A stretch of 64,000 bases of DNA from contig JAZBRI010000003.1 of the NCBI GenBank assembly GCA_036874045.1, positions 17,957,501 through 18,021,500 on the forward strand, written 5' to 3'. The translations under genes and the position numbers were made by a program. Below the pieces are notes generated by a model, which saw only the letters and a list, made by a program, of their open reading frames with translations, was not told the origin of the DNA and searched no databases. Shown here one piece after another: positions 1 to 64,000 of this stretch (the stretch's first letter is position 1; every line of letters begins with the position of its first letter). The DNA comes from Cymodocea nodosa. Taxonomy: Eukaryota > Streptophyta > Magnoliopsida > Alismatales > Cymodoceaceae.

Positions 1-151
1 ACAAAAGAAACATCATCTTAAACTGAATATAAAGGTGAAATATTACACTATTATTTTTCAGAAGAAATAATAAACAAAATATAACATAGTAATGTTACTA
101 TAAAATGTATAAAATGCCTACTAATACTACTATCCTTCCAAAGAGACAAAC

Positions 152-265
152 CTTTTTCTTCAAGAATGAAAGGGCATCACGCTTGGATGAGAAGCTGGCA
201 AGAAAGGAGGAATGGTTGTCAACGAGTTCTTTAAGCTGCTTCAACCTCAGCGAATGACATGGTGC
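152..265 (-). CDS. G-patch gene exon 9
   Basis: 38 codons between acceptor CATCTCAG|GCACC and donor AAAAAG|GTTTGT. The peptide [20 protein letters not shown] and [13 protein letters not shown] is the C-terminal helical part. I saw no terminal exon between 151 and 1, so the stop codon lies outside the window. Confidence 0.8.
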
Positions 266-3200
266 CTGAGATGCATGAGATTAGTAGTCTGTAACAAACA
301 TAAAAAAAATAAAAGCTCACATAATTAAGAGGGAACCTGACGAAGCAGCCTTTTACAAAGTCTTTTCAACTTAGTTTTATGTCCAGGATAATCTTCCACT
401 CCTGTCTCACAACTTTCTCTTTTAAGAGAACCAGCAGAATCAGAAGGAAGTTCATCATCATAATCGAAAGACTTTTTCTTCCCTTCCCAGAAGCAGCCTG
501 CTACTTTTCTAGGTCGATCCTTGATGCCAAGTCCTTGCTTCCCACTTGTGGTTTTCGACTGTAATATTATGACCATGAACAAAAGGCAAACAGTTTGCTA
601 GTCAAATAGATGTCTAGGATCATATACTTTCTTAAAAGAACTACTGTTATTATAAAGTGGGAATCGGCAAAATACAAGGCTAAAGACACTTCCAAATGCC
701 TACGGACTCCTTTCAGTGGGATTTCCTGGATCTCTCTCTCTTAAACATGGGACATGTTTAAAAACTACTTATTCTAACTTCTGGATGGCATTCCAGCTAC
801 AAGGAAATGGTTAGTTTTAAGACCAAAACATTAGTTAAATGATTATCACCTGATCAGCTGAATCTGATTAAGTGATCTTCAGCAATAACATCCAAATCAT
901 CTTTTATGATAGATCCATACTGTTAAACCAACATAACTGAATTTCTAAGCATTAATCACAAAAAACCATTTTGAATTCGACCTAGCCAAATGTATTCTAC
1001 CATCATGGGTAGCAACGCAGATCCCATCAACATCTTGGACATTAAAATCACTTCTGGTCCATTATTGAGACCACAAAATATAAAAAGATGAATTGAATAT
1101 GATGGCAACCAACCATAAGATTTTGAGGATAAAAGATGGAAACCTTGAACAGTAACAAAAAGAAAGTCGGTCATGTGGTCATAAAATTGTTGAACTTCCC
1201 TTTCAAGATTTTAAGCTCTTACATAATAAAGGTAATAAAAGTTGAAAATGAGCCTTTCCTCAATTATAGCATTTAAACATCAACTCATATCCAAAGAACC
1301 TTCATCGTTCAGTTTTTTGCACATGGTTACATAATATTATTCATTGAGGTAAATATCATAATCAATATGCATAGATTTTGGAAAATAGGTTAAAAGCATC
1401 CATATAGCCTTTTTTAAGCAGTAAGAACGTCCATACAACTCCCAAGATCTCATGTCTACCTGGACTAGTTTATAAAGATTTTCTTGATCTTCTTCTGCAA
1501 AAGCCTCCCTCTGGAAACATTTTGCTGGGACAGATTTGTCTGGAAACAACTCTGTCCCAAGAAAACCTCCTGATACAAATCCATATTTGGTACCCCACCA
1601 TGAAATTTCAGTATTCTCACCAGCATTCCCTGTACAAAGTATACATACATTTTTTCACAAACATTGTGAATGTTGTAACATGATGTACAAATAGCAAAAG
1701 AGAAAAAGAACTCAACATATGCATTTTAGAGAATCCATATGAATGCATATGAATACATACATTACAGATGATACCAAAAGCCAATATGTGGTACTCTATG
1801 ATACTCAGCATTACAGTAGCACATGCGCATCAAATATTGTAAATTTGGTTCTAGCTGTCCAGAGGCAGCCTCAAACACTTGCATGGGAAGCCCATTAGCA
1901 ACTAAACAATCACAACCCGCAAGAATGAAATCCTAGGTCATGCATACATAAAAGAAAATTCAGGTGACTGTCACTACTGTTAAACACCTAAAAAAGCTGT
2001 ATATCACCCAGTCACCAAAATACCTCTATTCAGAACATCACCTTGTGACATCCTCTGACTCCACAATATCAAAGTCCTACCCGGTACCAATTGAGAAGCC
2101 TCTGCTCCTACAAATAGAACAATGCACTATTATTATGATAAAATCCTAACTTAACCCAAACCCCTTAGCTAGTTTAAGACTTTGATGTGGATACTGAATA
2201 GTACCAATTATTTTATACTAAAAGTAAATCGATTTCAAAATTATTTTTACTATAAGTAAATCAATTTCAAATGCAACATGAAGATTTTAGTCTGAAGAGT
2301 TAACATGAAGATAATGTTTGATGTCAATTATGAATTCAACAATAGCATTGATGTTGGCACTATTGGAGGTAAAGAACCACAACCAAATTCCATTGATGGC
2401 TTCAAGGCAGGGCTTTTCCTGGAACCTAACCATGCATCAAGATGATAAAACTAATAAAGCAATGAAGTACCAAAAAACTAAAGAAATAATAATATATTCT
2501 CAGTAAGGAGTAGGACCTTGTTGGCAATTTGCAAAATCATTGACAGGTGTAAGTTCAATGTTAATACTTCTCTCAATAGATCTTTCCGTGGAAATTTTTG
2601 CATGGCAATTAGTTTGTTTCTGCATGCAATCATCAACCTTTTTTCCCTGGGATTGAACCATAAGAACAATTGCATTATCAGATGTACAATTAGAAACGAA
2701 ATAATGTGTATCACAATTCACAATGTAAAACACATTTCACTATGAAAAACAAAATTTCGATGGAAATAAAATCAGTAAGCTTTGTACAACAAACTGTCTA
2801 AAAGGTATATAATAGCATGTATGAAAACCAACCAGCAATTCATGAGCAATATTTCACTAAAATATGGTATCTGATGTGATGACACTGATTTTATCTATCT
2901 GTTGTGTTAAACTCTTTGAAAAGGGGCATTTAAGGCTGGGTTCTAAGTTAATCTTACCTATAATAATAGATCTCATTATTCATAGACATTCTATTTTTAA
3001 GTTATTCTCATACCTAAACTACCTTCTTCTGTAAACCCACCATTTATCATCTCTCTCCCACCTCTAACAAAGGGCCAATCTACCCCACCATCAAAGAAAC
3101 CACCTTCCTATATCATCTCCCACCAACGGCAAGCCATGCACACATGCGACATGCAAGATGGGTGAAGGATGAGGAAGCTTGTTCCATGTGTGCACTTCTA

Positions 3201-6200
3201 TCGACTTGCAATGTGTATGTGACTTAAAAACTTGAAATAATAGACTCAAGGTACTGGCTGACCATATGAGCATGGTTGACATACAACCCTGATGGTTGGA
3301 GGCCAATTCGATTGACCACCCTACCGTCAGAATCCTCCACTTGTTAACCAAAGAGTCACAGAAAACTACACAAAGATGTGGTTAGCAATGACATAATGAC
3401 AACATCTCAATTTTAGTAACTACATTATATTCTACTAAATTTTGTAGCTGCTTTTTGCCAGACATCTTGTTTAACAAACAACACCTTGTGCTTTGAGTTG
3501 GTCAATTTCTAAAATAAAGGGCAAGTTATTTTGAGTTGATCTTATGATTCCATTCTTCAAGCAAGCAGAGCAATTTGATTGAGAACTCAATCCTCCAGGC
3601 CATCCAAGCAGTCCACACCTTCTAAGCTAATCAAAGAGAAGTGGTGAGCCAGAAGAGCACTCCATCCAACCCTAGTAAGGATGAACTCTTGCACAATCTT
3701 GGTCGGAGCCAATTGATCAACCCCACAAACATTTCGATTTTGTCATATTTTGAATTGAGTGGCCATAGTAGCAATGCATAGAATGAAGGTGCTAGCTCTA
3801 CCAATAAAAGAAGTTCAACTAATGACAAAGATGAATCAAGTGGCCACACAACTTAAGTTCTTAACTTGCTTGACTAGTTTGACATGACCTTGAGCTTGAT
3901 TTGACTGAATGACTTGAATTGCATTAGAGAGGTCTACTAGGTCTCATACAATCACTATTGCCTTTAGAAGTCAGTCGAAGGGAAGGTCATTAGCATCAGC
4001 ATTTCAAGGATTTTACGCCTAGAGTGTTAGTTTATAACATCAGATTTAGTGTAGACACTTAAGTATGATGCTTGAGAAGTGGGCATAGCTCTAGTTAAGT
4101 GTGAACTACTATAAATTTTTTGTGTTCTTATAATTTGTGACATACTTGCATTTGTCTTCACTTTATTGCATTACATCCTAAAATTGAGCAACCTTATCAT
4201 ATGACAAGTGCTTGGCCAAATGATGTCATCTATCAAATAGGGTTTGCCCCAGTTGGACAAGAGTTTATCTTGTGAGCTAACTATGAGATAATCATATGCC
4301 ATGGCACAAGATCACCCTTCTCAAGTGGTCAACACCAAATCTTCATCTAATATTGGATCATCGTCTGCTTTTAGGTGGCTATCCAAAGCTATCTCTAGGT
4401 GAGATTCCTTTAAGAGATCCTTGCTGACCTATATGTCCACTTCATTCACTTAATCATATGTCAGGTAGCAATATGTGGGATACTCCACAATCAAGATGAG
4501 AACTTGCTCACTGAACACTAAGAAGAAAGGCATTCAGCCAATCACATAGTGGTTGGTTGCTCAATGGCTCCAAAGGACCTTCAAAATTTAGAGGCCCATA
4601 GGTTGCTCATCCCTCAAGCTAGATTTTCAATGCGTGGATGATAGAGTAGTTGATTGCATCTGCCTAGTCAATTGTTTATGATTGTGCAATAGAGGTGAGC
4701 TTCAACTTAAGATGTTACAGCAGGCTATTGGTCTTAAATCAGTCATAGCGGAGGCATTCATCGGACATCAGATACTCAGATGTGTGGTTCACTAACCCCA
4801 CCTGAAAAGAAAAAAAAGAGCACTGCTCCAAAGATATACTACTTTATGATATCCTAGGTCTTCTAAAAGAACACTACATTGAACCCCTCAATTTCCTAAG
4901 TATGGTCTAATTGTTTTGGAAGGCTCTAAAGTTATTGCTAAAAAGTTATCTTGATACTGGCGACAACTGAGACCATTATACAATATCTAGCCACCCACCT
5001 TTGCACAACTTTTTACATGTTCATGTCATTCAATAGTTGACCATTCTCCAAGTATGCCATAAAATTGTTTGACAATCAACATATTCCCCAATCTGGTAGT
5101 TACACTCTACTTGCATCCCTAAACTAGGACAATTAAGTTGTTCAAATGCAATTCTCAATTGTGCCACCCTAAATGCAAGCACCAACATATAGAGTATGTT
5201 AACCTTTGAATTGCTGACCTAGGATATTTGCGGGTTGTTACAACTTTCAAATTTTTCTCCTAACCTTCTTACTTCCCACAAATATTTGGCCATGCCCTCA
5301 TGCATCAGTTTAAAATTCATCAAAGAAGTTCCTTGAGACCAACTAAAAGTCTATGTAAATGACAAACTCCATTGATCTCGACTACCTAGTGAACCACAAA
5401 CAAAGTAACAGAGCTTCATATTCCACTACAATGTAGGTGGCCTTGAAGTTCAACGTGATTGAGTGTTTAAATTAGGTATCATTGAGGCCAACAAGCAATA
5501 CTTCAGCACTTGCATCCTCTCTAATCGATGAACCATTGATATGCAACTTCTATTGTTCAACTTTAGGCAGTTGACCTTAGTGCAACATTGAGCTTTGCAA
5601 TGAAGTCAACTAATGCTTGCACCTTGATGGCCATCCATGCTTGTTAGGTGATATTGTTAGTGCCTAATTTGACTAACCACCTAAGAAGCCAACCCAATGT
5701 CTCCAGCCTGTGGAGGATTTGACAGAGTGACTAGATGATTATGGCTATGATCAAATAGGCTTGGAAATATGGCCAGAGTCTTCATGCAATCATTAGATGG
5801 TGAGGGCAAGCTTCTCAATGGGCAAATAACACACCTCCAATCCCTAGCATGTCTTACTAATGTGGTTCACAAGATGATATAGGTGATCCTCCTTACTAAG
5901 CATGAAGTGCTTGATTGGTGATGGCTAGGTTGAGTAATAGTTCCTCTCCTAGGTTTAGTCAAGCATGTGCAGGCTGGACAGGTATGGCTTCAAATTTTCG
6001 AAAGCCCATTGAAATCCTATGTCCACTCTATCTTTTCATTTCTCCATTTTTCCCCTTGAGAACATTGAAGAATGGTCAACTCTTGATAGCCAAGCATGAT
6101 AAAAAGCAACATAAGGTTGCCACCCTGCTGGCCAAACTTTGAAGCCCATTTATTATGGTGGGTATCTACATGATGATTATCACCTTTATCTTATCTAGGT

Positions 6201-9200
6201 TACCTGTGATCCCTTGATGGGTGATCAAGTAGCCTAAGAATTTCCTTGATCACATCTCAAAAGATGCACTTCTTTGAGTTTAATGTCACATAGCACTTTC
6301 AAAGTTGATCAAACATCTCCTCTAAATTGCCTTTGTACTAGTCATCCATTTTACTCTTGACAATACTGATGTATGCCTCTATTAGGATTTTAGTTTTGAT
6401 GATAAATATTTTATTTTTATATAAAACTGGGGTATAAGTTATTATAAGTATGTCTTAGCCTTAATCGTATTGTTATTCATTAGCATGTTTGAAAAGTCAT
6501 ATAGTTATCAAGTTAATGGTTCAAAAAAATCGAAGAGTTATTTCTTAAAACTCGTATAGTTATAATTTTTCCCACATGTTTTAAATGACTTAAGTTTTCA
6601 TATATTTTTCATGAACAGTTTTTAAAAAAATCGAAGAGTTAGGATAATTGTTCAAGTTTTACGTATAGATAATGATAACTATTTAAGTTTTACAGATAAC
6701 ATATACGTTTTAAGTTATTATAAGTCACATGATTTATAGGTGAAAAATTCAAAGAGTTATCACATAAGTATTCAAGTTTTTATAAGTATTACAAATTAAC
6801 TATTTGACATTATGTGAAAAATACTATGATTCTCCTTAAACTTATTCTCGATAAATCTAGAATAGGAGAACGTAAAAATCATGCAAGACATGAAGAACAT
6901 GGGTAATTTAAAATTCAAAAGAATGTAAAATCATGAAAAATGGTAATAGTAGATAAACATGCACATCCAACTCAATACTATAAATAAATTGTTTGAGCTG
7001 TACTTTAGATCATCCATTTCCATAAGCAATATCCTTTTCTAGTGAGAGAAATATCTTTTTCAGAGAGAAATATACCTATTCAGAGAGTTCAAAAATTTTC
7101 ACACAGCAAAATCACTTACACCACATGAGATTTACTTAAAAAATTAAAAGTATAAAGGAAACAAAGTTAAAGATCTACAAAACATCTTTACTTTCAATTA
7201 GTATAAGAGCAAGATTTATTTTATATAGGATTTTACGATTTAAAATAAAATGACTTTTAATAATAATTTCCTAACTAAGAGGTTAGAATTTGAATAGATC
7301 ATCGTTGTTTGACAATATTAACTATGCAAATTGAAAAAGAAGATTATCTGTATTTATAAAGATAATTTATAAATCAACATATTGATTTACTTGGATGTAT
7401 TTTTTATCTAGCAAAACAAAACTATTTGATTTCTTTAAAAAATTTTGCAATAATGAAAAAGGCTTGACCATACAAAAATTAAGAAGTAACCATAACACTG
7501 ATAATGATCAAATAGATAAGTACTGTCAAAGTCTTGAAATTGAACAAATATTTTTTTCAAAAAACATCATCATAAAATATTATTAAGAGAAAGAATAAGT
7601 CACTCTAAGAAATGATAAGGACCATGATACACGAAAATAGTATTACACAGAATTTTTGAGCTAAAGCAATTAATAATACATGTTATATCATTAATAAGGT
7701 TCACCTAAGACTAATATTAGATAAAACACCTTTTGAAATTTGATTTATCAATATTTGATTGTAAATACTTATTCTAAATACTAGTGAAAAGAAAGATAAG
7801 TTTAGCATCAAATCAAATAAAGGAATTTTGTGATTATTCAACTAGGAGTAAAGTTTATAGGATTTATAATAAATCAACAAAAACAATTCAGAAATCCTTA
7901 TACCTTAAATTTAATGAAAATTCTTACCTAAACTTAAATCAATTTCATAAGTATTAGTGGCAGTGAACCTATTCAACCAGAAAACACACCTGAAATTAAT
8001 GAAAATAGTATTAATGAAGTTGAAGATGATGTTAATCTAAATGGAGAACCTGATAAATTAGTTAGGTCTTAGTGTTACTCTTCATCTCAACCTATAAATT
8101 AAGTTATAAGAAACTTAAATGAGAGTGTCCAAACTAGATTCTCAATTAATTTTTATACAAAATATGTTTTTGTTTCTCTAGTAAACCTAAAACTGTTGAT
8201 AAGGCATTAACTGCTGAATTTTGATTTGAAAATGTAAGACGAACTTAATCAATTCATCAGAAATGATATATAGGATCTGGTTCCGCCCTTTGAAAATTAA
8301 TTTGAAATTAGTACTAGGTGGGTTTTTAGAAATAAAACAAATAAGATTGGTCAAGTTATTAAAAATAAAGTTAGATCATCTATTGGAGAATTAATACGGT
8401 AATATTACATTTAGGAATCTAAAAAGAATTTCCTGCTCCTTGAAGACAATCTTGTACTTACACACTAATTACACTTGAGTCCATGCACTTGCAATAAAAT
8501 TTAAGAGCATACTAAATATAAAGTTTAAATTACAATTAATTTGCCTTGAGCAAGTCTTTCTAAAGTATGTATCCAACAAAGATGTAAATACATTTTCAGA
8601 TTTTAAGCATATTAAAAATTTTGATGATAGAATAAGTGTTGATGACCAAGATGATGTAAATATGATAGTTGCTGAGATCACAAAATTTTATACAGAAAAT
8701 TTTACTACTGATTTTGATTATGTTGAATATCATGATGATACTTCTGAAAATGATGTTGCTGATGATACTATTGTATTTAATGAAGATGTTGAAGTTCCCA
8801 ACACATGAACAAGATGATAAGAAAATTCCAAACCTAGAGTAAGATTTAGAAGATGTTACGTTGCTATGATTCAGAAATAATTTTTGTTTTGATAAGATTT
8901 TAAATTATAAATCTTTTACTATTTTATATTCAAAACCAGTCAAATTTAAAGGAATAGATAACATACGTGAAATATTTGATTTTTTATGGTTGTTGACACT
9001 GATTTCACAACACCTTGGTCATCCTAACCTTTAGGAAATTATCATTTTTTTTGTGCTAATTTGACTATGATAAATGATATTCTTGTTACAAATGTATAAG
9101 ATACAAATATTTTCCTAACTCCAAAATTGATATTTCAAGTATTAAGGCTCAAGAATAAAGGGATCAGATTATCAAAAAGGAAATGATTTATATACCCAAA

Positions 9201-12200
9201 CACATTTTATTGTAAAGATACTACATGCTATGATTTTTCAAAGATTTGATCATAAGACAGAAATTGGTAGATTTATATGCTACGTTTGCTGTAATTGATC
9301 ACATACAAGTTAATGATATCTTTATACATCACTTATTGAGTTTGCAGAGTAAATTATTTTATAGTGATACTATTTTGAAAATTGTGGCAAGTCATATAGA
9401 TTTATTATTCTACCAACAGAAAAAGATAAATCAATATCATTTTCTGTAAAAGATTTACAAAAATATCAAACAAATAATCTGTCATAGGTACAATAGGAGG
9501 CACAACAATAACACACTACTGAACAACCAACTATACATCAAGAATAGCCACAACAACAATAAAGATCTAATGATTTAGATCTAAAAATAATTGATTGAGT
9601 TAACAAAGTTGGTGTTGAAATCACTCAAAAAGTTTTTGAAATTGTTAGATATTTTACAAAGAAATAAAAATTAATTGTTGTATTGTTTATATTTTTGGAA
9701 ATCCATTGTACTTAATGAACTATTTTGTAACTTTAAAACTATTGAAAGATTACTTGTAATAATTATTTATATGTTTGAAGTATTATCTTATTATAATAAT
9801 TTTTTTGTAATTCATGTTTTAAGATTTTAATGTTCATATCTAACCTTGTGACTTTATACTTAGCATTTATAACTATTTTATGTTTTAATGACAAAAAAGG
9901 GAGATATGATATTTTATATGTTAAACTTGTTAAGTTTTATTATCATCAAAAAGAAAGAGATTATTAGGATTTTAGTTTTAATGATAAATATTTTATTTTA
10001 TATAAAATTGAGTTTAAGTTATCATAAGTATAATTTTTAGCCTTAGTCGTATTGTTATTCATTAACATGTTTGAAAATGCATATAGTTATCAAGTTAACA
10101 TGTTTAAAAATGCGTATAGTTATCAAGTTAACGGTTTGAAAAAGTCAAAGAGTTATTTCTAAAAACTTGTGTAGTTATGATTTTTCCCACATGTTTTAAA
10201 TGACTTAAATTTTCACATGTAGTTCTTAAAGAAATCGAAGAGTTAGAATAATTATTCAATTTTTATACATAGATAGTAACAACTATTCGAGTTTTACAGG
10301 TGACTAACATATACGTTGATTTATTATAGGACACATGATTTATAGGTAAAAAACTTGAAGAGTCATCAGATAATTATTCGAGTTTTTACAGGTTAACTAT
10401 TCAACAAAAACAATGACTTAGGTGAAAAACACTATGATTCTCTAAAAGCTTATCCTCAACGAATCTAGAACAAGAGAATGTGAAAATTATGTAAGACATG
10501 AAGAATGTGAGAATCATGTAAGACATGAAGAATGTGAGAATCATGTAAAACATGAAGAACATGGGTAATTTAAAATTCTAAAGAACATGGGATCATGAAA
10601 AAATGGGCATATACTTTTAATTCAAAAACTATAAATAGCAGGTCCGAATTGCACTTCAAATCATCCCTTTCCATAAGCAATATCTTTTTCCAATAAGAGA
10701 AATATCTTTTTCAAAGAGAAATATCTCTATCTAGAGAGTTCAAAAATTTCCACATAGTAAAACCATATATACCATACGAGATTTATTTGAAAAGTTGAAG
10801 ATTTAAAGAAATCAAAACTAAAGATCTATAGAACATCCAAAGGAGCAAAGTTCCAACAGTTGAAGAAGACTTTGATTAAGTAAAAGTCAAAATCTAGTGT
10901 TTTTATTTAAAGATCAAAAGATGCAAGTTTTTGAATTGTATTTATCACTTAATGGTAAAAAGTTTGAAATTTCTGATATTGTTATATCTTGTTTTGTAAT
11001 AATGTAAAAATCTTGTGTATAATAGAAAAATAGTTTTAAAAAGATTTTTACTGTGTGATTTTATACATTATTATTATAAAGATTTGAATTCACAATTCAT
11101 TCTCTCCTCTTGTGAAACTATTCTGATCCTTACCTTCAACCTCTATGTTGTGCCACATCTATTCCTTGAAGACCTAAGCAACCAGCAACTAATAAATTGT
11201 TCTAGCATTCCTAAGGTAGAATGACATTACTTAAAGTTCAATTAAGTGAAAAGAAGAGATTGTCCAATTTGATTAGATTTAGGAGAGATTACATATAGCC
11301 TATATAATTAAGTGAATATCCATTTAATATTAAATAAATCCTACCACATTAACTAATACTCTCTCTCAAGCTAAAGCATATATATCAAATAAATTCAACT
11401 TGTTACAAAGAAAATGGCCCTAAGACCTTTAGTGAGAATGTCTACAAGTTGATCCTTAGATCAAATGTATGGTATAGATATGATCCCCTTCAGCACATTG
11501 TCTCTAATGAAATGACAATCAATCTCTACATGCTTAGTTCTTTCATAAACACTTAGATTCTCAATTATGTAAATAGTTGCTTGATTATCAATGTAAAGAC
11601 ATAGGTGTAGTAACTTCAACACCTAACTCATGAAGTAAAATTTTTAACCATATCAACTCAAAAGTGACATTTGACATAACATAGTATTCAACCTCTGCAC
11701 TTGATTTTGAGATCATGTTTTACTTCTTACTTCACCATGTGACAAGATTTCCACCACGATAAGTTAAGTACCCAAAGGTAGATTTTCCATCCACCTTGTC
11801 ACTAACACATCCAACATCTACAAATCCTTCAATCTTCAAATATCCATGTTTTACATAAGGAAGGTCTTTCCCAAGAGTTTTCTTAAGGTAACAAGAACAT
11901 GAAAAGCTCCTTACCAATGTACCTCCCTAGTCACATGTATAAACTAGCTAAGCAAATTAACCACAGAAAATATCTAATCTAATAATAGTTCGATATGTAA
12001 GTTTACCTATGAGCCTCCTATATCTCTCAGCCTCTTTAAACAACAAAGAATTTTCATCCTAGAAAGAGTAACTTTGTTTTGTTGGAGTATCAATAGGCTT
12101 GCACTCTTCAAAATTGATTTTCTTCAACAAGTCTAGGACATTTTCTTTAAGACAAACAAATGTTTTTTGGAGAAGGCAAACTCAATGCTAAGGAAATACC

Positions 12201-15200
12201 TTAGGGTTTCTGTATCTTTTGTAGTAAAATACTTGTGTAGAAATCATTTAGTTTCCTTAAGAGCTTAACTATCATCTCTAGTGAGCAATATATCATTAAC
12301 ATAAATTGCAAGTATAACAACCTCTCGTAAGGTATGTTTGACAAAGATTAAGTGATCCACTCTGCAACTATTAAAACTACCACCATTTATGAAACTATTA
12401 AATTTTTCAAACCAAGCCTTGGAACTTTGTTTTAGCCCATAGATAGTTTTGTGAAGCATGTAGACTTAAGACTTCCCTTGAGCAACATAACCTAGTGATT
12501 GCTCCATAAAAACTTGTTCATCTAAATCACCATATAGGAATGTATTTTTGACATCCAACTGAGTTAATTGTCATGAATTATTGACAACCATGGACAAAAT
12601 CACTCAAATTGAATCAAAACAGGCAATAGGAGAAAAAGTTTCAAAGTATTCAATTTCGTACTCCTGTGAAAAATTACAAGCGACCAAACGAACTTTATAT
12701 CTATCAATATTTCCTCTTGACTGTGTAGACCCTCTACAAAAAACTATGCTCACCCCTTCAAGTCAAGAGACAAGATCTCATGTGCTATAAGAGAAAAAGT
12801 GCATTTCCTCATCTATGGTAATTTTTCAATAAGGTACTTAAAAGTGCTTCATTGTAATTTCTAAGTAATGACTTGTGGAAATAACTAAAACAAAGATATG
12901 AAAGGTAAGATTAAGATTATCATAGGAAACAAAAGAGACTATGGGGTGTTGGGTACACGACCTAATGCCTTTCTAAAAGGCAATTGGAAGATCATTAGGG
13001 GTAGCTTAGGCAAACTCATTTTTCAAGTCAGAGGTCAACATAGGTAGAACCAAATAGAATCATGGTCAACAACTATATACCTACAATGGTGGATGATCAC
13101 TCACACCAAGAGAGTCTTTAGAGCTTATGACAAGCAGAGTTTAGAGGGGAGAGACCTCAACCAAACTAAAAATAAGAGTGGAGGACAAGTTGATACAAGA
13201 AATAGAAATTGAGTCAAGAGAACTATCAAAATATAATCGACTTTCAAAAAGGTGACATCTATGAAAGTGTAATATTTGCAAGTAGGAGGATGATATAACT
13301 AATATCCCTTTTGAGTACATAAATATCCAACAAATACACACTTGAATGCCTGAGGAGATAGTTTATCAATGTTAAGAGAAAAATGTTAAACAAAGGCAAG
13401 ACAACACACTCAAAAACCTTCGAGAGGACAGGGAACAACTCTTCATCGAGATAAAATCAAATGACGAGGTATCACCCCTCCCTAAAGAGGAAAGCATCAT
13501 GTTGACTAGATAGGTATCAATAAGAAGAGCATCAAACTAGAGATATTTTGAAATTCAAGCATACATCATGAGAGTGCGCATGACATAAAAGAGTGGCGAT
13601 GTTTCCACTCTGCAACCTCATTCTGCTGAGAGGTGTGAGAATATATGTTTTAATGTAAAAACTTAAGAGCATTATCAATACATAAGATTTTTGTATACAA
13701 AATTGATTTTGTACAATCCTTTAACAAATAGACCCAAGACACCTAGAAATAATCATCAACAAAAACTATAATACTTGGGACCATTAATAGACATTATACG
13801 AAATCATAAATCCGTCACAAGTTATCTTACATCTTTGCAAGTCACATCATAGACACCCCATGAGCAACAATAGGCTCCATGTTAGCCAACATCTATGAAA
13901 CTATGGCAGCATCATCAATGAGCCACTCATCATAACCTAGAGCACTTTCACTTAATGATGGCTTTGTCAAATGTTTGGCTCCATGAGCAACATCTATGAT
14001 GAATAATGACAATTGTTTTAAAGCTTTGAACCCAAAGGATGTAGTTGAAACTATTGAATTTTTCAATCATACTAGTAAAACTATGAATAAGAAGATCATG
14101 TTGTGGTGGTGCGGTGGAGCTCAAAGATGTTGTAAAGCCAAAATCCATTGAAGTCATGGAAAAAAGAAGCTCTAACGGCTTAAACCAAAGAAATATTTAA
14201 TTGAGTATCATTAACAACTATCAGGTTTGCAAAGTTCACCTCAAACGTGACTAATAGGTCAACAAGGTTACAAACACAAGTATCTGAATACTATTTGATG
14301 ATGGAGTAGTAGACAAATGAAAGAAACAAGTGTTAACTCCACAAGAAGCTCTAGATGGGATTAGTGAAGCCAAATGGGACTATCAACAATGAACTTGATT
14401 AAACAACTGCTATAGGTAATGACTGCAATCGACATCAACATCGACAGCTACTAATGACATCCACATGGGAAAGACAACCAAGCGAACACACAAGAACAAC
14501 ATACACATGATTAGGCAAGATAAAGGAAGAAGACGTGTTGGCTATCATTGTGGGAAACTACCCTTGCACATTCTACATGCAACAAAGTTGACAAAGCCTT
14601 AATTGTGAATGCCCAACAAAGAAGGATGGCGAAGGAGGACAACAAAGGAGGACGATAGAGGATCAATGCTCTGATACCAAGTTTAATTAAATGGAAAGGG
14701 ATTGTCTAGTTTGATTAGGTTTAGTAGAGATTACATATGGCTTATACAGTTAAGTGGATATTCATTTAATATTAGAGGGATCCTACCACATTAACTAACA
14801 CTCAACAATAGAAAGAGCTAATGTTGATAATGAACAAGTTCTTTTCCTCATCCTATGGGTGCATTTAGATTTGATTGTAGTTAGGAATGTTAGGTTTAAG
14901 TGGCTTCACTAAAGAGAGGTAAATAGTAAAGTAACAATAATATTAAGCAAAATTTACATTTACTTGAATGATATGTAAAGACAAAAATGAGAAGTTGTGG
15001 CAATCTAATCTATGTGAAAAGGTAAGAGAAAATAAGAAATTACACAAATTTATAATCATTCACCCAAAATCTAGACAACATTTACTTTTTAAGCCTTTCA
15101 GTTAAGTGCTACACTAATCTAATGTTATAAGCTAGCATCCTACCATTTACAATTTTTTTAACAAATCCACCAAGCCACCTCCTCACAACTTGAGAAACCA

Positions 15201-18200
15201 TCACTACAAACCAATAAGATAAGTTTATATACAAAAACAACTTACAAAATTGAACAACTAAATCCCCCTAACTTTCTCTCCTCTTAGATGCTTGCAATGG
15301 ATCCACAATAAGGCTTCATAATAGAAATAATGGCTTCTAGGAGAATAAGGAAGGAAATTGAGCTTTTAATGAGTGTGAATGGAGAACAAGAGATGCTAGA
15401 GCAAATGTGTATCAAAAACAAGGCCTATGTAGGAATTTATATAGAGTTCAAAGGCCTAGAGTCATAAACACAATGATTAGAATTTTCTTCCAACTAATGC
15501 ATTGATATGTCATTGGTTTAATAGTTAAATATATACTTTTTTTTCTCTAGACATCAACTATAGTTCTACTCAATTTGTGGTCCATTCACAATCATTAAGA
15601 GCACAATTCCCTTCCCCATTCTCCTAGAAGTCATTATTTGTATAACAGAGTCTCATCATAGTTCCATTACAAACATTTTGGAGTAAAGCAAACTAAAGGG
15701 ATTTAATGTTTCAAATCTATAAGTTGTTTTTGTATATAAACTTATCTCACCAGGTTATAATAAAGGTTCTTGGATTATGGACTTGGTAGATTTGCCAAAG
15801 AATTTGTAAACAATAGAGTGTTGATTCAAAATAACAACAAGTTAGTGAAGGATCAAGCAAGAGTTTTGAGGAGTTGAAATAATCTAGATTTTAAGTGAAC
15901 CATTATAAATTCCTTGTATAATTTCTTATTGTCTCTCATCTCTTTATGTAGATTAGATTGTTACAACATTATTGGATACATACTCATTTATATCTTTACA
16001 AATCATTCAAGTAATTGTAAATTTAGTTAAATATTATTGCCACTTTACTATTCATCTCTCTTTAATGAAGCTACTTGATCCTAACAAGAAAAAACATTCA
16101 TCACCAACTAATCTATTAATGACAAGGGGTAGCTATCTTTTGAGAAGCACTTATCAAAGTTAGTTAAGTTGACACACATCTACTACTTACCACTCACTTT
16201 CTATGTTAGTACAATGTTGGCCAACCATTCTAGATACAAGACCTCTTAAATGGAATGCATGCCTATTTGCTAATCAATCTCCTTCACCACTATTTTTATT
16301 TCTCTTAAGAGTGACTCCTCTTCATTTATTTTCTTAGCTTGGAGCCAAAGTGAGTATTAAAGTGGTAGGTGATAACAAAGTAATTGATGTCTTTTATATC
16401 AAATGACTTCCATGCAAAAATGTTGATGTTCTACTCTAGGGTTGCCATCAAGTGTTCACTCACCTTTAAAGTAAGTGGTTTACCAATATGAACTACCACC
16501 TTTAAGGTAAGTGGTTTACCAATATGAACTATCTTCTCAAAGGACAGGTCAACTAATCCTATCTCCTTTGTCTCCTTGACCAACACAATTCTCTTACATT
16601 TGTCTAACTCCAATAAGAGGTAATGGTTGGGTGATCCACTATAGTCTATGTCCATCAATTAGTCAACCTCTATAATCAATCACCTCATAGTGTGATTAAT
16701 CATTTACTATTATGATTATACACAACATGATTAGTACACAATTAAGGTGAATCTATATATAATTATCTTGTATTATAATCATGCTGTGTGGAAAATTTCC
16801 AAAGTCTAATGCTCCCTCTACGTCAACCTTTTGATGTGCTTTTATCCTCATTCTTCATATTGACTTTCTTCTTCTTTGTACCTTTCCTTATATTCTACTT
16901 ATTTTCTCCTTTCTATTATTTCATCTTTTATTGTTATTTTCACCTAGTTGCATATCCATACAATGAAATTTTAAATCAATAGCAATCAATGCCTAAATCA
17001 TAATTTTAATTTGGGTTTCCCACTACATTTCTATTACCATAAACCCTCCAAGATTCTTTGTGATCTCTATAGTGATTTGATTTCCAATGTTTAAGAAAAA
17101 TTCCCAACATAGATGAAATTGTCTAATTATACCTAATGAAAATGTAATGGAGATGTAATCATTTATGGATAAATATTTCAGTTCCAATTTATGATGCCAT
17201 GCATTGTTTGATCATGTTAGAACATTTGGCTTCATTATGTAAATGTAGCAAGTAATCTAAGGATTAGAAAGTAGATAGCCATAGGTTGTAGCATATGACA
17301 TAATGGCTAGATTGATAAACTTCACAACTTTAGAGAGAAAGAAGTACAAGTATTCCTTGGAGATCCACAGTTGAGTATCCCTTTATAGTTTTCCCATTCT
17401 CTCGCCTCTTATACCTGATTGGTTAAGGTATGGCTACATTAGCCAAGGTGTGGCCAAAAGATAAGAATTAGACCCAAAGAGACTTGTCGGGAATGACATA
17501 GATAACTACCTTCCTTGAGGCCTTGTTGATTTTGTAGATAAACCACCATCAAGTGAATGACTTTTGGAATCTACTTGAGTCTCTTCTTCCATTGTAACTG
17601 TTACATATTAAAGAATCCTTTAACGGGTGCTTATGCCAAGAAAACCAAATGAAATAAAAAATGTAGTCAAAAAGAAACCAAATAAATATGAAACCATTAG
17701 ATTGTATTTTCCTTTCAATTCAGTATGTGTTTCTGCATGTGTAGAAACCAAAGAAAAATATTTTCCTTTCGAGTTTCACACTTTTAGGAAGGAAAGGAAA
17801 ATTTTTAACACTTGCAATGAAAAACAAAAGGAATGTATTGTTGGGTGAAAAATAGGCACAATCTTATCTTTTAGTACGCATTTTGGTCAAATGAAAAATA
17901 TGTTCCTTTCTATTGGTTTTCATTTATTTTCAAGTGCACAACACCCCCCTCCACCCAAAGGTGAAAAATAGATCACTCATAAAATGACATAAAATAACTA
18001 CCACATTTCTTACCTTTATCATCAGGTTCTGCCACTTGCTGCATTGAAAAGGTAATCAAGTTCAAAAAAGATTAATATGTTGCAAAAAAATTATTTGAAA
18101 TTTCATCCAGATTATGGTATACCACTTTTAGTCGTTTTAGAATGTAATCAAACTGAGAAGTGTCAAACGCCCACTGATTCACTGCATTGTCAAGGCCAAC

Positions 18201-21200
18201 ACCTGCAAAATAAGATAAAATGACTTCACATTTCTTTCCGAAACTAAATGAACGTATAAAACATCAACTGAAACGATGTCTGCATCCAACCTGCAGTGTC
18301 CTGCTTGTTTTTCACTCTGACATGTCCTTTAATGCCTTGCTTGTCTTTACCAAGACCATCACCTTCCTCCCATCCCTTAATAAGTATTTTACAGGCTACT
18401 TGATTAAAAAATGTAGATGAAAGCTTCCAATATTAGAAATATTGTTACATTGTATAAAAAATGTAGATGCAAGCTCCCAACGCTATCCATTCAAGGAAAA
18501 TGTTATGGGCAGCAGAACATAATCAAAATATCTGAAAGAAAAATATTCATAATTTGCTCTTTGAAGCCCACATAGTCATATACAAAGCATGCAAATAAAG
18601 TTTAAAAAATCAAAATTGCGGTAAAAGGATGCACTTAGGGAGCAACAGATACAGGAGAAACAGTATGAATCAGCCATGTAACAAAGTTTGGCAACTTCGA
18701 CAGCCAGATCAATGGTAATAAGTTTCCTCCAGGTATATTGGTTGATCAAGATGATCAAAACCTAAAAGCAAAAAGAAAATCTGAAGAGATCAGAAGATTC
18801 TTTGAAGAGATTGCAGCCTTGGATCAGAAGATCTTCCAGCAAACAAGATTCTTTCATGATATGCAATTGTTCCTTTTCATCCAGCTCACCCAACAGGTAG
18901 CAAGCACTAACAATAGGACTCTTTGCTTGGCACCACCCATCCTTTGATGATACCCACAAGGCTTGGGATCACAGAACCTTCAAAAATTTCCACCATAACA
19001 ACTACTGCCTCATGATTCAAGCATCTCATCATCCTGCTATGGCCATTGTTGAGATTCCTTTCTCAACATAGATCGAGCATCCAAAGCAAGATCATTCTCT
19101 ATCTGCTGCTCTCCACCTCATTCTCTGGCAGTAAAGATTCTGACTAGCTTAAGAATTCATTACCTCAGGCTACCAAAACAACATAAGCAAGGGTAAATTT
19201 ATCATATTGACCATCTCTTATTGAAATGTAACACTTTTCATAGCATTCAACTATTCAGTTTGTCATATGATATTTTACTTTTCTCTTATGCTCTATACTT
19301 CTATTATTTATTTTGGTTCCTTAACATCACTTCTCCTAAACTTTTATACTATCTTCTTTGTCTCTTTAAGATGCTTAACTCGTAGCTCTCTTTTCCTCTT
19401 ATCCTTTTTGTTTTCATATTCTCTTATTTTCTATTTTAATAGAGATTCACAAGTTCAAGTTTCCTAATTCCCAAAAGGGCAAGCTAGCATTTATAGTGTT
19501 TTTTATGCATTGTAGTTTATATAGCCTTTAATTATAATATCATCTACTAGCTGAATTAACAGGCCATTATTGCCAAATAAGTTATGTAGGTATCACTTGC
19601 TTTCTCTATTGTCTTTCCGCCTTGACTAAAGTTAGTACATAGTTACATTGAAAGAAAAATCTTGACATATTAGTGCAAACTTTGACTCCATAAGTGCTAG
19701 CAAATAATTTATTAATTGTTAATTGAACACATCATATTAAATGATCAATCCAATCAAATGGTTAACATGTAAGACTAGCAAAAAGCACAGAGAATACAGA
19801 TAAAAATAAATTATAATTTTGATAAAAAGTGAAAGATAGAAAAGGAGAAAATACATGTGAGAGATAGAAGAGTCATGCAATGAGTTTGTTTTTTCAGGCC
19901 AAGGAGAAAATTTGGAGAAAGAAAGAGAACATAAGTGGAATGAGATGGGATCAGTTGTTATGTAACATCTTTGGGAGGTGGAATTGAGCAAATAAAAAGA
20001 CTAATAACCTTTTATTTTTAACAAAACCCATGAAAATAAACTGATATAGACAAAATTGGGACTTGATGACAAATGTCATCTCAATCCATAGCTACCTTCT
20101 TGGCTTAATAATACAGATGACTATTGTCAGACCCACACCAGATTGGATAGGTCAACTGGTCAGACTGGGTACAAACAAGCCTGCAGGGTCTGAGGTCCAT
20201 AGTTGAACCATTTTGTCAGTACAACCAGTTGACCCAGTCAGCCAGCAGTTCAACCTGCTGAATCTGGGTCAACTGGTTGAATGTTTCCAACATCTGTCAG
20301 ATCCTCGCATTGAGTGGTCAACAACTGCGTTGACCAAACATGACCATGTTGGCAAATGCATCAATGGGCTTGTTGATCATGGATGGTATGGTGGCAGATG
20401 CAGTGAGGCATGACTATTCAAGGACACATGGAAATATTCTTCAAGGCTATCCAAACTGCAAAGGAGGAAAAAATTACCCTGACTAGCATGTACCTGTCCA
20501 ATCTATGGTGGCAAACCCATTGCAATAAGGATAGACCCCCCAGTTACCTCTTGTTCAACCCTGATGGAAGAGTAGAAGATGCAATTCCTTTCGACAAACT
20601 CAACATGGACTGCACAGGAGGCCCTCAAGAGACTCAAGCATATGGGAATTGTAAGGGATTACGTGAAGAAATTCTCCTCACCCATGCTTGAGATAAAGTC
20701 CATGTTTGAAGAAGACCAACTATTCAACTTCATGGCAAGACTTAGGCTTAGACCAAGTTAAGGTGACAGGGTGTAAAGAATTTGCACTTGGCATTGATTG
20801 TTACAAATGCTTTTGTTGACTTTAAAGATTTGAATTTCAACATTTTTCTAATATTTGTGCATAACAGAAAGTACTAGAATTTAAAATTTAAATATTTGTA
20901 TACATGACAATAAGTAATAGAATTTTAATTTCAATATTAATGTGAATATCATAATTAATGTATCAATTCAAGGAATACAAATAATGATATATATATATAT
21001 ATATGAATTGATGTTGTTAGCACCCACCACAATAAGTAATCATGTGTGTTGTCTTCTGCTCCAACTGATGAGCCTTGTGGTGTTCTCTGATGAAGGTAAG
21101 TTGGGCCAGCATAGATGATCCTCAAGCTTCACTACTACTCAACAATTTTCCACCGTGTGATACTTGACAAGCTACTAAAGACAAACTGGTGCTCATTTGA

Positions 21201-24200
21201 GATTGTAGGGATCATCATGATCACCAAAGGCAAAACCCCTCACTTTGCCTACGGCTGTATGGAAGCTCATGACTCTCCCATTCTAAGTTGTAAACATTGG
21301 GCTAGGAATTGTTACAAGCACCGTTGGGTTTAAGTTGCTCTTTGTGTACCTTTATTTGCCTATCATCCTAACATGCCTAGATTTTGTGTGGGGTGCTTGT
21401 GTGAGAATGCATTGGCAGACTTTGTCAATGCTAATTTTGTTTCCTGGGGAGGGAATATCAAGAGGACTAAGGGATTCAAGGCGAGTGATAGTCTCAAGGC
21501 TTCCAAGTTCTCCTTTTGTGTTGTCATCAGGGTTGCTACAAATTGGAGAATTCCTGTCATCCAGTGGGTTTGTTTTCCCAACCAAGGAAGAGGAAGGAGG
21601 TGTACTTGCAGGATGAAGGTGGAAACTATTGTAAGACAAGCTCAAGTGTACCACTTGGTGGTCACTGGAGATGGTTTTCTTCCCATCCCACACCTGAAGA
21701 AGAAATGCAAAGAGCTGTAACTTTATTTTTTACTTTACTCAGCCATGCAACTTTATCTATCATATGCGCAAAAAGATACTGCATATGTTAGCAAAATGGC
21801 TTCTTATTCTTTTACATAGATTCTTATGTTAGCAAAATGGCATGTGAGGACTCAGACTAGCTTCTTGATGCATTGACACAAGGATGGTTGGGAGACTTGA
21901 TGTAGTAGGGGAAGGAGGAGGTGCTTCTCGATGAAGCAGTAGGAGGAGGCACAAAGGAAGTCCTAGGGTTGGGTGTACTTGCAAGTCGATGTAGTGGGAT
22001 GAGGCACAAAGGAAGTCCTATTCTCATATGCATAATTCTGATTTTTCATAACCCATGGTTCTGATTAAATCAAAACTATACATTATAAATACCCACAATA
22101 ATCTTGTTGTAGATACCTACATATCCATTTTAAACATTTAACTTGGATGTTAACATGAATTATATATTAATTAAGGTTTAATTTAAAATGTTCATATATA
22201 TAAAAATAATGTAACATGATTTAAAATTAATGTTTATAGATATATATATATATATACATAATTAAGATTTATATATAATTTTAATTAATTCTTTATGAGA
22301 ATCAATATATTGTTAGTGAAATAGTACCTTTGAGCGATGTAAAAGGGTAAGAAAGGTCTATGTGGATGGTGCAAGAGGGAAGCAAAGGTTAGGGAGGTCA
22401 AGGCAAGCAGTGGAGGGACAGGAGAAGATGGGATGCATCTATCACAAGAGGTCGCACAACATTTGTCTCATGTTTTCCATCAAAATTGGAGGGAGAGAGG
22501 GTGAAATTTTGACATAATTTCTTCTCTATACACAAGAAAATGCTGAAATTTAAGTCTAACATTTTTGGAGTGTATGTGCATCCTAAAAATGCCAAAATTC
22601 TCCTTTTACCCATTGTCATGCCACACAAACCCTCAAGAATAGATAATACAAACTTTCAAAAAGATAAGTTTAAACAATAATTAAAACAAAATTAGAGATA
22701 AAATGATCAATGCAAGTCCTTTTACACTTTTGTAAGGCTATAGAAAGCTTAAAGGGCTCTAGTGAGTTAGATGAGCCTATCTATGGAAGAATATAGCTAA
22801 GAAGTAGGTAAAATTGATTGTACCCCTTGCTGATGATGATATGCTTGTAATGGAGTAGATGTTGGTCTAGCATCACTTAGAAGAAATTTCGTCTGTACTT
22901 AACAACTCAAATGGGATAGGCAAGGGAATCCCCTCGATGGGACCATGTGACTCAAAATAAGGGTAAGGCTTAATGAAAGTGACATCAGTAGAAATAAAGT
23001 AATGTTACATAAGAGATAATATTGATATCCTTTTTGAATGTGAAAATATTCAATAAAACATACTGAATGGATTGAATGGCTAACTTATTTAACTAGGTGT
23101 TAAATTTTGAACAAAAGCAACAAACTCAAACACTTTAGGAGGAAAAGAAAAAGGATTAGAATCAAGGCATAATTGCCGTAAGGGAATTTCTCCCCTTAAT
23201 GGTGTGGATGGCATCCACTACAAGTATTTTGAAACCTATGTGTACAATAAGTGTTCAAATGTCATTAAGAAAATGACGATATTTATGCTCGACCACACTA
23301 TTTTATTGTAAAGTGTGGGCATAGGCAGTTTGATAAATAATTCCCAACAATTTACGAAATGATTAAATTCTAATGCATTATCAATACAAAAAATTTTGGG
23401 CATAGCTAAAAATGAATTCTTTATTTCATGAAAGAAAATTTTGATAAAACCTAAGACATATGTTCAATCTTTCAACAAATACACACAAGACAATATAATG
23501 CCTATGACCAATAAAAGAGGAAACACTAGCAAGACCTCAAATATCACAATGTACTATTTGAAAAAAACTCTAACTCAACACAAGATGCAAGTAATAAAAG
23601 ATAATACAATAATGTTTGCCCAACAAACAAGACTCATAATCAAAGCAAAAATAGAAAACCACCATAATGCTTACTAAAGCTTACAATGGAAGGGTGTCAT
23701 CCCAACCAAAACTGCCAAAGACAAAAGGCTTAGAGGTGGATGCCATGTAAGTCAATCCATAAGGAATGTCATCCCAAATAAGAAAATGCACACCCTACTT
23801 TACCTTATCCAAACCAATCCTCCTCCCCTAACTATAGGTTCTGAAAAACACAATTAAAGGAAAATAATGTCACAAAACAAGATAAATGTTTGGTAATGAT
23901 CCCAATAGACAATAAATTGATGGGAAAATCAAGTAGAAATAGAATACATTCAAGTGTTATCTAAGAGAAAGATTGAAGTAACCCCCTCTCCAAAAATAAA
24001 GCAGGTGCATCTATTAGTTATAGAAAAAAAAGTATCAAAAAAATTAGATAAGCAAGTAAACAAATCATGAGTACTTGTCATGTTGGAGGATGTGCCAAAG
24101 TCTATTATTCAGGAGTCATTCTTAAAGACCAAGAAAGCAGCAGTACCTAAGGTGGATGTCATAGCATAGGATGATATAATAGAGGCCTAACAATCTCAAA

Positions 24201-27200
24201 GCTCCATAAACTTGGCATATTCATTCTATGTAAATATAACTATAGAAGCATCTGTAAACTTGCTGTCATCAGAATGATCAACCTGTGAAGATTTTGGTAC
24301 CTTAGTAGGTAATTGTGCCCATTTTGGTCATTCATATTTTTACCAACACTTGTCAAATCAATGGTTGGTGCAGTTGGAAAACTCATAAGGTTGTATACTA
24401 AGTCTGCTACAAAGACCACCTCTAACTATGCCATACCCCTAATTACAAGCTACCATAGTAGACTAATCAATCAAGGAGATAAGAGCCAAAGATGATATTT
24501 GCAATACCTTAGAAAAGGTGGATTAAAGGTTAGGAATTGCATCACCTTATCTGTGTACAAACTTCACTAGAGATTTTTGAATTATGGAGACAGCAACCAA
24601 TAGCCTATCCTTGTACCATCAAAGTTTGGTGATATCAATAGTATGCTGGTGAATTTAAAGCTATTAAAAAGGGCAAGAAAAGCAATAAAATGCTCCTAAA
24701 CAGTGTGTCCTCTCTAGCAATCAATGGATATCTACTCATAAATATCAAAAATCCAACTAATATTCAACTCATGTCCATGAGTAAATTGAAACATATCCCA
24801 TATTTTTTTAGTTGGCTCAAGCATCATCATGCTACAAGCAATGTTTGACTCTGTGTTGTTGAGCATCCCTAATATAACTACATCTGCTACACACCAATCT
24901 TCATAGGTGGCATCCTTGGCATCTGGTGAGAGCCGTGTAAGGTGCTTCAAGCACCTATGGGCAAAAAGAAATTTCTTGAAGTTGTGTACCCACAAAAGAT
25001 AGTTTCAGTTATTCAGCTTTTTGAAGGTACCACTTAGGTTTTTAGTAAGTGGATATGTCAAATCCATGAGACAATTGGCTGTTTCACACATAATAAGAGA
25101 AGGAAATAATCTGATGATAAGGTTCTGAAGTTGGCAGAGGAAACAGTAGCAACCAATGATCCTTGATGTCCTAGATAGTAAGGAGAAAACACCAAATGAC
25201 CCTGTAATATTCATAAGTAGAGAAAGAGGTAGAGCAGGTGAGCTCCACCCTCAATTTTATTGAATATTCATGGTTTCCAGCCTGCATTTATGTTTTTACA
25301 TTTGATTGTGCTTATTGAAAGCCCCAACCGATAATTTTCAACAAATCTACATTCCTCAAGCTTTCTAAAGAGCCTAAGATCACAAAGATTAGTGCTTTAG
25401 AGTGCAAGTTATGATTTTCTGAAGTTGGATGTATTTATGGTTCCTGCAGACAAAAGTATTTTGCACTATAAAGTTTTCAATCAGATTTCTACTGTGTTTA
25501 CCGTATTGCATTTTGGGGTTTGATAATTTTCACTAAAAGTTCATTTGAAGAGCATTCCATTGATGGTGATTTCATGGGATTTCATTAAAAAATGAATGAG
25601 TTATGAATTTTTGAAGTCAAGTGCAATTTTCTATTTTCTACGAGTGAGATTTCTGCGCACATATCTTGTATTGATTGTTGTTGTATTTGTGGTTGTCGAC
25701 TTTGGTTAGACTTAATTTTCCTAGTTAAAGACTCCCTAAGCTTTGCAATGCCTATTTACTTGTAATTTTTGAAGCTTTGAACTGAAAGTTATCAATTTTC
25801 TACCTCAAGGGTGAAATTTAGCTTTCTCTGCATAAGTGCACGTTTATGACCTAGACAATTTCCTATTGCATTGAAATGTATGTAATCTGAGATTGTATGA
25901 CTTTTCTGAGTATTAATATTCATGAGTTGTAATTTAAATATTTCATTATGAAAATCCGAAGTTATTAATTAGAAGATATGCATGTTAGAATTTCTAGCTT
26001 AATTTCATTTTAAAGCAGAATTGCATTTCCCTTTTGTTAGCTAAGTTGGTTAGGTTGTGAGTTTAATTTAAATGAACTTAGAAACTAGGTTAATCTCCAA
26101 CTCATATATTTGCCAACATACTAATTAGACGTCCTGCACATACAGTCATATAAATTTAAAACTTAAATTTCTCAAACATCACTCATAATCATGTCACTAT
26201 TTTTGCCAATCAAAAAGGAAGTATCCCACTGCCAAACATGAGCATCAAACAAAGGCAACAATTGGATGATTTACTACAAGAGTTTTTCAAACCTTTTCCA
26301 AGAACCAAATCAACTTCCACACAAACAACCAAAGGACCATTAGACATATCTCAAGAATGAATCCAAATCCATCTCCATGCCCCCTATCACTACCCTCATT
26401 TCCAAAAACAAGAGATTGAAAGGCAAGTAACCACCTTCTTGCAAGCAAGTCTAATTCAAACCTGTGACAACCTTCATTCCACTCCTATCTTATTAGTAAA
26501 GAAAAAGGATGGGACTTGGTGATTCTATGTTGACTACTGAAAGTTGAATCACAACACTATCAAGGATCTTTTTCCCATTCGAATAGTTAAGGAGTTACTA
26601 GACAAATTGATTTCAACCCATGTGTTTTCAAAACTAGATTTGCAATTTAAGTATCACCAAATTTGATTTCATCTTGTAGACATTAGCAAAATCACATTTT
26701 AGACACACAACAAGCATTACAAATTTGTTGTAATACCTTTTGAATTATCCAACGCTCCTTTGATGTTCCAATCCTTGACAAAATGGATTTTCCAACAAAT
26801 GCTACAATGATCGATACTTGTTTTCTTTGATGATATACTAGTTTAAAACACTAATTAGACAAGACATTTGAATCATCTCCATTAGACATTGGAGCTTCTA
26901 CAACAACTATTTGCCAAGCAAAGTAAGTGTTATTTTGAGACTTCTTAGATAGAGTACTTAGACCACATAGTACAAGGGGGATAAGTTTGGGCTCAAGAGG
27001 AGAAGAGAGTATTGATGAATGACCACGACCAAAAAATGTAAAGGGACTTTGAGCTTTTCTTGGATTGGCAGGATATTATAGATGATTTATTAAAAGTTAC
27101 AAGATGATAGCAACACCTTTTAAGCATCCATAGAAGCAAGGATTCAAATGGACCAATGAAGCAACTACTACTTTTAATACACTAAAGAGAGTGCTCACCA

Positions 27201-30200
27201 AAGCACTCCTGTTACAATTACCTGATTTTCAAAAACCCTTCATTATTGAAGGAAACACTTCTAAAGTAGGAATAGGAGTAGTATTTCAACAAGAAGGCCA
27301 ACTCATTGCTTACTAGAGTCAAACTCTTAGTAAAAGACAAAAGGGGTTTCCCATCTATAAGAGGGAGATGCTAGCCCTACTATTGGCAATCAAGAAATGG
27401 AGGCCATATTTGTTGGGATGTAAATTCACTATCCAAACGAACCAAAAAAGTCTTAAGAATCTGAAGGAACAAAGAATCCACATTCCTACCCAACAAAGTT
27501 GGCTATCTAAGCTCTTAGGCTTCTATTTTGTTATTACATGTAAGAAAGGAACTACAAATGGCACCACAAACACATTGTCGACAAGGGAAGAAGGAACAAC
27601 CGAGATCCATACAATCCCTAGTCTCAAGCATGATTGGGTCAATGAGTTGCCTTAAGATTATTTAGATCAAGATGATTTACAAACCCTGCAATAGCAATGG
27701 AAGCAGAGAAAATTGGATGAACAAAAGTAACAAATAAAAAGGTGCCTATACCATAAGGGTAGGCTTATCATCAAGGTGCATTCCTCCCTTAAAAGCAAAT
27801 TACTTGGCGAATTCCATGATGTTCCTTCAGTAGGTCATGATGGGTTCAACAAGATATATCATCAACTTCAGAAATTACTTTTCTAGAAGGGTGAAGGGCA
27901 TGAAGAATGTTTTGTGAGAGTATATCTAAAACTATGATATTTGTCAAAGGTTAAAATCAGAGAATTTGCATTACACCAAACTTTTATAGTCCCTATTGAG
28001 CCTTGATCAAATTTGGAAAGAAGTTTCTCTTGATTTCATGGAAGTATTGTCTAATAGTTTAGGGTATACTATTATCTTGGTAGTGGTTGATCTTCTATCC
28101 AAATACAATCATTTCATTCCTATAACATCCCTATACAACAGTCGTGGTGGCCAATAAGTTTATTGCCCAAGTAGTGCATCTACATGGATTTCCTTTAGCC
28201 ATTGTTTCAGATGCACCCCACTTTCACTAGTCAAATATGGAGCACACTATTCAAGCAAGCTCAAACAAAGCTGAAGCTCAATTCAACCTATCTCCTCCAA
28301 ACAAACAGTCAAATAGAAGTTATTAACATATGTTTGGAACAATACTTAAGGTGTTATCGTATGCAACGTCTAAAAAAATGGTGCAAGTGGCTATCATTAC
28401 AATACCAATTATCACCACTCCACTTAGATGACTCCCTTTAAGGTGATTTACATCTATGATCCACTAGAATTGGTTGCATTTGAGTTTGGTAGGGACTATT
28501 CAATTTCAATTTGTAGAAGAGCATTTAATAGAGAGATAATACTCAAAGGTTGCTTAAATAAAACTGAGAATGGATGAAATTATGGGCAAATTGTTCACAA
28601 ACCAAGAGAGAGTTTGATGTAGAGGACTAAGTGTACCTTCATTTACATCCTTATTATCAAGCAAGTATTGAAGGACATACGAATTTCTTGAACAAATAAA
28701 GTAGGTCAACTATTGGCTATAGTTGCCCAACAATGCCCATATACATCCAATATTCCATATATCTCTCTTAAAGAGAAAGTCAAAACTATTACATTAGATA
28801 TAGAGCTATTGCAAATGAGCACACACAAAAAAATGAGAAGAATTCTAGAGGAAATTCTCAAATGGAGGTTGGTCAAACAAAAGGGAAAAGCTATAGTTGA
28901 TGTTCTAGTAAGGTGGGCCAATGAAGTACTAGAACAAGCCACATGGGAACATTATAAGGAGCTTTGACAACAATACCAAATTTTCTAATTAAGGATGACA
29001 AAATGGTTGTGGGGGGTGATTCAAGATCTATAAATAAAGTTTGGGGATAACGATGCTCTCCTCAAGTTCCCCCTTATTGAAGACATAACATGTGTCTTAA
29101 ACTTAAAATGCTATTGGTACACCACTAGGTCAAGAGGTCCACCTCTTGTCTTCCCCCCTAATGTGGTACACCATGAAAAGAGCCATCATAGGTTGTCATC
29201 ACAACTAGCATCATCGATTTGACAAACTCTCTAGCTATAAGACTATGACAAGAGGAGAGAGATAATGGCATTGAGGATGGGGTTATGGAGGATTGAGTTG
29301 AGGATTTGGGATGAATGAAGTGCTTTGAGATGGAAGTTGCAAGGACCCTACATTAGAGGGTTTTCATGTAATTTCCTATGATTTTCTAAGGTGCAAGAGT
29401 TAGAAAATCAATTTCTTGCCCTTTTTATATGGCAACAAATGCTAGATAGCATTTGCAAAGTGCATAAACACCTTGAAAATGTCAAAATTAAATTCTAGCA
29501 TTTTCCTTTTCACCATTTTTAACCTAAAAAACAAGCCCCTAGGCATGAATATTAATTTTTTATTTTAATATGTATTGATAAAATGTCTCCATATTTAAAT
29601 ATAACAAAAAATCTAACAAATAGACCAATAGAAATGGAAAAAAGTAATCAAAGGGAAAATGAAACCACAACATTTTATTTTCTTTTTGACTTCAACAAAG
29701 TATTTGTGCATGTATGGAAACCAAAGGAAAATATTCTCCTTTCAAATTCTACCATTTTAAGTGGGAAAAGAAAGGAAAATTTTAGAGCTTATGATGGAGA
29801 CCAATGAAATTCATTTTATAGTGGAAAACAAGCACAAACATCTAACTTTGACCACACTTCTTGGTCAAGCAAAAAATATTTTCTTTTTTGCTAGTTTCCA
29901 TTTGTTTCCAAGTACAAAAACCCCCTAAGTCAATATGCAAATTACAAAAACTCTTGACAAGCATATTTAAGTTCTAAATAGAAAAGTAAGCAACTAAGCA
30001 AGTAAATTAAATAATTGATAACAAAAAATGTATGCAAGAATAACCATGTTTCCATATCAAATGACAATGCATTACAAAATCCATATGCATGTGACACATG
30101 ACCAAAAGTAAAAGAAACAATACAAAAGAATAAAAATAGAAATATCAAAATAAAAAAAGAGTACATATATTTACAATAATAATTGTTTAACTTGAACAAT

Positions 30201-31555
30201 CACTAAATATAAGAAACTCTATAGTTACAAGATTAAACATGCTAATTGTAAAAAATAACAAATTCCTTGTATACAATAAAGATATAATAAAAAAAGAAAT
30301 GTCACATGTATTGAAATGTAATCAAAATTTAGAAAATCAGAAAAAAGAATGAAAAAAATACCTGGAATTCACCAAAGGAATTGTTGAAAAATGCCACTAG
30401 AACCACCTAGGTGACACCCAGGCAGGTGCCAAGGGTGCCATGTACACCTAAAGGACAAAAGGGCCACAGCATATGACTCTGAGGCAGGGAAAATTTCCAC
30501 CAGGACACCTAGGCATCTACCATGATAAGTATCCACTTCAAGTTTTCAACTTCTTATTATTTTAGAATTGCAACTTGAAGATCAACTGGGAAAATGTTTT
30601 TTTCTTTTCCAAAAGAATGCCTCCTTTAGTGTCAAGGAGAGAGTGGTACAACCAATAGAACAGATCCTGTTTAAGTAAGATCATGTCAACTGGAAAAATG
30701 TTACATTTTTTATGATCCAATATCAAAACAACGTGGAAATCATCTTGTTTAGCATGTTCAAGCAATTCTTGCAATTAAATGTGTCTGCAACTGATACCAG
30801 AATTTGACCATTCTAATTATAGAATTCTAGGTTAAATCCCCAACCTTGTAACCAGCTGTTCCATAGAGCATAACTCATTACTAGAGATCGATCTTGTGGT
30901 TGTATTTCATGGTCTACAAATAACTCCCAAAATAATGCGTATATGTGCATGCTCAAAGTTCATCAAAAAATGAATTCACAGACAGACAGAGACAAACATG
31001 CATATCTATATTATCTATCTATTTTAATTAACAATTTCAATAAATTGTAATTTTAGTTTTAGGATTTTCTGTAATGTCCACAGTGGTAGGGATGGATTCA
31101 TCCAAGCAAGGAGGAGTAGATGCCTTGTTCGCCCATCCCCTCCACATTCATCAGATTGGACGCCCTCCCACCGCCACTCCCTTCTCGCTAGAATGATGCC
31201 CCCCTCGGCATCCATACTATGACATTACATAAAATTTTAAAACTAAAATTAAATTTTATTAAAATTGTTAATTATAATTAAAATAAAAAATTTAAAAATC
31301 TTAAAACTATTTTAAATTTTAAAAATCAACAATTAGTACGGAGGATCTCAGATTATGGGAAATGAAACTCGTCCTCATCTTATATATATAGACACGCACA
31401 TATAAATACACATACACATTTATATACATATTCATATTTTATCGAATTCCGGAAATTAAGGAGAAGGCTATGCATACCATCTGCTTCATGAGGCGGAAAG
31501 CGGCGGAGTCCCTGGAGACCCCGACATAACACAGGGGAGCTTCTGGCGTCGCCAT
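152..31555 (-). CDS. D111/G-patch domain protein gene, nine exons visible, 3' end outside window
   Basis: Host gene reconstructed from nine exons: 31478-31555, 18291-18375, 18123-18202, 17510-17580, 17348-17414, 2517-2646, 1460-1629, 337-558 and 152-265. They sum to 1017 nt, 339 codons, with GT/AG borders. Domains in order: short N-terminus; G-patch ([17 protein letters not shown], exons 1-3); a [12 protein letters not shown] motif; a basic RPQGR-YKRRE motif (exons 4-5); a [15 protein letters not shown] motif (exon 7); a second glycine-rich [11 protein letters not shown] segment (exon 8); and a basic helical C-terminus (exons 8-9). This order matches plant D111/G-patch proteins (At1g63980-like, from memory), which are putative RNA-binding or helicase-stimulating nuclear proteins. 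Introns are 13,102, 88, 542, 95, 14,701, 887, 901 and 71 bp. The final exon lies left of base 1. No in-frame stop was seen. The exon 4 acceptor is the weak point. Confidence 0.85.
337..558 (-). CDS. G-patch gene exon 8
   Basis: 74 codons between acceptor ATATTACAG|TCG and donor CGTCAG|GTTCCC. It carries [20 protein letters not shown], a second glycine-rich G-patch-like segment, then an acidic stretch and the basic [12 protein letters not shown] helix. Both ends are phase 0. Confidence 0.85.
1460..1629 (-). CDS. G-patch gene exon 7 (WWG...GFVSGGFLG)
   Basis: 170 nt between acceptor TTTGTACAG|GGAATG and donor GTCCAG|GTAGAC. It encodes [17 protein letters not shown] and, later, [12 protein letters not shown], both strongly family-like. 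It starts with two nucleotides that complete the codon left by exon 6 and ends in phase 0. Confidence 0.85.
2517..2646 (-). CDS. G-patch gene exon 6 (variable linker)
   Basis: 130 nt, from acceptor AATCCCAG|GGAAAA (phase 0) to donor CAACAAG|GTCCTA (leaving one nucleotide). It encodes [15 protein letters not shown] and further polar sequence ending NDFANCQQ. Little conservation is expected here. Support comes from the GKK start that fits after GIL, the open frame, and exact phase agreement with exons 5 and 7. The donor has an unusual C at +3. Confidence 0.7.
4240..6379 (-). pseudogene. Ty3/gypsy Tat-type pol, 3' part (RT end, RNase H, second RNase H, integrase)
   Basis: Decayed minus-strand polyprotein with many stops. 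Visible in order: the RT tail ([13 protein letters not shown] motif near 6280) and RNase H (around 5950-5650). Next comes a second plant-type RNase H with an INGSS start and a [18 protein letters not shown] motif (about 5560-5370). Last is integrase, recognisable at 4720-4250 by degenerate VLW and GxEAxxP motifs. The additional RNase H places it in the Tat/Ogre group. At 6379 it is cut by the copia element at 6380-11138 and continues in frame at 11139. Confidence 0.75.
6380..7196 (+). repeat. 5' LTR of SIRE-like copia
   Basis: Begins TATTAGGATTTTAG and ends TTTCA. It matches 9962 onward with scattered substitutions. Its last part lacks about 350 bp that the 3' LTR keeps. Confidence 0.75.
7199..7210 (+). 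other. degenerate primer binding site
   Basis: TAGTATAAGAGC right after the 5' LTR resembles TGGTATCAGAGC, the initiator-Met tRNA site of copia elements, with two differences. Confidence 0.6.
9962..11138 (+). repeat. 3' LTR of SIRE-like copia
   Basis: Begins TATTAGGATTTTAG after a purine-rich tract (9949-9961) and ends CCTTACCTTCA. It contains two private tandem repeats: a 33 bp unit twice (about 10060-10127) and a 27 bp unit three times (10475-10555). Confidence 0.75.
11139..11234 (-). pseudogene. Tat gypsy RT fragment between two insertions
   Basis: Reads as a decayed RT stretch of the type MPFGLxNAGATYQ followed by a VFKE motif, including a LRNA core. It continues at 6379 on one side and at 14801 on the other. 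Confidence 0.75.
11235..11358 (-). repeat. 3' LTR of small copia
   Basis: Matches 14680-14800 with scattered differences. It starts TATTAGTTAATGTGG on the minus strand, preceded by the purine tract TTGAGAGAGAG. Confidence 0.85.
11380..12460 (-). pseudogene. copia RT-RNase H remnant
   Basis: 12459-12265 keeps the RT motifs [15 protein letters not shown] and IYVNDILLT (from YVDD). 11917-11732 keeps the RNase H motif [20 protein letters not shown]. Further down the catalytic ALAEVEYY and DNQAT motifs can be read across frameshifts, then [14 protein letters not shown]. Clearly non-functional. Confidence 0.8.
13800..14157 (-). pseudogene. copia gag remnant
   Basis: The start of a copia-type gag: a serine-rich beginning followed by [15 protein letters not shown], the usual tryptophan-containing N-terminal gag motif. 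It lies in the right place between PBS and integrase. Confidence 0.6.
14668..14679 (-). other. primer binding site of small copia
   Basis: Perfect TGGTATCAGAGC on the minus strand directly after the LTR, complementary to the initiator-Met tRNA end. Confidence 0.9.
14680..14800 (-). repeat. 5' LTR of small copia
   Basis: 121 bp, beginning TGTTAGTTAATGTGG on the minus strand. It is among the shortest LTRs of an otherwise coding copia element. Confidence 0.85.
14801..14887 (-). pseudogene. Tat gypsy RT fragment
   Basis: Reads YNQI, MHP, DEEK then FYC on the minus strand with two stops. This RT block precedes the fragment at 11234 and follows the one at 16087. Confidence 0.75.
14888..16086. mobile_element. 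foldback (long inverted repeat) element, 1.2 kb
   Basis: The two halves are inverted copies of each other. TGTTAGG at 14888 pairs with CCTAACA at 16080-16086. Matching continues inward through about 520-550 bp per arm (for example 15002-15075 against 15885-15965, and 15205-15290 against 15700-15780), leaving a loop of roughly 150 bp near 15410-15555. No transposase was seen. The insertion splits the Tat RT. No convincing target duplication was seen. Confidence 0.8.
16087..16680 (-). pseudogene. Tat gypsy pol, RT N-terminal part and upstream
   Basis: Minus-strand reading gives degenerate [24 protein letters not shown] and [11 protein letters not shown] motifs. These are the start of a Tat-type RT (WxANVVLVKK, WRMCVDFTDLNK and PKDSYPLP in intact relatives). 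16431-16658 is an upstream pol segment that contains a tandem duplication. Confidence 0.75.
16460..16531. repeat. 36 bp tandem duplication
   Basis: Two adjacent 36 bp copies, each containing GTAAGTGGTTTACCAATATG, differ at a couple of positions. On the minus strand they duplicate a [11 protein letters not shown] peptide inside the Tat pol remnant. Confidence 0.85.
17348..17414 (-). CDS. G-patch gene exon 5 (YKRRE motif)
   Basis: 67 nt from acceptor AATCAG|GTATAAG to donor ATACTT|GTACTT. The peptide YKRRENGK then [11 protein letters not shown] continues the RPQGR motif of exon 4 across a 95 bp intron. The basic run followed by a YSxxDLxGIL motif is typical of the family. It ends in phase 0 and is followed by the 14.7 kb intron 5. 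Confidence 0.8.
17510..17580 (-). CDS. G-patch gene exon 4 (RPQGR motif)
   Basis: It encodes a hydrophilic linker ending in STRPQGR with donor GGAAG|GTAGTT, splitting the Arg codon that exon 5 completes. The start is uncertain. The best-looking acceptor, AACAG at 17598-17599, gives the wrong phase after exon 3. An AG at 17581-17582 (GAAGAAGAG|ACT) keeps the frame and was chosen. A missed micro-exon is another possibility. Confidence 0.7.
17625..17948. mobile_element. MITE-like repeat, copy 1 (in intron 3)
   Basis: About 324 bp, beginning GGGTGCTTATGCCAAG and ending with the imperfect complement (…TTCAAGTGCACAACACCCC). A related sequence lies at about 29535-29927. No coding capacity. It sits between exons 3 and 4. 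Confidence 0.6.
18123..18202 (-). CDS. G-patch gene exon 3
   Basis: 80 nt between acceptor TTTTGCAG|GTGTT and donor AAAGTG|GTATAC. It finishes the G-patch (GVGLD) and encodes [19 protein letters not shown], a motif that follows the G-patch in the plant family. It ends in phase 0. Confidence 0.82.
18291..18375 (-). CDS. G-patch gene exon 2 (core of G-patch)
   Basis: 85 nt between acceptor TTATTAAG|GG and donor GCAG|GTTGG. It encodes [20 protein letters not shown] and continues VKNKQDTA, with the conserved G-patch glycines. It leaves one nucleotide, completed by exon 3. Confidence 0.85.
20145..20280. repeat. short inverted repeats GGTCAACTGG / CCAGTTGACC
   Basis: GTCAACTGGT near 20151, ACCAGTTGACC near 20224 and GGTCAACTGGTT near 20268 form alternating inverted copies just upstream of the gypsy gag remnant. 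Confidence 0.6.
20400..20762 (+). pseudogene. Ty3/gypsy gag remnant
   Basis: A retrotransposon gag core readable across a frameshift near 20560-20600. [13 protein letters not shown] and LWWQTHC lie in the first frame, then [17 protein letters not shown] and a [18 protein letters not shown] end in the next. This is the common capsid motif of chromovirus-type gag. It could belong to the same element as the pol at 26190-28990, separated by the copia remnant at 22850-25214, but this is inference. Confidence 0.75.
22850..25214 (-). pseudogene. Ty1/copia remnant (gag and integrase, RT missing)
   Basis: The gag N-terminus at 24995-24732 contains [19 protein letters not shown] and [11 protein letters not shown], with its beginning ([10 protein letters not shown]) in an adjacent frame near 25050. 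At 23060-22970 the integrase end reads as a degenerate [16 protein letters not shown] motif. The intervening integrase is heavily decayed and no RT follows, so the 3' half has been lost. LTRs were not found. Confidence 0.65.
26190..29010 (+). pseudogene. Ty3/gypsy chromovirus pol with chromodomain
   Basis: Plus-strand pol with many stops. RT runs about 26480-27000, with [15 protein letters not shown] and a FFDDILV catalytic box near 26820. RNase H is at 27240-27600 ([16 protein letters not shown], then [12 protein letters not shown]). Integrase is at 27700-28500, including [21 protein letters not shown] chromodomain follows at about 28840-28970 ([11 protein letters not shown], then [18 protein letters not shown]). 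A purine tract GTGGGGGGTGA near 29010-29022 fits the 3' end. Confidence 0.85.
29535..29927. mobile_element. MITE-like repeat, copy 2 (in intron 1)
   Basis: Similar to 17625-17948 over most of its length, with shared blocks such as AAACCAAAGGAAAATATT and a right end CAAAAACCCCC. The left terminus is unclear. Confidence 0.5.
31478..31555 (-). CDS. G-patch gene exon 1 (start codon)
   Basis: Twenty-six codons from ATG at 31555 to donor ATG|GTATGC at 31477. The peptide begins [13 protein letters not shown] and ends FRLMKQM, the usual start of this family just before the G-patch glycine-tryptophan. It joins in phase 0 to exon 2, which begins with GW. The surrounding 31460-31690 stretch is clearly richer in G and C than the rest of the region, as expected for a first exon and leader. 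Confidence 0.85.
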
Positions 31556-31708
31556 TGATTATGTAGGAAGGAGTGACCCCTCTCGCTTCATCTGGTGCGA
31601 AAGAAGTTGTGGCAAGAAGAAGAGCGCAGCAGCTCGCAGTGGTGACTCAGGTTCGGTGGAGGGAAAGATCAAGAGGGACGAAGAGGAATTGGGTAGGGTT
31701 TTGTGTCA

Positions 31709-31717
31709 CTATATATT
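31709..31717 (-). promoter_or_regulatory. TATA-like element of the G-patch gene
   Basis: AATATATAG on the minus strand, about 155 bp upstream of the start codon, leaving room for a leader of roughly 120 bp. No other TATA-like sequence is closer. Confidence 0.5.
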
Positions 31718-32150
31718 GGGTAGGTTTGGTTAGGCCGATCCAACCGGTATGAACCGGCCGAATCGGAAATTTTTCTCCACCGTACGCTTGACTTGGGTGT
31801 GAACCGGCCCTGCGGATATATTTCTTCCACAGCAAATTTACTGAATTTAAATAGAGTTATATTTATTAAACTATTGTTCATATTTGATAAGTTTATTTTT
31901 TTGGGCTACATTCGGCTTCGCTCTTTTGTGAAATTGCTTATTTTTGTAATTCTGATCTAAACTCAACGTCTATAAAAATCACAGATTTTACTTTCAATTA
32001 TTTTATTTTATTCTATTCTATTCTATTCTACTGCACAAGAAGGAAAACCGTTAACGTTGATAATTTTTTGTACTTCCAAGAAGTGTTGCTTTCAACGTGG
32101 AAAAGTATTTGCCAACTTTATTTTAAAGGATCAAATGCTTTAAGATGTCA
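31718..32150. other. upstream flank of the G-patch gene
   Basis: Contains repeated AACCGG boxes (31740-31815) and a TTCTA pentanucleotide run near 32013-32033. No gene seen. Confidence 0.5.
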
Positions 32151-32159
32151 TTGTGATCT

Positions 32160-33060
32160 TCCACCATCGTGGGGTGTCCCTTGACGTTAATAACACTACA
32201 AATGCCTATCATCTAAGGCGGAGCAAAAGGAAAGAACAAGGATGGAGGATTTCGATGATGGCCAAGGTTTCTTTATCTCACCACATTCTAGTGGTGACAA
32301 ATCTCTCCAAGGTTGAGTTATAATAATGACCAAAAATGAAAACTGCACCCCCTCCACTAGTACATAACATCAAAATATGAGACCAACAAAAAGACTAAAC
32401 CGACTGACCCAACCAGACACCGTTACATCACTCCCATGGTGGAAGAAACCTTATCTTCAAGGTTGGGGAATTTAGCCAACAACTAATGATAATCGTCCCA
32501 TGAAGCTGATTCAGTGTCCTCTCCTTCCCACTAAATTAATACTTTCATAATTGCTTTGTTGTCGCCTTTCTCCATGCACTTCTACGTGCATTACTAGACG
32601 CTTAGACGAAATAACACTTTGCAATGGCCTAAACTTTCCGTTGGCACATGAAAAACAGGATTAATGCGCAAGTCTGGCGACTATTTAAGATGGTTAGCTA
32701 CCTTGCCAATCTTTGCTTCAATTTGGAAGGGACCATGGTATTCAGTTGTAGATTTTTGGGCTGGTCTTGTGCCCACACCTCCTTGTTTATAAGGCTGCAA
32801 TTCTAGATAAACCCATTCTCCCACATTGTACTCTTCTTCATGCCAACGACAATCCACTGACAACTTCATTTTGTTTTGGGCCTTAGCACATGTTTTTCAA
32901 TAGTTTTTGGAATGGTTACTCCCAACTTCTCAACTCTTCATCTACAATAGCTATTTTTGTCGTGTTCGGTATATATGATAGTGGTGTAGGTGGGTTGTCT
33001 TCGTACATTTCTTCAAAAGGTGAATTGATTTGCAGTTACAAGGGGGCCGCCTAAACTACA
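32160..33060 (-). pseudogene. Ty3/gypsy chromovirus fragment (integrase C-terminus and chromodomain)
   Basis: On the minus strand 32869-32681 reads MKLSVDCRWHEEEYNVGEWV then YLELQPYKQ and YHGPFQI, the integrase C-terminal barrel of chromoviruses. Downstream (about 32560-32450) a chromodomain-like stretch is readable across frames (LIxWEG, SWDDYHQLLAKFPNLEDKV). This is the 3' end of an element whose LTR probably follows toward 32420. It is upstream of, and convergent with nothing in, the G-patch gene. Confidence 0.7.
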
Positions 33061-34085
33061 AAAGTATGTAGCAAGAAGGAGATATCACAAGAGGCTCACA
33101 CCCATAAATTCACTTATAGAGTTGAATTTTAGTAAATTTACAACTTTAGAGGTCATTTTTGCTCTAAGAGTGAAATGAAAAATTCACAAATAAAAAAGAG
33201 GTTAGCTTGCAAAGTTACACATAGTTCAGCCAAAATCACCTCCCAAGCGACCATTTCCTTTGGCCGATCAACATTTGAAAGTCGATCATCAAGTTTTGTT
33301 AGTCAATGGGCAACAAGAGGTAAACTGGTAAACGAAGTCGCAAGCGAATTGATCGCTTCGAAAAGTTACAACATTTCAAGTGGCATTATCAAGTTTTGTA
33401 AGTCAATAAGGCGGCAAGCATCGCCATGAACCATCGAGACCCACTAGCAAACAAATTCTTGCACATCGACAAAGATTTAGATGGACGAATTAGTCAACAT
33501 TGACAAAAGGAGTCCAAACTACTAGAGAAAATACCCCAAACAGCTAGAGGGTAGACCTTATATAACCGAGAGGAATATCTCAAACAAAGAGGGTAAATGA
33601 CTAGAACTCTATTTGGACCACTGGAGGTAACATCGTCAATGGAAGACTCAAACAACCAATGAAATATTTGGATGGCCAATTCCAAAATTCAATCATTGGA
33701 TGAGTTAACATTATATCCCTTAAATTTGGCATTATATCTAAATTGGTGATTTAGATAGTTTAAAGTTTATATCTAGAAGCACAATAATATTTCAATTATT
33801 TAAATATTTATATATCATATCCAAATATATTAATGATTTAGACAATTTTAATTTCATATCTAGGAATAATATGATATTTTATATTTTAGATAATTTTAGG
33901 CTCTTATCTATGAGTAATAATATTTTCATATTTTAGAAAGTTTAAAGTTCATATCTATGTGTATGATATTTTTAGACATTTGGATATATATATATTTTTA
34001 ATGTTTAAGTTTATATTTTAGATAGTTTAGACTCTTATATAAAAACATAATATTTTGAGACTCTTAATCATTTATCCATATGTAG
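33060..34085. other. unassigned AT-rich flank
   Basis: No gene or element recognised. From about 33720 the sequence is a run of loosely repeated TTTAGATAGTTTA and ATATCTA phrases. Confidence 0.4.
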
Positions 34086-34250
34086 GGGCATTTTAGTAAT
34101 TTAGACATGCTTAAGGGCATTTTGGATGTACTTTAGGGCATTTTGATAATTTGGATGTGCTCAAGAGCATTTTATAGTAATTTATGCATGTAATAGGGTA
34201 TTTTGATAACTTGTGCATATATAAGGGTATTTTGTTTATTTATGCATGTG
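34086..34250. repeat. degenerate tandem repeat, about 29 bp unit
   Basis: Six imperfect units beginning GGGCATTTT or GGGTATTTT followed by a GATAATTTxxxCATG-like body, running up to the first base of element Y. Confidence 0.65.
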
Positions 34251-34256
34251 CACACT

Positions 34257-34469
34257 TGTTTAGAATGAAAAAGTACATAATATTAGTGGTTAATGAATAG
34301 TTAATTGCATAATGTTTAATTTATCATAAGAGAATTAAGCTATTATATTACAATTATATGTCTTAATTAAAGAATATGCATAATTTCAAGGAATTAAACG
34401 TTAAATAATAATCATTTATGAATGAATTAGAATTTACTTCTTTTACATATCAAGTATTAACTATTATAT
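34257..34469 (+). repeat. Y: left LTR fragment
   Basis: TGTTTAGAATGAAAAAGTAC and the next roughly 150 bp match the start of the X LTR (reverse complement of 61440 downward). Y is therefore a plus-strand member of the X family whose LTR is cut at 34470 by copia Z. Confidence 0.75.
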
Positions 34470-36263
34470 TGTAGGATCGTATGGCTACACAAGAGGAGGG
34501 TGAATTGTGTATCTTTAATATTTTCTGAAATATAATTGAAACTTTAAAACTCAAAAACAAGTCGAGACATTGTTTTCATAAAATCATTTTTATTCAATGT
34601 TTCAATTACAATATACAATTTAATTCTCCTTAGAAATTGTAGATGCAATTATATCTCGATACCATGTATCATCTAAACAATTTAATAACTGCAAACAGAG
34701 AAAACTAATTTGGGGAATTTAAAACATTTCTCCCTGTTTGAGATCTTTCTTCTTCTTCTTTTTCTTCTTCAGCAATTCTTCAGTGACGAATATCTTGTCT
34801 TTTTCTGCTTCACCGAATTTACTTTCTTCTAATACTTCAAATCTTCAACGACATATATAATACCTTTTTCTGCTTCACCGAATTTTCTTCCACTTGAGAG
34901 ATTTTCCCCGAGAAGGTGTTTTTGATCCCTGAAAGAGAATTTTCTTTTGGTGTGCAGGGATGGTTTGATCCTTGAAAAGATTTTTCATTTTGCGTGCAAG
35001 GATGGTTTGATCCTTAAAAAGATTTTTCGTTTTGTGTACAAGGATGGTTTGATCAACGAGAATTCTATGCCTTTTATATTGTATCTTCATTTCATGCATA
35101 TCCTTCACGTTTAACCACTACTAGTTTTCCACTTCTCCACGTCTTTTCTTTTTCCTTCATTGAAACACACACGTTCTAACCCACATTTATATTTCAAATT
35201 TTCTTTAATCATTAGTCCTAGATCTCTGAAAAATTTCCTACAAAATAAACTTTCTCATTCAAAAATTTTTCATTAGTATAATAAGAAGTCGTTACTTTAA
35301 TGTTAACTAAATGAGTAACACAAGTATATATATATAACTTAACGTTTCTAACTTAACGAGTTCCTCATGTGCCATTTCACGTGACAAGTACTGTAGCTAA
35401 CTCAATGAACTAAGTCTGTGGTGTTATACTAACTCAACGAACCAGCTTAACCTTTCTTTTGGAAGGTTAAACGATAACTCACCGAAAACAATTTAAGTTT
35501 CGGATAGTTACAGATGTAAGTCATCGAAAAACTCTTTATATTATATAACTAGTGAGACACGTGTCAAGACCTAAAAACATGACTTAAGTTACCTTTCGGA
35601 TAGTTGTGCCTGTAAGTCTTCGAAAAAAACTTTAACTCATTAATTCAGTAATAAACAAATGTTTTTTATAATAAAACTTTTACCACGTGCAAAAATAACA
35701 ACTTAAGTTTATAACGCTAACCTAACGTGTTGCCTTAGTGTTCAATATAGCAACTCAATGCGTTTAGTTATGTTAACCTAATAGTTAAACATATGCACCT
35801 TACATGATACAATATATCATTCATAACTTTTAATTCACCACGTGTACAACATTAACTTAATGAGTTCGTCTCTTCTTTTACTCACTAACTTAACGAGTTA
35901 TCACGTGACCTAATTTAAACTTTAAGCCTCTAACTTAACGAGTTCTCACGTGACCTCTATACAAACAAAACTCTAACTTAACGAGTTGTATAAACGTGCA
36001 CTATTCATGATACAGAAGATATAACTTTAAAACATATCATGCTATTCAATAAAAACACATATTAACTTAACGTTTAGTTAAATGAGAAATTAATGCAACG
36101 AAACGATTAGTTATTAACTTCAGATTCAATACAAACAAGTATTTATGCCAATAAGTTTTTTCTATATTAATTGATGATTTTAATTTCTTTTCACTAGTAA
36201 TAGTAATTGAGCAAATATGATTATATTCATTCAGCACACATCATCAAAACAAAATACTCAACA
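34470..36263 (-). repeat. Z: 3' LTR, 1.79 kb
   Basis: On the minus strand it starts TGTTGAGTATTTTG right after the purine tract and ends CGATCCTACA, with the TTCACCCTCCTCTTGTG phrase typical of SIRE-like LTR ends. Between 35330 and 36010 it carries reiterated palindromic motifs and CACGTG boxes. Confidence 0.75.
35330..36010. promoter_or_regulatory. Z LTR: array of palindromic motifs with CACGTG boxes
   Basis: Repeats of CTAACTTAACGAGTT, several followed by TCACGTGAC (near 35385, 35900, 35948). A second type has TTTCGGATAGTTA (35508 and 35594) near ATAACTCACCGAAAA (35474) and GACACGTGTC (35557). CACGTG is the core of the plant G-box. Any promoter role is inference. Confidence 0.6.
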
Positions 36264-36264
36264 A

Positions 36265-36277
36265 TCTCCCCCTTTTT
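36265..36277 (-). other. Z: polypurine tract
   Basis: AAAAAGGGGGAGA on the minus strand directly before the 3' LTR. A second copy with the same core lies at 36563-36575. Confidence 0.8.
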
Positions 36278-36755
36278 GATGATGACAAAACCATATTAAA
36301 TCAATTATGAAATATGTTTAACTCAACTTCGTTAGGTTAACTTTTAATTCAACAAACTTGTTTGTTGACTTAAGTTTACTTAAGCTTATTTCTATTGTTT
36401 GTGTAAATTTTAACTCTTAAAACTAAAACTCTTAGATGTCAATAATTATATAAGTATCAGTTTTCTAATTATCATCTATCAGATTACAATAACCATTTAA
36501 ATAGCATCTCCTTTTATAATATATATATGCAATTAAGATCATAATCATCTTTTTATAATATTTCTCCCCCTTTTTGTCATTAATCAAAAACATAATTACA
36601 GAGAATATATATATATATATACGAGATATAATTACAACAACTCTTTCTATAAACAAGAATAATAATTGAATATTTTTACAGAAAAATGTATTGTTCAATG
36701 AATCAAACAAGTAATACAAACATTACATTTTGTATTCAAAAACAAACAAAAACAG

Positions 36756-39050
36756 TTATCGACCCCTCCTAAGTATATCACTTATAGCATTACATATTTT
36801 ATCTCCTAGATGCCTAATATTATTTCTAATGTTGTTAAGCATTGCATCTAAGTTAGGAGGTAGTTGGGTTTGCTGTTTTACTTGAACTAAATAACTTTGT
36901 TGTTGTTGTTGTATATGGTCTGTATAATCAGGTTGTTATTGATGTTGTCGTTGAGGTTTATGCATGGCCTGGAATTTTTGTAAATCTTTAACACTCAATG
37001 CTCTCATGCCTTTAGTTTCAAAGGGCTAGACGGATAAAGTCAATTGGCTTACAAAGATTCTACATACAGCATCACCATAAAATAACTTTGAACTCATATG
37101 TTATAGTTAAGTCATAAAAACGTCAAACCAATTTATTTGAATTCTATTCAGTAGGCCATAAGTTGCATATATACAGCTTCTGCTGACTTCAAAATTGTGT
37201 CCAACTCTCTGAAATAAATTTGCATGCAATATATTTACAATAAACATTGCCTCTGCATTCAGATTTTCCATTAATCTCATTTCAGAATATACATCTGGAA
37301 TTTTTGATAAAGACTAAATGTTCCATTCCAGTTGTCTAATCATGTCAAATCTGTTCGTAACAACAACACCTTCATTCTTTAATTCCAAAACTTCAAAAAT
37401 TAATTCAAGAGACAAAATAAACTCATGTTGATTTATTTGAGTTTTCAGAAAATTTCCATTCTTGATCAGATTACTATAAAAAGTTGCAATAAGCTCTGTG
37501 TATTGCTTCCATTTTGTTCTTAGTAGCAAGAATTTAATGAGGCCTTGAAACTCAAATAGATCTCTTATTTCCATCAAATTTTTGAACTTTATTGGACGAG
37601 CATGCAGAATTTGACATGTAATCAGATTATTGTATTTCTACAATGCTTCTTCATATCTAAATTGAATTGTATTACCTTGAATTTGTAATATTGTACACAA
37701 AGAAGGTGATACCTAAAGCCGTGATTTAGAGTTTAATTCATCTTTAGGAACCTCTTCTTCAAAATGAATGTCATGTTGTTCCTCTTCCAAAATATTATCT
37801 TGAAGCTGCTCAAGTAAGCTTGATTCTTCAGCTTCAATAGAGTTAGGAACATTGTCAATATGCTTAACATTCATCTATTCAGTCTCTATAGAATGTTCAG
37901 AGTTCAATTTTTCCACAAATTCTACAGCCGGTGTATCTGTCTGTAATTGTTCATTCTGTTCAATAGATATTTCCATAGATTCATGTTGTGAATTCTCAAA
38001 CTCTGCTTCTATAGATTCTGAAGAAGGCTGGTTAACTTTTAGCTCTTCTGGAGTCTTAACATTTTCAATATCTGCTACTCTAGACAATTCAGCCTGTGAA
38101 CTAGTTACTACCTCAACATTGTCAATTATATCTGCAATAACTTGCTCAATGTCAAGTGCCCGATGCTCTGATTTGTCAATTTCTGCATCATCAGGACTTG
38201 TACTAATAGAAAAACTTGAACTCATATTTGACTTGTATTTCTTCTCAAGCTTTCTAGCAAGGGAAAATAAAGTCTCATTATCTTCATCAGTTTCAGTGTG
38301 TTCAGAACTGATGAGTTTATCAGATGCACAATACGGTACAATGTCTAGACATACATTGTCCGTCGGAAATAAATTTTCATCTGATTTTCCTTTTTCAATA
38401 GACTTTGTTTCCTTAGACATAATTTTTCTAACTTTCCTTCTACTATAACATTTCTTTTTCTCCTCTTCAAGTATTGCTGTTTTCTTTTCAAATTGCTCCA
38501 TAAAAGTGTTCTGCTTTAATTCTTCTAAGGCACTTTCTATTTCAACGGCCTTTCGAAGATTGTCAACTTTTGTTTTGTCTACAGCAATATTTGATTCTAC
38601 TTGTTTTGAATATAAAGGAGTAGGGATAGCTGATTCATGTTCTTCCTCAAATGCATGTAGTTTTGTACAGTTTATACGAGTTTGAGGAGTTCTATTTGAT
38701 GAACCTACACCTTTTTCCAAATATTTTGCATGCTGTTCCAAAAATGCAATCTAAGCACATTTCATTCTGTATTCTCTATCAAATTTACTTTGAATCCCCA
38801 TGTATGTAATACTAGCATTAGTATTTTGGAGTTCTTGTCTAACTTCAATTAGTATACCTTCAAGAAAGAAATATTCACTATAAATTTCTACTAACATTTT
38901 GTCTACTCGAAATATTTTTTTGAACCACGTACGTGGAACTTCATCATTCTCTATTTCTTTTCCTTTTGCATCTCCTCTACTTTTGCCTTTTCCTCTGCCA
39001 CGACCTTTGTAGAACTTGGAGACCATCGTCGCAGGTTGTAACAGCAACAA
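36756..39050 (-). pseudogene. Z: third ORF in env position (plant transposon protein type)
   Basis: 765 codons in a single frame with a handful of stops, between pol and the purine tract. It starts with basic GRGRGKGKSRG, then a coiled-coil and acidic middle. The C-terminal domain contains EIRDLFEFQGLIKFL, a YSNLIK motif, LELKNEG, LNRIQINWFDVF and KLFYGD. This domain is homologous to the third ORF of X and Y. The layout (FEFQGL, FYxNL, then a conserved LxNRIQxNW block) resembles Pfam's 'putative plant transposon protein' domain, from memory. Function unknown. The position resembles the env-like ORF of SIRE elements. Confidence 0.75.
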
Positions 39051-40631
39051 GTGGGAAAGATTTTCTTGACAAAGTTTACAAATAACCTAAGTGCCCGTGT
39101 AATAAGTGTTTAAATAGGTTTTTATTTATTTATTTAGGCATATAACTCAACGTGAAGAGAAGTCGGGTTTAGAAATTAAATAAATATTGAATAAAGCTTA
39201 TTCAATCAAGGTACCCGAAATATTCAAGTATAACTCGTTGAGTTAACTAACCTAACGAGTAAAACGCTGTCTAGAGGTAGTTTTACACGTTACCTTATCT
39301 AATATAACGTTTACATAGTACACACAAACAAGTGTCAGATGCTTCCAATTGAAACATTCCAAAAACAACACACATGCTAAACTTAACATTATCTTGAGAA
39401 CATTGTAAACTATTTGAACATTTTGTCCTTTGAATCTAAAATAGTTTGTATGTCTATTTAAATTATTTCATTAAGATTTTAAGAGGACATTAATTGAGAT
39501 TAACTAAGACTTGTATTCTAAATTATATTAATCTATTTTCGATATTGTTAATCCTCTCCCTACAAATATATTCAATCAAAATACAAAATATACTTGTAGT
39601 GACAATAGATGTTAAGTATAACTTTACTTTTAAATTTTCTTTTTAGAGACTTCCATTATTCTGACATCATCAAAAATGATTTCTAGAATAAATTCCTACT
39701 GTATATGAATCAAAACACAACTTTAAACTCAATGTGATTAATTCAAGGAGAATAAAAGAATGTATCTCAAATAAACGTTTTCAAAAGTACTAATGTTGAT
39801 TCAATAAATTAGTAGTCATATTGGTAGAAACTATATGCGATTCAAAGATATCTGTAACTAATGAAACAATTTTTTATTTTTATTTTTATTTTTTTTTCAA
39901 AATAGTGAATATTGATAATTTTCTTTAAAAGTTAAGTTGAAAAGCTTGAATCATACAAGAGCTTTCTAATGTACCCGTGTAATGAGCTTTCAATCAACAA
40001 TCCCAGATCTGATCAGGACCTTAGGTTGCCAGACTTAAAGAATCCTTTTTAAGGACAACAATCCTTGCATACCTATCTGCTCAAGTACAAAAGGCTCGTG
40101 ATTAAACTGACCAATAAACTCTCAAAGATTTTCACTTTGTAAGCACTTTTCATTTTAAGCACAATATATATGTATTCTATTAATACAAATGCAATAAAAC
40201 ACAAATCTCATACAATGTTTTACTTCAATGATTGTACTGAGAATATGAATCAATTTCAATAAGCTTATACTTATGATTAACAGTTTAAGATGAGTTACAT
40301 ATAACTTATTCTACAAGTTTAATCAATTAAGTCAAATTTATACATGATCATATACATTTTCCTTGATTCAAAGAAAACATTTAATCAAAATTTCAGAATG
40401 TTAGAAGTATTTAATGTTTTTCATTTACACTTCCACTTAAAATTGTAAAAACCATTAAAATTGATAAACTACATAAAATCAATTAGATACTTCTATGATT
40501 TTACAATAAATACATAGTATCTTAAGTAGTAGTTTAGATATTACTTTAGATATTTATAATAAGTATATAATATCTATGAGGTGAACAACATCATCAATAA
40601 TATTTATCTTTTTATGTGGAGTTTAAGCATT
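39051..40631 (-). other. Z: spacer between pol and third ORF
   Basis: Non-coding. 39640-40480 is homologous to 50860-51760 in gypsy element X (shared blocks include AGATCTGATCAGGA, CATACCTATxTGCTCAAG and ACAAAAGGCTC). 39135-39265 contains CGTTGAGTTA-type palindromes. Confidence 0.7.
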
Positions 40632-43600
40632 TTACACATCACATAGCCTACAAATACCTAAATTTAATCTAATGTTGCAGAATGTATTTTCGTCTAGAGG
40701 TTTTGTAAATATATCAGCTAATTGATTTTTACTAGACACAAATTCTAATTTAATTTTTCCTTTAATTACGTTATCTCTTAGAAAATGATGTCTAACCTCT
40801 ATATGCTTTGCTCTTGAATGTAGTACAGGATTTTTGGAAAGATTTATTGCAGAACTACTGTCACAATAAATCTCAGTTGTATCATAAGATAATCCAAAAT
40901 CTTCAAAAGTTTGCCTTATCCACAGAATCTGAGTGCAACACAATGCAGCAGCAACATATTCAGCTTCTGTAGTAGAAAGTGCTACACAGTTTTGCTTTTT
41001 ACTAAACCATGACACCAAATTATTTCCCAATAATTGACATGTGCCACTGGTACTCTTTCTATCAGATTTAGATCCTGCATAATCAGCATCAGTATATCCT
41101 ATAAGATCTATTGAACTATCCTTAGAATAATACAATCTGAAATTTTTAGTTTCTTGTATATATCTAAATATTCTTTTAATTGCAATTAAGTGTGATTCTT
41201 TAGGATTAGATTGAAATCTAGCACAAACACACACAGCAAACATAATATCAGGTCTACTAGTAGTCAAATAAAGTAAAGAACCAATCATACTTCTGTATTT
41301 TCTTTGATCTATAGATTTTCCTATGTCATCAATATCTAACTTTAAAGTAGTACTCATAGGAGTTCCTCGAATCCTTGTATCATTACAATTAAATTTCCTA
41401 AGCATTTCATCTACATATTTTTCCTGATTTAAAAATATACCTTTATCCATTTGCTTAATTTGAAGTCCTAGAAAATATGAAAGTTCTCCTATCATACTCA
41501 TTTCAAACTGATTAGTCATCTCTTCAAAGAATATTTCTATCAACTTATTAGAGGTTGCTCCAAAGATTATATCATCCACGTATATTTGGAAAACAATCTG
41601 ATCTTTATCATCTCTCTTAATAAATAGAGTCTGATCCACTTTTCCCATGATATAACCTTTTTCTATTAAAAAAGTAGACAATCTTTCATATCATGATCTA
41701 GGTGCTTGCTTCAAACCATATAAGGTTTTCTTCAATTTATATACAAAGTCAGGATTTTTAATATCTTTAAATTTAGGTGGTTGTTTTACATAGACTTCTT
41801 CATTAATTAAACCATTTAGAAATGCACTCTTTACATCCATTTGATATAATTTAAAATCCATATAACAAGCATAGGCCAATAATATTCTAATACTTTCTAA
41901 CTTAGCCACAGGAGAAAATGTTTCATCATAATCTAATCATTCTTCTTATGTATACCCTTGTGCAACTAATCTAGCTTTATTCCTTATAACTTCACCAGTT
42001 TCGTTAGTTCTGTTTCTAAAGATCCACTTTGTACCTATTATGGACTGATTTTCTGGTGGAGAGACTAATTCCCATACATCATTTCTGATGAATTGATTTA
42101 GTTCTTCTTGCATTGCCACTATCCAATTTTCATAAGATAATGCTTCTTGTATATTCCTTGGTTCCACCATAGAAACAAACATACACATATTATTTAAATT
42201 TACTGAAGCTCTAGTTTTAACTCCCTCATTAATATTACCAATGACTTGAGTAATGGGATGTGATGAAGAATAACGCCAATTTCTCTGATTGTCCTCAATA
42301 TTCTCATCAACATCTGAAGGTACATCACTTTCATCATTAGTTTGATCATTTAAGTTCATATTTTTGATTTTCTCAGATAAATCATCAATCTCTCTATTAA
42401 TCTCTAACTCTTTTGGAAGATTGATCAAATCATCATTATCAGCTTTAGATTGAGATTCTCTAAAAGAATTTTCGTTGAAACTTACATGGAGGGTTTCTTC
42501 AATAGTCCTAGAAGTCTTGTTATATACTTTATAGGCTTTACTTCTAGTAGAGTAACCTACAAAAATTCCTTCATCCGATTTGGCTTAAAATTTATCCCTT
42601 TTATCCTTAGTATTTAGAATAAAACACTTGCAGCTAAATGGTTTCATATAGGAAATTTTTGGAACCCTATTAAACATAATTTCAAAAGGAGTTTTATTAA
42701 CATGAGGTCTTAAATGACTTCTGTTAATAACATAACAAGCTGTATTTACTGCTTCAGCCTAAACATTTTGAGGTAACTTATGATCATTCATCATAGTTTT
42801 GACTATTTCTTGAAGTGATCTATTCTTTCTCTCAACAATACCATTTTGACACGGTGCTCTTGGAAAAGAAAATCTATGATCAATGCCAAGCTCATTACAA
42901 TAGTTATCCATTTGATCATTATCAAATTCAGTTCCATGATCACTCCTAAGTTTTTGAATAGAGACACTCTACTCATTTTGAACAAAATTGCAAAATATTT
43001 TAAATTTTTCAAAAACTTCTGTCTTAGATGCTAGAAAATATACCCAAGTGTATCTAGAGAAGTCATCTACTAAAATAAATACATACCATTTACCACCAAG
43101 ACTCATGATTCTTGTTAGTCCAAATAGATCCATATGTATAAGTTCTAAGACTCTCTTGCTTGAAATATCAGTTTTGGATTTAAAAGAGTTTTTATGAAGT
43201 TTACCTAACTCACATGCATTACACATAAAGTCCTTTGAGTATTTAATCTTTGGTAAACCTCTCACTAAATGTTTTCTAGATAGTTTATGTAGCTGTTTCA
43301 TATTTATATGCCCAATCCTTCTATGCCATAGATATGCATTACTAGTTTTAGCTAGCAAACATGAATTTAAATCAACTGCACGAGAAGGTAAAGATAAAAT
43401 ACATACAGAACCTTTTCTTTTAGCAATAAACTTACTTTCATCTGTATTTTTATCAATTATTTTGCATACATTATCTTCAAACACTACATAATATCCATTT
43501 TCAGTTAGTTTTATGACACTCAGCAAATTAAATCCTAGGTTTTCTACATATAGTACATTCGAAATAACACAAGTAGGAGTTATTTGAACATTGCCCATAC

Positions 43601-43740
43601 CTATGATTTTATCTTTGCTTTTGTTTCCAAATGTTACACTTCCTTTCTTGGTATTTGTAAAATTTTGTAATAGACTTTTCTGTCCAGTCATGTGACTTGA
43701 CGCTCCACTGTCTAAGATCCATTTTGATGTTATTTCCTCC
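40632..43740 (-). pseudogene. Z: pol (protease, integrase, RT, RNase H)
   Basis: One frame with few stops. Protease DSGASSH-type site near 43720. Integrase zinc region (WHRRIGH, then CNACELGK) and catalytic LIHMDLFG near 43330-43110, HGTEFDNDQ near 42930, QNGIVERKN near 42830. RT has WELVSPPEN and TKWIFRNR at about 42080-42000, DVKSAFLNG at 41835 and IYVDDIIFG at 41580. RNase H has DADYAGSKSDRKSTSG, ALSTTEAEYVA, and HSRAKHIEVRHHFLRD near the end. 41681-40632 is fully open (349 codons). This is a comparatively young copia with only a few stops. Confidence 0.9.
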
Positions 43741-45998
43741 TACAACGCAAATTAAAAAAAACTTTTTCTTGGTACCCAATGTTGTTGAGGACCAAGTTCA
43801 TTAAACGCATATTTCTTCTTTTTGTTTAAAAATAGTTTAACATTATCATTTATATTCTTATTAGTTGTAAGTACTATTGATTTATCATTAGCTTTATACT
43901 CATATATAGCATTATTGCTTTTACAATCATTCTTTTCATTTTCAGATGTAGTATAATCAAGACCAAATGGATTTTTATCAGATTTTAATTTATTTTGGTC
44001 ATGCTCATACATTTCAGTAAGTTCATACCAAGATTTTGTACTTGTATTAACATTTTCCGTACATACAAAATCTTTTTCTACACAAGAATTTTTAGTTTTA
44101 TCACATGCAGAATGAGTAATTGGTCTAATACCAGTGTATTGAATTACATGCTTAGGTTTCTAATTTTTCAGTTTACTACAATTATCTTAAATTTTAGAAA
44201 CATTAGAAACTGAATTTCCAGAACAAGAAACAAGATTTTTAGAAACATTTATAGTCATGTTAGAAGTACAATTTGACAAATCACATTGATTTATATTATT
44301 ACTACATGATTCATCCCTTGAAGTACCTACTTCTACATATTTATTACCTTGTTTCATAATAAAAGGAATTTTAGTCTTAAATTTACTTGAACTGCAACTA
44401 ATAAATCCTTTATTGGCTTGAGATTCAGGATAATCAAATCCTAAGCCAAATTTATAAGACACCGTAGGGGTACTAGTTAGTTTGTATAACTTAGTTTGAC
44501 TTAAATTCCATTTCTCAATGGTAGAATTTAAATCTTGCTCTCTCAGTTTTAATTTATCTATCTCTAATTCAAGTTCATTTATATTGTTTCTCAACATTTC
44601 ATTTTCAGATTCTATCTTTAATTTTTCAGCATTTATATTCTGTATTTGTTCATGCAAGATACATTCGTTAAATCTAAACTTTTGCAAATATCTAGTATGA
44701 TTTTCATTCACATTTAAACTTTTCTAAAGTAGTGGACAGGAAACAATTTTCTTCTTCCATAATGGATGAAGATTTTCTAATATTCTTATTTTTCAATTTA
44801 CATACATTAAGTTTTTATAATAATGCATGATAAGCACATAATAATTCATCAAAGTTGAAATCTGAATGACTTTCAGGATCAGATATTACCTCAGACTCAT
44901 CTGCCATGAAGCACACATGAGCAACATCTTCTAACTCTTGTTCTCCTTCTGAATATAAAGATTTTGATGCTGATTCTTCAGATTCAAACTCTTCAGATGT
45001 GTCATCCCAAGTGACGATCAAAGCCTTTTTCTTGTAAAACTTTTTCTGAGTTTTCTAAGTCGTCTTCTTCTGATTTGTCCTACTTTGCTTTTCATTTTTC
45101 TTCATAGGACAATCTGGAGAAAGATGTCCAGGTTTCTTACAGTTGTAACATACATACTTTCTGGATGAAGAATTCTTGTCATTCAATGATTTTGATGTTG
45201 AGGGTTTATCATTTTGTTCCTTTGCTGTTTCCTAGCTTTCCATGCTTTCTTGAATTTCCTAGTCAGCAAAATCAAATCCTCGTCAGAATCAGTAGATATA
45301 TCAGAATCTGAATTAATTTCGAAGGCTATTTCTTTCTTCATTTTTAGTTTATTTTGACTCAGTGATTCATTTAATTGAATTTCATAAGCTGTTAAGTTTC
45401 CTATAAGTTCATTCATAGTATATACATTTAAATCTCGTGATTCCTCTATTAATGTTACTTTCTGAGACCATTTAGAACTTAGGGATCTGAGAATTTTCCT
45501 CACCAAATCCTTCTGTTCAAAATTCTTTCCTAAACATTTTAAAGAGTTTATGATATCAAGAAATCTGAAAAACATCTTAGAAATATTTTCGTCTTCATGC
45601 ATCTTAAAGAGTTCACACTTATGAATCAACATGTTTATTTTAGTCTCTTTAACTTGAGAAGTACCTTCATGTGAAACTTCTAATGCATGCCACACCTTAT
45701 AAGCAGATTTATATGCTGACACTTTACTGAACTATTCATAACTCAATGCACAAAATAGAATATTTAAGCCCTTAGCATTCAGAGTTTCATTTTCTTTTTC
45801 AGTAATTGTCCAAGTATTATAAGGAGTAGTTAACGGAGTATATGGTTTAAAAATCATGAACCACAACTTATGATCTATACTTTGAAGAAAAATAGTCATC
45901 CTATATTTCCAATATTCAAAATGTATTCCATCAAATAAAGGAGGATGATTAAGATTTTGGCCTTCATATAAAGAAAAATTACCATTTTCAGTAGCCAT
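43741..45998 (-). pseudogene. Z: gag
   Basis: Begins MATENGNFSLYEGQNLNHPP, with the copia gag motif FDGIHFEYWKYRMTIFLQS. Then come a helical capsid region (45722-45183), a CCHC zinc knuckle (CYNCKKPGHLSPDC near 45130), an acidic serine-rich stretch and a coiled coil (44711-44500). One frameshift lies near 44720-45060. It runs into pol in the same frame. Confidence 0.85.
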
Positions 45999-46086
45999 CT
46001 TACCTTAGATTTTTTAACCTATTTGATTTTAAACAGTCTAAAAATTTAAAACAACTTGAGCCTTAAATCAAGAAAGTTAAACGGAT

Positions 46087-46099
46087 GCTCAGATATTAA
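46087..46099 (-). other. Z: degenerate primer binding site
   Basis: TTAATATCTGAGC on the minus strand resembles TGGTATCAGAGC. It lies about 90 bp upstream of the gag start, as expected, but with several differences. Confidence 0.4.
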
Positions 46100-46168
46100 T
46101 TTCTGTTTAAAAACAAAGAAGGTAGAATAAGCAATGATATTAAATAAGTTGATATCGATTTTACAATG

Positions 46169-47305
46169 TAGATTGGTAGTCAGGAGGAAGTAGAAAGAAA
46201 AGAAAATGAAGAAGAAGCTGAACAAGTATATATGGAAAGAAATAACTCTACAAATTCCACTGAAGAGCAAGAAACTCTTCAACAATTTATGGAAAGTATT
46301 CAAGACAGAGTGGAGAGTTCTGCCAACTCACCACCACAAACAAAAGCAGAAGCAAATGTTTAGGAATCTGCAGAACATTTTCAGCAAGTTCAAGTTTAGC
46401 CTATGGAAGAGGAAGATCAAGAACAAACCCCTCTAGAACAACAAAGTCATATTCCTAACCCGACTGAAGCAACAGTTCTGAATGAAGTACACTTTTGGAG
46501 TCAGGAAGCTTATAAAAAATACCAAGAGATTAGGGGTTATGATATCATATACAGTAGACCAGTAAATTGGGACGGAATGCAAGAAATTAAGGAATTATTT
46601 GAGTTCCAAGGTCTACTACATTTTATTTCTCAACAGAAAGGGCATGCAATATATGAAAATCTAGTGCCCTACTTTTATACTAATTTAATAGAAGAAGAAG
46701 GACAATTAATTTCCAACGTGGAGGAAGTTGATGTACAGATAACACTAAAGCTTCTCCACAACATTTGTGGATTGAAGAATGAAGGAAAAGAAATTTTGGA
46801 AAGCACAACTGCGATTGAATAGACAGAGCAGGAAATCAAGGACAGTTTGACTATCAATCCTAGTGTGCCATTATTAAATAGACTGAAGCATTTAAATGGT
46901 GAAGCACACATGATAGCTAACATTTTGATTAAAAATGTCTACCAACGACAATGCCATAACATTGAACTGAGTCAATTTGTCAAGTGGGCCACTTATGCAG
47001 TTGTGAACAGAATTCAAGTTAATTGGTGTCAAGTCTTCCTATCCAAAATGAAATCTGCAAAGAAGAAATTATTTTATGGAGATTTAATACCTATATTGAT
47101 GGTAGACTGTATTGATTTCACGAAATGTACATCCAAAAGGATAAGATCAAGAACCATTTCAGTGAAAGAATACAGAAATTATGCTGCAGTTGAAGTAGCT
47201 GTACCTTCTAGAGGCATTATCGGAGTTGTAGAAAGGATAGAACAATTAGAGCAACAAATAGAAGGACTCCAGAAGGAAGTAGATGAACTTAGGAATAGAG
47301 GCTAA
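46169..47305 (+). pseudogene. Y: third ORF (truncated at its N-terminus by the Z junction)
   Basis: Plus-strand reading frame homologous to X 57110-55972 and to Z's third ORF. Motifs: EIRGYDIIYSRPVNW, ELFEFQGLLHFIS, ICGLKNEGK, a NRIQVNW block, KLFYGD, and a C-terminal coiled coil (RIEQLEQQIEGLQKEVDEL). Stops near 46360, 46398 and 46820. The left end begins abruptly at the junction with Z. Confidence 0.75.
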
Positions 47306-48263
47306 TTGTATAGTTCGTCTACTTGTACTTGTGTACATTTGTATGAAAAATGTTTGAGTTATTGTAATGTATACTATTCATATTAATGAATGTGTGTTTT
47401 TTAGATGTATTTTTCATTCATGTTTGAGAATGATGAAATTGATGAACTACATTGAGTGCTATATAATTTGTGGAACATTATGCATAAATGTTTAAAAAGA
47501 TTTACAATTTGCTGAATGACAGTAACTAATTAATGCCTGAAAATATCTACATGCTGCAAAGAAAAATGTAAATTCTACATAACATGAAATGAACTACAAG
47601 TAAAATATTTATATAATGTTCAGATTTAAATGAATTTTGATTAGAATGCTACATTAATGACATGTATTTAACTTTATTTCAATTAGCAGAGTGCAAAAAA
47701 AAAAAAATAGAGGTACTTACGAAGAGTAAGTTTAGAAAATCTGCTAAGTGTTAACTCAACGAAGTAAGTTCGTTGAATTAACCTTAACTACACAATGTCA
47801 ATAATATAATACAAGGTCACTCCGTTGAGTTATCTCTAACTCAACGAGGTTAGTCTGTGGAGTTAGCAATAGTAACCAAAGCTATTCTGTTGAGTTATCT
47901 GTAACTCAACGAGGTTAGTTCGTGGATTAAGTGGAACGGTTATTCTTTTAGCCACAAATGAAACTTCATCAGCTTAGCGATTACTGAAATTTGAAATTAG
48001 TAGTGGTACACGTACTAATAAAAACAAGAATCACGTTGCACGTTACAAGACACGTTCTTGCAACGAGATTTATTTACTTTATGGATGTGCATTATATATA
48101 TAGAACAGAATATTATTTACAAGTTACTAGCACTTTTGAAAGAAAGGAGAATGCGTTGGGGAACTGGAAGGAGAAGCAGCTGATTCAACTTCATCCGTCA
48201 ACAAATATTTACTGAATGGAAAGTTTTAGACTGGTATGTAATTAATCTTCTACTATTTTATTT
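47306..48263 (+). promoter_or_regulatory. Y: palindrome array, TATA-like box and gag leader
   Basis: 47740-47930 carries repeated palindromes of the form CGTTGAGTTA then TAACTCAACG. A TATATATAG-type box follows at 48092-48104. A conserved splice-donor-like CTG|GTATGTAA lies at 48231-48240, 30 bp before the gag ATG. X has the same arrangement at 55570-55044. The promoter and splicing roles are inferred. Confidence 0.5.
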
Positions 48264-48395
48264 ATGAGCACATGGATTCATTCTCCTAGCACTAAACGAT
48301 TAGTAAGAACACCTACACAAGATTATTCAACACAAAGACGTATTGAAAATTTTTCTGAATTGGACTTTAACAAAATCCTTAGAGGTGTAGCTAAC
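48264..48395 (+). pseudogene. Y: gag, 5' part (cut by X)
   Basis: Starts MSTWIHSPSTKRLVRTPTQD and reads to GVAN, where element X begins at 48396. It continues at 61441. The homologous uninterrupted stretch in X is 55043-54900. Confidence 0.8.
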
Positions 48396-50627
48396 TGTTT
48401 GTGTTTTCCCAGCACGACATCAGAATATCTAATTAGATCTCCAATAACGTACCAGAAAAACTTGGATTCGTTACTTCTATTTTTTCTAAGTTAATTTATC
48501 TTTATGCCTATTCTTTCTTTTAGAAGTAAACAAATAACCTTTAATACAATTTAGATATTAATTCCAATTTGTACTTTAACTCCAAGTGCACAGTGTCTAT
48601 TATATCAGTGTGCAAGTACAGGTTGATCCCACAGGGAATTGCTGAAGAACTTGAGAACTGTTCGTTTGTTAATAATCAAATTTATATATTCAATAAGCTC
48701 TTCGTTGAATTACAGTTAACTCAACGGACAAAGTTCATTGAGTTATAGCTAACTCAATGGACTAACCTTGTGAACTTAAGTTAACTCCACGAGCTTGTCT
48801 TTTCTTTTTAAATACTGCAATTTACAAAAGAATTCGACCAACCATTGGGCGATTCTACAGATTGTAAATAACATCAATTAAGCTCTTTAATGTTAGTAAA
48901 CACTGGATTTATCATTAAGCAATACTAACATTCAGATAATTCAAACAATAATCATTAAAATCTTTAAGTCTTTTAAACGAACCAATTTCAGTAAACTGTA
49001 AACTAAAACAACATAAAACAATCACAACACTTACAAAGATAACATTAATCATGATACAACACTCAAATAAAACATACAAACATAGATAAATTGTTTTTGG
49101 TTTTTTTTTTTTAATATGAACATGGAAATGGGCGAAAGGTGAAATGTAAAGTAATCTCACTCGACAGTAAATACTTCTGACACTACTTGCAACGCGATTA
49201 CACTGCTGAAAATTAAACCACTTACAATTCTGTCTCCTATCCCTATAGAATCATGAGTCTAGAATTACAAGATATTCTTCTCTTCAGCATACAGGCATCA
49301 ACCCGAAGTCAAGGCTAAAAGTTTTACGATCTCCTAAAATATGAGTCGGCGCTTGGTGAAAATGGCTTCCCTTCCCGCAACGCGATCACTCCTCACAGTG
49401 GTTGTCAGGCACTATGTTTGGCTCGGAATCGACCCGACATCAAGAAAGTATTCTCATAGACCTCCGATGGTTGGTGATTATGGTGGTGATGGTGGTGGTA
49501 ATGATAGTTGTTATGGTACTTTAGAGAATTGCCGATATTGCCTGCAGAAAGCTCGGTACTCCTCCTCTGTACACACTAGCCGTCCATCGATCACACACGC
49601 ACCCTTTTCTTCTTTTTCTCCTTTTCTTTTATATTTCTTCAGTAGTAACTACTTCTACTTGAATGGTCGGTTGGATTTCCTTCATTCATATCAACGGCAG
49701 TGATTTCTTCTCCCTACGCAATACATGCAATCGTGGTTTTTCTTCCAACTGTCCTGTTTCTGCAACCGCTACAGTGGCATATTAGAAAATAAATAGTCCG
49801 TAGAGTTACAAATAACTCAACGGACTTTCTTCGTTGCTTTAACTATAAAGCACGTCCATAAATTTAACTATCCAATGCTCAGGTGCATTTCGGATACTTA
49901 TAAACTTAACTATCCGATGTTTAGATGCATTTTGGATAGTTACAAATAACTCACCGATATATAACTTAAGTAAATCTACTAGATATCGACACGTGTCAGT
50001 AGTAGTTTAATCATAAAATACACATTTCGGAGAGTTACATGTCTAACTATCCGATGTTCAGATGCATTTCAGATAGTTAGAGATAACTCACCGAAAATCC
50101 ACTTAAGTCACTTTACTAGAACATGACATGTGTCCTCAGCTATTTTATAAATAAAAAGAGATTTTGGAGGGTTACACATATAACTGTCCGATGCTCAGCT
50201 GCAATTTCAGATAGTTATAGATAACTCACCGAAAATTCACTTAATTCATGCATTATGGTTTTGACACGTGCACTTCTGGAAATAATAAAATATTCTTTCA
50301 AAACATAACTATTCGGCAATATAAACATAACTATCCAACATGTTCAATCTGTTAAACATAATTGTCTGAAATATGTTCGGTATGTTAAACATACTGTCCA
50401 AAATATCAGAAAATTCAGATACTTAAGAATTTCACAGCCTGCAACTTACCAACAATTCAAAAATATACTAAATTAACATTAATTCTCCAAAATTAAGCAG
50501 ATTCTTCAATTAAAGTATATAACAATGCAATTATAACATAATTGCTTAATTCTCATATGATAAGCTAAATATTATGCAATTAACCATCATTTAACTGTTA
50601 ATAATATGCACTTTTTCATTCTAAACA
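48396..50627 (-). repeat. X: 3' LTR
   Basis: 2,232 bp, TG...CA ends. It matches 59220-61440 along its whole length with many C/T and G/A differences. It contains CGTTGAGTTA-type palindromes (48700-48800, 49795-49845) and the modular array at 49865-50275. Confidence 0.92.
49865..50275. promoter_or_regulatory. X LTR: three-copy module with palindrome and CACGTG
   Basis: Three units of about 130 bp. Each has a CTATCCGATG box, a palindrome TTTCGGATAGTTA ... TAACTCACCGAAA, an ACTTAAGT box, and a GACACGTGTC-like site at its end (exact at 49988; GACATGTGTC at 50125; GACACGTGCAC at 50262). The same units occur in the other LTR (60690-61100), and related ones in the copia Z LTR. Confidence 0.65.
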
Positions 50628-50640
50628 CTTCCCCCATACC
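50628..50640 (-). other. X: polypurine tract
   Basis: GGTATGGGGGAAG on the minus strand abutting the 3' LTR. A near copy (TAGGTATGGGGGGAGG) lies at about 51961-51976. Confidence 0.85.
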
Positions 50641-52390
50641 TAAATTTTGCTAGTCCCTTAGCAAACTAAGATCTAATTAATTGGTCTTTCAAAAAGTGCT
50701 AGAATTAATTCTTCTTCTTTCTTTTTTTCTTTTGTTCAACATAAAAATATATTCTGTCTGTTTCAGTAATCAACCTGCAAATACTTAGAATATATATCAA
50801 TTACAAACAAAGTACATCATCATCACATAGGTGTTAATTATATTATCGTTTATTCTTCTTTTCATTATCTGCCATCCTGAATTTTTCAATAAGATTTCTA
50901 GAAGAAATTTCAACAACATATGAATCAAAATACAATCCAATTCAATCTGATTAAGACAAGTAGAATAAAGAATTGTATCTTCATTAAACAACTTCAAAAG
51001 TCAATTCTAAATTCATATTTCAGCAATTCTAGATAACAGAAAATATACTCGATTCATAAGATATCTGTATTTCACAAAACACTTGTATCTTTTCATACCA
51101 GTATATGTATATATATATATATATATTTTTTCTCTTTTTTTTTTTCGTACTTTAAAAGTTAATTTGACAAGCTTGAATCATACAAGAGCTTTCTAATGTA
51201 CCCATGTAACGAGCTTTCAATCAACAATCCTAGATCTGATCAGGATCTTAAGTTGCGAGATTTCAAGAGTCCTTTTTCAGTTCAACAATCCTTACATACC
51301 TATTTGCTCAAGTACAAAAGGCTCATGATCAAACAAGTCAATAAACTCTCAAAATTTTCTCTTTTTTTCTTTCTTTTTTTTTTTTAAAAAAAAAATACAC
51401 ACAAAACAAAGCATTAATCACATACTATATATGTACGTATTTCATTGATATAGATGAAGTAAAACACCAATCTCATATAGTCCTACTTCTATCATTTACT
51501 GAAAATATGAATCCATAACAGTGAGCTCATACTTTTTTGTAGTTTAATAAGATCTACACATAAATCATTCTATAAGTTCAATCAATCAAATTAAATGTAT
51601 CTTTAATCATATGTATTTCATTTAATCTAGAATTCACATCTTAGCTCCTTCAGGACTTTAGATAATTTACTGATTTTTCATTAAGCATTCTGATTTCATT
51701 TTAAAATTGTGAAATTGTTAAACTCATGAAATTCAGAAAAAATATAAGATACTATATCTAGATTTGCATAAATAGTAAATTCTATAGCATCTTATATAGC
51801 CTTCTAACTATAGCATTCAAGCAGTTATAGATTATAAATTTTACAGTCTCAATTATCGGATAGTTACAGCAAGTTCATAAAAATTTTCAATTTCCATAAC
51901 TTTGCAGTACCATTTTAATTTCTTTAATTAATAAACTTACATGGCTGTTACTTTAATTACCTCCCCCCATACCTACATTTTGCATTGTCCTCAATGTAAA
52001 AGATTTGGCAGTAAATACAGTAATTGTAGCAGACATGAATACTGTTTTGTTGATTTAAAATTCAGGATAAGTAATTAGTTACATACCTTATTCCGTTTGT
52101 ATCTACTTCTACATATTCCAATTTTTTATTCTGAAAAACTTTTCATTCACAGATAAAAGCAAAATATAAAACAAAATAACACTTACAGATATTAATAAAT
52201 TAGTGTCTTGTGTGAAACCTAGACTCCTATGCCTCTGGTGGCTCACAAGCAAGCCAGTTGGTTTCCTAGAATAGATACCAATAAACTGGATTGATATATT
52301 TTTTTAAAAAAATAAAATAAAATGAAAACTATATTTTTTTTTTAAAAATAAATGTAGAATACACACAACACTAAACACACAAAATCACAG
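50641..52390 (-). other. X: spacer between F-box gene and purine tract
   Basis: Non-coding. It contains poly(T) runs and a TA microsatellite (51100-51125), and the stretch 50860-51760 that is homologous to the spacer of copia Z at 39640-40480. Confidence 0.7.
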
Positions 52391-53509
52391 ATTAAGAACA
52401 TGATTGAAAAGTAGGAACAAATGGAATAAATGTATCAGTCCAAGCAAACTTTTTAGGCATAGTTCTTCTTGCTATTAATTCTATTTTCATGCAATTCTTG
52501 CTCCTTCTTAATTTGTAAACATATAATATATTATAAATTCCAAATACAAGTGTATTACCATTAATGATATGAAATGCAGAAAGGGATCCTTTTTAGTTCC
52601 AAGGTAATGTAGCAATTTCTATTTCTACATCTATTTCAATATACTCCTCTTCCCACTTCCATTCATTAATATCTTCCATAATTCATATTTGAAATTTCAT
52701 CAATTCATCCTACCATCTTATCAGACATAAAGTAGGATCATCTTCTTCATTATACCACATTCCTATTTGAATTTTATTAAATTCTGCAGATGGTGGTTTA
52801 GCTATATCACTCGGTATAGGTAAAATTTCTATATATTCATCACAACTGTCTATGCTCACTATGTATAAATTAGATCCAAATGCAATTAATATATCTGTGA
52901 CAAGATATATATATCCATCAAGTATGACATGTGTTCGAGATATATCATAATATTTTCATTTCAAGATCTATTCAGAAAATTATACACACTTAAGCGTAAA
53001 TCTTCACCCCAATTTCCTGTAGGTCTCCAATAATATAATTTTTCAGGAATTGCAGAATATTTATCAGAAAATATTAAAGCTGACCTACAATTTACAGTTG
53101 GTACTTCAAATCTATTAGGTCTTCTTATATTCCATTCTTCTCCTGTTATAGGATTTCTTATCAAAATATCAGGTAATAATAAACTTGCATACCTTGGTCT
53201 TGTCCTGTATATGATTAATCCTTCATCTATCCCCATAATATGATTTATTCCTTCTAATGTATTGGGTGGAATTCCAGTAGTTTCTTTCATCGCAAGATAT
53301 TCATGAGTATTTGAACTACGATTAAATGACCTCCATATGAATCTATCTCTAATCTTAGTCATTTTTGCAACTTGTAGTCCCTAAAAATATTTTTCTTCAA
53401 TATAGTTTTTAATTTCCTTTGATGCACAACATAACCTGCACAGATCTTTAGCTGACAAGTTACTCAGTACTTCCCTTAGTGCATCCAACGGTAATTGCAT
53501 CAATTCCAT
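52391..53509 (-). pseudogene. X: captured F-box protein gene
   Basis: 373 codons in one frame from ATG at 53509, with stops. Residues 5-50 form an F-box: LPLDALREVLSNLSAKDLCR then LCCASKEIKNYIEEKYF. It is followed by a region like plant F-box-associated domains (IDEGLI/IYRTRPRY-type strand, GEEWNIRRPNRFEVP, KLYYWRPTGNW), roughly 370 residues as in plant F-box proteins. Such proteins are substrate receptors of SCF ubiquitin ligases. The C-terminal part (52960-52391) has stops, so this copy is probably inactive. It lies between gag and the purine tract. A sister copy in Y occupies the same position. Confidence 0.75.
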
Positions 53510-53518
53510 TTGTTGATT

Positions 53519-53520
53519 CT
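53519..53520 (-). other. X: candidate splice acceptor before F-box ATG
   Basis: TTGTGTTATATAG|AATCAACAA then ATG. The same nine-base leader and an AG acceptor precede the F-box ATG in Y (62805-62806). The pairing donor candidate is at 55072-55071. Confidence 0.45.
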
Positions 53521-53574
53521 ATATAACACAAACAAAAATTTAGCAAAGACAAAAAATTAACATAACTATTATAC

Positions 53575-53640
53575 ACCCTCGTGGAGTTAAGGCATAACTC
53601 AACGGACTAAGTTCGTTGAGTTAAGAACTAACTCTACGAT
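53575..53640. repeat. X: palindromes between gag and F-box gene
   Basis: CGTGGAGTTA, TAACTCAACGG, CGTTGAGTTA and TAACTCTACG occur in succession. Confidence 0.65.
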
Positions 53641-53699
53641 ACTATTAACTAAAAATAAAAACACATATACATACAGATAGTTACTTCAGATATGCTGCT

Positions 53700-55043
53700 T
53701 CATTCAGCTATCCTCCTAGAAGAGGTATCAATTTCATTAACCGTTTTATTGGCAGGATTAGGTATAGCTTGTATTGGCAATCCTCTAGTAGGTCTAACTT
53801 CCATTGGTTCCTTCTGTCTAAGTGGTATATTTCTATTTTGATTTTGAATTGCAGCACTTCCAAATACAAAATCTAGATGATTGTTTAATTGTTGGATTAT
53901 CTTTTCTAATTTCTCTATTCTAGATCCTTGTTCCAGTAATGCTTCATAACTTATATTCTTCTCATTCACATTTTCTCCTCCCTGGAAATTGTTGTTTCTC
54001 CAAGATAAATTTGGGTGATTTCTCTAATTAGGATTATAAGAATTTCTCAAGTTATCTCTCTGGTTTCTAGCATAAATAATATTTAAATCATTTATGTTTG
54101 CATTCTTTTCTACTAGCTTTTGATTTAATGATAACTCTTCTATTTTCTTTGTTAATTCAATTAATTTAACCTCAAGCATAGTACTTGAATCTATTTCATG
54201 CATTCCTCTTGGCAATATTTTTTTATTTGCAATAGCTTCAGCCGAGTTTTCCCACTATGCAGTTCTTTTTGCAAAGTTTTCTAAATATGCCCATGCTTCT
54301 TCACTACATAACTTTAAAAATCCATTTTGACAAGTAGATTCTAATAAAGATTTCATTGAAACATCTATGCCTTCATAAATTATACCTATTAATTGTGCCT
54401 TACTCATTGCATGATGTGGACATTGAGTCAATAAATCTTTAAATCTTTTAAAATATTTCCAAAATGATTCTCCCTGTTTTTGGCTACACATTAATATTTC
54501 TTTCTTCTTTCTAATCGTTTGATGTGTTGGATAATATTTTTACAGAAAAATAGAGCAAAATTCAGTCCATGTAGAAATTGAATCAGGCGATAGAGTATAT
54601 AACCATCTCTTAGCTGTGTCTTTTAAAAAAAAAGGGATATATCTAAGTTTAATAGCATCTATACTTATGTTCGACATTTTCATCATTTGACAAACTTCAT
54701 TAAATTCTCTAAGGAAATAATAGGCATCCTCTCTTTCTAATCCATGAAAATGTGGCAATTGACTAATATAATTAGATTTCAGTTCAAACCTATCTCCCTC
54801 AAAGTTTGGCAATCGAATTCAAGAAGGTTCATCAACTAATTTTGGATACAGAATCTCTCCTAATGGTTTTTCTACTGAAGCAGCTATCTCTACGTTCTCT
54901 TTTAAAGAAAGGTTAGCTACACCCCAACGAATTTAGTTAAAGTTCAGTTCAGAAAATTTTTCAGTACTCCTCTGCAATGAAAATTCCTAGGTAGGTATTC
55001 TTACTAATCGTTTAGTGCTCAAAGAACGAGTCCATGTGCTCAT
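53700..55043 (-). pseudogene. X: gag
   Basis: 448 codons in a single frame with several stops, start MSTW at 55043. It contains an Athila-type gag core: LPNFEGDRFELKSNYISQLP, LKDTAKRWLYTLSPDSISTW, a FWKYFKRFKDLLTQCPHH motif and SEEAWAYLENFA. A coiled-coil tail follows. No zinc knuckle was seen. Gag lies downstream of the third ORF, not next to the PBS as in ordinary elements. Confidence 0.85.
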
Positions 55044-55600
55044 AAATAAATAGCAGAAGATTAATTACATACCAGTCTGAAGCTTTCCATTCAGTAAATA
55101 TTTGTTGTCGAATGAATTCGAATCAGCTGCTTCGCCTTCCAGTTCCTCCAACGCATTCTCCTTTCTTTTAAAAGTGTTAGTAACTCGTAAATAACATTCT
55201 GATTTATATATATAATGTACATCCATAAAGTGAATAAATCTCGTTGCAAGACATGTTCTTGCAATGTGCATCGTGGTTCCTATTTTTATGGGTACGTGTA
55301 CCACTATTAATTTCAAATTTTAGTAACCGCTAAGCCGACGAAGTTTCGTTCGTGGTTAAAAGAATAACTGTTCTGCTTAATCCACGAACTAACCTCGTTG
55401 AGTTACAGATAACTCAACGGAACACAGTCAGTTACTGTTGCTAACTCCATAGACTAACTTTGTTGAGTTACAGATAACTCAACGGAGTGACCTTATATTA
55501 TATTACTGACCTCGTGGAGTTACGACTAACTCAACGAACTTACTTCATTGAGTTAACACTTAGCAACCTCTAAGTTTTACTCTCATAAGTTCCTATCTGT
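55044..55600 (-). promoter_or_regulatory. X: palindrome array, TATA-like box and gag leader
   Basis: 55376-55565 carries four to five palindromes of the CGTTGAGTTA ... TAACTCAACG type. A TATATATAA-type box is at about 55204-55216. A donor-like CTG|GTATGTAA is at 55073-55066, just before the gag ATG. All are conserved in Y. Confidence 0.5.
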
Positions 55601-55971
55601 TTTTTTTTTTTCTTTTAACTGAAATAAAGTTAAATCTATGTCATTAATGCATCATTCTAATCAAAATTCATTTAAATCTGAACATTATATAAAGATTTAA
55701 CTTGTAGGTCATTTTATGTTATACAGAATTTACATTTTACCTTGCAACATGCAGAAATTTTTAAGCATTTATCCTGTCATTCAGCAAATTGTAAATTTGT
55801 TACATATTCATTCATAAAGTTCCACAAATTACATAATATTCAATAAATTCCATTCATTTCACATCCAAAACATGTATGAAAATTGCACTTGAAAAATTAT
55901 ATTCATTAATATGAATCAATTACAATACAAGTACATCATACAATTTTACACAAGTAGACGAACAATACAAT

Positions 55972-58347
55972 TTAATCTCTATTCCTAAGTTCATCTACTT
56001 CCTTCTGGAGTTTTTCTAATTGAAGTTCTAATTGACTAATTCTTTCTACAACTCCTGTAATGCCTCAAGAAGGTACAGCTATCTCTGGAGCTACAAAATT
56101 TCTGTATTCTTTCACTGAAATGGTTCTTGATCTGATCTTTTTTGATGTCCATTTAGTGAAGTCGATACAGTCCACCATTAGTAGTGGAATCAAATCTCCA
56201 TAAAACAATTTTTTCTTTACTATTTTCAACTTGGAGATAAAAACTACAGGCCAATTTATTTGAATCCTATTTACAACTGCATATGTGGCCCATTTGACAA
56301 ATTAACTTAATTCTATGTCATGGCCCTATCGTTGATAGACATTTTTAATCAAAATGTTAGCTACCATGTGTGCTTTACCACTTAAATGCTTCAATCTGTT
56401 TAATAAAGGCATACCAGGATTGATAGCTAAACAATCCTTAATTTCCTGTTCAGTCCACTCGACAACAGTTGTGTCTTCCAAAATTTTTAGTCCTTCATTC
56501 TTCAATCCAAAAATGTTGTGGAGAAGCTTTGGTGTTATCTGTACATCAGCTTCCTCCACGTTTGAAATTAATCCTCATTCTCTTTCTCTTAAATTTGCAT
56601 AAAAATAGGGCACTAAATTCTCATATACTACATGCCCTCCTTCTTGAGAAATGAATTGCAGTAGACCTTGGAATTCAAATAGATCTTTGATTTCTTGCAT
56701 TTCATCCCAATTTACTGGTCTACTGTAAATAATGTCATAACCCCTTATTTCTTGGTATTTGGTATAAGCTTCCTGACTACAAAAATGTACTTCATTCAAA
56801 ATTGTTGTTTCAGTCGGGTCAAGAAGGTGACTTTGTTGTTCTAGAGGGGTTTGCTCTTGCTCTTCCTCTTCTATGGGCTGCATTTGAACATTCTCTACAG
56901 ATTCCTGAATTTTTGCTTTTGCTTCAGTCTGTGGTGGTGAGCTAGCAGAACTCTCCACTCTGTCTTGAATTCTTTCCATAAATTGTTGAAAAGTTTCTTG
57001 CTCTTCAATGGAATCTGTGAAATTATTTTTGTCTAAATGGCTTCTTTCAGCCTCTTCATCTTCTGCTCTTTCTTCTTCCTCCTGACTACCAATCTATTCT
57101 TTCTAATTCTATAACAGATTGGGATGGAGTCACGGGCAATTCTGTTTCTGCCCTAATTTCTGTTTCTTCTTGTACAAGTTGTAGACTAATTTCAGCTTGA
57201 TTTTCTTCTTTTCTTTGCTACTGCTGCTGTAGCTCCTACTCCTCCTCAGAACCGGATAGCAGGTTTATAAAAATTTACTCCACAGACCTTGTAAAAATTA
57301 GTACTTCAGATTTAATCTCTTCTTGATAGTCAGACACTATCTCTTTTCCTTTCCTTTTTCTAATTAATTGTGCCTATTCTTCCTCTTCTTCTTCTGAGAT
57401 TAAATCTACAAAAGTAGGCTCTACAGGCCTTCGAGTCATAGGTACTGGCTCTTCCTGTTTAACTTTTTCTATAATTACTGGTCTCGAAGGACCAGCCTCA
57501 TCTCCTTTTGCAGCAGGTTTGGTAGTAGCTTCTTGATGCTGTTCCATTTTGATTTTATATTGGGCTTTCAACTTTTCTGCAGCCCTCTTTTTGTAAAGTG
57601 CATCAAACACTAGGTGTGCTTTAGCCACTACCAAATCTTCTGATTCTCCTTGGTTTTTCCCAACTTGAACCAGTGCTTGAAATTCCTTTAACTCTTCTTC
57701 AATCGAAGGCCCCATCATTTCTGCTTTTGCCAACGGCTTAAATGGTGGAATTGAAGGTCCTAGCTGTTGTTCCTCAGGAACAAGTCTTTTAGTAGTCGGC
57801 TCTTCCTATTCTTCAGTTGCCTTTTGTTGTTCCTGCCGCCATATTTCCCAACTTCCTCGACCAGCAATGTGTTTCTTAAACCATAATTTGGCTTTACGTT
57901 GAATTAGCTCTAAGGCTACTTCATTGTTTAGCCGGATTTTTCTTTCTTTGCTTACAGTAATTTCTGTTGCTACTCTAATTTGTGTCTCCATTATCTGGGG
58001 TATTTGTATACCACAATCTACTAATATTCTTCTTAATCTAAAAAGTTCAGATTCTACCTTCTGTAACTCTTTTCTCTCGTCATATTTCTGATCTTCTGTC
58101 GCGTGTACCATTCTTCTGATTCCTTTAGAAATTCTGATGTATCAACAGCCTCTTCCTAGAATTCAGGTGTCATCTTCCTCATCGTGGAGTTACTCAACAG
58201 CATGGAATCACTCTGATTTCTACTGTTGTAGATTCTAAATGATTTTCCAGATAATGCCCCCAAAACCCTAGGTTTAAGATAAATAAGCCTTAAGTTTAGG
58301 CAGGTAATTGGGTCATTTCTCGAACCAACTATTACTATCTCATCCAC
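55972..58347 (-). pseudogene. X: third ORF (long coiled-coil and FEFQGL-domain protein)
   Basis: About 790 codons read over two frameshifts. The N-terminus has MDEIVIVGSRNDP. Then come a helical segment (58111-57806, RKELQKVESELFRLRRIL), an acidic and glutamine-rich middle (57733-57000), and a C-terminal domain with EIRGYDIIYSRPVNW, DLFEFQGLLQFIS, FYANL, FGLKNEG, a NRIQINW block and a closing coiled coil. Homologous to Z 36756-39050 and Y 46169-47305. Function unknown. Confidence 0.75.
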
Positions 58348-58361
58348 GGTCTTAGCTATAG

Positions 58362-58470
58362 TACTCCGTTGAGTTACAGTTAACTCAACGGAATAAACTC
58401 GTTGACTAACTCAAGACTCAACGGAGTAAGCTCGTTGAGTTAAGCGTAACTCAACGAACTTCCTATACAA
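58362..58470. repeat. X: palindrome array upstream of third ORF
   Basis: Four successive CGTTGAGTTA / TAACTCAACG type palindromes, two of them perfect. Followed toward 58720 by poly(T), TA microsatellite and GGTCGGTTGAACCG sequence. Confidence 0.75.
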
Positions 58471-58713
58471 ACAGATATAATAATAAAAATACTACACATA
58501 ATAGTTTTTCTTTTTTTTTTTCTTTTTTTTTTACCAGTTTAACCAATACTATGTTTTGGTCAGACCTAATTTTTTTTTTTTCTAAAAATTAATATACATA
58601 TTTTCTTATGTTCCGGTCATACCGATGGATCGGTCGGTTGAACCGTAACGATTTTTATATTATATATATATTTATTTATTTATTTTAATGTATTTTATAT
58701 ATATATATATATA

Positions 58714-59121
58714 TTATATAAACATAAAAACTGATTTCTTACTAAGAAAGCTCGAGTAGTCCTCTACTCTAACTTCTTTTATAATTCCAAAGGAGCTTTT
58801 TGGTGTTTTCAGAATAGGTCTAAGTCTTTGTCCATTTACTTTAAATATATTCTGATTTTTAGGATTTTCAATTTCAATAGCTCCATAAGGATAAATATTT
58901 CGAACTATGTAAAGTCCTGCCCATCTAGATCTTAATTTTCCTATATGGTTATGGAGTCTAGCCATATAAAGATATATTTCTTGTCCTATTTCGAAGCTTT
59001 TTGGAATAATTTTTCTATCATGCAAGAATTTAATTTTCTCTTTTTCACATATGCTAATTACAGGTTTCAGAAATCTTTGAGCATAAGCAAATGCCAAATT
59101 CTCAATTACAGAAGAAAACAA
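58714..59121 (-). pseudogene. X: integrase C-terminal fragment (Athila-like)
   Basis: 135 open codons containing FLHDRKIIPKSFEIGQ, LYMARLHNHIGKLRSRWAG, YPYGAIEIENPKN and FKVNGQRLRP. These are the hallmark end of Athila integrase (GKLRSRWSGP, AVEIENPKN and FKVNGQRLK in relatives). All preceding pol domains are absent, and it starts only about 75 bp after the PBS. Confidence 0.85.
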
Positions 59122-59194
59122 ACAACTCTCTCGCTATTAAAACGAAAGAGCTCTAATAGTTGCTTATATCTAGTCAATTCAATTCAATTCAATT

Positions 59195-59212
59195 CCCTAG
59201 CAACAGTGTCAT
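59195..59212 (-). other. X: primer binding site (decayed)
   Basis: TGACACTGTTGCTAGGGA, a few bases after the 5' LTR, is the usual gypsy TGGCGCCGTTGCCGGGGA with five transitions, most at CpG positions. Confidence 0.75.
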
Positions 59213-59219
59213 AAAACTT

Positions 59220-61440
59220 GTTTGTGTTTTCCCAACACGACACCAGAATATCTAATTAGATCTTCAATAATGTACCAGAAAAACTTGGATTTGTTACTTC
59301 TGTTTTTACTGAATTAATTTATCTTTATGTCTATTCTTTCTTTTAGAAGTAAACAAACAACCTTTAATATAATTTAGATATTAATTCCAATTTGTACTTT
59401 AACTGCAAGTGCACAGTGTCTATTGTATCAATGTGCAAGTGCAGGTCGATCCCATAGGGAATTGCTGAAGAACTTGAGAACCGTTCATTTGTTAATAATC
59501 AAATTTATATATTCAATAAGCTCTCCGTTGAATTACAGTTAACTCAACAAACAAAGTTCGTTGAGTTATAGCTAACTAAAAGGACTAACCTCGTGGACTT
59601 AAGTTAACTCTATGAGCTTATCTTTTCTTTTTAAATACTGCTATTTACAGAGGAATTCGGCCAACCATTGGGCAATTCTACAGATTGTAAATAACATCAA
59701 TTAAGCTCTTTAATGTTAGTAAACATTGGATTTATCATTAAGCAATACTAACATTCAGATAATTCAAACAGTAACCATTAAAATCTTTAAGTTTTTTGAA
59801 CGAACCAATTTCAGTAAATTGTAAACTAAAACAACATAAAACAATCACAACACTAACAATGACAACATTAATCATGATACAACACTCAAATACAACATAC
59901 AAACATAGATAAATTGTTTTTGGTATTTTTGTTTTAATATGAATATGGAAATGGGCGAAAGGTGAAATGTAAAGTAATCTCACTTGACAGTAAATACTTC
60001 TGACACTACTTGCAACGCGATTACACCATTGAAAATTAAACCACTTACAATTCTATCTCCTCTCCCTATAGAATCGTGAGTCCAGAATTGCAAGATAATC
60101 TTCTTTTCAGCATACAGGCATCAACTCGAAGCCAAGGCTAAAAGCTTTATGATCTCCTGAAATATGAGTCGGCGCTTGGTGAAAATGGTTTCCCTTCTTG
60201 CAACGCGATCACTCCTCACAGAGGTTGTCAGACATCGTTTTTGGCTCGGAATCGACCTGACATCAAGAAAGTATTCTCATAGACCTTCGATGGTTGGTGA
60301 TTATGGTGGTGATGGTGGTGGTAACGATGGTTGCTGTGGTACTTTACAGAATTGCCGATACTGCCTGCAGAAAGCTTGGTACTCCTCCTCTATACACACT
60401 AGCCGTCCATCGATCACACACGCACCCTTTTCTTCTTTTTCTTCTTTTCTTTTATATTTCTTTAGTAGTAACTGCTTCTACTTGAATGGTCAGTTGGATT
60501 TCCTTCATTCATATCACTGGCGGTGATTTCTTCTCCCTACGTAATACATGCAATCATGGTTTTTCTTCCAACTATCATGTTTCTGCAACCGCTATAGTGG
60601 CATATTAGAAAATAAATAGTCCATGGAGTTACAGATAACTCAACGGACTTTCTTCGTTGCTTTAACTATAAAACTTGTCCATAAATTTAACTATCCGATG
60701 CTCAGGTACATTTCAGATACTTATAAACTTAACTATCCGATGCTCAGATGCATTTCGGATAGTTACAAATAACTCACTGATATATAACTTAAGTAAATCT
60801 ACTAGATATCGACACGTGTCAGCAGCAGTTTAATCATAAAATACACATTTCGGAGAGTTACAGGTCTAACTATCTGATGCTCAGATGCATTTCGGATAGT
60901 TAGAGATAACTCACTGAAAATCCACTTAAGTCACTTTACCAGAGCATGACACGTTTCCTTATCTATTTTATAAATAAAAAGAGATTACGGAGGGTTACAC
61001 ATATAACTGTCCGATGCTCAACTGCAATTTCGGATACTTATAGATAACTCACCGAAAATTCACTTAATTCATGCATTATGGTTTTGACACGTGCACTTCT
61101 GGAAATAATAAAATATTCTTTCAAACATAACTGTTCGACAATATAAACATAACTATCTGACATGTTCGGTCTATTAAACATAACTGTCCGAAATATGTTC
61201 GGTATGTTAAACATAACTATCTGAAATATCAAAAAATTCGGATACTTAAGAATTTCACAGCCTACAACTTACCGACAGTTCAGAAATGTACTAAATTAAC
61301 ATTAATTAAGCAGATTAATCAATTAAAGCATATAACAGTGCAATTATAACATAATGGCTTAATTCTCATATGATAAGCTAAATATTATGCAATTAACCAT
61401 CATTTAACCGTTAATAATATGTACTTTTTCATTCTAAACA
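59220..61440 (-). repeat. X: 5' LTR
   Basis: 2,221 bp. It starts TGTTTAGAATG on the minus strand at 61440 and ends CACAAACA at 59220. It includes the same module array (60690-61100) and palindromes as the other LTR. Confidence 0.92.
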
Positions 61441-62661
61441 CTAACCTTTCTTTAAAAGAGAATGTAGATAAGGCTGCTCTAGTAGAAAAACCATTAGGGG
61501 AAATTCTCTATCCTGAATTAGTTGATGAACTTTCATGTATTCGATTACCAAACTTTGAGGGAGATAGGTTTGAATTGAAATCTAATTATATTAGTCAATT
61601 GCCACATTTCATGGATTAGAAAGAGAGGATGCCTATTATTTCTTTAGAGAATTTAACGAAGTTTGTCAAATGATGAAAATGCCGAACATGAGTATAGATG
61701 CTATTAAACTTAGATATATCCCTTTTGCTTTAAATGACACAGCTAAGAGATGGTTATATACTTTGTCGCCTGATTCAATTTCTACATGGACTAAATTTTG
61801 CTCTGTTTTTCTAGAAAATATTATCCAACACATCAAACGATTAAAAAGAAAAAGGAAATATTAATGTGTAGCCAAAAATAGGGTGAATCATTTTGAAAAT
61901 ATTTTGAAAGATTTAAAGATTTACTGACTCAATGTCCACATCATGCAATGAGTAAAGCACAATTGATAGGTATAATTTATGAAGGCATAGATGTTTCAAC
62001 GAAATCTTTATTAGAATCTACTTGTCAAAATAGATTTTTAAAATTGTGTAGTGAAGAAGCATGGGCATACTTAGAAAAATTTGCAAAAAGAACTATACAG
62101 TGGGAAAACTCAGCTGAAGTTATTGCAGATAAAAGAATATTGCCAAGGGGAATGCATGAAATAGATTCAAGCACTATGCTTGAAGTGAAATTAACTGAAT
62201 TAACAAAGAAAATAGAAGAGTTATCATTAAATCAAAAACTAGCAAAAAAGAATGCAAACATTAATGATCTAGATATTATTTATGCTAGAAACTAGAAAGA
62301 TATCTTTAGAAATTCTTATAACCCTAATTGGAGAAATCACTCGAATTTATCTTGGAGAAACAATAATTTCCAGGGAGGAGAAAATATAAATGAGAAGAAT
62401 ATAAGTTATGAAGCATTAATTGAACAAGGATCTAGAATAGAGAAATTAGAAAAGATAATCCAACAATTAAACAATCGTCTAGATTTTGTATTTGGAAATG
62501 CTGCAATTCAAAATCAAAATATAAATGGAAATATACCCCCTAGACAGAAAGAATCAATGAAAGTTAGACCTACTAGAGGATTGCTAATGCAAGCAAAACC
62601 TAACCTTATTAACAGAACTGTTAATGAAATTGATGCCTCTTCTTGGAGGGTAGCTGAATGA
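61441..62661 (+). pseudogene. Y: gag, 3' part
   Basis: Continues Y's gag from 48395 after the X insertion: NLSLKENVDKAALVEKPLGE, LPNFEGDRFELKSNYISQLP, DTAKRWLYTLSPDSIS and SEEAWAYLEKFAKR. Frameshifts near 61610 and 61865, stop near 62296, final stop at 62659-62661. Confidence 0.85.
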
Positions 62662-62804
62662 AGCAGTATATCTGAAGTAACTATATATTTATATAAGTTT
62701 ATTTGTAGTTAATAGTATCGTTGTGTTATGCCCTAATTCCACGAGGGTATGTAGTAGTTATGTTAATTTTTGTCTCTGCTAAATTTTTTGTGTTTATGTA
62801 ATAC

Positions 62805-62806
62805 AG
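62805..62806 (+). other. Y: candidate splice acceptor before F-box ATG
   Basis: TTTTTTGTGTTTATGTAATACAG is pyrimidine-rich and ends in CAG. The following AATCAACAA leader and ATG at 62816 are identical to X. Confidence 0.5.
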
Positions 62807-62815
62807 AATCAACAA

Positions 62816-63952
62816 ATGGAATTGATGCAATTACCATAGGATGCACTAAGTGAAGTACTAAGTAACTTGTCAGCTAAAGATCTGTGCAGGTTGTGTTGTG
62901 TATCAAAGGAAATTAAAGACTGTGTTAGAGAAAAATATTTTCATAGACTACAAGTTGCAAAAATGACTAAGATTAGAGATGGATTCATATGGAAGTCATT
63001 TAATCATAGTTCAATCAGCCATGAATATCTGAAAATGGAAGAAACTACTAGAATTCCAACTAATACATTAGAAGGAATAGATCATATTTTGGGGATGGAT
63101 GAAGGATTAATTATATATCGGACCAAACCAAGGTATGCAATTCTATTACCTAATATTTTGATCAAAAATCCTAACACAAGAGAAAAATGGAATATAGGAA
63201 GACCTAATAGATATGAAGTACCAACTAAAAATTGTGGGTCGACTTTAATATTTTCTGATAAAAACCCGACCATTCTTGAAAAATTATATTATTGGAGACC
63301 TACAAGAAATTGGGTTGAAGATTTATGCTTGAGTGTGTATAATTTTCTGAATAGATCTTGGACTGAAAACACTATGATATATCTAGGATAGAAATCATTA
63401 ATTAACAACATGCATGTCATACTTGATGGATATATATATCTAGTCTCAGATATATCAGTTGCATTTAGATTTGATTTATACATAGTAAGCATAGATAGTT
63501 ATGATGAATATATAGAAATTTTGCCTATACCATGAGAAATAGCTAAACCACCATCTACAGAATTTGATAAAATTCAAATAGGGATGTGGTATAATGAATA
63601 TGATGATCCTACTTTATGTCTGATAAGATGGTGGGATGAGTTGATGAAATTTCAAATATGGATCATGAAAGACATAAATGAATGGAAGTGGGAAGAGGAA
63701 TATATTGAAATAGATGTAGAAATAGAAACTGCTACATTATCCTAGAACCGAAAAGGATCCTGTTCTGCACTTCATTTCATTAATGGTAATACACTTGTAT
63801 TTAGCATTGATAATATATTGCAAGTTTACAAATTAAGAAGGAACACAAACTGCATTAAAATAGAATTAATAGCAAGAAGAATTATGCCTAAAAAATTTGC
63901 TTGGATTGACACGTTTATTCTATTTGTTTCTACTTTTCAATCATGTTCTTAA
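62816..63952 (+). pseudogene. Y: captured F-box protein gene
   Basis: 379 codons including the stop, one frame throughout, with only a few internal stops (the first in the F-box itself, LP*DAL). F-box motif EVLSNLSAKDLCRLCCVSKE, then KYFHRLQVAKMTK. The F-box-associated region includes GMDEGLIIYRTKPRYAILL and KLYYWRPTRNW. The C-terminal half is also recognisable (WDELMKFQIW, KWEEEYIEIDVEIETATL, SCSALHFINGNTLVFSIDN). It reads through better than the X copy and gives the clearest view of the captured gene. Confidence 0.78.
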
Positions 63953-64000
63953 GGTATGATTTTGTGCTTTTAATGTTGTGTTTTCTGCATTTACTTTTAG

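What the first reader, a model, noticed from the sequence alone, without database searches (positions are those of the whole stretch)
52391..63952. A retrotransposon family that carries an F-box protein gene
X (53509-52391) and Y (62816-63952) both hold a roughly 375-codon F-box gene between gag and the purine tract. The F-box motif (LPxDALxEVLSNLSAKDLCR) is followed by an F-box-associated type region. Two family members share the position, the leader and the reading frame, so this is a fixed cargo of the family and not a chance capture. An SCF receptor on an element could redirect host ubiquitination, for example against silencing factors. That role is pure inference.
Basis: partly seen in the sequence, partly recalled or inferred. 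Interest (0 to 1): 0.92.

Follow-up and report, generated by a model that had tools for sequence, protein, structure and literature searches.

The report
Retrotransposon family carrying spliced F-box gene
A plant jumping-gene family that lacks its own copying enzymes carries a gene resembling plant protein-destruction adaptors, has spread it to many places in the genome, kept it under selection, and appears to switch it on by splicing.

Summary
X and Y are F-box genes (PF00646, 40 bits for Y, cut-off 20.5) just downstream of gag in two copies of one LTR element family. X belongs to a complete 13-kb minus-strand element (48396-61440) nested in Y; no pol was found. In the 375-Mb host assembly, 19 of 19 systematically sampled top F-box hits are copies of this cargo, 109 of 109 scored relatives are full length, and one start-site pattern occurs 1,602 times (2 mismatches allowed). 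The F-box frame is under purifying selection: omega 0.34-0.50 for variants shared between copies, near 1 for private variants and wrong frames, similar to gag. New here: 193 sites match (17 exactly) a junction in which gag has been removed as a GT-AG intron and the leader runs straight into the F-box start. So the F-box is most likely made from a spliced mRNA, as retroviruses make Env, and spliced RNAs were copied back into DNA; one gag-less lineage then multiplied. The protein most likely docks on host SKP1 and redirects SCF ubiquitination: inferred, not tested. A single flax copia element with an F-box gene has been reported (PMC5142383); I found no family like this one. Not found: transcripts, pol-bearing partner, progenitor gene.

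The parts
59219..61440 (-). 5' LTR of element E (the element that contains X)
   Evidence: 92.6% identical direct repeat with 48396-50628; starts TG, ends CA; TSD CTAAC at 61441-61445 and 48391-48395
59194..59211 (-). primer-binding site of E, tRNA-Asp type
   Evidence: 13 of 18 to the recalled tRNA-Asp complement, shuffle P 0.0002; copy L016 has 17 of 18
58714..59133 (-). ORF resembling the end of an Athila-type integrase (resemblance recalled; no Pfam match)
   Evidence: open 139 aa; conserved in L020, L021, L026, L028
55972..58141 (-). ORF1 of E (broken)
   Evidence: second copy in Y at 46169-47305 and copies in other loci; omega 0.43-0.65 over 9 copies
55072..55073 (-). splice donor ACTG|GTATGT, 30 nt upstream of the first in-frame gag ATG
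   Evidence: GT kept in 8 of 8 gag copies inspected; exact left edge of the missing segment in spliced copies
53700..55043 (-). gag of E (broken)
   Evidence: PF03732 71.8 bits; omega 0.29-0.58 over 11 copies
53519..55072 (-). GT-AG intron that holds the whole gag ORF (1554 nt)
   Evidence: absent with exact ends in L013 and L026 and, with drift, L023; junction pattern at 193 genomic sites with up to 2 mismatches; 6 of 6 fetched sites confirmed
53518..53519 (-). splice acceptor TATAG|AATCAACAA, 9 nt upstream of the F-box ATG
   Evidence: AG kept in 17 of 20 copies viewed and 7 of 8 of L029-L036
52392..53509 (-). X: F-box gene of element E (broken)
   Evidence: PF00646 35.8 bits for the 5' part; matches Y at 72% and 81% protein identity in two pieces
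50629..50638 (-). polypurine tract ATGGGGGAAG of E
   Evidence: directly abuts the 3' LTR
48396..50628 (-). 3' LTR of element E
   Evidence: 153 mismatches in 2221 aligned against the 5' LTR, K2P 0.073
46169..48395 (+). Y element, 5' part (ORF1 and leader), interrupted by E; its 5' end is lost, probably to a copia element
   Evidence: 82.7% identical to 57096-54912; Y donor exon end at 48233
61441..62661 (+). Y element, gag (broken)
   Evidence: inverted match to E gag; PF03732 just below its cut-off on one fragment
62816..63952 (+). Y: F-box gene (4 internal stops, single frame)
   Evidence: PF00646 40 bits

Best explanation
This is a large family of pol-less (non-autonomous) LTR retrotransposons, probably of the Athila branch of Ty3/gypsy, with the order LTR, PBS, integrase-end-like ORF, ORF1, gag, F-box, PPT, LTR. 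The F-box gene is a long-standing accessory gene that selection has maintained (shown from the sequences). Unspliced RNA is the template for gag. Removing gag as a GT-AG intron joins the leader to the F-box ATG and makes the F-box mRNA. The splicing is recorded in DNA: spliced RNAs were reverse transcribed and integrated more than once, and one gag-less lineage multiplied (strongly supported). The F-box protein most likely binds host SKP1 through its N-terminal motif and uses its C-terminal domain to bring a substrate to an SCF ubiquitin ligase, to the benefit of the element, perhaps against a host restraint (inferred).
For: F-box domain in 11 of 11 copies scanned. The pattern LPxDxLxxVLxxLSxKxLCxLxCVSK is invariant or nearly so in an 11-row alignment that includes members only 54-65% identical to the first. 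Copy number: 109 of 109 scored hits full length at 85-100% identity out of 7004 first-look candidates, 14 of 109 without an internal stop; 1,602 unspliced start sites with up to 2 mismatches, reversed control 0. Linkage: 14 of 19 systematic loci have gag beside the F-box, 3 have the spliced junction, 2 are undetermined. Selection: omega 0.91 for private variants, 0.50 shared by 2 or more, 0.34 shared by 4 or more, 23 copies; wrong frames 0.84-1.22, not significant; 7 pairs at 54-67% amino-acid identity 0.40-0.54, P 0.001 or less. X versus Y with LTR-calibrated decay removed: 0.33, interval 0.05-0.84. Splicing: junction at 193 sites, control 0; 6 of 6 fetched loci confirmed; on trees of 30 and 42 copies the spliced state needs 6 changes, 5 forced by well-supported branches; 11 of 12 fetched copies with one junction variant fall in one lineage apart from the long row L047.
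Against: No transcript, protein or SKP1 interaction was seen. FBA domain below cut-off; structure model poor (pLDDT 35.7). Stops are shared among copies (codon 161 in 8 of 18, 193 in 5, 97 and 274 in 4 each, others in 2-3), so either mutational hotspots recur or broken copies also multiply; shared stops are only about halved against expectation (7 against 14.1 for variants in 3 or more copies, P 0.019). Close pairs of open copies show little constraint (omega 0.65, 0.67, 0.75; P 0.024, 0.095, 0.099). In the gag-less lineage 12 of 12 fetched F-box frames are broken and constraint is marginal (shared variants 0.63, P 0.045). Some changes of the spliced state may be reversals by recombination: unspliced L017 lies inside the gag-less lineage. 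Protein searches found no relative of the F-box at E 10, so its origin is unknown.
Confidence: 0.6

Rival explanations
1. The F-box works inside the element's own cycle: it times turnover of Gag or of the partner's enzymes rather than attacking a host factor.
For: It is kept in the same transcript unit as gag under selection similar to gag. A host-directed benefit shared by all copies would be weakly selected in each copy (reasoning).
Against: Gag-less copies exist at many sites and one lineage multiplied. But the F-box frames fetched from that lineage are all broken (12 of 12), so this argument is weak.
Confidence: 0.22
2. The protein is a selected accessory protein but does not act through SKP1 and SCF.
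For: Only motif-level evidence for SKP1 binding; C-terminal fold unproven.
Against: The motif looks the most constrained part: omega 0.32 for codons 2-45 against 0.45 for the rest (variants in 3 or more copies; the difference itself was not tested).
Confidence: 0.13
3. A passive passenger: a host gene fragment captured once and copied along without function.
For: Most copies are broken and some stops are shared. Captured genes are common in plant LTR elements (PMC3726574) and a flax copia element has captured an F-box gene (PMC5142383).
Against: Purifying selection that strengthens with variant sharing, open frames in 14 of 109, and constraint between subfamilies only 54-67% identical.
Confidence: 0.04
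4. A host F-box gene family whose members happen to lie beside retrotransposons.
For: F-box genes are numerous in plants (general knowledge).
Against: Fixed position, spacing and splice sites between gag or leader and the 3' UTR and LTR in the loci examined.
Confidence: 0.01

Closest known systems
Flax Ty1-copia element (RLC_Lu6) with an F-box gene between its LTRs (PMC5142383, one passage read)
   Same: An LTR retrotransposon that carries an F-box gene.
   Different: One example, a copia element with RNase H, reported in three sentences as gene capture; here a pol-less gag-bearing family in very many copies, with selection and a splice switch.
Athila / Calypso / Diaspora lineage of plant Ty3/gypsy elements (PMC1142308, passages read)
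   Same: tRNA-Asp primer site; some members have a third gene; that paper proposed that spliced RNA could be reverse transcribed and so lose a gene.
   Different: No pol found here; the third gene is an F-box, not env-like; here the lost gene is gag and the junctions are seen in the DNA.
Phalaenopsis Ty3/gypsy elements with an AlkB-type m6A demethylase ORF (PMC9289625, passages and section 12 read)
   Same: Host-type regulatory protein kept as an extra ORF through amplification.
   Different: Those elements have pol and an RNA demethylase; here a pol-less element with an F-box protein.
EVADE / Ty1-copia shGAG splicing in Arabidopsis (PMC8892269, passages read)
   Same: A plant LTR element divides genes between spliced and unspliced RNA.
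   Different: There splicing produces Gag; here splicing removes Gag and produces an accessory protein.
TR-GAG non-autonomous elements (search listing only; definition recalled)
   Same: LTR, PBS, PPT and gag without pol.
   Different: Extra ORF1, integrase-end-like ORF and F-box; gag-less derivatives.
Polerovirus P0, a viral F-box protein that targets Argonaute (recalled, not read)
   Same: F-box protein encoded by a parasite of plants.
   Different: A virus in an unrelated sequence context; no target is known here.

Membership tests
LTR retrotransposon | paired LTRs, TSD, PBS, PPT | tested here: met
Athila lineage (Ty3/gypsy) | tRNA-Asp PBS | tested here: met
   L016 17 of 18, E 13 of 18; tRNA end recalled
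Athila lineage (Ty3/gypsy) | Athila-type gag | tested here: inconclusive
   PF03732 above cut-off; one protein hit, Henckelia pumila, 43% identity over 32% of the query, labelled uncharacterized; calling it Athila-type is recall
Athila lineage (Ty3/gypsy) | placement in an RT tree | not testable with these tools
   no pol found in E
Athila lineage (Ty3/gypsy) | PF20167 (Transposase_32) domain in the extra ORF | tested here: inconclusive
   13.1 bits for the Y copy of ORF1, cut-off 45
plant F-box proteins | F-box domain | tested here: met
plant F-box proteins | C-terminal substrate domain of FBA type | tested here: inconclusive
   FBA_1 13.8-17.6 bits, cut-off 21.1; 3 of 11 members at E 0.1 or better
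plant F-box proteins | binds SKP1 | not testable with these tools
   none
TR-GAG | gag but no other coding region | tested here: not met
   F-box and ORF1 present

The most novel reading that the evidence does not exclude
A plant retrotransposon family has evolved a retrovirus-like accessory gene: an SCF substrate receptor, expressed by splicing out gag, that removes a host silencing or restriction factor, so that the genome now holds well over a thousand element-borne F-box genes.
Probability: 0.33. Interest if true: 0.93.

Novelty: new variant of a known kind. Interest (0 to 1): 0.76.

Why it matters
Fixed extra protein domains in plant LTR elements are considered rare and informative about host-element conflict (abstract of PMC9289625), although a review holds that extra ORFs occur in most lineages (PMC12786077, passage). 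The screen of 121 angiosperm genomes in PMC9289625 was anchored on reverse transcriptase, so a pol-less family like this would escape it. Here the cargo is a likely ubiquitin-ligase receptor under selection, with an expression switch that can be read from genomic DNA. It makes testable whether retrotransposons counter host restraint by protein degradation. It also warns that F-box counts in plant genomes can be swamped by transposon copies.

Tried and rejected
Led nowhere: protein searches for the F-box and PDB sequence searches (one chance-level hit); viral contigs; Rfam (no match); structure prediction (pLDDT 35.7, only three helices then strands noted; no fold search made); FBA_1 genome search (31 candidates, 0 matches; the control genomes gave none either, so not evidence of absence); search for the pol-bearing partner through the integrase-end ORF (13 attempts, all busy); host progenitor (not looked for directly; only best hits are scored and these are mostly element copies). 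One non-element F-box gene (L005/L009) aligns co-linearly with the element protein but at probability 2.7%, E 0.017, so I claim nothing from it. NG86 omega for X/Y was dropped because a wrong frame gave a similar value (0.47 against 0.45 and 0.73); a spectrum-corrected test replaced it. Confidence was lowered from 0.62 to 0.60, the novel case from 0.35 to 0.33 and interest from 0.80 to 0.76 for the flax precedent and the broken gag-less frames; the first rival rose from 0.20 to 0.22. Rows: L010 and L014 were left out of the omega sets and of the control frames, being divergent or ill-framed. Same place twice: L001=L010, L004=L011, L005=L009, L007=L012, L038=L013, L029=Y.
Full report
Check of the observation. 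Y (62816-63952, +) is one frame of 378 codons with four internal stops. X (53509-52392, -) is the same protein with its own stops and a frameshift. PF00646 scores 40 bits for Y and 35.8 for the 5' part of X (cut-off 20.5). FBA_1 is only suggested (13.8 and 17.6 bits, cut-off 21.1). No stop position in the F-box frame is shared by X and Y, whereas 30 of 42 in frame +1 are shared, so the ancestor of both was open.

Anatomy. X is inside a complete element E on the minus strand: LTRs 61440-59219 and 50628-48396 (153 mismatches in 2221, K2P 0.073), TSD CTAAC, tRNA-Asp-type PBS, PPT ATGGGGGAAG. E is inserted in Y, whose halves are 46169-48395 and 61441-64000 on the plus strand; the TSD and the uninterrupted sequence of X across the same point show this. 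Order in E: integrase-end-like ORF (resemblance recalled; no Pfam match), ORF1, gag (PF03732, 71.8 bits), F-box, 1.8 kb of 3' UTR. No E ORF that I scanned is a reverse transcriptase (some of under 90 codons were not scanned), and the unassigned gaps (about 0.9 and 1.8 kb) are too small for a full pol. E is therefore taken as non-autonomous.

The family in the genome. The window lies in an unnamed assembly of 374.6 Mb in 28 contigs; that it is a plant is inferred from its elements and hits. PF00646 gave 4219 first-look candidates, of which 150 were scored. I fetched ranks 1, 4, 7 ... 55 (19 loci) and rank 5: 19 of 19 of the systematic sample carry this F-box, rank 5 does not. Beside the F-box, 14 of 19 have gag, 3 have the spliced junction and 2 are undetermined. 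The Y protein gave 7004 first-look candidates, 109 scored: 109 of 109 span residues 1-378 to within one residue at either end, at 85-100% identity, and 14 of 109 have no internal stop. The 8 loci fetched from that search, one of them Y, all have gag upstream. A 24-nt pattern across acceptor and F-box start occurs 1,602 times with up to 2 mismatches (reversed control 0). Other start variants exist, so this is a lower bound.

Selection. I compared observed synonymous and nonsynonymous variants with random placement of the same base changes. X against Y: omega 0.64, P 0.015, and 0.33 (0.05-0.84) after subtracting decay calibrated by the LTRs of E. In 23 copies omega falls from 0.91 for private variants to 0.50, 0.43 and 0.34 for variants in at least 2, 3 and 4 copies. 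Gag (11 copies: 0.58, 0.39, 0.29) and ORF1 (9 copies: 0.65, 0.43, 0.48) behave alike, and F-box frames +1 and +2 give 0.84-1.22, not significant. Seven pairs of subfamilies 54-67% identical in protein give 0.40-0.54. Against this: close pairs of open copies give 0.65-0.75 with weak or no significance. Stops at codons 161, 193, 97 and 274 occur in 8, 5, 4 and 4 of 18 copies, and shared stops are only about halved against expectation. Codon 161 shows three different stop codons, which points to recurrent mutation, but multiplication of broken copies in trans is not excluded. The F-box motif seems more constrained (0.32) than the rest (0.45), a difference I did not test.

Splicing. In L013 and L026 the leader ends CTTCAGACTG and continues directly AATCAACAAATGG, the F-box start. 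In gag-bearing copies the first part is followed by GTATGT, 30 nt before the first in-frame gag ATG, and the second is preceded by TATAG or TACAG. L023 shows the same junction with drift. Gag is thus removed exactly as a 1554-nt GT-AG intron (E 55072-53519). The junction occurs at 193 places with up to 2 mismatches, 17 of them exact, control 0, and 6 of 6 fetched places confirm it (one is L013 again). Donor GT is kept in 8 of 8 copies and acceptor AG in 17 of 20 and 7 of 8. On a tree of 30 copies, 8 spliced, the state needs 6 changes, 5 forced by well-supported branches; 103 of 500 shuffled labels do as well, so the spliced copies are scattered. With 12 more copies bearing one junction variant the state still needs 6 changes, 5 forced. 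Apart from the long row L047, those copies fall in one lineage together with L037 and the unspliced L017, so a gag-less lineage multiplied. L017 suggests that recombination can restore the unspliced state, so changes are not all losses. In that lineage 12 of 12 F-box frames are broken; shared variants give omega 0.63, P 0.045, private ones 1.05. The plainest reading: the element makes a spliced leader-F-box mRNA, and such RNAs were reverse transcribed more than once.

How it most likely works. Shown: the element structure, copy number, constraint on the F-box frame, the exact intron. Inferred: that the F-box mRNA is translated, that the protein binds SKP1, that it directs ubiquitination, and what it targets. 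I favour a host target that restrains the element. A benefit shared by all copies would be weakly selected per copy, so a role on the element's own particle or RNA is a serious rival.

Comparison. The tRNA-Asp primer site points to the Athila/Calypso/Diaspora lineage (PMC1142308, passages), but without pol the lineage cannot be proved. That paper proposed gene loss through reverse transcription of spliced RNA; here the junctions are seen, with gag as the lost gene. A direct precedent for the cargo exists: PMC5142383 (one passage) reports a flax Ty1-copia element with an F-box gene between its LTRs, as a single case of gene capture. The AlkB ORF in Phalaenopsis gypsy elements is the nearest parallel for a retained regulatory gene (PMC9289625, passages and section 12). 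That screen covered 121 angiosperm genomes and 25,565 consensus sequences anchored on reverse transcriptase; its main text does not contain the word F-box, but not all 15 domains are named in the section and its supplement was not seen. The rice and sorghum survey of captured genes (PMC3726574, passages) does not contain the word either. A fungal table lists an F-box gene beside a Gypsy element name (PMC4905642, one passage), without detail. PMC6135824, PMC13310191 and PMC7602945 (passages) mention F-box genes but no element cargo in the passages shown. PMC3072373 and PMC12888819 were seen in the listing only. Splicing to divide genes between RNAs is known in EVADE (PMC8892269, passages). The eight searches that held the term F-box were made; the library lacks most subscription journals.

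Verdict. It is a new variant of a known kind: an LTR retrotransposon with an extra ORF, here an F-box gene kept by selection across a large pol-less family, with a splice switch that the genome itself records.

Noticed in passing
window 40635-46004 (-): A Ty1/copia element (Retrotran_gag_2 82 bits, gag_pre-integrs, RVT_2) whose gag end lies beside, and probably truncates, the 5' part of Y near 46169.
   Followed up: partly
window 36966-39086 (-) and 8479-9464 (+): Two distant relatives of the element's ORF1 (about 30-37% identity) with no gag or F-box hit of this family beside them; the second lies between LTR-like repeats 6380-7186 and 9962-10837 (73%).
   Followed up: partly
window 49886-50159 and 60709-60982: A 137-bp unit repeated in tandem inside the LTRs. 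Several fetched loci hold LTR pieces in reverse orientation, hinting at nested insertion of this family into itself.
   Followed up: no
window 27317-27652 (+): A separate Ty3/gypsy remnant with an RT_RNaseH domain (55 bits); whether it is related to the missing pol-bearing partner is unknown.
   Followed up: no
L002 and L008 (contig C12, about 190 kb apart): Two divergent F-box copies, about 61% identical in protein to Y, that differ from each other at 5 of 534 compared bases: a recent insertion pair or a segmental duplication.
   Followed up: no
L005 / L009 (contig C19): A 452-aa open F-box gene that is not an element copy and resembles the F-box/kelch type (recalled); the only place among those fetched without a match to this family.
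   Followed up: partly
L017 against L043-L054 (contigs C1, C3, C6, C7, C11, C12, C13, C15): The unspliced copy L017 sits inside the gag-less lineage on the tree, which suggests recombination between spliced and unspliced copies.
   Followed up: no
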